From Fundidesulfovibrio agrisoli (GTDB taxonomy: Bacteria > Desulfobacterota > Desulfovibrionia > Desulfovibrionales > Desulfovibrionaceae): a stretch of 42,690 nt of DNA. The notes beneath the pieces were generated by a model. It was not told the DNA's origin. It searched no databases and was given only the letters and a program-made list of their open reading frames with translations. Shown one piece after another: positions 1-42,690 of this stretch. Numbering within the stretch: the first letter of the stretch is position 1; the number at the start of each line of letters is the position of its first letter. The stretch lies in contig NZ_JAKZKX010000031.1 of the NCBI RefSeq assembly GCF_022808715.1, positions 1-42,690 on the forward strand. The letters are read 5' to 3'. Position numbers and translations under genes: made by a program.

Positions 1-76
1 CGAACTCGGAAGTTAAGCCCTCCTTCGCCGATGATACTGCCAGGACCGCTGGTGGGAAAGTAGGTCGCTGCCAGGA
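1..76 (+). rRNA. rrf: 5S ribosomal RNA, 3' part
   Basis: The window opens inside a 5S rRNA gene. The segment has the conserved CGAACTCGGAAGTTAAG block (loop B/helix III region), then the GATGATACTGC and GGTGGGAAAGTAGG segments and the closing GCTGCCAGG. The 5' third lies outside the window. The 3' end near base 76 is estimated from the usual 5S length. A strong terminator follows directly, so this is the last gene of an rRNA operon entering from the left. Confidence 0.95.
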
Positions 77-90
77 TCCTTTTCCCAAAC

Positions 91-120
91 AGAAAGGCCC
101 GTCGAAAGACGGGCCTTTCT
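91..120 (+). terminator. rRNA operon terminator
   Basis: A perfect 13-bp inverted repeat (91-103 with 108-120) closes on a GAAA tetraloop and sits 15 bases after the 5S gene. The stem is GC-rich with an A/T base (AGAAA...TTTCT), so it looks like an intrinsic terminator, although the U tract is short. Confidence 0.9.
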
Positions 121-441
121 GCGTTGGGGCGGCAAAATGAAGGCGCGGGCGCGGTGAAGGCCCCAGGCGGCCGGAACGCTCATGCCGGTTGGACAAACGG
201 CAGGGCGTCGTTGGGCCGGGCAACTAGGTATCTTGCCGACGTTCGTTGATTTGCCCTGTCGGTGGCCTGCGCTGCCGTAACTTGCCGTTTGGTTGCGCGC
301 TGATTGAAGGCTTTTCTTCCGCGGGGGAGTGTGGAAAATTACGCCGGATCGACCGCTACTAGGCGGTACTTCCAGGGAACCGCGGCAGAACATCCAACCG
401 GAACGGACGAAGAGGGCAACCGCCAGCACCAAGGAGCAGCC
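121..441. other. Intergenic gap after the rRNA operon
   Basis: No RNA gene or convincing coding sequence is seen here. An in-frame ATG at 304 upstream of the next gene gives a 46-residue extension with no family character and no ribosome binding site, so it is treated as leader DNA. A small GGCAA...TTGCC hairpin lies near 220-240; its role is unknown. Confidence 0.5.
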
Positions 442-981
442 GTGCCGACCATCCTGACCCATCCGGCCGTGCCTCTGGCCGTCACCTTCGCCCTTGGCCC
501 GGGGGCCATAACGCGCCCATTGCTGCTGGCCGGGATCGCGGCTTCCATCCTGCCGGATCTGGACGTGATCGCCTTCAGGATCGGGGTGCCCTACGCCTCG
601 GAGCTGGGGCATCGCGGGTTCAGCCACTCCCTCATATTCGCCGTCTGCGCGGCCCTCGTCGGGGCCTGCTTCAGCAAGCTGATGCGCACCTCGTTCAGGC
701 GCGTGTTCCTTTTTCTGCTGGCTTGCGCGGCTTCACACGGCCTGCTGGACGCCTTCACCAACGGCGGCCTCGGGGTGGCGTTCTTCTGGCCCTGGTCCGG
801 CCAGAGGTACTTCTTTCCCATGACGCCAATCGATGCCGCTCCCCTGAGCCTGGCCCGCTTCCTGTCGCCAAGGGGCGCGTCCGTACTTGGGTCCGAGCTG
901 CTCTGGGTGTGGCTGCCTCTGTTCGGCGCAGCCGCGCTCAGCGCGGCCATACGCCCCTGGCGCAGCCGCAGCCGAGCCTGA
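442..981 (+). CDS. Membrane-bound metal-dependent hydrolase, DUF457/YdjM-like
   Basis: This 179-residue protein has about four hydrophobic segments. It carries the conserved acidic and histidine motifs of the DUF457 (YdjM-like) family: PDLD early, then HRGFSHS and SHGLLDAFTNGG. In the family these are thought to bind a metal at the membrane; the substrate is unknown. The GTG at 442 is chosen because AAGGAG ends five bases upstream and the family-like sequence starts there (VPTILTHPAV). The ATG at 304 would add 46 residues of uncharacteristic sequence. The gene stands alone between the rRNA operon and a convergent cytochrome gene whose stop is 46 bases away. The family call is fairly sure, the biochemical role is not. 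Confidence 0.75.
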   Translation: MPTILTHPAVPLAVTFALGPGAITRPLLLAGIAASILPDLDVIAFRIGVPYASELGHRGFSHSLIFAVCAALVGACFSKLMRTSFRRVFLFLLACAASHGLLDAFTNGGLGVAFFWPWSGQRYFFPMTPIDAAPLSLARFLSPRGASVLGSELLWVWLPLFGAAALSAAIRPWRSRSRA

Positions 982-1026
982 GCCAACGCGCACAGCCCGT
1001 CCAGGCCGATCCGGACCTCTCGCCCC

Positions 1027-3384
1027 CTATTGCTTCACCCCCATCAGTTGAGCCGCGATGCGGCTCTTGGCTGCTTCGGGCATGGCTTCGTTGGCCAGCG
1101 CGGAGGCGTAGAGCTTGCCAGCCTCGGCCGTGCGCCCCTGCTTGCGGTAGATGCCGCCGAGCAGGATGTAGGAGTCGGGATAGAGTGGTTGCGAGGCCAC
1201 CAGATTTTCCAGCGTGGCCACGGCGGCGTTTTCATTACCCAGCTTGAACTGGATGTAGGCCAACGTGTAGGCGAATTTCGGCTCCTGGGGTCTGAGGTCA
1301 GCGGCCATCTTGCAATACGTGGATGCCTCCTGCAGGCGGTCGGGGGCCAGGAGGGCGCACAGGTTGTAGGCCGCGGGTGCCAACTGCGGGTCGGCCTGCA
1401 GGGCCTTCTTGAGGTTGGCCTCGGCCCCGGCGCGGTCATTGCGCTCGGCGCGCAGCAGGCCCATGTTGAAGTTGGCGGGCGCATTGTCCGGGGCCAGGGC
1501 CAGGGCCTTCTCCAGCAGTTGCATGGCCTGGTCCTGCTTGCCGATCCGGGCCAGGGCCATGGACTCGTTTATCATCACGAGCACGGAACGCGGTTCCAGG
1601 TGCAGCGCCGTGTCGTATGAGGCGATGGCCTTTTCGGTCTCGCCGCGCTGCAGCATGTAGTTGCCCAGGTTGTAATGGGAGGACCACTGGTCCGGCCGGG
1701 CCAGAAGCGATGCCAGGTACTCCTTCTCGGCCTTGTCCACGGTGGTTTTCTGAGGCCCGTCGAGGTTCAGGTTTCCGTATCCGGCCAGGGTGGCGGCGGC
1801 GCGCACCCTCACCAGGCGGTACTCGTCGGAAGCGGCGGCCACGAGGGCCCGGCCCGTCTCGTCGGAGGGAAACTGCTGCAAGGCTTCCATCGCCGCGGCG
1901 CGCACCAGGGGAGAGGGGTCCTTGGCGGCCTTCAGAAGGGCCTGGGCCACGGACGAATCTGGGCAACTCTGGATCAGCTTGACCAGGGAGGCGGCGAACA
2001 CCTCGTCGCGGCCGGGATCGGCAATGTAGGCCAGCATGGCGTGGAGTTCACTCCAGTCTCGCTTGCGCGCCTGCTCCACCAGTTTGCCGCGCGACAGGAC
2101 GGGGGCCTGGTAGTCGCGGGTGCGCCACTGGCGCACCTGGGCGTCGGCCCAGGCCGCGTCCTTGTCGGCGTGACAGCCGTTGCAGGCGTTGGGGGAGCCG
2201 AAGGCAATGGTGGCCGCCGGGGAGGGCGGCAGCATGGAGTGGTCCGAGCGGTTCATCCTGGCGAAGCTGGTCATGGGCATATGGCAGGAGACGCACTTCC
2301 CGGCGGGGCCGTCGGCCTTGTGCCGGGTGTGCTCCGGGGCGTTCTGAACGTGGTCCTGATGGCAGGGCATGCAGGCCTCGTTGGCCTTCTCCGGGGCCTT
2401 GAACCGGTAGCGACCGCTGGAGGTGTGGCAGGTGACGCAGTGCAACTTCCCGGCCTTGGCGCAGGGGCTCATGAGCCAGGAGGTGTAGGTGTAGTTCTCG
2501 CCCAGGTCGCGGCCGTCGGGGTAGTAGTCAGGGTCTTCCAGGGTGGCCAGGCCGAAGTGGTCGAAGAAGCGGTCGCCGGGGGTGTATCCGGCGGTGATGG
2601 GCATGGCCTTGGCGTGGCAGCCGGAGCAGGTGGCGTTGTGCTGCTCCGGGGTGAACTTGGAGACGAGGATGATCTTCATGTCCGAGGGCGTCTTGCCCTT
2701 GGGGGTGCGCAGCATCACGGCGTTGTGCTCCGCGCTGGGGCCGTGGCAGGTCTCGCAGTTGATGCCCGGCTCGGCCCAGGTGGTCTCGTAGGTGCCGGTC
2801 TTGAGGTCGTAGTTGGTGTTGAGCTGGCTCACGTGGCAGCTATGGCAGGACGTGTTGAAGGTGTAGGCCGGGTCCTTCCAATGCACGGGCTGGTCCGGCC
2901 CGGCGCCGGGGGCGTGGCGCACGCCGCTGGCCGCGGTGTCGAACCATGCCTTCTTCTGCACGTCGTAGGCCACGGGCAGGGTCTGCAGGCGGCCGCCCGA
3001 CAGGGGGGTCAGGAAGTAGTAGACGTTCTTGCCGCCGAGCACGTGCGCGATGGGGTAGCTGGCGGTTGCCCCGCCGGTGGTCTCGATCACAGCACCCTTC
3101 GCCAGGTCGGCCCGGTAGGCCGAACCGCCGATGACCACGTCCTCCTGCTGGGGGAGCAGGTTGGCCTGGGCGAACTCCGCCGTGTAGGGCTGCATTGCCA
3201 GGCCGTGCCTGGATGTGGACCACAGGGAATAGAATTTCTCGTGGCATTGCCTGCAACTCTGGGAGCCTGCATAGCCCCCGGCCTGGGCGCCGGGCTTGAC
3301 GGTGGCTGGGGCGGCTTTTTTTGCCCAGCAGGGCTGGCAAAGGGAGACGATGAGAACCACGAGGGCGAACGTCCTGAAAAGCAT
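1027..3384 (-). CDS. Octaheme c-type cytochrome with HEAT and TPR repeats
   Basis: A 785-residue exported protein. Residues 1-21 form a signal peptide ending CWA. Eight CXXCH heme motifs start at residues 44, 180, 210, 253, 316, 338, 364 and 401, the arrangement of the cytochrome c554-like multiheme family. A HEAT-like alpha-helical segment follows (about 420-530), then about six tetratricopeptide repeats (about 555-785). It should be periplasmic and carry electrons, with the C-terminal repeats serving as a docking surface. The start is supported by AGGAGG six bases upstream. It lies 106 bases downstream of the kinase genes on the same strand, so co-transcription is possible. Electron donor and acceptor cannot be read from sequence; it does not look like a standard NrfA nitrite reductase. 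Confidence 0.88.
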   Translation of the reverse strand: MLFRTFALVVLIVSLCQPCWAKKAAPATVKPGAQAGGYAGSQSCRQCHEKFYSLWSTSRHGLAMQPYTAEFAQANLLPQQEDVVIGGSAYRADLAKGAVIETTGGATASYPIAHVLGGKNVYYFLTPLSGGRLQTLPVAYDVQKKAWFDTAASGVRHAPGAGPDQPVHWKDPAYTFNTSCHSCHVSQLNTNYDLKTGTYETTWAEPGINCETCHGPSAEHNAVMLRTPKGKTPSDMKIILVSKFTPEQHNATCSGCHAKAMPITAGYTPGDRFFDHFGLATLEDPDYYPDGRDLGENYTYTSWLMSPCAKAGKLHCVTCHTSSGRYRFKAPEKANEACMPCHQDHVQNAPEHTRHKADGPAGKCVSCHMPMTSFARMNRSDHSMLPPSPAATIAFGSPNACNGCHADKDAAWADAQVRQWRTRDYQAPVLSRGKLVEQARKRDWSELHAMLAYIADPGRDEVFAASLVKLIQSCPDSSVAQALLKAAKDPSPLVRAAAMEALQQFPSDETGRALVAAASDEYRLVRVRAAATLAGYGNLNLDGPQKTTVDKAEKEYLASLLARPDQWSSHYNLGNYMLQRGETEKAIASYDTALHLEPRSVLVMINESMALARIGKQDQAMQLLEKALALAPDNAPANFNMGLLRAERNDRAGAEANLKKALQADPQLAPAAYNLCALLAPDRLQEASTYCKMAADLRPQEPKFAYTLAYIQFKLGNENAAVATLENLVASQPLYPDSYILLGGIYRKQGRTAEAGKLYASALANEAMPEAAKSRIAAQLMGVKQ

Positions 3385-3490
3385 CCTGGGCCTCCTGCGG
3401 GCGGACGGGGCAGCGCTGTGGCTACACCGTCGAGCAAGGGGCGTCGCGTGTGGGACGAGCCCCGATGTTACCGGGCTTGCGCCTGGCCTT

Positions 3491-5131
3491 TCAGCGCCCG
3501 CCCTCGGGAGGGCGCGCGCCGTTGTTTGAGGTCCGCCGGGGCCGGATGGAGTTGAGAACGGCGTCCAACTCGGAAATGTCCAGCGGTTTGGCTATGTAGC
3601 CGTTCATCCCGGCCATGAGGAAGCGTTCCTTGTCGCCCTTGAGCGCGTAGGCCGTCAGGGCCACGATGGGCACGGCGGGATCGATGCCCTGCTCCTTGCC
3701 GGACCTGATGCGGCGGGTGGCTTCCTCGCCGTCCATCTCCGGCATGCGGATGTCCATCATGACAAGGTCGTAATCCGCCTTGGCCAGGGCCGCCAGGGCC
3801 GTGCGCCCGTTGGCAGCGGTATCGACCTCGTGCCCCTTCTTGCGCAGCAGGGTGGAGGCCATGAGCCGGTTCACCCCGTCGTCCTCGACGAGGAGGATCT
3901 TCAGCTTGCCATTCCCTTCCGCCCCGTGGGAGGCGGCTTTTCCCCCAAGAAGCGGGGCGGAGTTGTCCAGCCGGAAGGCTACAATGAACGAGAAGACGCT
4001 GCCCTCGCCCTCGGAGCTCTCCGCCCAGATCCTTCCATCCATCATCTCCACGAGTTTCTTGGAGATGGCAAGCCCCAGCCCGGTCCCGCCATACTTGGGG
4101 TGGTTGGAGCTCAGGCCGATGGTGAAGCTTTCGAACAGCTTGCCGAGCTTGGATTCCGGGATGCCGAGGCCTGTGTCGCGCACCTGGAAGAGCAGGGGGA
4201 GAACCCCGGGAAGAGAGGAGCCCCCCTCCGCGACGCTGACGCTGACGGAGATCGAGCCGCTGTCGGTGAACTTGGCCGCGTTGCCCACGAGGTTGACCAG
4301 TATCTGCCGCAACCGCCCCTGGTCGCCAAGGAGGTTGTCCGGCACGTCCGCCCCGATCCCGGTGAGCAGGCGCAGCCCCTTGACCTGGGCCGTCAGCTCC
4401 AGGGGTTTGAGCGCCGCGGTCAGCAAGGCCCGAAGCCTGAAAGGCGCGCACTCCAGCTCCGCCTTGCCCGCCTCGATCTTGGAGAGGTCCAGGATGTCGT
4501 TGATGATGTGCAGCAGGGACTTGGCCGACTCCTTGAGGAGCTGGATGTATTCCAGAACGCCGGGTTCGCTGGTGGACATGAGCGCCAGTTCGGCCATGCC
4601 GAGGATGCCGTTCATGGGGGTGCGTAGCTCGTGGCTCATGTTCGCCAGGAAGGCGCTTTTGGCGCGGTTGGCGGCTTCGGCCTCCTCCGTGGCCTTCTGC
4701 AGCATGGCGGTGCGCTCCTGCACGCGGCGCTCCAGTTCCGCCTCGGCCCGCTTGTTGCGGATGGAATAGCGGATGGAGCGCTCCAGCAGGGTGGGGGTGA
4801 GCTGCCCCTTGGCCAGGAAGTCGGCCGCGCCCGCCTCCATGGCCTGCATGTCCACCCGGTAGTCGCCCTGGCCGGTCAAAAAGATAGTGGGCATGACCAG
4901 GCCCCGGCGGGTGAACTCCGCAAGGAGCTCGAGCCCGGAGTGCGCGCCCAGGTGGTAGTCGATGAAGCAGACGTCGAAGCCGCCGGACTCCAGGGCCTTC
5001 AGGGCCTGTTCGCCGTCCTCGGCCCAGTGCGCCTCGTACTGCTGGGAATTTATCCTGCCCAGCAGTCCGGAGAGGATGATGAAGTCGTCCTCGTCGTCGT
5101 CAACCACCAACACCTTGATCGGCGTGCCCAT
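3491..5131 (-). CDS. Hybrid sensor: receiver-histidine kinase-receiver
   Basis: This 546-residue protein is soluble. An N-terminal receiver domain (about 1-125) has the acidic pocket DDDEDD and phospho-acceptor Asp in CFIDYHLG. A short coiled coil leads to a HisKA domain with [10 protein letters not shown] (His near 167), and an ATPase domain follows with [14 protein letters not shown]-terminal receiver (about 410-530) has [11 protein letters not shown]. The receiver at the front suggests it is itself switched by an upstream kinase. It starts 10 bases after the stop of the membrane kinase at 5142-6926, so the two are almost certainly one transcript. There is no output domain, so the signal must leave through an Hpt or regulator encoded elsewhere, or act on protein targets. 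Confidence 0.93.
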
Positions 5132-5141
5132 GTGCGTTTCC

Positions 5142-6926
5142 CTATGCTGAGGCCTGAAGCTGTTTCAGGGGGATGCTGATGATGAAGAAGGAGCCCTCCC
5201 CGGGGGCGCTCCGGGCGGAGACGGTGCCGCCGTGGCGCTCGACGCTTTTCCTGACGATGGCCAGGCCGATGCCCGTCCCCGGGTACTTGTTCCGGCCGTG
5301 CAGGCGCTGAAAGGGCTGGAAAATCTTCTCCGCGAACTGATCTTCGAAGCCGATGCCGTTATCCGACACGGTGATTTCCGCCAGCTCTGTTCCGTCCTCC
5401 AGAACGACCCGGCCGGTCACGCCGACTTGCGGCGGGATGGAGGGCCTGCGGTATTTCAAGGCGTTGGAGAGCAGGTTCTGGAACACCCGGCGCATCTGGG
5501 AGGCGTCGACTTCCGCCTGGGGCAGCTCCCCGACGGTGACCTCGGCCCCGGTCTCGGCTACCGCGCCCTCCAGGTCGGCCAGGACGTCGCGGACCAGCTC
5601 CCCCAGGTCCGTTCGGACGAAGGGGTTCGGGCGCGTGGTCACCCTGGAGTATTCCAGCAGGTCCTGGATGAGGTGCTGCATGCGCTCCGTGGCGCTCTCC
5701 ATGCGGCGCAGGAAGTCCAGCCCCTGCTCGTCCAGGGCTTGGGCGTGGTTTTCGCGCAGACGCTCGCCGAAGGCGCTGATCTTGCGCAGGGGCTCCTGCA
5801 GGTCGTGGGAGGCAACGGCCGCGAACTCCTCCAGCTCGCGGTTGCTGCGGCGGAGGTCGTCCGTCATGTCCTTGAGCAGCCCCGAGGCGGCGCCCAGGGC
5901 TTCGGCCACGGAGTCTATCTCCTTGAGGCCCGACTTCGGGGGGGAGACCAGCTTGCCTTCGGCCAGATCGAGCGCGGGCGGAATCAGCGACTGCACGGCG
6001 CTGCCGATGCCGCGCCCGATCCCCAGCGCCAGGGCGACGCCCAGAAGCGAGAGCAGCAGCGTGCCCGCTGTGACCCAGCGCACCCAGTTCTCGAGCTCGG
6101 CTTGGACGATGCCCAGGGGAACGTGGATGACCACGGCCCAGCCCGAAAACGGGGATTTGCTTATGGCTGCCAGGGCCCGCACGTTGTCGAGGCTGACGAA
6201 CTCGCGGGTGCGCTCCATCTGGCCGGGGGCGAGGCCCATGAGCGGGGGGATCCGCGTGCCCACGTGGCGCTCGGGATAGAGCGTGCGGCTCACGACGGTG
6301 CGGCTGTCGTCCATGATGAGGCCCACCCAGCCGGCGGGGAGGGGCTGGGCCTGGAGGATTGCGGCGATGCGGTCGACGGGCATGGTCATGGCCAGGTCGA
6401 AGAGCACCGCGCCTCCCCTGGTCACCGGCACATCCACGCCGATGAGGTGCCGCCCGGTGAGGGCGCCCTTGAACAGGCCTGAGACTCCGGGCTTGCCCTC
6501 CTCGAAGATGCGGCGCACGGCGCTTGATATGGCGCGCTTGGGCAGTGGGGTTCCGGGGGCGCGGTATGTGTTCACCAACTGCTGGCCCGTGGAGTCCGCC
6601 AGGACGATGTCCGCCCCTTCGTAGGAGCGCAGCAACTCCTTGGCCTGCCGGTGAAAGGCCGGGAAGTCGCGCTGGTCCAGCGCGGGGGAGGTCGCCAGCG
6701 CCACGAGGGAGGCCGTGGCGTTGTCCAGCTCCCTGTCCGCCACCTGGACCATGCCGCGGGCCGTGGCGAGCATGTTCGCCTCGATGGCGCCCTTTTTTTC
6801 CTGGTAAACAAAGGCGACGAGAAATCCCGCCGCCAGCCATACGGGCAGCACGCAGGCCAGCACCAGCCAGATGAGCCTGTAGCGGATGGTGCGGCGCAAG
6901 TTGTCCCACAACAGGGAGAAGTTCAT
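5142..6926 (-). CDS. Membrane histidine kinase with extracytoplasmic sensor domain
   Basis: A 594-residue protein with a membrane segment at about 18-38, a periplasmic sensor region of about 240 residues resembling a Cache domain, and a second membrane segment at about 282-305. The cytoplasmic part has a phytochrome-type HisKA motif, [10 protein letters not shown] (His near 373), and an ATPase domain with NALKYR, DNGIGF and [17 protein letters not shown] precedes the ATG. The ligand is unknown. It sits between a stand-alone response regulator upstream and the hybrid kinase downstream on the same strand, and its SHDLQEPLR motif matches that of the kinase at 7553-9163, which suggests duplication. 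Confidence 0.92.
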
Positions 6927-7042
6927 GTCTTCCTGTGGTTAGGGGTGCGAAGCTACAGCCTTGAATATCCCCTCGTGCAACTTACAATCCTACACGGACC
7001 GTTTTATTTTTAAGTCCGCTGCTCTTGAGTAAGGCTCTTATA

Positions 7043-7492
7043 TCAGCAGTTTGGAAGTTTGACTATCTGGAACCAGTACTCCCCGAGCTTGGCCACCACC
7101 TCGCACATGCTCTGGAAGGTGACGGGCTTGGTGATGAAGCAGTTGGCCCCTTCGAGATAGCTGGTGTAGATGTCCTCATGGGTCTTGGAGGTGGTCAGGA
7201 TGATGATGGGGATGTCCTTGAAGATGGGGTCGGCCTTGATTTCCCGTAGGGCCTCGCGGCCGTCCATCCTGGGCATGTTCAGGTCCAGCAGGATGATGTC
7301 GGGCCTGGGCGAGAGGGAGGGGTCGCTGAAGCGGCCCCGGCCCTTGAGATAGTCCATGAGCTCAATCCCGTCGTTGACCACGCGCAGGTCGTTCATCAGC
7401 TTGGTCTTGCGGAACGAGTCCTGAATGAGGACCACGTCGTCCTCGTCGTCCTCAGCCAGAAGTATGACCACCGGTTTCGATACGCCGCACAT
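7043..7492 (-). CDS. Single-domain response regulator, Rcp1-like
   Basis: A stand-alone receiver of about 149 residues, a little longer than CheY. It has the acidic pair in LLAEDDEDD, the phospho-acceptor Asp in LLDLNMPRMDG, the Thr in ILTTSK and the Lys in ITKP. This is the Rcp1-like type that partners phytochrome-class kinases, consistent with the SHDLQEPLR kinases on both sides. The ATG at 7492 is chosen because GGAG lies six bases upstream; an ATG four codons earlier (7504) has no good ribosome binding site. No output domain is present, so it should act by phosphotransfer or protein binding. Confidence 0.9.
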   Translation of the reverse strand: MCGVSKPVVILLAEDDEDDVVLIQDSFRKTKLMNDLRVVNDGIELMDYLKGRGRFSDPSLSPRPDIILLDLNMPRMDGREALREIKADPIFKDIPIIILTTSKTHEDIYTSYLEGANCFITKPVTFQSMCEVVAKLGEYWFQIVKLPNC

Positions 7493-7552
7493 CGTGTACT
7501 CCATTTGTCTTGACCGTTACCGGCACGTTGCCGAACTCCGCGCCATTGGCGG

Positions 7553-9163
7553 TCACACGTGCCTGAGCGGCAGCGTGACCGAGAATACGGACCCCTCCCC
7601 GGGCTGGCTCCTGGCGGCGATGAAGCCCTTGTGGCGCTCCACGATGCTGCGCACGATGGTCAGGCCGATGCCAGTGCCCTGGAACTGCTTCTTGCCGTGC
7701 AACCGCTGGAAGGGGATGAAGATCTTGCCCAGAAAACGCTCGTCGAAGCCGATGCCGTTGTCCTCCACGGTGATGGTGCAGGTGCTGGAGGACTCGCCCG
7801 GGGGGGAGGCGATCACCCGCACCACGGGGGGCACGCCCTCGCGGTGATATTTCAGGGCGTTGGTGAACAGGTTCTCGAAGAGCTGGCGCATCTGGATGGC
7901 GTCGGCCTCGATGGTGGGCAGCTCGCCCACCTCGAAGCGGGCTTGGGTGCTTTCGATGCGCAGTTCGATGTCCTCCAAAACGTCCGCCATGGTCTGGTTG
8001 AGGTCCACCGGCTGGAAGGTCTCCAACCCGGCGGAGAGCCCGGAATAAACCAGCAGGGCGTCGATGAGGTCCTGCATGCGCTCGGCGGCGTTCTCCATCC
8101 TGGTCAGGCTGTCGAGCCCCTTCGCGTTCAGGCAGCTCCCGCTCTCCACCCGCAGCCGGTCGCCGAAGGCCCGGATCTTGCGCAGGGGCTCCTGCAGGTC
8201 GTGGGAGGCCACATAGGTGAAGTCCCGGAGGTCCTTGTTCCTGAGCTCAAGTTCGGTGGTTCTTTCCTGCACCATGCGCTGAAGGCGCTCCTCCAGGCGG
8301 GTGTGCTCGCTGATGTCTGTATTGGTGCCGCACCAGCGCACCACTTTGCCGTCATGGTCGCGCAGGGGCAGCACGCGGGTCAGGAAGGGGCGGAAAACGC
8401 CGTCGCTGCCGCGCAGGGGGAAGACCATCTCGAAAGGTTCGCCCGTGGCCAGGGAGGCCTTCCAGCTCTCGATCACCCGGGGCAGCGCCTCCGGTTTGTG
8501 CACGGATTGCCAGCCCCAGCCCTCCATGTCCTTGGGGTTGGCGCCGGTGTAGTCGTACCAGCGCTTGTTGTACCAGAAAATCCAGCCCTGGGCGTCGGCC
8601 ATCCAGCAGAGCTGCGGGATGGCGTCGGCCAGGGTGCGGAAGCGCTCCTCGCTCTCCTCCAGGGCCTCTTCGGCCTTCTTGCGTGCGGTGATGTCCTCCG
8701 AGAAGATGACGATGCCGCCCACCTCGCCCGACCGGGCGTACCAGGGGCGCACCTCCCAGCGCAGCCAATGGGTGCTCCCGTCGGCCCGCTCGAAGCGGTC
8801 CTCGTCGGCCTTTTCGACCTCGCCGGCAAGGCATTTGCGGTGGATGGCCTTCCAGCGTTCGGGAATATCGGGGAAGACGTCGTAATGGCAGAGCCCTGTG
8901 AGATTGCGCCCGGAGAGGCCGAAGTCGGAAAGCCAGCGGTTGCTCACGGCGAGGTAGCGCATGTCCCTGTCGAACATGGCCACGGAGGCCGGGGCGTACT
9001 GCATGAAGGTGAGCAGCAGCCCTTCGGTTTGGGCCAGGCGCTCGACCCCGGGGAGGGCGTCGGGCCTGAGTTGGCCTTCGGGGGAGCCCGGACGGGAGTT
9101 CGCGGGCTTCTGCGGATCGATGGGGTGGGAAGTGCCGGATGCCTGCATGTGCGCCTCAACCAT
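7553..9163 (-). CDS. Cytoplasmic PAS-PAS histidine kinase
   Basis: A 536-residue soluble kinase. It has two PAS domains (about 50-160 and 170-290), the second of the PAS_3 type (WFWYNKRWYDYTG-like region followed by a PAC segment). A HisKA domain with [10 protein letters not shown] (His near 320) and an ATPase domain with NALKYH, DNGIGF and GTGIGLTIVRS follow. AGGAA lies five bases before the ATG. There is no membrane segment, so it senses an internal or diffusible signal. Its stop lies 60 bases upstream of the start of the response regulator on the same strand, making them the likely first two genes of the four-gene signalling block. Confidence 0.92.
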   Translation of the reverse strand: MVEAHMQASGTSHPIDPQKPANSRPGSPEGQLRPDALPGVERLAQTEGLLLTFMQYAPASVAMFDRDMRYLAVSNRWLSDFGLSGRNLTGLCHYDVFPDIPERWKAIHRKCLAGEVEKADEDRFERADGSTHWLRWEVRPWYARSGEVGGIVIFSEDITARKKAEEALEESEERFRTLADAIPQLCWMADAQGWIFWYNKRWYDYTGANPKDMEGWGWQSVHKPEALPRVIESWKASLATGEPFEMVFPLRGSDGVFRPFLTRVLPLRDHDGKVVRWCGTNTDISEHTRLEERLQRMVQERTTELELRNKDLRDFTYVASHDLQEPLRKIRAFGDRLRVESGSCLNAKGLDSLTRMENAAERMQDLIDALLVYSGLSAGLETFQPVDLNQTMADVLEDIELRIESTQARFEVGELPTIEADAIQMRQLFENLFTNALKYHREGVPPVVRVIASPPGESSSTCTITVEDNGIGFDERFLGKIFIPFQRLHGKKQFQGTGIGLTIVRSIVERHKGFIAARSQPGEGSVFSVTLPLRHV

Positions 9164-9277
9164 GCTGGTTCCTGAGTCGGAGAAGACGGCCGTGAATCCT
9201 CCGCCTGCGGCCGGGACGAGCCCACGGGCACGAAATCACTACAGCTTTGGTGGGAGCCGGTCAATGCGGGGGCGCAA

Positions 9278-9308
9278 AGGCCCGGCCCTCCGAAAGAGGG
9301 CCGGGCCT
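9278..9308 (-). terminator. Terminator after the outer-membrane protein gene
   Basis: A perfect 13-bp GC-rich inverted repeat (9278-9290 with 9296-9308) has a five-base loop. Read on the minus strand it lies 30 bases after the stop of the gene at 9338-10126 and is followed by TTTG. The short T run makes it a weak intrinsic terminator. It separates the sulfatase block from the kinase block. Confidence 0.8.
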
Positions 9309-9337
9309 GTTGATCGAAGCGCGGCCGCGGGTGCGGC

Positions 9338-10126
9338 CTAGAAGGTGAAGGCCAGCGCCACGACCGGTCCGTTCAGGGTGGCGTCGAACTTGAAGTAGTC
9401 CTTGCCGCTGCCTTCGGTGTGGTTCACGCCCACGGCCCTGTAGCCCACGAGGAAGGTTCCGTGATCCCAGAAGGTGTAGCCCAGCATGGCCATGGCGTCC
9501 CAGGTGAAGGCCGAGCTTATGCCGAAGCCGCCCACGCCGCCGCGCAGGTCGATACCCCACTTGTCGGTGATCCGGAACTGCGCCCTGGCGCCGACCACCG
9601 GGTCCACCCAGCTCTTCTGCTTGGACACCGTATGGCTCCCGCCGAGGGCGTTCTGGGTGTTCAGATTCAGGCCCAGGCTCCAGATGCGCGCTCCGGCCAG
9701 GATGTCCAGGCTGGTGGGGCAGGAGCCGTCCTTGCCCAGGGGCATGGTCCCGATGCGGTAGAAGGCCGCGATGTCGGAGAGGAACAAGCCCATCTGTCCG
9801 TCGAGGCTGACCCGCTTGCCAGATGCCTGGTCGCCAAGCTGGGCGTAGTTGATCTCCCCGAGCAGGCCGAAGGTGTCCTTGTAGAGCATGTCCGCGTGGA
9901 GCATGGCCCCGATGTTGAGGTATTTCGAGAGGTCCGCGAAGCTGGCGTTCACGGTGGCCTGTGCTCCGCGCACGCCGATGGTGCCGTTGAAGCCGGTGAG
10001 CCAAGCGTAGGGCGCCAGGGTGACCTTGAGGTCGCTGTCCGCGGTCTGGGCCCGGGCCGCCGGGGCAGCCAGGATCACGAAGAGTGCGGCCAGAGCGATT
10101 ATGGATCTTACAGCCTTTACTGACAT
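9338..10126 (-). CDS. Outer-membrane beta-barrel protein
   Basis: A 262-residue protein with a clear signal peptide (cleavage near ARA-Q) and alternating hydrophobic/polar strands throughout. It ends in ALAFTF; a terminal Phe is the usual signal for outer-membrane barrel assembly. Phrases such as YAWLTGFNGTIGVRG and VGARAQFRITDKWGIDLRGG are typical of small outer-membrane barrels. The ATG at 10126 is preceded by AAGGAGAC at good spacing; longer readings of this frame run into the neighbouring gene and are rejected. It is the last gene of the minus-strand sulfatase group, 41 bases after its upstream neighbour. It may provide a passage for sulfated compounds or products, but that is inference from position. 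Confidence 0.8.
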   Translation of the reverse strand: MSVKAVRSIIALAALFVILAAPAARAQTADSDLKVTLAPYAWLTGFNGTIGVRGAQATVNASFADLSKYLNIGAMLHADMLYKDTFGLLGEINYAQLGDQASGKRVSLDGQMGLFLSDIAAFYRIGTMPLGKDGSCPTSLDILAGARIWSLGLNLNTQNALGGSHTVSKQKSWVDPVVGARAQFRITDKWGIDLRGGVGGFGISSAFTWDAMAMLGYTFWDHGTFLVGYRAVGVNHTEGSGKDYFKFDATLNGPVVALAFTF

Positions 10127-10167
10127 GGGTGTCTCCTTGATAACGAGGGTTCGTTGCTTCGCGGCGC

Positions 10168-10776
10168 TCATGGCGTGGGGATCACCACGTAGTAGACCCC
10201 GTTCGCCCCGTAGACCGGCTTGAACCAGGTGTTGCCGCACAGGTAATAGGTTCTCCCGCCGACCTCGGGGAGGATGCACCCCGAAGGCAGCTGGGCGTAG
10301 CTTGCGCCCATGGCGTAGGCTGGCGCGGCGGCCACTGCCACGCTGGGGTTGGCCGCCGCCGCTCCCGCGATGGCCGCACCCGCGATAGCGGTGCCCGCGA
10401 TGGCTCCGGCCGCCACCGCGCACCCGGCGCAGCCTCCGGCGTAGTAGGGCACCGCCACAGGCGGATGATAGACCCCGTAGGGAACCGGCACGGGATAGCC
10501 CGGCGGATGGTAGGCCGTGGCTCCGCCGGGATACGTGTGCGCGACGCCCTCGCCGTAGGCGCCGTAGGTTCTGCCGCCGTAGGCATTGGTGTGCATCGTT
10601 CCCCCGCCCCAGGCGTGCACGGTGGAGCCCCCGAAGGCGTTGACGTGGGCGGTGCCGACTCCGGCGAAATGCGCCGTTTCGCCCCCGAAACGGTTCATGC
10701 TGCGCCAGGCGTGGCCGGGCTGCGTCCAGGCGAGCAGGGCCAGCAGGCAGGCGAGCGCCAGGGTGAAGGGTTTCAT
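10168..10776 (-). CDS. Secreted Gly/His-rich repeat protein, unknown function
   Basis: A 202-residue exported protein (signal peptide 1-23, ending GHA). Residues 30-83 are three 18-residue repeats: the first begins FGGETAHFAG, the second FGGSTVHAWG, the third YGGRTYGAYG. The first two carry His at equivalent positions. A Pro/Tyr-rich stretch and a small-residue hydrophobic segment (about 115-150, AIAGTAIAGAAIAG) follow, the latter possibly membrane-associated. The C-terminal part has two Cys (CILPEV, YYLCGNTWF). AAGGAGG precedes the ATG, which overlaps the stop of the DUF2092 lipoprotein gene by four bases (ATGA), so the two are translationally coupled. The family is not recognised; an envelope or cell-surface role is likely. 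Confidence 0.7.
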   Translation of the reverse strand: MKPFTLALACLLALLAWTQPGHAWRSMNRFGGETAHFAGVGTAHVNAFGGSTVHAWGGGTMHTNAYGGRTYGAYGEGVAHTYPGGATAYHPPGYPVPVPYGVYHPPVAVPYYAGGCAGCAVAAGAIAGTAIAGAAIAGAAAANPSVAVAAAPAYAMGASYAQLPSGCILPEVGGRTYYLCGNTWFKPVYGANGVYYVVIPTP

Positions 10777-11654
10777 GGCGCGCCTCCTTGCGTCGGCTGC
10801 GGCTGGCCGCCGGGCAGCCCCGGGCCTGGGTTCATGCCCATCCCGGGCGGGAGGGCCGGCTTGTCGAACTCGATGCTGCGGGGGGCGACGGGCTTGGCGC
10901 GCCATTCGCCGCGCGGCCAGGGCTGGTCGATCTTCCAGGCGGAGAGCTCCAGGTCGTGGCGCAGGCGCAGCGGGTCTTCGCGGTAGATGGCCCGGAAGCG
11001 CCTGGGCAGCTTGTCCTTCGCGCCGATCCATATCTGCAGGAACACGTCGTCGTCGGCCCAGACCACCACGTCGGTGCTCACCCCGCCGATCACCTCGGAC
11101 TTGCCCATGACGAAGGCCATCTTGGCCCCCTCGGCCAGGGCCGCGTACGGGTCGGTGAGGATCAGGTCCGTGAAGGGGAAGCCGATGGCGGCCGTCTCGA
11201 AGGCGGCCTTGAGGGCGGCGTCCATGTCGGGCGGGGCGGGGGCCACGGCCAACAGGTTGTCGCCGGGGATGTACGCGGCCATTTCCTTGCCGTCGTAGGT
11301 GAATTCGGAGGTTGGCCCGTCGCCCGGTATGACCACCTTGAGCCTGTCCGGCCTGCGCAGGGAGACGTCGTAGCGCACGGCGTAGACTATGGGCGGCCCG
11401 AGCCTGCTGGGGTGCTCGTAGCTGGCCACCGCCGTGAAGGACATGCTTCTGGCCGCGGCCAGCCGGTCGGAGGTCTGTTTGAGCAGCTCCAGGGCCTTGG
11501 GCTCCACCGGGGCGTCCTGCCAGGCCGACAGGGCCGGGGGCGGCGCGGGCTGGGCCTGCCTGGCCGCGACGCAGCCTGTCGCCCCCGCGGCGGCCAGAAG
11601 AACCGCCAGGAGCAGCAGGGCGGGGGCCTGATGTGAACGTTGGCGCGGGGTCAT
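10773..11654 (-). CDS. DUF2092-family lipoprotein
   Basis: A 293-residue protein with a lipoprotein signal (hydrophobic core, then GATGC; Cys near residue 28). The body has the DUF2092 pattern: RRPDRLKVVIPG, FTYDGKEMAAY, GFPFTDLILTDPY and LPRRFRAIY. The family is predicted periplasmic and resembles the LolA/LolB fold, so a lipid- or hydrophobic-ligand-binding role is plausible but unproven. The ribosome binding site is AAGGGA. The ATG overlaps the stop of a possible nine-codon leader reading frame (see 11651-11677). It starts 41 bases after a strong terminator that follows the arylsulfatase gene, so its expression depends on read-through or a local promoter. The C-terminus is rich in Pro and Gly. 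Confidence 0.78.
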   Translation of the reverse strand: MTPRQRSHQAPALLLLAVLLAAAGATGCVAARQAQPAPPPALSAWQDAPVEPKALELLKQTSDRLAAARSMSFTAVASYEHPSRLGPPIVYAVRYDVSLRRPDRLKVVIPGDGPTSEFTYDGKEMAAYIPGDNLLAVAPAPPDMDAALKAAFETAAIGFPFTDLILTDPYAALAEGAKMAFVMGKSEVIGGVSTDVVVWADDDVFLQIWIGAKDKLPRRFRAIYREDPLRLRHDLELSAWKIDQPWPRGEWRAKPVAPRSIEFDKPALPPGMGMNPGPGLPGGQPQPTQGGAP

Positions 11655-11677
11655 CGTTGTTTCCCTTCTTTTTTCAT
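11651..11677 (-). other. Possible leader peptide (MKKEGKQR) before the DUF2092 gene
   Basis: AGGAG (minus strand, about 11684-11688) is followed seven bases later by an ATG that opens an eight-residue Lys-rich frame. Its TGA overlaps the ATG of the lipoprotein gene as ATGA. The arrangement would couple translation of the lipoprotein to the leader. It may equally be chance, since the lipoprotein has its own AAGGGA. Confidence 0.25.
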
Positions 11678-11694
11678 GCGCATACTCCTAAAAA

Positions 11695-11733
11695 GCCCGC
11701 CGCGTCACCGGTCCAACAGGTGACGCGGCGGGC
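11695..11733 (-). terminator. Arylsulfatase gene terminator
   Basis: A perfect 15-bp GC-rich inverted repeat (11695-11709 with 11719-11733) has a nine-base loop and, read on the minus strand, runs into TTTTT. This is a textbook intrinsic terminator placed 11 bases after the sulfatase stop codon. The next ribosome binding site on the same strand begins within a few bases of the T run. Confidence 0.92.
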
Positions 11734-11743
11734 CTCGACATCG

Positions 11744-14245
11744 CTATTCGCTCATCTTGTTGTTGCGCTGGGCCTCCATCAGCCGCTTTTCGTCGGCGGG
11801 AGTGAGCTTGGGCCGGTCGATCTTCACGGTCAGCTTCTTGATCTTGCCGGTGAAGGCGAAGGGCACCTGGTAGTCCTTGTCGTCCACCGGAGTGCCGGTG
11901 TCGGAGCCGATGTCGAAGGTCTCGTCCCACTGGAGGATGACAGGGATGGTGCGTTCCATCTTCTGGCTGGCCACCACCTTGCCGTCCACCTTGAGCGTGC
12001 CCGTGCCGCTGCGGCCGAGGCCGCTCATGTCGTTGAAGGCCAGGGTGGCGAAGCCCAGACCGTCGTACTTGAAGTCGAAGGTCAGCGTGTGCTTGCCGGG
12101 GGTCAGGGCGTCCTTGCCCTCCCAGCGCACGCGCTCCAGGTCCACCAGGTTCCAGGTGAACACGGGCTTGCCCTGCAACAGGTAGAAGCCCCAGCCGGCG
12201 AAGCGGCCGCCCTGGGTGGCCAGGATGCCCTCGCCGCCGCCCTGGGGCACCTCCACCTCGGCGGTGATGGTGTAGGACGCTGCGATCAGGCTGGGGGCGT
12301 CGCCCATGGGGATGCCGGTGAGCGTGCCGGAGTAGGTGAACAGGTTGCGCCCGGCGGTGACGCTGGGGCGCGGCGTGACCATGCGCGCGGCCAGGGAGTT
12401 GTCCAGGGGCAGCACCTGGTACTTCTTGGCCTCATCCATGAAGAGGGCCTGCATCTGCTTGAGCTTTTCCGGGTTGGCGGCGGCCACGTCGCGGTTCTGG
12501 GTCCAGTCCTTGGTCAGGTCGTAGAGCTCCCACTTGTAGGCGTGCTCCACGTCAGGGTTGGGGGTGGCCCCGAGCTTCCACGGCGGGGAGATGGGCGTCG
12601 TGTTGGCGTACCAGCCGTCGTTGTAGATGCCCCGGTTGCCGAAGATCTCGAAGTACTGGGTCTTGTGCCTGGAGGGTTCCTTGGCGTTGGCCTTGTCGAA
12701 GGTGTAGGCCAGGCTCACGCCTTCGATGGGCTTCTGCTTGATGCCGTCCACGGTCTCGGGCGCCTGGATGCCCGCGACTTCCAGGATGGTGGGCACGATG
12801 TCGATGACGTGGTGGAACTGGTTGCGGATGCCGCCCTTGTCCTTGATGACCTTGGGCCAGGAGATGGCCATGCCCTGACGGGTGCCGCCGAAGTGGGAGG
12901 CCACCTGCTTGGTCCACTTGTAGGGGGTGTCGAAGGCCCAGGTCCAGCCCACGGCCATGTGGTTGTAGGTCTTGTCGCTGCCCCAGACGTCGTAGAAGTA
13001 CTTGAGCTGGGCCTCCACGGGCACTTCCACGCTGTTGAACTGCGCCACCTCGTTGGGGGTGCCGTTGGGGTTGCCCTCGGCGCTGGAGCCGTTGTCGCCG
13101 CTTATGTAGATGATGAGCGTGTCTTCGAGCTTGCCCATATCCTGCACGGCCTGAATCACCCGGCCAATTTCGTGGTCGGTGTAGGCCAGATAGGCCGCGT
13201 AGACCTCGACCTGGCGGGTGAACAGCTTCTTCTCGTCCGGGGTGAGCGTATCCCAGTCGGCCAGCAGGTCCTTGGGCCAGGGGGTCAGCTCCGCGTCCTT
13301 GGGGATCACGCCGAGCTTCTTCTGGTTGGCGAAGATCTGCTCGCGCAGCTTGTTCCAGCCCATGTCGAACTTGCCCTTGAACTTCTCGATCCACTCGGGC
13401 GGCGCATGGTGCGGCGCGTGGGTGCCGCCGGGGGCGTACTTGACGAAGAACCGCTTGGAAGGATCGACCTCGTTGAGCATCTTCATGTGCTCGATGGCGT
13501 CGTCGGCCATGGCCGTGGTTAGGTTCCACTTGGGGTTGCCCACATAGGGGTAGATGGGCGTGGTCTGCCTGAACAGGTTGGGCTGCCACTGGCTGGTGTC
13601 GCCGCCCACGAAGCCGTAGAAGTATTCGAAGCCCAGGCCGATGGGCCAGCGGGTGAAGGGCCCTGCCTGGCTGGCCTCATAGGCCGGGGTGTTGTGGTCC
13701 TTGCCGAACCAGGAAGTGGCGTAGCCGTTGTCGCGCAGGATGCGGCCGATGGTGGCGGAATCGGGCTCGATCACGCTGTCGTATCCCGGGTAGCCGGTGG
13801 AAGCCTCTGAAACCTGGCCGAAGCCCACGGCGTGGTGGTTGCGCCCGGTGATGAGCGCCGCGCGCGTGGGCGAGCACAGGGCCGTGGAGTGGAACTGCGT
13901 GTAGCGCAGGCCCGAGTTGGCGATGCGGTCCAGCGCCGGGGTGGGGATGACGCCGCCGAATGTGCTCGGCGCGCCGAACCCGCAGTCGTCCGTGATGATC
14001 AGCAGCACGTTGGGTGCGTCCTTGGGCGGCACCACCCGGGGCTGCCAGAAGGGTTTGGACTGGTAGGCGTTGTCCTTGATGACCCCCCCGAAAGGCAAGG
14101 GCGCTGGCGGCAGGGATTTGCCGTCGATTGTTCGGGTGGCCGAGGGCGAACCGGGCGTGCCGGTGATCGTCTGGGCCTGGGCTGTTCCCGCAGCCGTCAG
14201 CACGGTGAGGGCCAGGGCCAGAATAGTTGCCACGAGTGGATGCAT
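11744..14245 (-). CDS. Arylsulfatase, Cys-type, exported
   Basis: A large (833-residue) sulfatase with a signal peptide (ends AQA near 24). The metal-binding start NVLLIITDDCGFG (Asp86/Asp87) and the active-site signature CSPTRAALITGRN (Cys124) are intact. That Cys must be oxidised to formylglycine by an anaerobic maturase that is not encoded in this window. Further family features are GKDHN, HAPHHAPPEW and ISGDNGSSAEG. The C-terminal ~200 residues form a beta-rich region of the kind found in long arylsulfatases. It hydrolyses sulfate esters, probably in the periplasm. TAGGAGG precedes the ATG. The 288-base gap upstream, shared with the end of the AraC gene, shows no promoter I would defend. 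Downstream lie a lipoprotein, a repeat protein and an outer-membrane barrel. Confidence 0.92.
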   Translation of the reverse strand: MHPLVATILALALTVLTAAGTAQAQTITGTPGSPSATRTIDGKSLPPAPLPFGGVIKDNAYQSKPFWQPRVVPPKDAPNVLLIITDDCGFGAPSTFGGVIPTPALDRIANSGLRYTQFHSTALCSPTRAALITGRNHHAVGFGQVSEASTGYPGYDSVIEPDSATIGRILRDNGYATSWFGKDHNTPAYEASQAGPFTRWPIGLGFEYFYGFVGGDTSQWQPNLFRQTTPIYPYVGNPKWNLTTAMADDAIEHMKMLNEVDPSKRFFVKYAPGGTHAPHHAPPEWIEKFKGKFDMGWNKLREQIFANQKKLGVIPKDAELTPWPKDLLADWDTLTPDEKKLFTRQVEVYAAYLAYTDHEIGRVIQAVQDMGKLEDTLIIYISGDNGSSAEGNPNGTPNEVAQFNSVEVPVEAQLKYFYDVWGSDKTYNHMAVGWTWAFDTPYKWTKQVASHFGGTRQGMAISWPKVIKDKGGIRNQFHHVIDIVPTILEVAGIQAPETVDGIKQKPIEGVSLAYTFDKANAKEPSRHKTQYFEIFGNRGIYNDGWYANTTPISPPWKLGATPNPDVEHAYKWELYDLTKDWTQNRDVAAANPEKLKQMQALFMDEAKKYQVLPLDNSLAARMVTPRPSVTAGRNLFTYSGTLTGIPMGDAPSLIAASYTITAEVEVPQGGGEGILATQGGRFAGWGFYLLQGKPVFTWNLVDLERVRWEGKDALTPGKHTLTFDFKYDGLGFATLAFNDMSGLGRSGTGTLKVDGKVVASQKMERTIPVILQWDETFDIGSDTGTPVDDKDYQVPFAFTGKIKKLTVKIDRPKLTPADEKRLMEAQRNNKMSE

Positions 14246-14533
14246 GGTGTCCTCCTATGGCGCTTTCCCGGATACGACGGCAGGAGAGCTAGTTTACCGG
14301 TTGTAGACGGCTCGCCTCACCGCTCCGACAAAGCTGGTGAACCAAGCATGGGCAGGATAGCCCCGCCGACTGGTCCGCGTCTCCCGCGAATGCGAAGACT
14401 TTGGCAGGATTGCGAATCACACTCCCGCCATGCGCCGAGGGTTGCAGCCCCGGACGAAAGCGGCATCATCTCCCCTCGGGCATCGTGCTTCGGGGGGGGC
14501 GCACGGCCGGGTGCGATGTGGAAAAGTCCGGCA

Positions 14534-15505
14534 TCATGCCATCCTCAGCGTTTCTGATGGTTTTTCGCCGAATCGCTGCCTGTAGAGCCTGGCGAAGAAA
14601 CTCTGCGAGGCGAATCCGCAGGCCGAGGCCACCGCGAGCACGCTGACGCCCGGCCCCGCCTGAACGAGCATCTCGCGGGCCTTGGCCAGCCTGCACTCCT
14701 GAAGGAAGCGCGAGGGCGAATAGCCCCTGCTTTTCTGGAAAGCCAACTGGAGCGAGCGGCAGCCCGTGCCGGTTACGGCGGCCAGGTCGGCCATGCGGAT
14801 GGGCTTGTGGGAGTTGGCCTGGATGTATGCCTCGGCCAGCTTCACGGCGCGGGGCTCGGCGGCTTTGGGCTCCTTGGCGAGCAGATGGGAGTGGTTGTGC
14901 TCCATGCAGGTGAGCATGGCCGAGAGCAGCAGCTCCTCGTAGCGGGCTGTGAGCAGTTCCGACTCGCCCAGCCCCGGGTCGCACCCGAACGCCTCGGCCA
15001 CCTGCCAGGCGATGCGGGCCATGCGCTGCGTCCCCGCCCGCGAGGGGTCGGGAGGGCTGAATACCAGCGGCATGCCCGCGGGGCGGCCGCACAGCGCGGC
15101 CAGGGAGTCCTCCAGGCCCTGCCGGGTGAAGCGCAGGGTGTAGTTCACGAATCCGGACGTCTGCCGGATGGTGGTCGGGCGCGAGAAATCGAGCAGCGCC
15201 AGGGGGCCGCCCGGACGGCAGCGGACCTCGGCGCGGCCTGAGCGGATGCGCATTTCGCCCGCGCACATGAGGATGAGCACGAAGCTGCCGTTGTTGGATG
15301 CGGAAGCAATGTTGACGCCGTTCGTGAGGGAGGCCCCATGCAGGGAGACCCGTCCGAGGTCGACGGCGTTGTATACGGCCCGGAAGGAGGGGCCGCTGTG
15401 GACGTCGATGTCGCCATGATGGAAGTTGGCGTTCACGGCGTCCACGAAATCCTGCGGTTTTCTGGTGTCGAATATGGGGAAGGCGCTCAGGGGGGCGGTA
15501 GGCAT
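14534..15505 (-). CDS. AraC-family transcriptional regulator
   Basis: A 323-residue regulator. The N-terminal ~200 residues are a cupin-like AraC sensing domain (PGGPLALLDFSRP). The C-terminal ~100 residues contain the two helix-turn-helix units of the AraC/XylS family (MADLAAVTGTGCRSLQLAF and VLAVASACGFASQSFFARLY followed by FGEKPSE). The ATG at 15505 is used, with GAGG nine bases upstream; a GTG at 15520 is the alternative. It is transcribed away from the dehydrogenase at 15751 across a 245-base gap, and its end lies 288 bases before the arylsulfatase start. It may control either; the inducer is unknown. Confidence 0.88.
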   Translation of the reverse strand: MPTAPLSAFPIFDTRKPQDFVDAVNANFHHGDIDVHSGPSFRAVYNAVDLGRVSLHGASLTNGVNIASASNNGSFVLILMCAGEMRIRSGRAEVRCRPGGPLALLDFSRPTTIRQTSGFVNYTLRFTRQGLEDSLAALCGRPAGMPLVFSPPDPSRAGTQRMARIAWQVAEAFGCDPGLGESELLTARYEELLLSAMLTCMEHNHSHLLAKEPKAAEPRAVKLAEAYIQANSHKPIRMADLAAVTGTGCRSLQLAFQKSRGYSPSRFLQECRLAKAREMLVQAGPGVSVLAVASACGFASQSFFARLYRQRFGEKPSETLRMA

Positions 15506-15750
15506 GGCTCGGATCCTCACGCTGTGGTGCGTCTGGACGACGGTGCCCGGTGTTGCCGCCCAGCCTTCCTGAACAACGTGGAATTACGATAATTGGTAAC
15601 AGCCTTGCTTCTCTTTGGTCAAGGGACAACGCGTATTGGCGAAACAACGTCACGGTGGGCCCGCATCGCAAGCCATGTTCGTATCCAAAATCGGAAATGT
15701 GGTGCCAGGGCGTCCGGGGCGTGCTATCGCGCGGGGAAAAGGAGGTGCGT

Positions 15751-16497
15751 ATGAGGCGTACCCTGACGGGAAAAAATGCGTTGGTGACCGGGGGCAGCAG
15801 GGGGATCGGCGCGGCCATCGTCCGGCGTCTGGCCGGCGAGGGGGCCGATGTCGCCTTCACCTTCGCCGGCAACCGGGAGCAGGCCGAGAAGAGCGCCAAG
15901 GAAGCCCGCAAATCCAAATCGAAGGTGCTGGCGATCCAGGCCGACAGCGCGGACGCGGGGGCGCTCGTGGCCGCGGTTGACGGTGCGGCCGCGGAACTGG
16001 GCGGCCTGGACATCCTGGTGAACAGCGCGGGCCTGGCCGTGATAGCCCCCCTGGAGGAGTTCCGGCTGGAGGATCTGGACCGCACCCTGGCCGTGAACGT
16101 GCGCGCGGTTTTCTTGGCCAGCCAGGCGGCGGCCAGACACATGGGCCAGGGCGGGCGCATCGTCAACGTCGGCAGCTGCAACGCGGAGCGCGTGCCCTTT
16201 GTGGGGGGCAGCGTGTACGCCATGAGCAAGGCCGCACTGGTGGGGCTGGTCAAGGGCCTCTCCCGCGATCTGGCCCCGCGCGGCATCACCGTGAACAATG
16301 TGGCTCCCGGCCCCGTGAACACCGACCTCAATCCCGACGGGAGCGCCTTCGCCTCCATGCTCAAGGACCGGTTTCTGGCCCTGAAGCGCTACGCCGACGC
16401 CGACGAGATTGCTGGCATGGTGGCCTATCTGGCGGGGCCTGAAGCCGGCTACGTCACCGGGGCCAGCCTGGCCATCGATGGCGGGTTCACGTCCTGA
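15751..16497 (+). CDS. Short-chain dehydrogenase/reductase (FabG-like)
   Basis: A 248-residue classical SDR. The cofactor motif TGGSRGIG is at about 12-19, NSAG near 90, the catalytic Ser in NVGSCN and the YAMSK catalytic Tyr/Lys near 155. It ends with the usual GASLAIDGGF. A GGAGGT ribosome binding site lies four bases before the ATG; upstream extension of the frame to 15550 has no support. It is an NAD(P)-dependent cytoplasmic oxidoreductase. The closest type is 3-oxoacyl-ACP reductase, but a lone copy beside an AraC gene away from fatty-acid genes suggests a specialised substrate. Divergent from the AraC regulator, which is its probable controller. Confidence 0.88.
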   Translation: MRRTLTGKNALVTGGSRGIGAAIVRRLAGEGADVAFTFAGNREQAEKSAKEARKSKSKVLAIQADSADAGALVAAVDGAAAELGGLDILVNSAGLAVIAPLEEFRLEDLDRTLAVNVRAVFLASQAAARHMGQGGRIVNVGSCNAERVPFVGGSVYAMSKAALVGLVKGLSRDLAPRGITVNNVAPGPVNTDLNPDGSAFASMLKDRFLALKRYADADEIAGMVAYLAGPEAGYVTGASLAIDGGFTS

Positions 16498-16588
16498 GTG
16501 CTGCCCCGGGCAGCGACGCGCGACAGGCCGGGAACATGTAGCCAGCCGCGCGGAGCGGAGAGCGCGCACCTCCCCGCATGGATAAATA

Positions 16589-16614
16589 AAAGGCCGCCCC
16601 GAGGGGCGGCCTTT
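16589..16614. terminator. Bidirectional terminator
   Basis: An 11-bp inverted repeat (16589-16599 with 16604-16614) with a four-base loop lies between two convergent genes. The plus strand continues GTTTTG and the minus strand TTTTATTTATCC, so it can stop the dehydrogenase transcript and the oxidase transcript. Confidence 0.88.
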
Positions 16615-16638
16615 GTTTTGGCGTTGGCTGGGTGCTGC

Positions 16639-19600
16639 CTAGTTGTTGAGCAGCAGCAACAGATACTCGGGAGCGAACACGGGGCCGTTGATGGAAACGG
16701 ACTCACCTGAGGCGTTGTAGGCGATGATCTTGTACTTGTAGGTCGTGTTTGCCGAGGCCGTGGTGTCAAGGTAGCTGGTCTGGTTGGCCAATGCCGTGGC
16801 GACCTGGGAGTAGGCACCCGCGGAGCCGTTCCCGGCCACAGTGGCGCGCATGATCTTGAAACCGATCTCGTTGGCGGGGTTGCCCAGGGTTGTTAGATCG
16901 CTGATCACCGGGCGGGTGCCGTCGGTCCACTTCAGTTGCATACCGTTGCTGGCCTTGGTGGTTGTAAGTATTGGCTTGGCCGGCAAGGTGGTCGTCACGT
17001 GCAGGATGGCCGCGTGCATCATGTCGTTCTCCTCATGGCTGAGGATGTGACAGTGCCACACGTATTCCCAGTCGTAGTCGGTCGGGTTGTTGGGAACGGT
17101 CACGGCGGCATTGGTCAACGGGTCGATGGTGGAGATCGGCGCTCCCTGGGGCTGTGTCGGGTCGATCAGCCTGTTGCTCTTGGGCACGCCGAAGGGCAGC
17201 TTGGGCGCCACCGGGCGCAGGGCCACGATGCAGTCCTCCAGGGGGTTCATGCGCACGGTTTCCTTCCAGCCCAGTTCGTTGGGGTCGGCGAGCCTGATCG
17301 CGCCGTCCCAACCCACACGGTTGAGGACCTGCACGTCGTAGAGGTGGAAGTGCACCGGGTGGGTGTCCACGCCGTTGTGCGTGATCTTCCAGATCTGCGT
17401 TCCGTCGCCGGCAGTGGGCACGCCGAAGTTCACGGAGTCGACATAGCTGTCGGGCGTGGGCTCGGCGTAGCCGATGGGGATGGTGGTCTGGTTCGTGCCG
17501 TTGGTGAAGGGCAGCTCCACGCCGAGCAGGGCGTTGAGGCGGCCGTAGTTGGTCTCGAAGAGCTCCTGAATGGCCTTGGGCGTGAAGTTGATGGTCAGCG
17601 GAGCGAGCGCGCCCAAGGGGGTGAAGGTCAGGGAGTTGGCCTGGATGGGCACAACGTTGGTGCTCGGGAAGGTGGTGTTGTACGCGGAACCGTACTCGGC
17701 CTGCGGCACAAGCGGCGGATGCTGGCTGGCGGCGAAGACGCCCAGGGCCTGTGCGGTGGACTTGAAGGCGTTCTGCAGGTTGCCCAGGTTGAAGGTTGTG
17801 TAGGAGCCGGGGCTTGCCTGTGCGCCCACGCGGAACTGCATGATGGTGCGGGTGTTGGGGCCGAAGCCGGCGATGGTCGAAGGCGAGCCGCCGACTGCGG
17901 TCTGGTCCGGGTTGCCGGTGTAGTAGTCCACGCGGGTCTCGAACGCCGGCACCGGGGCCGGGGAGTCCTGGTAAAGAATCACTGTCTGGCCAGCGAAGGC
18001 GGAGAAGTCGATGATGACGTCGGCGCGCTCGGCCGGGCCCATGAACAGGTTCTTTTCCAGGACGTTGCCCACGACGATGTTCTTGGGGTTCGTCTCGAAG
18101 CCGATGGGCGTGTTGGTCAGCACCACCGGCGCGGGCAGGAAGCCGCCCTCGTTGCCGATCTGGATCATGTCGGGACCCTTCATGGTCGGGTCGGGGATGC
18201 CGCTGGGCTTGCCGTAGATGGACTGGCCCTGCGGCACCGGGATCATCTTGACTTCCGTGTTGGTGCGGTTGTCGACGGTGGTGACCGCAGGGTCAGCCTT
18301 GTAAAGCTGGAGGTTCAGCATGCGGTCGTTGCAGGCGTTGAGGATGCGGAAGCGGTACGCCCTGGGCTCCACGTTCATGTAAGGGTAGGCCACACCGTTG
18401 ACAATGGGGGTGTCGTGGAAAGCCTCGGGCGTGGTCGAAGGGTTGGGGATGCCTGGAATCTGCGCGGGCTCCCAGGGAGCGTTGACCGGGTCGAAGTAGG
18501 GGTTGGGCACCGCGCCGTGGGCGAGAATGCCGGTGTAGGGGGGCCAGAACCACAAGGCGTAGTCCCAGCGGCCCATGGCGTTGGCGCCAAGGCCCACCGC
18601 GCTGCCGGTCTGGTTGGGCATGTACACGTGGGGGTACCACAGACCGCCGGTGGTGCCCCAGGTCGCGGTGCTCCAGGTGGGGTCGGTGGCCAGAATAGTG
18701 TTGACGAAGGCGTAGGCCGCGGCACCGGAGCCGGTGGTGTCGGTGATGGTCACCGCGGGCGGGAAGGTGTAGCCGCTGCCCTTGTTGGTCAACCGGAGGC
18801 CGGTGATCACGCCGCTTGTCACGGTGGCCGCCGCCGTGGCTGTGGTGCCGGAGGTAGGCGCTGCGATGGCTACCGTGGGTGAGGCGTAGCCGCTGCCCCC
18901 GGCTGTGACGCTCAGGCTGGTGATGGCGCCAAAGGTGGCGGTGGCGGTGGCGGTGGCTCCGGCCCCGCCCCCGCCGCTGATGTTCACCACGGGAGAGACG
19001 TAGTTGGAGCCGCCGGAATTGATGGTCAGACCGGTGATGACGCCGCCGACGACGGTGACGCCAACCGAGGCGCCGCTGCCGGAGCCGCCGGAATCGGTAA
19101 CGGTGACCACGGGTCCTGAGTAGCCCGAGCCGCCTGAGATCGCAGCGATGCTGTACACGGGCTTGGACTGGGCGCTATCCACGAAGGTGCGGTCCTGAAT
19201 GATCAGGGGAATGTTGTCGGTCAGCGGCGGGATGATGCCGGCGTTCTCCAGGGCGAATTCGGTGCCGTCGCGCACCACGTAGCCGGCGGCCTCACCCACG
19301 TACACGTTCAGGCGCGTGATGCCCAGGGCGTGGTCGTGGTAGAACATGAGCCGGGCGCTCTGCTGGTTGGTGTAGTAATAGGTGATGCTGCCACCACCCG
19401 GGGGGGGCATGTCGGGCACGTTCTGGGCCGAAGCGCCCCAGGTGTAGGGGCCGGGCTCGGCTGCGGGCGCGGTCCACTGGTGCGGCGTGCCGTCGCTGAT
19501 CCAGGGGTTCATGCCGCCGTGCAGGTGGAGCTCGCCACGGTTCTGCGGGTAGGAGTTGACCCCGTTGGGCCCCATGCCTGCGCCCATCATCGTTGTGTCC

Positions 19601-20328
19601 GTGGGGATGAACAGGTTGCCGCCGCTGGCGGTCACGGGCAGGTTGTTGGTCAGCTTGACGCGCACGGGGCGGTCTTTCTGGGCGACGATGATCGGGCCGC
19701 CGTAGCTGTACGCGGGGGGGGCAACGGTGTTCTGCCCGGTCTGGGAGTTGGTGCCGTTGTTGGTCTGGCGGTAGCTGCGGAGTTTGGTCGGGGGCAGATC
19801 CTGGTGGAAGGTGTAGTTCACCTCCTCCAGGGAGATTTCGTAGTAGTCGGTGCCTGGGTAGGTGATGGTGTCAGGCACGCCCATGGCCAGCTTTTTGTTC
19901 ATGCCGTCGGTGGTGGCGGCGAACAATGTGGGCAGCTGGTTCACGAATTTCTTGATGCCGGTGCCCGGCACGTAGGTGCCGGCGAAGTTGCCCTGCGTGA
20001 ACTCCGGCAGGGGGCTCCACGACCAGTTGGGGTAGGCCCCGAACAGGTCGGCCTGGCCAAGGGGCTGCGGGACGACCGCTGCCGGGGCCGCCGCACTTTT
20101 CGCGCCGGTGGCGAGGGCGGCGGCGCTGGGAGTGCTGGCCTGCTGGCGGGCCTTTTCCAGGGCTGCAGCCCTGCGTTGCTCCGTAGTGGTTTTACCCATC
20201 TGCCGCATTTTTTCTGGCGGCATACCCCCGTCGTCCATCGCCGCGGTCGCGGAGAATGCGGCGAACAGTATGGCCGAGCAGCATGCCAAGCCGCATAGCA
20301 CTGTTGAAATCCGCTTGCCGTGGTACAT
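16639..20328 (-). CDS. Giant multicopper oxidase with internal repeat insertion
   Basis: A 1229-residue exported protein, about twice the usual size of a multicopper oxidase. A signal peptide (cleavage near residue 30) leads to a Gln/Ala-rich linker. All four copper-ligand motifs are present: LHLHGG (about 270), FYHDHALG (about 328), THPVHFHLY (about 987) and WHCHILSHEENDMM (about 1092), so type 1 and trinuclear sites look intact. Residues about 393-538 are an insertion of four Gly-rich beta repeats of 38-40 residues, each opening with a G-S-x-Y-x-x-P pattern. Residues about 1115-1215 resemble a fibronectin type III domain. GGGAGG precedes the ATG. Such large oxidases include metal-oxidising enzymes (MofA/MoxA type), so an Mn, Fe or Cu substrate at the cell surface is possible but unproven. 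No partner gene is adjacent. Confidence 0.9.
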   Translation of the reverse strand: MYHGKRISTVLCGLACCSAILFAAFSATAAMDDGGMPPEKMRQMGKTTTEQRRAAALEKARQQASTPSAAALATGAKSAAAPAAVVPQPLGQADLFGAYPNWSWSPLPEFTQGNFAGTYVPGTGIKKFVNQLPTLFAATTDGMNKKLAMGVPDTITYPGTDYYEISLEEVNYTFHQDLPPTKLRSYRQTNNGTNSQTGQNTVAPPAYSYGGPIIVAQKDRPVRVKLTNNLPVTASGGNLFIPTDTTMMGAGMGPNGVNSYPQNRGELHLHGGMNPWISDGTPHQWTAPAAEPGPYTWGASAQNVPDMPPPGGGSITYYYTNQQSARLMFYHDHALGITRLNVYVGEAAGYVVRDGTEFALENAGIIPPLTDNIPLIIQDRTFVDSAQSKPVYSIAAISGGSGYSGPVVTVTDSGGSGSGASVGVTVVGGVITGLTINSGGSNYVSPVVNISGGGGAGATATATATFGAITSLSVTAGGSGYASPTVAIAAPTSGTTATAAATVTSGVITGLRLTNKGSGYTFPPAVTITDTTGSGAAAYAFVNTILATDPTWSTATWGTTGGLWYPHVYMPNQTGSAVGLGANAMGRWDYALWFWPPYTGILAHGAVPNPYFDPVNAPWEPAQIPGIPNPSTTPEAFHDTPIVNGVAYPYMNVEPRAYRFRILNACNDRMLNLQLYKADPAVTTVDNRTNTEVKMIPVPQGQSIYGKPSGIPDPTMKGPDMIQIGNEGGFLPAPVVLTNTPIGFETNPKNIVVGNVLEKNLFMGPAERADVIIDFSAFAGQTVILYQDSPAPVPAFETRVDYYTGNPDQTAVGGSPSTIAGFGPNTRTIMQFRVGAQASPGSYTTFNLGNLQNAFKSTAQALGVFAASQHPPLVPQAEYGSAYNTTFPSTNVVPIQANSLTFTPLGALAPLTINFTPKAIQELFETNYGRLNALLGVELPFTNGTNQTTIPIGYAEPTPDSYVDSVNFGVPTAGDGTQIWKITHNGVDTHPVHFHLYDVQVLNRVGWDGAIRLADPNELGWKETVRMNPLEDCIVALRPVAPKLPFGVPKSNRLIDPTQPQGAPISTIDPLTNAAVTVPNNPTDYDWEYVWHCHILSHEENDMMHAAILHVTTTLPAKPILTTTKASNGMQLKWTDGTRPVISDLTTLGNPANEIGFKIMRATVAGNGSAGAYSQVATALANQTSYLDTTASANTTYKYKIIAYNASGESVSINGPVFAPEYLLLLLNN

Positions 20329-20382
20329 GTTCCGAGCCTCCCTTATCGTTTCTTAAATTCCTGACGCGTTTTATGCTAATTC

Positions 20383-20398
20383 GCGAATGTGAATTCGC
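20383..20398. promoter_or_regulatory. Inverted repeat upstream of the multicopper oxidase
   Basis: GCGAATGTGAATTCGC is a perfect six-base-arm dyad with a four-base centre, 55 bases before the oxidase start codon. It could be an operator or a small hairpin in the leader. The binding protein is unknown. Confidence 0.35.
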
Positions 20399-20523
20399 AT
20401 TGCCGTACAAGGTTCCTTTGAGGCGGCATCTTCACAAAGCCCACCTGGCAATCGATATCAACTCCCGCCGGGTCCGATTCTGGGGCTTTAGGGCAGGGTT
20501 TGGTTTGCATCACATTTTCTACA

Positions 20524-20532
20524 ATTATATCA
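20524..20532 (-). promoter_or_regulatory. Candidate extended -10 promoter for the multicopper oxidase
   Basis: On the minus strand the sequence reads TGATATAAT, an exact extended -10 element (TGnTATAAT). There is no good -35 hexamer at 17 bases. It would give a leader of about 190 bases ahead of the oxidase gene. Confidence 0.35.
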
Positions 20533-21150
20533 GGTCAATGCCCAGCAACTCTGAAAATCGATGGAGTATTTTGTCAGACTCTTAGCTCAGTTCTAGTCTT
20601 GTGACAACGCGAATGTTGAAAAAAGGGCGTTCTCCTCCAATTTTTTAGTCACTGCACCTACAAATAATTATTAAGAAGTTTTTAGGCAATTGTTTTCTTA
20701 AAAAACCGGGTTCTTATGGATCAAAATGTGCAAGTCAAATTAGTTTACCTGGCGAAATAATAAGGATTTAAAGTTTGAAAAAACACGCTTCTCTCCTCAT
20801 CAAGTGGCCTCCAGGGCGGGTCCGGGCGCCACGTTCAGAGCACCAGGCTTGGCCCAACAGGCGCGGGGAGAGTGGGCTGTCGTATGATTTCATCGTTATA
20901 ATAATGTTTTACGTACTGCATGCTCTGCCTGGCGACACCGTGCCCGGCCCTGAATCCGGGGAGGTGCCCATGCAGGCCCGGGAGGAGACGCGCGCCCGAG
21001 AGGGCAAACGTCGGAATCCGTTCTCGCGCTTGACTTCCTCCCCGAGGACAATCACCGTCCCGCCAGCCACTTGACCGAAGCCCGGCGCCCGCGACCGAGC
21101 GGAATCCGTCCGGCGACGGCCGTGGCAATGGAGAAGGAACGGTTCCGAGC

Positions 21151-23373
21151 ATGTCCGAACGATCTGTAGGCCGCGTCGCGGCGGGCCTGGCGCTGCCGGT
21201 CTTCTGGGCCGTGGCCATGGCCTGCGCCGCGAAGCTCGACATCTGGGGCGCGGGGTTTTCCAACCTCGGCGCGCCGGTGGTCCTGTCCGGGGCGCTCAAG
21301 CTGTGCGTCGTGGCGGCCGGGTTCGTGTGGGTGTGCGCGTTGGGCGCGGCCTTCCTTGAAACCGCCGGGGCGGGCGGGGACGGCGCGCCGGATGCGGGCA
21401 TGCTGGCCGCCAGCGGCATCTGCGGGCTGGGGCTCGTGTCGCTTGCGAACTTCACCCTGGGGGCGCTGGGGCTGTATTCGGCCTGGATGTACGGCCCGGC
21501 CCTGCTGATTGGCTCCTGGCTGCTGCGCGGGCAGGCGGCATGGGTCCTGCGCTGCCTGGGCGCGGGCCTTGCGGCCGTGTTCAGGCGCGGTGGCCCTCGC
21601 GGCGCGGACTGGACTCCGGCGCTGTGGCTGCTTTCCCCGGTGGCCGCCGCCCTGGCCCTGTACGTCCTGTTCGCCAAGGGGGTCTACCCGGACTTCGGCG
21701 GGGACGTGTTCTACTACTTCAAGTATCTGGCCGACTGCGCGCGCGGCGGGAGCATCTTCCCGGCCCGGTACGACCAGCTGGTCTACTTCCCGACCAAGTT
21801 CTCCGGCATCCACTACCTGCTGAACATCGTGTTCGACCCGTCCTACGCGGCCCTGGGCACGGTGATCTACACCCTGGTGCTGCTGGTGTGCCTGTGCGAC
21901 TTCGTGCTGGCCTGCACGGGCAGCGCGCTCCTGGCCCTGGCGGCCCAAAGCGCCTTCCTGGCGGGCGCGCCGCTCTTGGTGTTCACCAACAACTTCAGCA
22001 AGGCCAACTTCCCGGCCTCGGCCTCGGTGGCCTGCTTCGCCTATCTGCTCTGGAGGCATTCTACCCAGCCCGGCTCCCGGGCGTACCGGGTGGCGCTGCA
22101 CGTCCAGGCCGTGGCGGTGTCCCTGGCCACCACAATCGTGGTGGGCTTCGCCGTGCTCTACGGGTTCATGGCCGCCACCCTGGCCGTTATCCGGCGCAGG
22201 CCCTGGCGCACCGCCCTGGGCGCGGCCCTGGCCTGCCTGGCGGCCTACGGGGCCGTGGCGGCGGTGAACTTCCACATCCTGGGCGTGGCGGATATCGGGC
22301 TGATGGACAAGCAGGTGCGCTACGGCGTCCTCCCCGCGACATCCGCCTACCTGCCGGACAGCGCCTGCGTGTTCTTCCTGAATTTCTTCGCCGGAACCTT
22401 CGCCCTGGTCGGCAGCTTGGCCGCCTACGCCGGGAACCTGGGCCAGCTCCTGCTGCAGGACATCGCCCGGCAGAACGCCTCCTCGCCCTGGCTCTGGGCC
22501 GTGGCCGCCTTCGGCCTCGCTGCCGGGGCCATGATCCCCCGGCTGCGGCGCGAGGCCGCACCCGCCTGGGGCGCGGCGGCCCTGCTGCTCACCCAGGTGG
22601 GCCTGTGCGGGGTGCTCACCTCGCGGGCCATCATGGCGCACAGCACCTTCCTGTTCGGCATGGTGTTCGCGGCGGCGCTCTACGCCGTGGGCCTGCATCT
22701 GGCCGCCCGGACCCTGGCCGGGGGGCGGGCGGGCCTCGAGAAGCCCCTGGGCGCGGCGGCCGCGGCCCTGGCGCTTGGCCTGGCGTTGTACGGCCTGCCC
22801 CACAACCTGGCGGACGACGTGCGCGAGCGCGTCGAGTTCCTCCGGGGCCTCAAATCCTACCATAACGTGTACGCCGGGTATTACCCCGAGCTGCCCACGT
22901 GCGACAAAATCGCGGCCCTGGCCGGGCGCGAACACAAGGTCCTGCCGCTGTCGCCTTTCTCGCCCTGTTCGCCCTACACCGGGGAGCAGGTCGTGGACCA
23001 GGTGACGAGCTTCTTCGGGCGCGACGGCAGGCCCCTGGCCCAGGACGCCCCGGACGAGGCGGCGGAGATCCTGCTGCGCCACGGGGTGGGCCGCGTGATC
23101 GTGGATTTCGACGACCAGGCCGCCTGGTACGCCTTCCTCTCGCCGTTCCACCCGGACGCGATCGCGGCGTACTGCTCCGGCGCGGTGAGCCTGGGCGGGC
23201 TCAAATACATGCTCACGTTCGGGAAGGCCAACCCCTCCGGCGGGCTGGACCCGGCCTTCCTGGAGCAGTACCGGGCCTTCTACGAGAAGGGGCTGCGCCA
23301 GCCCGCGCACGAGCTGCACGAGCGCATCCTGGACAACATCGCGACGGACCGCTGCGTGGCCAGGGGGAAGTAG
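21151..23373 (+). CDS. Polytopic membrane protein, unknown (GT-C-like topology)
   Basis: A 740-residue integral membrane protein with roughly a dozen hydrophobic segments over residues 1-560 and a soluble C-terminal part of about 180 residues. After the third or fourth segment, the loop near 180-230 contains DFGGDVFYYFKYLADC and acidic/aromatic residues. This resembles the extracytoplasmic loops of GT-C glycosyltransferases and lipid-linked sugar enzymes, but no decisive motif is visible. The C-terminal part looks like a small alpha/beta domain. The start follows GAAGGAAC at a rather long spacing of about 11 bases. It is divergent from the oxidase across the AT-rich gap and ends 126 bases before an AraC gene. 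Family not recognised; envelope glycan assembly is a guess. Confidence 0.65.
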   Translation: MSERSVGRVAAGLALPVFWAVAMACAAKLDIWGAGFSNLGAPVVLSGALKLCVVAAGFVWVCALGAAFLETAGAGGDGAPDAGMLAASGICGLGLVSLANFTLGALGLYSAWMYGPALLIGSWLLRGQAAWVLRCLGAGLAAVFRRGGPRGADWTPALWLLSPVAAALALYVLFAKGVYPDFGGDVFYYFKYLADCARGGSIFPARYDQLVYFPTKFSGIHYLLNIVFDPSYAALGTVIYTLVLLVCLCDFVLACTGSALLALAAQSAFLAGAPLLVFTNNFSKANFPASASVACFAYLLWRHSTQPGSRAYRVALHVQAVAVSLATTIVVGFAVLYGFMAATLAVIRRRPWRTALGAALACLAAYGAVAAVNFHILGVADIGLMDKQVRYGVLPATSAYLPDSACVFFLNFFAGTFALVGSLAAYAGNLGQLLLQDIARQNASSPWLWAVAAFGLAAGAMIPRLRREAAPAWGAAALLLTQVGLCGVLTSRAIMAHSTFLFGMVFAAALYAVGLHLAARTLAGGRAGLEKPLGAAAAALALGLALYGLPHNLADDVRERVEFLRGLKSYHNVYAGYYPELPTCDKIAALAGREHKVLPLSPFSPCSPYTGEQVVDQVTSFFGRDGRPLAQDAPDEAAEILLRHGVGRVIVDFDDQAAWYAFLSPFHPDAIAAYCSGAVSLGGLKYMLTFGKANPSGGLDPAFLEQYRAFYEKGLRQPAHELHERILDNIATDRCVARGK

Positions 23374-23400
23374 CCCCCGCCGGACCCTGTTGAACGATTC

Positions 23401-23419
23401 TGCCTGATTTTTGCCTGAT
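23401..23419 (+). promoter_or_regulatory. AraC-type direct-repeat operator, upstream of the regulator
   Basis: Two identical TGCCTGAT octamers (23401-23408 and 23412-23419) are separated by TTT, an 11-bp period that puts both on one DNA face. The site is 81 bases before the AraC start codon. A nearly identical element in the opposite orientation lies before the aldo/keto reductase (24522-24540). AraC-family proteins bind such direct half-sites, so this is probably the autoregulatory site. Confidence 0.7.
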
Positions 23420-23499
23420 CCTCCCGAGGGTGGCGCTGGCGTGTTGCGCGCCGGTATGGAATGGGTATTATCCGGTATTCGCCATCGTGAGGCATTCCC

Positions 23500-24435
23500 A
23501 TGTTTAATCAAAAGCTTAATCAAGAGAACGAAGCCGACGGGCTCAGGGCCGCCTCCGAGGCCCTGGCCGAAGGAATTGCCCGATGGACCGCGCAGGCGGA
23601 GCGGCTGGATACGCCCATCTCCGCCCTGACCCTGGTCCGGCGGGAGAGCCCCACCGAGCAGACCGGCTACATGCACGAGCCCAGCCTCTGCCTCATCGCC
23701 CAGGGCTCCAAGCGCGTGCTGCTCGGCAAGGAGCTCTACACCTACGACGCGCAGCATTTCCTCATCACCTCGGTCAACCTGCCGGTTGTGGCCCAGGTCA
23801 CCCAGGCCAGCAGGGAGAAGCCCTACCTGGGCCTGGTGCTCCGGCTGGACCAGCGCGCCATCACCCAGATGATGGTGGACAGCGACCTCCCCGCGCCGCG
23901 CACCCAGCCCGCGGGCCGGGGCATGGCCGTGGGCGTGGTGAACGCGCCCCTGCTCGGGGCCATCAACCGCCTGCTGGACCTGCTGGCCGAGCCGGAGGCC
24001 ATCCCCATTATGGCCCCCATCATCCAGAAGGAGATCCTCTACCGGCTGCTCGTGGGCGACCAGGGGCCTCGGCTTAGGCAGATCGCCGCCGCCGGGACCC
24101 AGAGCCACCAGATCGCCCAGGCCATCGACTGGCTCCGTGACAACTACGCCCGGCACCTGCGCGTGGAGGACCTGGCGGCCCAGGCCAGCATGAGCCCCTC
24201 CACCTTCCACCGCCATTTCCGGGCGCTCACCGCCATGAGCCCGCTGCAGTTCCAGAAGTGGCTGCGGCTGCACGAGGCCCGGCGGATGATGCTCACGGAC
24301 CGCATGGACGCCTCCAGCGCGGCCTTCCAGGTTGGGTACGAGAGCCACTCCCAGTTCAACCGCGAGTACAGCCGCATGTTTGGCGCGCCCCCCCTGCGCG
24401 ACATCAAGAGCCTGCGCAGCATGGCCGAACGCTAG
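23500..24435 (+). CDS. AraC-family regulator, YqhC-like
   Basis: A 311-residue regulator. The N-terminal half matches the AraC_N type (PF06719) found in YqhC: MHEPSLCLIAQGSKRVLLG, then FLITSVNLPVVAQV. The C-terminal ~100 residues hold the two AraC helix-turn-helix motifs (RVEDLAAQASMSPSTFHRHF and AAFQVGYESHSQFNREYSR). In enteric bacteria YqhC activates an aldehyde reductase and an aldo/keto reductase in response to reactive aldehydes. Here too the next gene is an aldo/keto reductase, 214 bases downstream. Both genes carry the same direct-repeat operator, strong evidence of a regulatory pair. GAGG lies seven bases before the ATG. Confidence 0.9.
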   Translation: MFNQKLNQENEADGLRAASEALAEGIARWTAQAERLDTPISALTLVRRESPTEQTGYMHEPSLCLIAQGSKRVLLGKELYTYDAQHFLITSVNLPVVAQVTQASREKPYLGLVLRLDQRAITQMMVDSDLPAPRTQPAGRGMAVGVVNAPLLGAINRLLDLLAEPEAIPIMAPIIQKEILYRLLVGDQGPRLRQIAAAGTQSHQIAQAIDWLRDNYARHLRVEDLAAQASMSPSTFHRHFRALTAMSPLQFQKWLRLHEARRMMLTDRMDASSAAFQVGYESHSQFNREYSRMFGAPPLRDIKSLRSMAER

Positions 24436-24521
24436 CGGTTCGGCCCGCCGCGCCCCCGCCTTTTGCAACGCGTTCCTCGATAACCCCTCGCATCCTGCGC
24501 GTTCGTTTCAGCCCCGGCAGG

Positions 24522-24540
24522 ATCGGGCAAGAATCGGGCA
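24522..24540 (-). promoter_or_regulatory. AraC-type direct-repeat operator, upstream of the aldo/keto reductase
   Basis: Two ATCGGGCA octamers (24522-24529, 24533-24540) with an 11-bp period. Read on the minus strand they are TGCCCGAT-TCT-TGCCCGAT, which differs from the regulator's own site only by T-to-C changes. The similarity continues into flanking GATCCT and CCG. The site is about 110 bases before the reductase start codon and is inverted relative to the site at 23401. Confidence 0.7.
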
Positions 24541-24649
24541 GGAATGGGCGTTCAACCCCGCCGGCGCCGCGCGTATTGAGTGAACCGCCGCACAGGTGCG
24601 GCCGGATCATCCAACGAAAAGCGTGTCCGCAAGGACGAGGAGGCTTTCG

Positions 24650-25852
24650 ATGCTCTACAGAAAGATGCCCAAGACCGGGGACGAGCTCTCCATTCTCGGC
24701 TTCGGGTGCATGCGCCTGCCCATGGCCGACGGCAAGATCGACGAAGCCCGGGCCATCGCCCAGATCAGGGGGGCCATCGACAGGGGCGTCAACTACATGG
24801 ACACCGCCTGGCCCTACCACGGCGGGGAGAGCGAACCCCTGCTGGGCAAGGCCCTGAAGGACGGCTACCGGGAGAAGGTCAAGGTGGCCACCAAGCTGCC
24901 CACCTGGCTCATCGACACCCGGCAGGACATGGACCGCTACCTGAACGCCCAGCTGGAAAGGCTTGGGACGGATCATATCGACTACTACCTGGTGCACGCC
25001 CTGGAAGGCGTCTCCTGGGACAGGATGGCGGCCCTGGGCGTGGGCGAATTCCTGGACCAGGCCAAGCGCGATGGGCGCATCGTCAACGCCGGGTTCTCCT
25101 TCCACGGGTTGGGGGAGGACTTCGCCCGAATCGTGGACGGCTACCCCTGGGAGTTCTGCCAGATCCAGTACAACTACCTGGATAAGCAGTTCCAGGCGGG
25201 CCTGGAGGGGCTGGAGTACGCTGCATCCAAGGGGCTCGGCGTGGTCGTCATGGAGCCCCTGCGCGGCGGCAACCTGGGCCTGCCCACTCCGCCCCCTGCC
25301 GTGGCCGCCATCTGGAACGAGGCCCAGGTGAAGCGCACCCCGGTGGAGTGGGCGCTGCGGTGGGTCTGGAACCACCCCGGCGTCATCGTGCTGCTCTCGG
25401 GCATGAACGAGGAGGCCCACATCGAACAGAACCTGGCCATTGCGGGCGAAGCGCACCCCGGCTCCCTCACGGCGCAGGAAATGGACCTTGTGGACCGGGC
25501 GGGCCGCACTTACAAGGAGCTCATGCAGGTGGGCTGCACGGGCTGCGGCTACTGCATGCCCTGCCCGGCGGGCGTCCAGATTCCCAAGTGCTTCGACTTC
25601 TTCAACAAGATGCACATGTTCGGGAACGAGGAAGAGGCCAGGTTCATGTACGCCGCCTTCGGCAGCGGCATGACCGGCACCGGCCAGCCCGGGTTCGCCT
25701 CCCAGTGCGTGGCCTGCGGTGAGTGCCTGGAGAAATGCCCGCAGCACATCGCCATCCCGGACGAGCTGGTCCGCGTGGCCGCCGGGATGGAGGGGTCGGA
25801 CTTCCAGCAACGGGTGGAAGCCATCAAAGGCCACTTCAAGAGCGGGCTCTAG
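24650..25852 (+). CDS. Aldo/keto reductase with two ferredoxin-type [4Fe-4S] motifs
   Basis: A 400-residue protein. Residues 1-280 form an AKR barrel with the catalytic tetrad Asp51, Tyr56, Lys82 and His116 (MDTAWPYHGGE, VATKLP, YYLVHAL). The C-terminal ~110 residues carry two clusters of Cys, CTGCGYCMPCPAG (about 296) and CVACGECLEKCP (about 353), each expected to hold a [4Fe-4S] centre. This is the anaerobe-type oxidoreductase that couples carbonyl reduction to iron-sulfur electron transfer; the substrate is unknown, possibly an aldehyde given the YqhC-like regulator next door. The ATG at 24650 follows GAGGAGG; an earlier frame extension lacks support. The stop codon is the first base triplet of a repeated element. 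Confidence 0.92.
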   Translation: MLYRKMPKTGDELSILGFGCMRLPMADGKIDEARAIAQIRGAIDRGVNYMDTAWPYHGGESEPLLGKALKDGYREKVKVATKLPTWLIDTRQDMDRYLNAQLERLGTDHIDYYLVHALEGVSWDRMAALGVGEFLDQAKRDGRIVNAGFSFHGLGEDFARIVDGYPWEFCQIQYNYLDKQFQAGLEGLEYAASKGLGVVVMEPLRGGNLGLPTPPPAVAAIWNEAQVKRTPVEWALRWVWNHPGVIVLLSGMNEEAHIEQNLAIAGEAHPGSLTAQEMDLVDRAGRTYKELMQVGCTGCGYCMPCPAGVQIPKCFDFFNKMHMFGNEEEARFMYAAFGSGMTGTGQPGFASQCVACGECLEKCPQHIAIPDELVRVAAGMEGSDFQQRVEAIKGHFKSGL

Positions 25853-25976
25853 CAGCCCGCCCTGAAATCGCCGCTGGCTGCGCCGCTTCAAAAAGGTCAA
25901 ACCCTCGCGTATGCCGAATACGCTCCGGCCTTGACTTTTTCTTGCCCCTCGCCGGCGGGTTTTTTGAACAGGCCGC
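25850..25976. repeat. MITE-like foldable repeat, copy 1
   Basis: A 127-base element beginning at the TAG stop of the aldo/keto reductase. It aligns without gaps to 33777-33904. An inner stem pairs about 25890-25900 with 25931-25941, and the right end reads TTTTTTGAACAGGC. The left outer arm has diverged from copy 2. The structure could also end transcription of the reductase gene in either direction. No transposase is present, so it would be a non-autonomous element. Confidence 0.75.
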
Positions 25977-26014
25977 ATGAATGGATTCGAGCTGGGGGCT
26001 GAAACGCCCCGGGA

Positions 26015-26041
26015 CGCCGGGCCTCCCCGCGAGGCCCGGCG
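26015..26041 (+). other. Strong hairpin in the lar operon leader
   Basis: A 10-bp perfect GC stem (arms GCCGGGCCT and AGGCCCGGC plus one flanking pair) with a seven-base loop ends 36 bases before the larC start codon. There is no T tract, so it is not a simple terminator. It may stabilise or attenuate the lar transcript. Confidence 0.45.
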
Positions 26042-26077
26042 CACGGGCCGGAAACCCGCGCGAAGGCGCAGGAAACC

Positions 26078-27442
26078 ATGAAGATACTGTATTACGACTG
26101 TTTCGCCGGAATCAGCGGGGACATGAACCTGGCCGCCATGATCGGCCTGGGCGTGGACCCGGATTACCTGCGGGGCGAGCTCTCCAGGCTGGGGCTGGAT
26201 CACGAGTTCGAGCTGGTTGTCTCCAAGGGTGCGCGCAGCGGCATCCACGGCGTCCGGGTGGACGTGGCCCTCAAGAACCAGGGCGGGCACGAGCATCACC
26301 ATGAGCACGGGCACGGCGAAGAATCCGGGCATGGGCGCGACCATCCCCATGAGCACGGGGGGCACGCGCACCATCACGGCCATTCGCACGAGCACGGCCA
26401 CAGCCATGCCCACGAGCACGAACATGGGCACGGGCACGAGCACGGCCACGACCACCATCACCATCACCACCATCACGCCCACAACCGCAACCTGGCGGAC
26501 ATCGAGGCCATCATCACGGGCAGCGGCCTCTCCGAGGCGGTGAAGCGCACCAGCCTGGCCATCTTCCGCAAGGTGGCAGAGGCCGAGGCCAAGGTCCACG
26601 GCAAGCCCATCGCCGAGGTGCACTTCCACGAGGTCGGGGCCACGGACTCCATCGTGGACATCGTGGGCGCGGCCGTCTGCCTGCACAGCCTGGGCGTGGA
26701 CGCGGTGTGGTCCTCCCCGGTGGAGCTGGGCGGCGGCTTCGTGCGCTGCGCCCACGGGCTGATCCCCGTTCCGGCCCCGGCCACGGCGGAGATCCTCCAG
26801 GGCGCGCCCACCACGCGCGGTGCCGCCCGGCACGAGGCCACCACCCCCACGGGCGCGGCCATCGTCGCCGCGCTGGCGGACGAATTCACCGCCACGCCAG
26901 CGCTCGTCGTGGAGAAGACGGCCTACGGCATCGGCCACCGCGAGGCGGAGATCCCCAACGTGCTGCGCGTGCAGCTGGCCCGCGCCGAGGCCCCGCAAAA
27001 GGCGGGCCGCGTCCAGGAGGCGCGCCTGCTGCAATGCAACATCGACGACATGACCGGCGAGGCTCTGGGCGTGGCCATGGACCTGCTCATGGAGGCCGGG
27101 GCCATGGACGTGCACTTCACGCCCATCCAGATGAAGAAGAACCGGCCCGCCACCTGCGTCTCCCTGCTGTGCTCCGCCAAGGACGAGGAACGCTTCAAGG
27201 AGCTGCTCTTCCGCCACACCACCACCCTGGGGGTGAAGAGCTTCCCGCTGGAAAAGACCGTGTTGGACGTCGGCTTCGAGCGCCTGGAGACTCCGCTGGG
27301 GCCGGTGACCATCAAGAACGCCCTGCGGGATGGCAAAGTGCTGCGCTCCAAGCCCGAACTGGAGGACTGCCGGGAGCTGGCCCGCCGCCACGGCCTGACC
27401 CTGGGCGAGGTCTACGCGGCCATCGCCGGGTGCCGGAAATGA
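26078..27442 (+). CDS. larC: LarC, nickel insertion into the pincer nucleotide
   Basis: A 454-residue LarC, encoded as one continuous frame rather than the frameshifted larC1/larC2 pair of some bacteria. The start MKILYYDCFAGISGDM, the EVHFHEVGATDSIVDIVG motif and the CNIDDMTGEALG region are family hallmarks. Residues 71-135 are a His-rich insert with 35 His, including eight in a row (126-133), suited to nickel storage. LarC is a CTP-dependent cyclometallase that places Ni in the cofactor made by LarB and LarE. AGGAAA precedes the ATG. It overlaps larE by four bases. This is the first gene of a three-gene operon ended by a terminator at 29144. Confidence 0.96.
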   Translation: MKILYYDCFAGISGDMNLAAMIGLGVDPDYLRGELSRLGLDHEFELVVSKGARSGIHGVRVDVALKNQGGHEHHHEHGHGEESGHGRDHPHEHGGHAHHHGHSHEHGHSHAHEHEHGHGHEHGHDHHHHHHHHAHNRNLADIEAIITGSGLSEAVKRTSLAIFRKVAEAEAKVHGKPIAEVHFHEVGATDSIVDIVGAAVCLHSLGVDAVWSSPVELGGGFVRCAHGLIPVPAPATAEILQGAPTTRGAARHEATTPTGAAIVAALADEFTATPALVVEKTAYGIGHREAEIPNVLRVQLARAEAPQKAGRVQEARLLQCNIDDMTGEALGVAMDLLMEAGAMDVHFTPIQMKKNRPATCVSLLCSAKDEERFKELLFRHTTTLGVKSFPLEKTVLDVGFERLETPLGPVTIKNALRDGKVLRSKPELEDCRELARRHGLTLGEVYAAIAGCRK

Positions 27443-28266
27443 GCGGGGAGGCAATGACGCACGCCATCCCGAAAGAGGAGAAGCTCCGCAACCTGCTCCG
27501 CTCCCTTGGGGGCATGGGCAAGGCGCTGGTGGCCTTCTCCGGCGGGCTGGACAGCACCTTCCTGCTGCACGCCGCCCGGGAGGCGCTGGGCGACGGCGCG
27601 CTGGCCGCGACCATCGTCACGGCCTACATGCCCGAGGCCGAACGCGAGGACGCAATACGGGCGGCCAAGGAAATGGGCGCGCGCCACCTGCTGCTGGAGG
27701 TTCCCTTCCCGGAAATCCTGCGCCACAACCCGCCGGAGCGCTGCTACCTCTGCAAGCGCACCCTTTTCGGCCTGCTCCGGGAGGCGGCCGCCGCCGAGGG
27801 CGTCGCCCACGTGCTGGACGGCACCAACCTGGACGACCTGGACGACTACCGCCCGGGCATGAAGGCCCTGGGGGAGCTTGGCATCGAAAGCCCGCTGCTG
27901 GCCGAGGGCCTGACCAAGCGCGACATCCGCGAGCTCTCGCGCGAACGGGGCCTGCCCGCGTGGGACAAGCCCGCCGGGGCCTGCCTGCTTTCGCGCATCC
28001 CCCACGGTGTCGTGGTGGAGGACGCGGAGCTCAAGCGCATCGACCAGGCCGAATCTTTTCTGAAGGAAATCGGCTTCGCGGCCGTGCGCCTGCGCAGCCA
28101 CGGGGACCTGGCCCGCATCGAGGTGCCGCGTGAGCTGGTGGGCGAGTTGGTGGAGGCCGACAGGCGCCACGGCATCGACGCCCGGCTCAAGACCCTGGGC
28201 TACCGCCACGTGGCCGTGGACCTGGGCGGCTACCGCATGGGCAGCCTCAACGAACAAACGCCGTAG
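27439..28266 (+). CDS. larE: LarE, sulfur transferase for the nickel-pincer cofactor
   Basis: A 275-residue PP-loop ATPase with SGGLDS (34-39). LarE adenylates and then sulfurates the carboxylates of the LarB product. Three Cys are placed as in the iron-sulfur type of LarE: CYLC (102, 105) and the Cys in AGACLLSR (182). In the sacrificial type a single Cys gives up its sulfur; in the three-Cys type a [4Fe-4S] cluster carries an extra sulfide. The pattern therefore predicts a catalytic enzyme. The ATG at 27439 overlaps the larC stop (ATGA). An ATG at 27454 is possible, but GGGGAGG lies only two bases from it. Confidence 0.93.
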   Translation: MSGEAMTHAIPKEEKLRNLLRSLGGMGKALVAFSGGLDSTFLLHAAREALGDGALAATIVTAYMPEAEREDAIRAAKEMGARHLLLEVPFPEILRHNPPERCYLCKRTLFGLLREAAAAEGVAHVLDGTNLDDLDDYRPGMKALGELGIESPLLAEGLTKRDIRELSRERGLPAWDKPAGACLLSRIPHGVVVEDAELKRIDQAESFLKEIGFAAVRLRSHGDLARIEVPRELVGELVEADRRHGIDARLKTLGYRHVAVDLGGYRMGSLNEQTP

Positions 28267-28284
28267 GCTGGAAATACATCGCAC

Positions 28285-29040
28285 ATGGACAAGCACGAGA
28301 ATCTGAGGAAGCTGCTGGCCGGCATCAAGGACGGCAGCCTGGACGTGGAGCAGGGCCTGGAGCGCCTGCGCGACCTGCCCTTCCTGGACATGGGCCACAC
28401 CAAGATCGACCTGCACCGCGCCCTGCGCAACGGCTTCCCCGAGGTGATCTACGGCGAGGGCAAGACCCCGCAGCAGGTGGGCGAAATATTCAAGCGCATG
28501 GGCGAGCACGCCAACGTGCTGGCCACGCGGGTTTCGCCTGAAATGGCGGAGCACGTGCGCTCCGTCTGCCCCGAGGTTCGCTACAACCCCCTGGGCCGGA
28601 CCCTGACTTTGGTGCGGGGCGAGATCCATTACAAGGAAGGCGAGGTGGCCATCGTCACCGCCGGCACCTCGGACCTGCCCGTGGCCGAAGAGGCCAGGGA
28701 GACCTGCGAGATGCTCGGCAGCCACGCCACCGTGATCTCGGACGTGGGCGTGGCGGGCATCCACCGCCTGCTGGACCGCCTGGGGCACATCCGCAAGGCC
28801 CGGGTCATCATCGTGGTTGCGGGCATGGAGGGGGCCCTGGCCAGCGTGGTGGGCGGGCTGGTGCAGCAGCCCATCGTGGCGGTGCCGACCTCCGTGGGTT
28901 ACGGCGCGGCCCTGGGCGGGCTCTCGGCGCTCCTCGGCATGCTCACCTCCTGCGCCAGCGGCGTGACCGTGGTGAACATCGACAACGGCTTCGGCGCGGC
29001 CTGCGCGGCCTGCAAGATCAACAACCTCTTCCCGGCCTGA
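28285..29040 (+). CDS. larB: LarB, nicotinate mononucleotide carboxylase/hydrolase
   Basis: A 251-residue protein related to the PurE class of AIR carboxylases in its C-terminal half (VTAGTSDLPVAEEA, then GMEGALASVVGGL and VPTSVGYG). LarB carboxylates nicotinic acid adenine dinucleotide and releases AMP, the first step to the nickel-pincer cofactor. The start lies 18 bases after the larE stop with only a weak purine stretch (TGGAA), suggesting coupling to larE. With larC and larE the biosynthetic set is complete, but no LarA-type racemase or other user is encoded nearby. Confidence 0.95.
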   Translation: MDKHENLRKLLAGIKDGSLDVEQGLERLRDLPFLDMGHTKIDLHRALRNGFPEVIYGEGKTPQQVGEIFKRMGEHANVLATRVSPEMAEHVRSVCPEVRYNPLGRTLTLVRGEIHYKEGEVAIVTAGTSDLPVAEEARETCEMLGSHATVISDVGVAGIHRLLDRLGHIRKARVIIVVAGMEGALASVVGGLVQQPIVAVPTSVGYGAALGGLSALLGMLTSCASGVTVVNIDNGFGAACAACKINNLFPA

Positions 29041-29143
29041 GCGGGCGGGCGTTTCAGCCGCAGGGGACGGGCCGCAGGCCGGGAGCCCGGCAACGCGGTC
29101 CCTCCCGGCGGCCTGTCATGACAACGCTGCCAAGGCGCAAGAG

Positions 29144-29188
29144 AAAGCCTGGCCCGGCGGGGGGGGGTCCCGCGCCGGGCCAGGCTTT
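29144..29188 (+). terminator. lar operon terminator
   Basis: A perfect 16-bp inverted repeat (29144-29159 with 29173-29188) closes a 13-base G-rich loop and ends in TTTT. It lies 104 bases after larB. The rest of the 320-base larB-arsR gap shows nothing but the arsR promoter. Confidence 0.85.
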
Positions 29189-29306
29189 TGCCGTTGGAGG
29201 GCCATCCTCCCCTCCGGCCGCAATCCGCCCTGAGCCTGGCAAACCCTTGGCCCAGGCGGCAAGAGGGCAATTTTCATCGCGGTGAAGTAGTTTGCCCCGT
29301 CCGCGC

Positions 29307-29350
29307 TTGACGTCCGAAAAAACCGAGCATATAGCCAAATTCAAATATGG
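29307..29350 (+). promoter_or_regulatory. arsR promoter and probable ArsR operator
   Basis: TTGACG (29307-29312) and TATAGC (29330-29335) are spaced by 17 bases, a good sigma-70 promoter. Overlapping the last -10 base is an imperfect dyad, CCAAATTCAAATATGG (29335-29350, 12 of 16 positions symmetric), of the size and position used by ArsR repressors. Transcription would begin near 29342, which excludes upstream start codons for arsR. Confidence 0.7.
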
Positions 29351-29360
29351 AGATACGCGC

Positions 29361-29714
29361 ATGAAGCCTTTTCTTCGCCTCATGAAGGCCCTGTCCGACG
29401 CCAACCGGGTCAAGATCGTCAAGATGCTCAAGCGCAGGCCCATGTGCGTCTGCGAGCTGCAGACGGCGCTCGGCGTGGCGCAGCCCACGGTCTCCAACCA
29501 CCTCAAGGTGCTTGAGGACGCCGGGCTGGTCGAGAGCGCCAAGGCGGGCCAGTGGGTGAACTATTCGCTGGCCGAAGGGGAGAGCGCCTACGCGCGCGCG
29601 CTCCTTCAGCACCTGGAGACCTGGCTGGAGGACGACCCCGAGATCGCCCGGCTGCTGTCCGGGCTGGACGACATCCGGCGCGAGAACATCTGCTCCGTGA
29701 AGCCCGCCAAATAG
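29361..29714 (+). CDS. arsR: ArsR-family metalloregulatory repressor
   Basis: A 117-residue winged-helix repressor. The metal site motif MCVCEL (Cys29, Cys31) matches the ELCVCDL site of As(III)/Sb(III)-sensing ArsR. The recognition helix region is GVAQPTVSNHLKVLEDAGLV. Binding of arsenite should release it from the operator. The ATG at 29361 follows TGGAGA by seven bases and lies just after the predicted transcription start; an in-frame ATG at 29292 lies upstream of the promoter and is rejected. First gene of a long plus-strand operon (next start 22 bases on). Confidence 0.93.
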   Translation: MKPFLRLMKALSDANRVKIVKMLKRRPMCVCELQTALGVAQPTVSNHLKVLEDAGLVESAKAGQWVNYSLAEGESAYARALLQHLETWLEDDPEIARLLSGLDDIRRENICSVKPAK

Positions 29715-29736
29715 GCGGCAAGGCGGGGAGGAACAC

Positions 29737-30864
29737 ATGAACGACCTGAGGGAACTTCGCATCGATTCCATGGGAGGCGGCATGCCCGGCCCTGGAGCGA
29801 CACCGGCGCCGCCCGCGCCCGACAAAGGGGCCGGAGAGGCCGGACAGGCCGGTATGGCGCGAATCCTGGCCCTGGGCATCGCGGCGCTGGCCCTGTGGAT
29901 CGCCGTGTACACGCACCTGGAGGCCTGGGCCGACGCCGCGACCTACGGCCTGCTCGGGCTGGAGAGGGGCTCGGCCTTCGCCGCGGCCCTGGCCTTCTTC
30001 CTGTACGACGGCCCCAAGGTGCTGCTCCTTTTGACCCTGGTGGTGTTCGGCGTCGGGATCATCCGCTCCTTCTTCACGGCGGCCCGCGCCCGCAGGCTGC
30101 TGGCCGGGCGCGGCGAGGCCGTGGGCAATGTCCTGGCGGCCCTGCTGGGCATCGTCACGCCCTTCTGCTCCTGTTCGGCCGTGCCGCTCTTCGTGGGCTT
30201 CGTCACGGCGGGGGTGCCCCTGGGCGTCACCTTCTCCTTCCTGGTGAGCGCTCCCATGGTCAACGAGGTGGCCCTTGTGCTGCTCTACGGGCTCATGGGC
30301 TGGAAGGTGGCCGGGCTGTACCTGCTCACGGGCCTGCTGGTGGCCATGGTCAGCGGCTGGGTCATCGGCAGGCTGAAGATGGAGGGCCACCTGGAGGAGT
30401 GGGTGCGCCTGATCCACGCCGGGCAGGACCAGCCCGAGGTAGAGCCGGGCTGGCCGGGACGGGTGCGCGCGGGGCTCGAAGCGGTCAGGGACATCGTGGG
30501 CCGGACCTGGCCCTGGGTGCTGGCGGGCATCGCCGTGGGCGCGGGCATCCACGGCTACGTGCCCGAGGGGTTCATGGCCTCCATCATGGGCCGCGACGCC
30601 TGGTGGTCGGTGCTCGCGGCCGTGGCCCTCGGCGTCCCCATGTATTCCAACGCCGCCGGTATCATACCCGTGGTGCACGCGCTCCTGGAGAAGGGGGCGG
30701 CCCTGGGCACGGTGCTGGCCTTCATGATGAGCGTCATCGCCCTTTCCCTGCCGGAGACGATCATCCTGCGGAAGGTGCTCAAGCCGCGCCTGCTCTTCAC
30801 CTTCGTGGGCGTCGTGTCTCTGGGCATCCTGCTGGTGGGCTACCTGTTCAACCTCATCCTGTAA
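29737..30864 (+). CDS. DUF318/ArsP-type permease
   Basis: A 375-residue membrane protein. A Pro/Gly-rich cytoplasmic tail (1-40) leads to about eight membrane segments. The hallmark TPFCSCSAVPLF (about 141-152) and a second half with VPMYSNAAGIIP identify the DUF318 permease family. Members export trivalent organoarsenicals (ArsP) or other soft metal ions, using Cys in this motif. CGGGGAGGA precedes the ATG. It lies between arsR and a tiny CXXC thioredoxin, an arrangement seen repeatedly in anaerobes. Whether it carries methylarsenite, arsenite-thiol adducts or another metal cannot be told. Confidence 0.87.
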   Translation: MNDLRELRIDSMGGGMPGPGATPAPPAPDKGAGEAGQAGMARILALGIAALALWIAVYTHLEAWADAATYGLLGLERGSAFAAALAFFLYDGPKVLLLLTLVVFGVGIIRSFFTAARARRLLAGRGEAVGNVLAALLGIVTPFCSCSAVPLFVGFVTAGVPLGVTFSFLVSAPMVNEVALVLLYGLMGWKVAGLYLLTGLLVAMVSGWVIGRLKMEGHLEEWVRLIHAGQDQPEVEPGWPGRVRAGLEAVRDIVGRTWPWVLAGIAVGAGIHGYVPEGFMASIMGRDAWWSVLAAVALGVPMYSNAAGIIPVVHALLEKGAALGTVLAFMMSVIALSLPETIILRKVLKPRLLFTFVGVVSLGILLVGYLFNLIL

Positions 30865-30879
30865 CGCGGGGAGGATTCC

Positions 30880-31113
30880 ATGGAGATCAAGGTGCTGGGG
30901 CCGGGCTGCCCCAAATGCCACGAGGCCGAGAAGCGCGTCCGGGAGGTCGTGGCCGAGCTTGGCGCGGACGCCACGGTGGCCAAGGTCTCTGACTTTCAGG
31001 AAATCGCACGGATGGGGGTGTTCTCGACCCCGGCCGTGGCCATCGACGGCGAGGTGAAGTGCGTCGGCAAGGTGCCGTCCAAGGCGGAGATCGCCGCCTG
31101 GATCAACGCATAA
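30880..31113 (+). CDS. Small thioredoxin-like disulfide protein
   Basis: A 77-residue thioredoxin-fold protein with GPGCPKC (Cys10, Cys13), a cis-Pro in FSTPAVAIDG and no signal peptide. It belongs to the 'redox-active disulfide protein 2' group, about the size of glutaredoxin. The ribosome binding site GGGGAGGA is strong and the gene starts 15 bases after the permease stop. It is likely a cytoplasmic thiol donor or metal handler for the permease or the neighbouring DGC protein. Confidence 0.88.
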   Translation: MEIKVLGPGCPKCHEAEKRVREVVAELGADATVAKVSDFQEIARMGVFSTPAVAIDGEVKCVGKVPSKAEIAAWINA

Positions 31114-31130
31114 GGATACTGGAGGCCGCA

Positions 31131-31523
31131 ATGAACGCTCCGTGCTGCTCGAAAGACCGTGAAGTCATGATCCTGGCCTGCTCCGGGGGCTCCAACGTGG
31201 GGCAGTTGACGAACCAGGCCGCCGTTGAGCTCACGCGCGAAGGCTTCGGGAAGATGTTCTGCCTGGCCGGAATCGGCGGGGGCCTGGGCGGGTTCGTCAA
31301 GTCCGCCAAGGAGACTCCCCGGGTCATGGTGCTCGACGGCTGCCAGGTCGGCTGCGCCAAGGCCATTCTGGAGCGCGAGGGGATACCGTTGCAACATCAC
31401 GTGATCGTAACCGACCTGGGCATAGAGAAAGTGAAGGACAGGCAGCTCGCCCTGAACCGTGAGGACGTGCTCACGGTCATGCGGGCCGGGAAGGCCTCCG
31501 TCGGCGAGGGGGCCGGGCTGTAA
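31131..31523 (+). CDS. DGC-domain putative zinc-binding protein (first copy)
   Basis: A 130-residue cytoplasmic protein of the DGC family (PF08859), named for its Asp-Gly-Cys motif, here in VLDGCQVGCAK. Other conserved Cys are in NAPCCS, ILACSGG and MFCLAGIGG. Family function is unsettled; metal binding is predicted from the Cys pattern. CTGGAGG lies before the ATG at 31131, and an earlier in-frame start is not needed. Its stop overlaps the next start as TAATG. A distant paralogue sits at 36063-36620. Confidence 0.85.
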   Translation: MNAPCCSKDREVMILACSGGSNVGQLTNQAAVELTREGFGKMFCLAGIGGGLGGFVKSAKETPRVMVLDGCQVGCAKAILEREGIPLQHHVIVTDLGIEKVKDRQLALNREDVLTVMRAGKASVGEGAGL

Positions 31524-31909
31524 TGGGCGGGGTGTTTCGCGCGGCGCTCGCCCTGGCGTTTGCGGCGTGCCTTGCCGCGCAGGGCCTTGCCGTACAGGCC
31601 ATGGCCGGACCCATCCCGGAGGTGCCCGCCAGGGGACAGGTGACCATGGTGGACCTGGGGGCCAAGGCCTGCATCCCATGCAAGATGATGATCCCGGTGA
31701 TGGACGCGCTGGAGAAGGACTACGCGGGCAAGGCGGCCATCGTCTTCATCGACGTCTGGGAGAACCCGGAGCAAAGCAAGGCCTTCGGGATCAGGGCCAT
31801 CCCCACGCAGATATTCTACGGCAAGGACGGCAAGGAGACGTACCGGCACGAGGGTTTCTTCGACAAGAAATCCATAACCGAAATCCTGGACAGGCTTTTG
31901 GCCCAGTAG
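31523..31909 (+). CDS. Exported thioredoxin-like protein
   Basis: A 128-residue thioredoxin-fold protein with a signal peptide (residues 1-28, AMA). The active site is KACIPCKMM (Cys50, Cys53), with cis-Pro in IRAIPTQIFY and a FIDVWENPE segment. Cleavage would place it in the periplasm, or anchored by its hydrophobic N-terminus. It is directly followed by a CcdA-like protein, the usual supplier of electrons to periplasmic thioredoxins. One base of overlap with the previous stop (TAATG) indicates translational coupling. Confidence 0.9.
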   Translation: MGGVFRAALALAFAACLAAQGLAVQAMAGPIPEVPARGQVTMVDLGAKACIPCKMMIPVMDALEKDYAGKAAIVFIDVWENPEQSKAFGIRAIPTQIFYGKDGKETYRHEGFFDKKSITEILDRLLAQ

Positions 31910-31919
31910 GGAACCCACG

Positions 31920-32627
31920 GTGCTCGACCAGCTCTTCCTGACGATCAACGCCTGGATGGTGGACAGCTTCGCCGTGGCCGCCGCGGGCTGCTTCCTCTGG
32001 GGCGTGGTGAGCGTGCTCTTCAGCCCGTGCCACCTGGCCTCCATCCCGCTCATCGTGGGCTACGTGGCGGGGCAGGGGCGGTTGATACGGGGCAGGGAGG
32101 CCGTCAAATACGCCCTGGCGTTCACCTCCGGGCTGTTCCTGACCATCGCCGTTGTCGGCGTGGCCTGCTCCCTGCTGGGGCGGATGCTCGGGGACATCGG
32201 CCCCTACTGGACCATCGCCGTGGGCGCGGCCCTGGTCTGGCTCGCCCTGGACATGCTCGGGGTGGCCAGGTGTTCCATGTCCGGGGGGCTGATGGGGCGC
32301 ATGAAGGTCAGGGGCGTGGGCGGGGCGTTCCTGCTGGGCCTCGCCTACGGGGTGCTTTCGGGCTCCTGCACGTTCGGCTTCATCGCCCCGATCCTGGCCA
32401 TCATCACCATCCAGCAGAAGGTGATGACGGGTGTGGCCCTGATCGTGCTGTTCGGCGTGGGGCACTGCGCGCCCATAGCGGCGGCGGGCAGCTCCACGGC
32501 CCTGGTGCGGCGCTGGCTGGAGAACAGGGCCGTGCGCCAGGGCGGGGACTGGTTCCGCAAGGGCGCGGGCGGCATGATCGCGTTGCTGGGCATCTATTTC
32601 ATCGCCAGGCCTTTTTTTGGGGCCTGA
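31920..32627 (+). CDS. CcdA/DsbD-type thiol electron transporter
   Basis: A 235-residue membrane protein with six hydrophobic segments. Each half has the conserved Cys of this family: SPCHLASIPLI (Cys37) and GSCTFGFIAPIL (about 149), which together form the disulfide that carries electrons across the membrane. It would move reducing equivalents from cytoplasmic thioredoxin to the exported thioredoxin encoded just upstream. GTG start at 31920, 10 bases after the previous stop, with AGGGA upstream. Its place inside an arsenic operon, not a cytochrome c operon, points to a role in keeping metalloid or thiol targets reduced. Confidence 0.9.
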   Translation: MLDQLFLTINAWMVDSFAVAAAGCFLWGVVSVLFSPCHLASIPLIVGYVAGQGRLIRGREAVKYALAFTSGLFLTIAVVGVACSLLGRMLGDIGPYWTIAVGAALVWLALDMLGVARCSMSGGLMGRMKVRGVGGAFLLGLAYGVLSGSCTFGFIAPILAIITIQQKVMTGVALIVLFGVGHCAPIAAAGSSTALVRRWLENRAVRQGGDWFRKGAGGMIALLGIYFIARPFFGA

Positions 32628-32687
32628 ACCCGGATATGCCGATTTGCAGGGCATCTTGAAAGCCAACGATAGGCCTGGAGGCCGCAC

Positions 32688-33779
32688 ATGACGGAAAGCA
32701 TCACGAAAAAACTCTCCTTTCTGGACCGCTACCTGACCCTGTGGATCTTCGCGGCCATGTTCGCGGGCGTGCTCATGGGCTGGGCCATGCCCGGCGTGCG
32801 CGGCGTGGTGGAGTTCTTCCAGGTGGGCACCACCAACATCCCCATCGCCATCGGGCTCATCCTGATGATGTATCCGCCCCTGGCCAAGGTGAAGTACGAG
32901 AAGCTGGGCCAGGTGTTCGGCAACGCGCGGGTGCTGGGGCTCTCCCTGGTGCAGAACTGGGTCATCGGGCCGGTGCTCATGTTCCTGCTGGCCATCGCCT
33001 TCCTCTCCGGCCATCACGAGTACATGGTGGGGCTCATCCTCATCGGGCTGGCCCGCTGCATCGCCATGGTCATCGTCTGGAACGACCTGGCCTCGGGCGA
33101 CCGCGAGTACTGCGCGGGGCTGGTGGCCTTCAACTCCATCTTCCAGGTGCTGTTCTTCTCGGTCTACGCGTGGCTGTTCATCACCTATCTGCCCGGCGTC
33201 CTGGGTTTGAAGGGCGTGGCGGTGGACATCTCCATGGGGCAGATCGCCCAGAGCGTGTTCATTTACCTGGGCATCCCCTTCCTGGCAGGCATGGCCTCGC
33301 GGTTCTTGGGCTTGAAGCTGAAAGGACAGCAGTGGTACGAGGAGGTCTTCCTGCCCAGGATCAGCCCCATCACGCTCACGGCGCTGCTCTTCACCATCCT
33401 GGTGATGTTCTCGCTCAAGGGCGAGTACATCGTGCGCCTGCCTTTCGACGTGGTGCGGGTGGCCATCCCCCTGTGCGTGTACTTCCTGGTCATGTTCGCG
33501 GCCTCGTTCTGGCTCTCCTGGAAGGCCGGGGCCACCTACGAGCAGTCGGCCACGCTCTCCTTCACGGCGGCCTCCAACAACTTCGAGCTGGCCATCGCCG
33601 TGGCCGTGGCCGTGTTCGGCATCGACTCCGGCCAGGCCTTCGCCGCGGTGATCGGGCCCCTGGTGGAGGTGCCCGTGCTCATCGCCCTGGTGAACGTGGC
33701 CCTGTGGATCAGGCGCAGGTGGTTCCCCCACGCGGTCGAGACGCCGCTGGGCGTGTGCCACGTCTCCTGCAAACCCTAG
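32688..33779 (+). CDS. acr3: ACR3-family arsenite efflux pump
   Basis: A 363-residue transporter with ten predicted membrane segments. [15 protein letters not shown] (Cys near 124) holds the Cys essential for arsenite transport in ACR3 proteins; [18 protein letters not shown] is also conserved. It exports As(III) using the proton gradient. CTGGAGG precedes the ATG. It begins 60 bases after the CcdA-like gene and its TAG stop is the first triplet of a repeat element, which separates it from arsC. Confidence 0.95.
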
Positions 33780-33904
33780 CAGCCTGTTGAAAAATCCCCG
33801 CTGGCGGCGTCGCTTCGAAAAAGCCGAACCCTCGCGCAGGATAACTACGCATCGGGCTCGGCTTTTTCTCGCGCCTTGCCGGCAGGTATTTTGAACAGGC
33901 TACA
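33777..33904. repeat. MITE-like foldable repeat, copy 2
   Basis: A 128-base element between acr3 and arsC, matching 25850-25976 without gaps. Outer arms AGCCTGTTGAAAA and TTTTGAACAGGCT form near-perfect terminal inverted repeats, and an inner 11-bp perfect stem pairs 33817-33827 with 33858-33868. The whole folds as one long hairpin. It starts exactly at the acr3 stop codon. It may block read-through into arsC; a TACAAT at its right boundary (33901-33906) might serve as a -10 element. Confidence 0.8.
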
Positions 33905-33941
33905 ATAAACGATTTTCTCAACGGACTGTTAGAGGTGCGTC

Positions 33942-34376
33942 ATGCCTTCCAAGACGAAGATACTGTTCCTGTGCACGGGCAACTCCTGCCGCAGCCAGAT
34001 GGCGGAAGGTTTCGCCCGGGCGTTGCGCTCCGGCGACATGGAGGCCTGGTCGGCGGGGGTGGTCCGGCACGGGATGAACCCGCTGGCCGTGAAGGCCATG
34101 GCCGAGGCCGGGGTGGACATCTCCGGCCAGAGCTCCAAGACCGTGGATGACCTGCCCAGGAAAGAGTTCGACTGGATCGTCACCCTCTGCGGCCACGCCA
34201 ACGAGAACTGCCCCTACTTCCCAGGCAAGGCGAGGCGCATCCACGCGGGCTTCGACGACCCCCCGGCCCTGGCCAAGGACGCCGCCAGCGAAGAGGAAGC
34301 CCTGGCCCACTACCGGCGGGTGCGCGACGAGATCAAGGCCTTCGTGGAAGGCTTCGACGTGAACGCCGCAAGCTAG
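33942..34376 (+). CDS. arsC: Arsenate reductase, thioredoxin-coupled (LMW phosphatase fold)
   Basis: A 144-residue ArsC of the low-molecular-weight tyrosine phosphatase type. The catalytic loop CTGNSCR (Cys11 to Arg17), the redox Cys pair in TLCGHANENC (Cys83, Cys90) and the general-acid Asp region HAGFDDPP are all present, as in the S. aureus-type enzyme that is recycled by thioredoxin. It reduces As(V) to As(III) for ACR3. AGAGG precedes the ATG. The stop TAG shares bases with the stop of the convergent LysR gene (CTAG at 34373-34376). Confidence 0.96.
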   Translation: MPSKTKILFLCTGNSCRSQMAEGFARALRSGDMEAWSAGVVRHGMNPLAVKAMAEAGVDISGQSSKTVDDLPRKEFDWIVTLCGHANENCPYFPGKARRIHAGFDDPPALAKDAASEEEALAHYRRVRDEIKAFVEGFDVNAAS

Positions 34377-35422
34377 CAGCAGCGCCCCCCCGCTCCAGCT
34401 CCAGACCCAGGCCCAGACCCAGGCCCAGACCCAGGCCCAGACCCAGGCCCAGACCCAGGCCCCGGTTCATGGTCAGGGGGGGCGAAAAGGTTCTCCAGAA
34501 TGGTGCGCGTCCCGCCCATGGTATGAGCCTTGGCCCCCTCCATGAGCCTGGCGCGCACCATGTCCATGAACGCGGCCAAAGGCGGGGAGAGCCATTTGTC
34601 CTTGTGGCGCACCATGAGCACGGCCGTCTCCATCTCCCCCTCGGCCCAGTCCAGCACGGCCAGCCGCCCGGAGGCCACGTCGCCGCGCACGGCCAGCTCC
34701 GGCAGGATGCTCACGCCCACCCCGTCCATCACGCAGCCGCGCAGTGCCGCGGCGCTGGAGAAGGCCACCCCGGCCGCAGTCTCCACCCCCCTGCCTGATA
34801 GCAGGCCCTCGAACATCTTGCGGTAGGAGCAGTCCGCCGTGGAGAGCACCAGGGTCTCGCCCTTGAGGTCGTCCGGCCCGATTGGCCCGCGCCCCGCGAG
34901 CCGGTGACCGGGCGCGGCCACCAGCACCAGGCGCTCGATCCCCAGCAATTCCACCACCAGGTCGCCCCCGCGCACCGAATCCGCCATGAGAAAGGCCAGG
35001 TCCGTCACGCCCTGGCGCAGGTCCTTCTCCAGGCCCTCCAGGGTGCAGGCCGTGAAGCTCAGGCGCACGTTGGGGAAGCGCTCCCTGAACGGCCGGATCA
35101 CCCCGCCCATCCTGTACGCGCACAGTGATTCGGGCACCCGCACCGTGAGGGCGCCCCGGGCCTCGGCCTCGCCGGAGACCCAGGCCCGGGCCTCGTCCTC
35201 CAGGTCGAGGATCTTGCGTGCGTAGTCCAGCAGGCGCTCGCCAGCCTCGGTCAGGGCCACGCGCCTGCCCAGGCGCTCGAACAGCTTGACCCCCAGGTCG
35301 GCCTCGATGGCCGCGATGCGCGCCGAAACCGTCGATTGCGCGGCGTGCAGGGCCTCGCCCGCGCGGTTGAAGCTGAGCAGCCCGGCCACGGTCATGAATG
35401 TTCTCAAATCACGAAGTTCCAT
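34373..35422 (-). CDS. LysR-family regulator with GPGS-repeat tail
   Basis: A 349-residue LysR protein. The N-terminal helix-turn-helix (about 1-60, AGEALHAAQSTVSARIAAIE) and the effector domain (about 90-300) are standard. The last ~30 residues are unusual: five exact repeats of a 12-base unit encode a Gly-Pro-Gly-Ser tail, then GAGAGGRCC. The normal family length is about 300. The ATG at 35422 (MELRDLRTF) is chosen as the usual LysR start; an ATG at 35464 would run through the likely operator. It is divergent from the C_GCAxxG_C_C gene, its probable target. The last bases overlap the end of arsC. Confidence 0.88.
   Translation of the reverse strand: MELRDLRTFMTVAGLLSFNRAGEALHAAQSTVSARIAAIEADLGVKLFERLGRRVALTEAGERLLDYARKILDLEDEARAWVSGEAEARGALTVRVPESLCAYRMGGVIRPFRERFPNVRLSFTACTLEGLEKDLRQGVTDLAFLMADSVRGGDLVVELLGIERLVLVAAPGHRLAGRGPIGPDDLKGETLVLSTADCSYRKMFEGLLSGRGVETAAGVAFSSAAALRGCVMDGVGVSILPELAVRGDVASGRLAVLDWAEGEMETAVLMVRHKDKWLSPPLAAFMDMVRARLMEGAKAHTMGGTRTILENLFAPPDHEPGPGSGPGSGPGSGPGSGPGSGAGAGGRCC
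34401..34460. repeat. Five perfect 12-bp tandem repeats
   Basis: The unit CCAGACCCAGGC occurs five times without change at 34401, 34413, 34425, 34437 and 34449. It lies in the 3' end of the LysR gene, where each unit encodes four residues (Pro-Gly-Ser-Gly). Copy number changes would keep the frame. Confidence 0.95.
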
Positions 35423-35449
35423 GTCAGCCCCGCATTGTTCGGTGTCTCC

Positions 35450-35517
35450 GATCAACCAGATCAAATATAATCGTTAGAATTGATCGTTGATAGCTTGTAA
35501 ACAGCTATTCAGATCAA
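35450..35517. promoter_or_regulatory. Probable LysR operator region
   Basis: GATCAA occurs at 35450, 35459 and 35512, and the reverse complement TTGATC at 35480 with TTGAT at 35487. The first two and the inverted pair form a broken palindrome across the LysR/C_GCAxxG_C_C intergenic region. This is typical of LysR sites controlling a divergent pair. Confidence 0.55.
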
Positions 35518-35569
35518 ACGGCGTTGTCAACCGGCCAGCATCCCGGCCGGAAACACAAGGAGAACGGAG

Positions 35570-36028
35570 ATGAACAAGAATCAGGTGGAGCAAAGGACAT
35601 ACGAGCTGTTCCAGGGCGGATTCCACTGTGCGGAATCTGTGCTGGCGGCGGTGCTCGAAGCCTCCGGTGCGGAAGAGGGCGGCATCCCGCTCAAGGCCGC
35701 GACGGGGTTCGGCGGCGGCATGGGCCGCTGCAAGGAGGAGACCTGCGGGGCCATCACGGGCGGCATCCTGGCGCTGGGCCTGCTGCAGGGGCGCACCAGC
35801 CCAGCCCAGTGCTGGGACGGCATCGCCTCCAGGGCCGCCGAATTCCGCGAGAAGGTGCGCGCCATCACCGGGCACACCAAATGCCGGGAGGTGCTCGAAG
35901 CCCTCGGCCCCCAGGAGAACATGGAGAAGTGCAAGCGCCTGACGGCCAGCTCGGCGGGCATCCTGCACGAATTGCTGGAAAAGCCCGCCGCCTGCGCCCC
36001 GGCTGCCGCCTGCGGCTGCCGCCGATAA
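35570..36028 (+). CDS. C_GCAxxG_C_C family redox protein
   Basis: A 152-residue cytoplasmic protein of the family PF09719. The motif Cys in GGFHCAES (Cys20) and the block MGRCKEETCGAITGGILALGL (Cys54, Cys59) are conserved; later Cys are at the C-terminus (AACAPAAACGCRR). Members are thought to bind a metal or iron-sulfur group, but the reaction is unknown. CAAGGAGA precedes the ATG. It is first of a two-gene unit with the second DGC protein (35 bases apart) and is divergent from the LysR gene. Confidence 0.88.
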   Translation: MNKNQVEQRTYELFQGGFHCAESVLAAVLEASGAEEGGIPLKAATGFGGGMGRCKEETCGAITGGILALGLLQGRTSPAQCWDGIASRAAEFREKVRAITGHTKCREVLEALGPQENMEKCKRLTASSAGILHELLEKPAACAPAAACGCRR

Positions 36029-36062
36029 CCGCCCGGAAAACCGGAACACGGAGGAATACGCC

Positions 36063-36620
36063 ATGAGTTGCGAAAAGAACGCCGCCGTCGATTGCGCGCC
36101 CGATAACGGGGGCCAGTTCGAAACCGTCAGCATCCGCAAGCCCACCGGGGTGTGCCAGCTCTGCGAGGATTTTTCGCAGAGGCAGTCCATCAAGCCCGTG
36201 GCCGTCATGTGCTGCGAAGGCTCGTGCCTGCGGGGCGAGATCGCGCGGCAGGCCTCGAACATTCTCTGCCATTCGCTCCTGCCGGAGAGGACCGTGCGCG
36301 TCTGCCTGGGCGGGGCCTTCACCAAGAACACGGGCCAGCGCGCCCTGGTGCGCAACGCCCCCCTGGTGGTAGCCATGGAGGGCTGCTTCCTCAAGTGCGC
36401 CACGCGCATGATGCAGGGCGTGCTGGAGGGGCTGGAGCCCGACGTGGTCATCGCGGACTCGCTCATCGAGTTCGACAGGGACCTCTTCAGCGTGGACGAG
36501 ATGCCCGAAGTCGAGATCATGGGCCACGCCCTCGACATCGCCGAGCAGATGGCCGCCAAGCTGGGCGGGCCGAGCCGCGCCGCCGCGCCCGCCGGGTCCG
36601 GCTGCGCCTGCTCGGGCTAG
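36063..36620 (+). CDS. DGC-domain putative zinc-binding protein (second copy)
   Basis: A 185-residue Cys-rich protein. It contains CCEGSCLRGEIARQASN, VCLGGAFTKNTGQ and MEGCFLKC, which match the DGC-family layout of the shorter protein at 31131-31523, with the DGC motif here reading EGC. It has an extra N-terminal ~45 residues with Cys (TGVCQLCEDF) and a C-terminal GCACSG. ACGGAGGA lies before the ATG. Metal or thiol chemistry is likely; the precise role is unknown. Confidence 0.82.
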   Translation: MSCEKNAAVDCAPDNGGQFETVSIRKPTGVCQLCEDFSQRQSIKPVAVMCCEGSCLRGEIARQASNILCHSLLPERTVRVCLGGAFTKNTGQRALVRNAPLVVAMEGCFLKCATRMMQGVLEGLEPDVVIADSLIEFDRDLFSVDEMPEVEIMGHALDIAEQMAAKLGGPSRAAAPAGSGCACSG

Positions 36621-36639
36621 CGGCTCCTCATGAGGCCCT

Positions 36640-36660
36640 GCCGGAGCAGCGCGTTCCGGC
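36640..36660. terminator. Weak hairpin between convergent genes
   Basis: GCCGGA and TCCGGC (36640-36645, 36655-36660) form a six-base stem after the second DGC gene and before the end of the convergent LysR gene. There is no T tract, so termination here is doubtful. Confidence 0.3.
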
Positions 36661-36698
36661 GGGGCCGCCGCCATCCCGCCCCATCCCTGAGGGACACG

Positions 36699-37592
36699 TC
36701 ACACGCCTTTGATCTCCGTCAACAAGCGCTTGAGAATGGAGACGGTGCGGCATTCCGGTTCGTTGGCGCGCTCGATCATGAAGTAGTTTATCTTGCCGGG
36801 GCTGATGTCCGACTTCACTTCCCGTATGAGCCCCTGGTCCATGGGCTGCTGCACGCAGCAACGCGGGATGATCGTCATTCCGGCGTGTTCCATCACCAGG
36901 TTCTTGATGGATTCCATGTCGGAGAGGATCGTCGGCGCGCGCATGTCCATGAACCAGGGCTGCTTCTTGAGCCAGCGCATGGCGTACTCGTGCGCGATGG
37001 TTCCCTTCTCGCGGAGGATGAAAGGCTGGTTCGCACAGTCGCCGCCCTCCAGCGCCGCGCTGTGCTCGGCGTAACGGGATGAGCTGATGGCGAGGATGCA
37101 CGGTTCGGCAAGCAGGGGCGTGAATTGGAGCCTGGAAAACCCGGGGGCCTTGGGCGCGAACCCCAGGTCGACAAAGCCGTCCTGGACCCAGGTCGCGATG
37201 GAGTAGGCCGTGCCGAAGTGAAGATGGATGTCGATATGGGGGTATGTGTCCAGAATGACTTTCAGCACGGGCGGCAGGTAATGCGCCCCCATGACGGACG
37301 AGGCGGCGATGTTCAGGGCGCCTTGTACGCCCTGCTCCTGGGTCGCGCTCGCGCCCTTGATGTCGTCGATCAACCGGAAGAGTTCGCCGGCTTTCAGCAG
37401 GAGCTGTTTCCCGCTCGCGGTCAGGCGCGTGTTGGAGCTTGAGCGCACGATCAGCTGATATCCCAATGCCTGTTCAAGCGCCTGGATGTGATGCGTCACC
37501 GTCGGCTGCGTGGTGTAGAGTTCCTGGGCCGCCTTCGTGAAGCTTCCGGTTTCAGCGACCTTGAGGAATGTTTTGAGGTGGGAAAGTTTCAT
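36699..37592 (-). CDS. LysR-family regulator of the dicarboxylate genes
   Basis: A 297-residue LysR protein of normal length and architecture: helix-turn-helix in about 1-60 (GSFTKAAQELYTTQPTVTHHIQ region) and a periplasmic-binding-like effector domain in about 90-297 (MGAHYLPPVLKVILDTYP, ILREKGTI, GMTIIP). It is divergent from the transporter and dehydrogenase at 38085-40652 and probably controls them, as DmlR does for the D-malate enzyme in E. coli. The ATG follows GGGA. Confidence 0.9.
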   Translation of the reverse strand: MKLSHLKTFLKVAETGSFTKAAQELYTTQPTVTHHIQALEQALGYQLIVRSSSNTRLTASGKQLLLKAGELFRLIDDIKGASATQEQGVQGALNIAASSVMGAHYLPPVLKVILDTYPHIDIHLHFGTAYSIATWVQDGFVDLGFAPKAPGFSRLQFTPLLAEPCILAISSSRYAEHSAALEGGDCANQPFILREKGTIAHEYAMRWLKKQPWFMDMRAPTILSDMESIKNLVMEHAGMTIIPRCCVQQPMDQGLIREVKSDISPGKINYFMIERANEPECRTVSILKRLLTEIKGV

Positions 37593-38084
37593 GGATGTCC
37601 CATGTGATCTTCATCGTTCTGCGCAGTTCAGGCGGATGCTTTTCAGTAAAGTTGAATCATTGTAGGTCATCGCGTTTATCCCCGCCACAATTTTCAATCC
37701 CCGCTTCCTGCCGCTTTCGGTGACGGCTTCCGCTTCACACGGACGGAGCACGCATGCCCGCGGGGGGGCATCAGCACCATGGATTGAACGCCCACCCTCA
37801 TGCATTCCGGGCACAGCATGGGCGTCGGCCTGGCGGCGTGAGCCCCCCCGACTCGCGATAGCTTATTCGGAATATGCGATTTTTAAATTTGTCCCGAATC
37901 GGGCGCATGTCTTAAACTCACGCAAATCCCTCTCAGTGGAGGGGGCATGCCCATGTATTTTTATGGAGCATCGCCGCATCGCCAAAGGTGAATGGCGGCG
38001 CGGTACGGTGCCGGAAGAGCCGTACAGAGTTGTTCGCGCAACCAGCCACGATACGCGGATGCGAAGCACGCCAAGGAGGCGACC
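37593..38084. other. Regulatory gap between LysR and transporter genes
   Basis: 492 bases with no convincing gene. An A/T-rich core near 37855-37900 contains ATTCGGAAT and CCCGAATCGGG, two short dyads separated by about 21 bases, which are candidate operator half-sites. Frames that cross this gap have unlikely composition. No terminator or RNA is seen. Confidence 0.45.
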
Positions 38085-39518
38085 ATGAAGAACGTCTGGA
38101 AAGCGATCCTGCCGCTGGCGGTGGGTGCCCTGATTTTCCTCCTCCCCACACCTAACGGCCTCGCACCGCACGCCTGGCAGTATTTCGCCCTGTTCGTCGC
38201 CATCATCACGGCGCTCATCATCGAGCCATTTCCGGCCGCCGCGGTCGGCGTGATGGGCATCAGCTTCGGCGCGGCCCTGAACCTCGTCCCGGCCGCGCCG
38301 GACAAGGCCCCGGTCCCGGCGGACGCCGTGCGTTGGGCCCTTTCGGGCTTCTCCGACGGCACGGTCTGGCTGATCTTCGTGGCCTTCATGTTCGCCATGG
38401 GCTACGAAAAGAGCGGGCTCGGCCGGCGCATCTCCCTTGTGCTCATCAAGAAGCTCGGCCGCTCCACCCTGGGCCTTGGCTATGCGGTCGCTCTGGCCGA
38501 CCTGGTGCTGGCGCCGTTCACCCCGTCCAACACCGCCCGCAGCGGCGGCACGATCTTCCCGATCATCAAGAACATTCCGCCCCTGTACGGCTCCACCCCC
38601 GAGAACGAACCCCGCAAGATCGGCGGCTATCTCATGTGGGTGGCGCTGGCCACCACCTGCGTCACCTCGACCATGTTCCTCACGGGCCTGGCTCCGAACC
38701 TGCTGGCCATGTCCCTGCTGGAGAAGACGGTCAAACTGAAGTTCGAGTGGGCAGAGTGGTTCACCGCCCTGGCCCCGGCCTGCATCATCCTGTTCCTGGC
38801 CGTGCCCTGGCTGACCTACGTGCTCTATCCGCCGACCACCAAGCGCAGCGACGACGCACCCAAGTGGGCCTCCGACGAATTGGCAAAGATGGGGCCGGTG
38901 ACGCGCAAGGAGTGGTCCATGGCCGGGCTGGCGGTGTTCGCCCTGGTTCTGTGGATCTTCGGCGGCAAGTATTTCAACGCCACCACCGTCGCCCTGATGG
39001 CCCTTTCCCTGATGCTCATCCTCGACGTGGTCAACTGGACGGACGTCACGAGCAACAAGAACGCCTGGAACGTGCTGGTGTGGTTCGGCACCCTGGTGGC
39101 CCTGGCCGACGGCCTGGCCAAGGTCGGCTTTCTCAAGTGGTTCGCCACCCTGGCCGCCACGTCCATGTCCGGGCTGTCCATAACGGTGCTCATCCTGGCC
39201 CTGGTCGCCATGTTCTTCTACGTGCACTACATGTTCGCCAGCCTCACGGCCCACACCACGGCGCTGCTGCCGGTGATCCTGGCCACGGCCTCGGGCATCC
39301 CGGGCATGCCCATGCGCACCATAGCTCTGCTGTTGTGCGCCACCCTGGGCCTCATGGGCATCCTCACTCCCTACGCCACCGGGCCGAGCCCCATCTATTA
39401 CGGCAGCGGCTACATCAGCCGGACGGCGTTCTGGGTTCTGGGCCTGGTCTTCGGCACGATCTTCATCGCGGTGCTGTTGGGCGTGAGCTACCCGTATCTG
39501 CTCATGATCGAATTCTAG
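38085..39518 (+). CDS. DASS-family di/tricarboxylate transporter (CitT/TtdT-like)
   Basis: A 477-residue membrane transporter with about 12 hydrophobic segments. The first substrate/sodium motif is TPSNTARSGGT (SNT at about 148-150) and the second is the CitT-type TPYATGPSPIYYGSGY. These place it with the CitT and TtdT antiporters, which exchange tartrate or citrate for succinate. AAGGAGG lies before the ATG at 38085; an upstream in-frame start is unsupported. The dehydrogenase that follows 57 bases later should oxidise the imported acid. Confidence 0.92.
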   Translation: MKNVWKAILPLAVGALIFLLPTPNGLAPHAWQYFALFVAIITALIIEPFPAAAVGVMGISFGAALNLVPAAPDKAPVPADAVRWALSGFSDGTVWLIFVAFMFAMGYEKSGLGRRISLVLIKKLGRSTLGLGYAVALADLVLAPFTPSNTARSGGTIFPIIKNIPPLYGSTPENEPRKIGGYLMWVALATTCVTSTMFLTGLAPNLLAMSLLEKTVKLKFEWAEWFTALAPACIILFLAVPWLTYVLYPPTTKRSDDAPKWASDELAKMGPVTRKEWSMAGLAVFALVLWIFGGKYFNATTVALMALSLMLILDVVNWTDVTSNKNAWNVLVWFGTLVALADGLAKVGFLKWFATLAATSMSGLSITVLILALVAMFFYVHYMFASLTAHTTALLPVILATASGIPGMPMRTIALLLCATLGLMGILTPYATGPSPIYYGSGYISRTAFWVLGLVFGTIFIAVLLGVSYPYLLMIEF

Positions 39519-39575
39519 AGCGCGGCGCATCAAACAACCCGGCGCAGGCCGGAAACACCAAGCGAGAGGCAAGCC

Positions 39576-40652
39576 ATGAAGGAATTCAAGATCGCGGTCA
39601 TCCCCGGCGACGGCATCGGACAGGAGGTGACGCCCGAGGGCGTGCGCGTCCTGGACGCGGTGGGCGAGGTCACCGGCGCCTACAAACTGAGCTACGAGTA
39701 TTTCCCCTGGGGGTGCGACTACTATCTCCAGCACGGCTCGATGATGCCCGAGGACGGTCTGGACATCCTGCGGCCCTTCGACGCCATCTACTTCGGCGCG
39801 GTTGGCCTGCCCAAGCAGGTGCCGGACCACGTCTCGCTGCACGGTCTGCTCATCAAGATCCGCCTCGGCTTCGACCAGTACGTCTGCACCCGGCCGAGCC
39901 TGCTGCTGCCTGGCATCAAAAGCCCCCTGGCGGGCAAGAAGCATGGCGACATCGACCTGGTGGTGGTCCGCGAGAACACCGAGGGCGAGTATTCCGGGGC
40001 GGGCGGCCGCTCACACCCGGGCATGCCCTTCGAGGTGGCCCTGGAGACCTCGGTCTTCACCAGGGTCGGGGTGGAGCGCATCATCCGCTACGCCTTCGAG
40101 CTGGCCATGACCCGGCGCAAGCACCTCATCTGCGTGACCAAGTCCAACGCGCAGCGGCACACCCTGACCCTGTGGGACGAATGCTTCGAGCGCCTGGCGG
40201 CGGAATTCCCCGAGGTGCGCACCGAGCGCATGCTCGTGGACGCCATGGCCGCCCGGCTCGTGCTCCAGCCCGAGTCCGTTGACGTGGCCGTGGCCTCGAA
40301 CATGTTCGGCGACATCCTCACGGACATCGGCGGGGCCATCAGCGGCAGCCTGGGCCTCTCCCCCAGCGTGAACATCAACCCCGAGAGGATGTTCCCCTCC
40401 ATGTTCGAGCCGGTGCACGGCTCGGCCCCGGACATCATCGGCAAGGGCATCGCCGACCCCATCGCCATGATCTGGACGGGCGCCCTGATGCTGGAATTCC
40501 TGGGCCACAAGGCGGAGGCGGCCATGATCGTGGAGGCCATCAAGGGCGTCACCGCCGAAGGGCGGGTGCTCACGCCGGACCTGGGCGGAAAAGCCAGGAC
40601 CACCGAGGTCACGGACGAAATCATCGCCAAAATCAGGGCCGCCGCCCGCTAG
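39576..40652 (+). CDS. Tartrate / D-malate dehydrogenase (decarboxylating)
   Basis: A 358-residue NAD-dependent beta-decarboxylating dehydrogenase, the size of E. coli DmlA and of tartrate dehydrogenase. It has IPGDGIGQEV, VRENTEGEYSGAGGR, and the metal-site segment SNMFGDILTDIG, then MFEPVHGSAPDI. ENTEGEYSGAGG is more like DmlA/TtuC than isopropylmalate or isocitrate dehydrogenases. No leuCD genes are nearby, which supports D-malate or tartrate use. The ribosome binding site is GAGAGG. It likely shares a transcript with the transporter. Confidence 0.92.
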   Translation: MKEFKIAVIPGDGIGQEVTPEGVRVLDAVGEVTGAYKLSYEYFPWGCDYYLQHGSMMPEDGLDILRPFDAIYFGAVGLPKQVPDHVSLHGLLIKIRLGFDQYVCTRPSLLLPGIKSPLAGKKHGDIDLVVVRENTEGEYSGAGGRSHPGMPFEVALETSVFTRVGVERIIRYAFELAMTRRKHLICVTKSNAQRHTLTLWDECFERLAAEFPEVRTERMLVDAMAARLVLQPESVDVAVASNMFGDILTDIGGAISGSLGLSPSVNINPERMFPSMFEPVHGSAPDIIGKGIADPIAMIWTGALMLEFLGHKAEAAMIVEAIKGVTAEGRVLTPDLGGKARTTEVTDEIIAKIRAAAR

Positions 40653-40660
40653 CGGAAAAC

Positions 40661-40689
40661 AGGGGCTCTCCCGTGCGGGGGGAGCCCCT
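40661..40689 (+). terminator. Hairpin after the dehydrogenase gene
   Basis: A 12-bp stem (one G-T pair; 40661-40672 with 40678-40689) with a five-base loop begins nine bases after the stop codon. It has no T run, so it is terminator-like only. The remaining ~215 bases to the patatin gene show no other feature. Confidence 0.5.
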
Positions 40690-40904
40690 CCCGCGGCCGC
40701 GCGGCGCGCCACGCCCCACCGGGCCTCAACCCCGATCGGCACTGGGAAAGGAGGTTCGCGGCACGGCGCAAGCGCCTTTGCAAACGCGCATCTCGGGTGA
40801 AAAGTGCAAGATGGCGCTCTTGCCCGCTTGCCTCGGAGGTGATTCTCGTGGAAGCTGCTTCCGGCTGATTCGATCGGGTTCACTTATCATCACGGAATGG
40901 CTTC

Positions 40905-42095
40905 ATGGATGAGCACGCGCGGCAGACGCCGGATGATGCGGGGGCCACCGCGTTGCTCGGCCGGATCGACCGGCCGGGCCCCAAGAAGATGCTGTGCATC
41001 GATGGCGGGGGTATCCGCGGGCACATCGCCATTGAGCTGATCGCGGGGATCGAGGATGTCCTGCGCGGCAGGAGCTCGCGACCTGACGCGTTCGTCTTGG
41101 CCGACTACTTCGATTTCTTTTCGGGCACGAGCACAGGCGCGATAATAGCCGCCGCTCTGGCCACGGGCATGCGCGCGAGCGACGTCCGCGCCCTTTACGA
41201 CGCCCATGGCGAGGCGATGTTCACCCGGAACCCCTGGTACAGGCGGTTGGGGGCCAAATACTCCGAACGGCGCCTTGCGGAGGTGCTCAAGGAGATTTTC
41301 GGGGAACACACCACCCTGGGCGATCCGCTCCTCAAGACCCTCCTCATGGTTGTCGCCCGCAACGCCAACACGGGGTCGCCCTGGCCGCTCACCAACAATC
41401 CCCGGGCAATGTTCAACCTGCGCGTGAACGAGGACGGCACCCCCAACGAGATGTGCAATCTGGACATCCCGTTGTGGATGCTGATCCGGGCGAGCACCGC
41501 CGCGCCGGGCTATTTCCGCCCCGAGACGATCAGCCTCGGAGGGCGCGACTTCTCCTTTGTCGATGGCGGCTTGACCCCCTACAACAACCCTTCCTTCCAG
41601 ACTTTCCTGACCGCCACCCATCCGGCCTACCGCGTCAACTGGAAGACCGGCGCGAAGAATCTCCTGCTCGTGTCCGTGGGAACAGGGAGCAAAGCCTGCG
41701 AGATCGATTCACGGCGCGTCAACCGCATGAATCTGCTGGACCATGCCCGGGAGGTGCCGGCGGCCTTGTTGCAGGCCATCAAGGAACAGCAGGACATGCT
41801 GTGCAGGGTGTTTGGCGACTGCCTGTTTGGGGATCCCATCGACCTGGAACTCGGGAGCCTGAATTCCGGCGAGCCCTCCCTCGAAAATGTTTCGAAGCTG
41901 TTTACGTACTGTCGGCTGGATGTCGAGTTGTCGGCCAAGTCTTTGCAGCGCCTGGGTCTACCTGGCCTGGACGTGAACCGTCTTTGCCAGCTCGACTCCA
42001 TCCGCCACGTCGCCGAGCTGAAGCGCATCGGCGAAAGGGTGCGGCAAGCCGATGTAGCCCCGCGGCTCTTTGAGGATTTTCCAGTGGAGGATTAG
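40905..42095 (+). CDS. Patatin-like phospholipase
   Basis: A 396-residue acyl hydrolase. The oxyanion loop DGGGIRGH (about 33-40), the nucleophile elbow GTSTG (Ser76) and the catalytic Asp in FVDGG (about 220) are all intact. No signal peptide is present, so it acts on cytoplasmic or inner-membrane lipids. The start has only a weak ribosome binding site (CGGAA). It is followed after six bases by a NUDIX gene. Related patatins are phospholipase effectors of CBASS antiphage systems, but no nucleotide cyclase is nearby, so a housekeeping lipase is equally likely. Confidence 0.88.
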   Translation: MDEHARQTPDDAGATALLGRIDRPGPKKMLCIDGGGIRGHIAIELIAGIEDVLRGRSSRPDAFVLADYFDFFSGTSTGAIIAAALATGMRASDVRALYDAHGEAMFTRNPWYRRLGAKYSERRLAEVLKEIFGEHTTLGDPLLKTLLMVVARNANTGSPWPLTNNPRAMFNLRVNEDGTPNEMCNLDIPLWMLIRASTAAPGYFRPETISLGGRDFSFVDGGLTPYNNPSFQTFLTATHPAYRVNWKTGAKNLLLVSVGTGSKACEIDSRRVNRMNLLDHAREVPAALLQAIKEQQDMLCRVFGDCLFGDPIDLELGSLNSGEPSLENVSKLFTYCRLDVELSAKSLQRLGLPGLDVNRLCQLDSIRHVAELKRIGERVRQADVAPRLFEDFPVED

Positions 42096-42101
42096 CGTCG
42101 A

Positions 42102-42539
42102 ATGAGCATGGAACAATACCCTCAACGCCCTGTGCCGGCCGTCCGGGCCCTCGTGCTCGACAGCGCGGGCAGGGTCCTGTTGCTCAAGCGGGCGAACACG
42201 GGCAGCGGGGCCGGGGCGTGGTGTCTTCCGGGGGGCAAGGTGGACTATGGCCAGACTGTGGAGCAAGCCGTGGTGCGCGAGGTCCTGGAGGAAACCGCGC
42301 TGGAGGTGACCGCTTCACGCTTCTTTTTCTACCAGGACAGCCTGCCCGAGGACCCGGACGGCATGCACTGCATCAACTTCTATTTCGTCTGCCAGGCCAT
42401 CGGCAAACCAAGGCTGAATGAAGAATCATCCGAGTACGCCTGGATCGGAGAGGGCGATCTGCCTCGCTTTCACATCGTGTTTCGAAACGGCGAGGCCGTT
42501 GCCAGGCTTTTTTCCGAGCTGAACGGTCACGGCCGGTAG
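42102..42539 (+). CDS. NUDIX hydrolase
   Basis: A 145-residue protein with a Nudix box in GGKVDYGQ...REVLEETALEV. The two Glu of the EE pair that bind the metal are present; the first Glu of the consensus is Gln and the late Gly is Ala, variations seen in functional members. It hydrolyses a nucleoside diphosphate linked to another moiety; the substrate is not readable. It begins six bases after the patatin stop, probably on the same transcript. Nothing clear follows to the window end except a small GGGCG/CGCCC hairpin near 42548-42560. Confidence 0.9.
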   Translation: MSMEQYPQRPVPAVRALVLDSAGRVLLLKRANTGSGAGAWCLPGGKVDYGQTVEQAVVREVLEETALEVTASRFFFYQDSLPEDPDGMHCINFYFVCQAIGKPRLNEESSEYAWIGEGDLPRFHIVFRNGEAVARLFSELNGHGR

Positions 42540-42690
42540 CTTGGCCGCCGGGCGTGCGCCCGCATCCGCACGGTCGCGCCGAGGTCGGCAGGCCGGAAAG
42601 CAAGGAACCCTCAAGCGCCAAACTTCCGTAAAACCCCCCATGGGCGAGGCGATAGGCCTGGGTGATTTCTGGCGGCCGCAGTACGGCCGT

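Follow-up and report, generated by a model that had tools for sequence, protein, structure and literature searches.

A thiol-redox gene module that accompanies the ArsP permease in an arsenic block of Fundidesulfovibrio agrisoli

Why would an arsenic-resistance operon carry genes for two thioredoxins, a membrane electron carrier and a DGC protein? The question is raised by a 42,690-nucleotide stretch of the Fundidesulfovibrio agrisoli genome (contig NZ_JAKZKX010000031.1; hereafter the window), in which such genes lie among arsenic genes. We found one published guess, by Castillo and Saier (2010), who from eight instances in seven organisms proposed a putative arsenate reductase system that the thiol genes would serve. 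The same three redox genes (CcdA, thioredoxin and RADP2) occur in the ars operon of the window. Relative to the available portion of that account, which has no DGC protein, FeS partner or tie of the redox genes to ArsP, these three features—the FeS-domain partner being frequent—are new here, and our association data shift the question from the reductase to the permease.

Results

The first block of genes runs from arsR through genes for an ArsP_1/DUF318 permease, an ArsE-family mini-thioredoxin, a DGC protein (DGC1), an exported thioredoxin, CcdA and ACR3 to arsC, and is followed by a LysR gene on the opposite strand and then by genes for a C_GCAxxG_C_C protein and a second DGC protein, DGC2 (Table 1). 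A sequence-only reading had described an arsenic operon interleaved with thiol genes and two DGC proteins, and Pfam and NCBIfam matches placed every gene that it named where it had put it; its list of the genes between arsR and arsC was right for those named but omitted acr3, which lies inside the same interval. Genes for ArsR, ACR3 and an arsenate reductase thus stand together, as in an ACR3/ArsC arsenic-resistance operon. ArsC is an arsenate reductase of the LMWPc type, whose best model, arsC_pI258_fam, scores 151.5 bits, below its cut-off of 174.3. The intergenic gaps of the block are, in order, 22, 15, 17, -1, 10, 60 and 162 bases, the last of which contains a repeat element that itself includes a 15-base inverted repeat. 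A scan for promoters and terminators found none. The spacing suggests that 29361-34376 is transcribed as one operon, which would presumably respond to arsenic.

Table 1. Features of the arsenic block and the adjoining LysR unit (positions in the window)
Feature	Position	Strand	Evidence
arsR, ArsR/SmtB repressor, Cys29-x-Cys31 and Cys111	29361..29714	+	PF01022 69.7 bits; NF033788 94.3 bits
arsP-like permease (ArsP_1/DUF318)	29737..30864	+	PF03773 237.8 bits (cut-off 32.3)
Mini-thioredoxin, MTH895/ArsE family, C10-P-K-C13	30880..31113	+	TIGR00412 105.2 bits (cut-off 62); PF13192
DGC protein 1	31131..31523	+	PF08859 118.9 bits (cut-off 27)
Exported thioredoxin, C50-I-P-C53	31523..31909	+	PF00085 50.1 bits; N-terminal signal-like stretch by eye
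CcdA-like membrane electron carrier, C37 and C150	31920..32627	+	PF02683 DsbD_TM 53.1 bits (cut-off 27.1)
acr3, arsenite exporter	32688..33779	+	TIGR00832 453.7 bits (cut-off 282.8)
127-base repeat element between acr3 and arsC	33780..33906		35 matching places in genome, itself included
arsC, low-molecular-weight-phosphatase type, Cys11, 16, 83, 90	33942..34376	+	PF01451 67.7 bits
LysR regulator, start codon uncertain	34373..35464	-	PF03466/PF00126
C_GCAxxG_C_C protein	35570..36028	+	PF09719 84 bits
DGC protein 2	36063..36620	+	PF08859 52.7 bits (cut-off 27)

The permease belongs to the ArsP_1 family by score and by its C(S/T)C motif, C144-S-C146, which holds its only two cysteines and is placed between predicted helices 127-140 and 145-157. 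It shares PF03773 and the conserved motif with the organoarsenical permease ArsP of Campylobacter jejuni, and is of the 'TPF' type, the 'tPF' mark of cluster 2 in Yang et al. (2015, PMC4435449), the available text of which describes ArsP without redox partners. The SaoE and SO_0444 Cu/Zn efflux transporters are distant relatives, and membership of either NCBIfam group was rejected (122.1 bits against a cut-off of 325, and 99.4 against 300). Fold comparison of the permease, with NaDC3 as best match (E 0.19), is given no weight as evidence, and the same goes for that of DGC1 below.

Conserved CxxC or CxC motifs are found in the permease and both thioredoxins, and CcdA has a pair of conserved membrane cysteines (C37 in 119/119 aligned sequences, C150 in 105/119). 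The mini-thioredoxin, which is without a signal-like stretch, scores above the family cut-off, matches the MTH895 structure 1ilo (E 1.6e-15), and keeps its second CPKC cysteine in 216/216 and its first in 208/216 aligned sequences; the ArsEFG system, cited to Chen (2019), is reportedly concerned with roxarsone. In the exported thioredoxin, the CIPC cysteines are kept in 134/136 and 135/136. DsbD/CcdA systems work with periplasmic thioredoxin-like partners such as CcmG and ResA, and the pairing of CcdA with an exported CxPC thioredoxin in the window is similar, but no cytochrome c genes are adjacent and ArsP adjoins instead. The window CcdA looks dedicated because the genome has one other DsbD_TM place.

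Both DGC proteins score above the family cut-off and have the DGC motif; in DGC1, Cys17, Cys44, Cys71, Cys75 and Asp69 are each kept in 57 or 58 of 58 sequences, window included. They are the two DGC genes found in this genome, and DGC2 is distant from DGC1, the nearest DGC2 relative found being in locus L083 (202 bits). An AlphaFold2 model of DGC1 (pLDDT 88.5) had no PDB match at E ≤0.001 by Foldseek (best 0.075, with TM-scores of at most 0.47 among the 50 matches listed), and a sequence search against the PDB gave chance-level matches only; neither search found a solved structure for the family. Selenocysteine was considered and rejected: the stop after the DGC motif in L135 is TAG rather than TGA, and the single in-frame TGA that a pattern scan found within the DGC stretch, in L202, is off the conserved cysteines. 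We read both stops as sequence error or decay; alignment A2 was built without these loci, and neither contributes to the count for set B, which has 79 genes from 78 of its 80 loci. The family member AnvM of Pseudomonas aeruginosa (36% identity to DGC1 by tblastn over residues 13-100, similar length) is, in the available text of PMC6650552, a regulator whose cysteine was the most oxidation-sensitive measured in that survey and which had no significant Zn, Cu or Fe after inclusion bodies were dissolved, zinc binding by DGC proteins being a prediction. Its gene lies downstream of narXL, whereas that of DGC1 lies in an ars block. The "DGC" of a Leptospirillum paper is diguanylate cyclase, another thing.

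In a sample of 395 genomes of the phylum, ArsP_1 matches occur in 307 (300 over the cut-off) and ArsE-family mini-thioredoxin matches in 297 (269 over the cut-off). DGC is present in 81 and, being missing from roughly four fifths, is an add-on. In other phyla, DGC genes have different surroundings, for example beside NO-related genes. Among 24 plasmid records with a DGC match, four were inspected (Shewanella, Klebsiella, Ideonella and Halomicrobium), and their incomplete gene tables list no ars genes within 6 kb; the ars link may therefore hold for this DGC group and not for the family at large. We found no description of a DGC gene in an ars operon in the portion of the literature searched.

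The association of these genes was counted in 70 distinct DGC1 loci, one being that of the window, each flanked by 4 kb or more on both sides, and neighbours were scored if they lay no more than 7 kb away on the DGC1 strand. The mini-thioredoxin gene was present in 59/70, ArsP in 47/70, CcdA in 44/70, ACR3 in 34/70 and ArsC in 24/70, while a CDF cation-efflux gene was near in 23/70 and an ArsM-like methyltransferase gene in 5/70 (the labels CDF, Rhod, ArsM and FeS each derive from one Pfam representative extended by homology, and several neighbour clusters that by eye resembled antisense frames of known genes were ignored). Sampled genomes have 0 to 5 ArsP_1 matches in a few Mb, and ArsP is near DGC1 more often than chance because an arithmetic estimate expects it in about 1 in 100 random 14 kb stretches. 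In these loci, CcdA follows ArsP, not ArsC. ArsP was found in 41/44 loci with CcdA versus 6/26 without (p 1.7e-9, although all p values given here are too small, even after clustering, because the loci are related by descent), or 42/45 versus 9/25 when both strands were counted, and the mini-thioredoxin gene in 44/44 versus 15/26. In contrast, ArsC was found in 17/44 versus 7/26 (p 0.44). Since CcdA goes with ACR3 too (28/44 versus 6/26, p 0.0013), the thiol module may also be tied to inorganic arsenic. When DGC proteins were clustered at 75% identity, leaving 27 loci, the counts with and without CcdA were 15/15 versus 1/12 for ArsP, 3/15 versus 1/12 for ArsC and 9/15 versus 1/12 for ACR3.

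Loci selected on ACR3 gave a similar picture for the permease. In the 40 loci of set D, ArsP accompanied CcdA in 9/14 and was present without it in 5/26 (p 0.007; 12/17 versus 4/22 on either strand), and when sets A, C and D were pooled (59 ACR3 loci) the figures were 26/32 versus 6/27 (p 7e-6). For ArsC, set D hinted at avoidance of CcdA (3/14 versus 16/26, p 0.02), a negative tie that we rejected, since it weakened with both strands counted (5/17 versus 13/22, p 0.11) and was gone in the pooled set (15/32 versus 15/27, p 0.6). Across the sampled loci of this phylum, then, the expectation from Castillo and Saier that the genes follow ArsC was not borne out. The genes for ArsP, mini-thioredoxin, thioredoxin and CcdA occur together without ACR3 and ArsC in 14 loci (13 counting both strands), and in L263, L264 and L297 they form a unit on the opposite strand from ArsR-ArsC-ACR3. 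Genomes without DGC contributed 40 loci, where the mini-thioredoxin gene had ArsP nearby in 37 and CcdA in 26. DGC1 genes with no ArsP, ACR3, ArsC or mini-thioredoxin gene within 6 kb on either strand numbered 10/58 in set A and 9/79 in set B, some of these loci being short. The sequence-only reading would have been refuted by thiol genes that were scattered and unlinked to metal genes in most genomes; in the sampled loci, they are mostly linked to arsenic or permease genes.

Discussion

The gene content and the associations above lead us to a tentative reading, to which we give somewhat less than even confidence, in which the ars block combines an ArsC/ACR3 module with a thiol relay that runs from cytosol to periplasm and helps ArsP to export a trivalent arsenical bound to thiols. 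We infer the direction of electron flow, the cargo and every protein-protein contact of this relay. ArsC and ACR3 would reduce arsenate and export arsenite in the known way. The second module would comprise the ArsP permease, ArsE-like mini-thioredoxin, DGC, exported thioredoxin and CcdA. On the cytosolic side, the mini-thioredoxin with its CPKC motif and the four-cysteine DGC protein may hold or exchange a trivalent arsenical with affinity for thiols, most probably organic or thiolated, and pass it to ArsP at its Cys-Ser-Cys pair. Electrons from cytosolic thioredoxin would flow via CcdA to the exported CIPC thioredoxin, which would keep outward-facing thiols reduced so that the cargo is released and the cycle goes on. 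The reducing relay of the sequence-only reading survives to this extent: the co-occurrence is consistent with a permease-linked relay that is part cytosolic and part exported, and such a relay may, as that reading supposed, keep DGC or the permease reduced. The reading had also taken in the LysR-linked genes, which look like a separate unit. A bolder version, which we consider doubtful, makes DGC proteins arsenical-binding thiol carriers of a new class and ArsP a redox-assisted exporter, whose Cys-Ser-Cys site would be opened, and its cargo released, by electrons from the cytosol that travel outward via CcdA and the exported thioredoxin. If true, such redox-assisted metalloid efflux would be a mode of which we found no description in the literature as far as it was covered. 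The loci also give a context to the DGC family.

The electrons might instead go to ArsC, as in the proposal of Castillo and Saier (2010). The window ArsC comes closest to the pI258 type, which is coupled to thioredoxin, and is in one block with the thiol genes, and arsC is in 7/8 of the operons in the available part of their paper. However, CcdA does not follow ArsC in our original, clustered or pooled loci, and, as the same text also remarks, electrons moving outward would not obviously serve ArsC, a cytosolic enzyme. We regard this explanation as improbable. Equally improbable is general repair of arsenic-damaged protein thiols without direct contact with the permease. DsbD/CcdA systems do reduce periplasmic thiols generally, and the oxidation-sensitive cysteine of AnvM would suit such a role, but repair does not need the tight tie to ArsP that persisted after clustering, and the genome has its other DsbD_TM place. 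Slightly less improbable, although still unlikely, is that ArsP_1, together with its thiol partners, exports a thiophilic cargo other than arsenic, be it an element or a compound (antimony, copper, zinc or mercury), with the arsenic genes as mere neighbours. This would fit the naming of some ArsP_1 relatives as Cu/Zn efflux or SaoE proteins, although the window protein is below both cut-offs, and the CDF genes near a third of DGC1 loci; against it are the frequencies of ACR3, ArsC and ArsM-like genes in the same loci and the Cys-x-Cys pair of ArsR.

We consider it very unlikely that the LysR, C_GCAxxG_C_C and DGC2 genes form one system with the ars block, as the sequence-only reading suggested. 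The two blocks are adjacent and each has a DGC protein. Yet the LysR unit looks separate because orthologues of this LysR adjoin a DGC and C_GCAxxG_C_C pair in six distinct loci, two of them (L161 and L200) with short flanks, where all the ars genes looked for were missing. Furthermore, arsC and lysR are convergent, and a C_GCAxxG_C_C gene near DGC1 goes with a missing mini-thioredoxin gene (present in 3/10 such loci versus 98/114 others). On the other side, a C_GCAxxG_C_C gene has ars neighbours in L069 and L164, and the nearest DGC2 relative found, that of L083, adjoins ArsC, ACR3 and ArsR.

Gene content of the block

Gene and domain calls placed every gene of the sequence-only reading where it had been reported, with intergenic gaps from ArsR to ArsC of 22, 15, 17, -1, 10, 60 and 162 bases, in that order. 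Scanning detected neither promoters nor terminators, and we therefore infer an operon solely from strand and spacing. Most of the 162-base acr3/arsC gap is filled by a 127-base repeat (33780-33906), to which 35 places in the genome match, itself included; a second copy in the window lies at 25865-25973. Owing to a 12-base tandem repeat (34401-34462), the LysR protein carries a tail of repeated Gly-Pro-Gly-Ser. Upstream, 26078-29040 encodes a nickel-insertion protein, a PP-loop-like protein (weak matches) and an AIR-carboxylase-like protein, whose genes we take to resemble larC, larE and larB.

Genes of the arsenic block and of the LysR unit in the window
Gene	Position	Strand	Placement
ArsR	29361-29714	one strand	first block
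ArsP_1 permease (ArsP)	29737-30864	one strand	first block
ArsE-family mini-thioredoxin	30880-31113	one strand	first block
DGC1	31131-31523	one strand	first block
Exported thioredoxin	31523-31909	one strand	first block
CcdA	31920-32627	one strand	first block
ACR3	32688-33779	one strand	first block
ArsC	33942-34376	one strand	first block
LysR	34373-35464	minus	after ArsC
C_GCAxxG_C_C	35570-36028		after LysR
DGC2	36063-36620		after C_GCAxxG_C_C

Recurrence of the gene set in relatives

The gene set proves genuine and conserved, and it is linked to the ArsP permease. Set A comprised 92 regions over the listed DGC places (81 of 395 phylum genomes), two regions of the genome that holds the window, and the window itself. 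Set B took in the 80 best among 533 DGC1 relatives in a species-genome collection, a sample biased toward close relatives. For set C, 40 loci with a mini-thioredoxin gene were hand-picked in genomes that gave no DGC match, from the best among the matches listed and passing over most places at contig ends. Set D comprised 40 ACR3 loci, hand-picked among the matches listed, mostly with at least 5 kb on the left; three (L262, L278 and L295) overlap earlier regions, and the set omits many ACR3 loci already in sets A-C, so that ArsP-linked loci are depleted. Gene detection relied on profiles that started from the window proteins and were iterated on the sampled loci, DGC1-like genes being counted at 95 bits or more. 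Joining sets A and B and removing duplicates left 124 loci, of which 70 have flanks of 4 kb or more on each side.

On the same strand and within 6 kb, the 58 DGC1-like genes of set A (window included) were accompanied by mini-thioredoxin in 45 cases (directly upstream in 38), ArsP in 35, CcdA in 25, ACR3 in 24 and ArsC in 21, with any of ArsP, ACR3 or ArsC in 44; ArsP, ACR3, ArsC and mini-thioredoxin were all absent from either strand in 10. The 79 genes in 78 loci of set B gave mini-thioredoxin in 65 (57 directly upstream), ArsP in 51, CcdA in 45, ACR3 in 32, ArsC in 25 and none in 9. Among same-strand neighbours up to 7 kb away, the 70 distinct loci held mini-thioredoxin (59), ArsR (55), ArsP (47), thioredoxin (45), CcdA (44), ACR3 (34), an FeS-domain protein (30), ArsC (24), CDF (23), rhodanese (18) and ArsM-like (5) genes. 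The FeS-domain protein (PF04060), counted in 60 loci across sets A and B (with duplicates), recurs downstream of DGC (e.g., L196:2523-3044); none was found in window 26001-40000, the stretch searched. Near the mini-thioredoxin of set C, whose loci yielded no DGC, lay ArsP in 37 of 40 loci, CcdA in 26, ACR3 in 22 and ArsC in 10. Because these loci keep it without DGC, the core in the phylum looks like ArsP together with mini-thioredoxin, frequently joined by thioredoxin and CcdA, DGC being an addition in about a fifth of genomes. In the sampled loci the thiol genes mostly accompany arsenic or permease genes, in line with the sequence-only reading.

CcdA follows ArsP

Partner genes in loci with vs. 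without CcdA; p values are indicative only because loci share descent
Sample	ArsP	ACR3	ArsC
70 loci	41/44 vs. 6/26 (p 1.7e-9)	28/44 vs. 6/26 (p 0.0013)	17/44 vs. 7/26 (p 0.44)
70 loci, both strands	42/45 vs. 9/25	30/45 vs. 6/25	19/45 vs. 7/25
27 clustered loci	15/15 vs. 1/12	9/15 vs. 1/12	3/15 vs. 1/12
Set D	9/14 vs. 5/26 (p 0.007)		3/14 vs. 16/26 (p 0.02)
Set D, both strands (39 loci)	12/17 vs. 4/22 (p 0.0025)		5/17 vs. 13/22 (p 0.11)
59 pooled ACR3 loci	26/32 vs. 6/27 (p 7e-6)		15/32 vs. 15/27 (p 0.6)

The tie of CcdA to ArsP holds in all counts, including those after DGC clustering at 75% identity (27 loci) and those pooled over sets A, C and D from ACR3 loci flanked by 4 kb or more on each side (n=59), and none of the counts (70 loci, 27 clusters, set D, 59 pooled) ties it to ArsC. 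In set D, ArsP was also present in 14 of 16 loci with mini-thioredoxin vs. none of 24 without, and in three loci (L263, L264 and L297) ArsP, mini-thioredoxin, CcdA and thioredoxin occupy one strand and ArsR-ArsC-ACR3 the other. These counts are at odds with ArsC as the chief client of the thiol genes. Our best reading, held tentatively and a little short of probable, is that the thiol genes, linked as they are to ArsP, would act as a thiol relay for ArsP export. An apparent avoidance of ArsC by CcdA in set D (p 0.02) faded once both strands were counted (p 0.11) and did not hold on pooling (p 0.6).

Conserved cysteines and two kinds of ArsP

The only cysteines of ArsP, C144 and C146 of its CSC motif, are kept in 129/131 and 130/131 aligned sequences, and the predicted structure (pLDDT 81.2) places the motif between helices 127-140 and 145-157. 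Conservation is similarly recorded for the mini-thioredoxin CPKC (C10 in 208/216, C13 in 216/216), the exported thioredoxin CIPC (134/136 and 135/136) and CcdA (C37 in 119/119, C150 in 105/119), these four alignments including related and some duplicate loci. ArsR has a C29-x-C31 pair, a type of pair that can sense arsenic. The ArsP proteins, 139 with duplicates counted, fall into 37 that score 250 bits or more against the window protein and 102 that score lower; TPF-CSC occurs in at least 27 of the former and LAV-CSC in at least 88 of the latter, and in many loci CcdA, mini-thioredoxin and DGC accompany either kind. By motif, they match clusters 2 and 1, respectively, as excerpts of Yang et al. 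2015 describe them.

In DGC1, C17, C44, C71, C75 and D69 are nearly invariant: with the window counted among the 58 relatives, each is present in 57 or all 58 (the underlying alignment counts from the residue after Met). The model shows an alpha/beta fold (pLDDT 88.5) with C17, C44 and C71 directly after strands 12-16, 41-43 and 64-69 and C75 opening helix 75-83, positions that suggest one common cysteine site at one sheet edge. According to passages of PMC6650552, Cys44 of the DGC protein AnvM was the most oxidation-sensitive cysteine of that group's survey, and Zn, Cu and Fe were not detected at significant levels once inclusion bodies had been dissolved. A literature search, over listings and a few passages, found no link between DGC and ars operons.

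A probably separate LysR unit and side loci

LysR, C_GCAxxG_C_C and DGC2, which the sequence-only reading had joined to the arsenic genes, look like a separate unit. Orthologues of the window LysR (323 to 498 bits, the lowest truncated by a locus end) are divergent to DGC and C_GCAxxG_C_C in L161, L166 (= L066), L167, L177, L178 and L200, and none of the ars genes sought was found in these loci, L161 (6 kb long) and L200 (1 kb on the left side) being partly seen. The DGC beside LysR is of the DGC1 kind in those loci and DGC2 in the window; the nearest DGC2 relative found, in L083 (202 bits), has ArsC, ACR3 and ArsR as neighbours.

Another arsenic locus (L105:2514-10785) contains a lipoyl-carrier unit, the genes there being ACR3, GcvH-like, two tandem DGC, OsmC-like, Lpd-like, radical SAM (lipoyl-synthase-like by eye), LplA-like and ArsC, and strings of LipH-like and tandem DGC genes also occur in L098, L101, L102, L104, L106-L108 and L111. 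Possibly a lipoate-dithiol arsenic system, this unit could surpass the ArsP-linked set in novelty. A DGC gene in a Desulfobacula metagenome assembly (L135:1768-2118) has an in-frame TAG directly after the DGC motif, and L055:12283-13935, which follows a rhodanese gene in an ars island, encodes a fusion of a cation-efflux protein with a MauE/DoxX-like domain.
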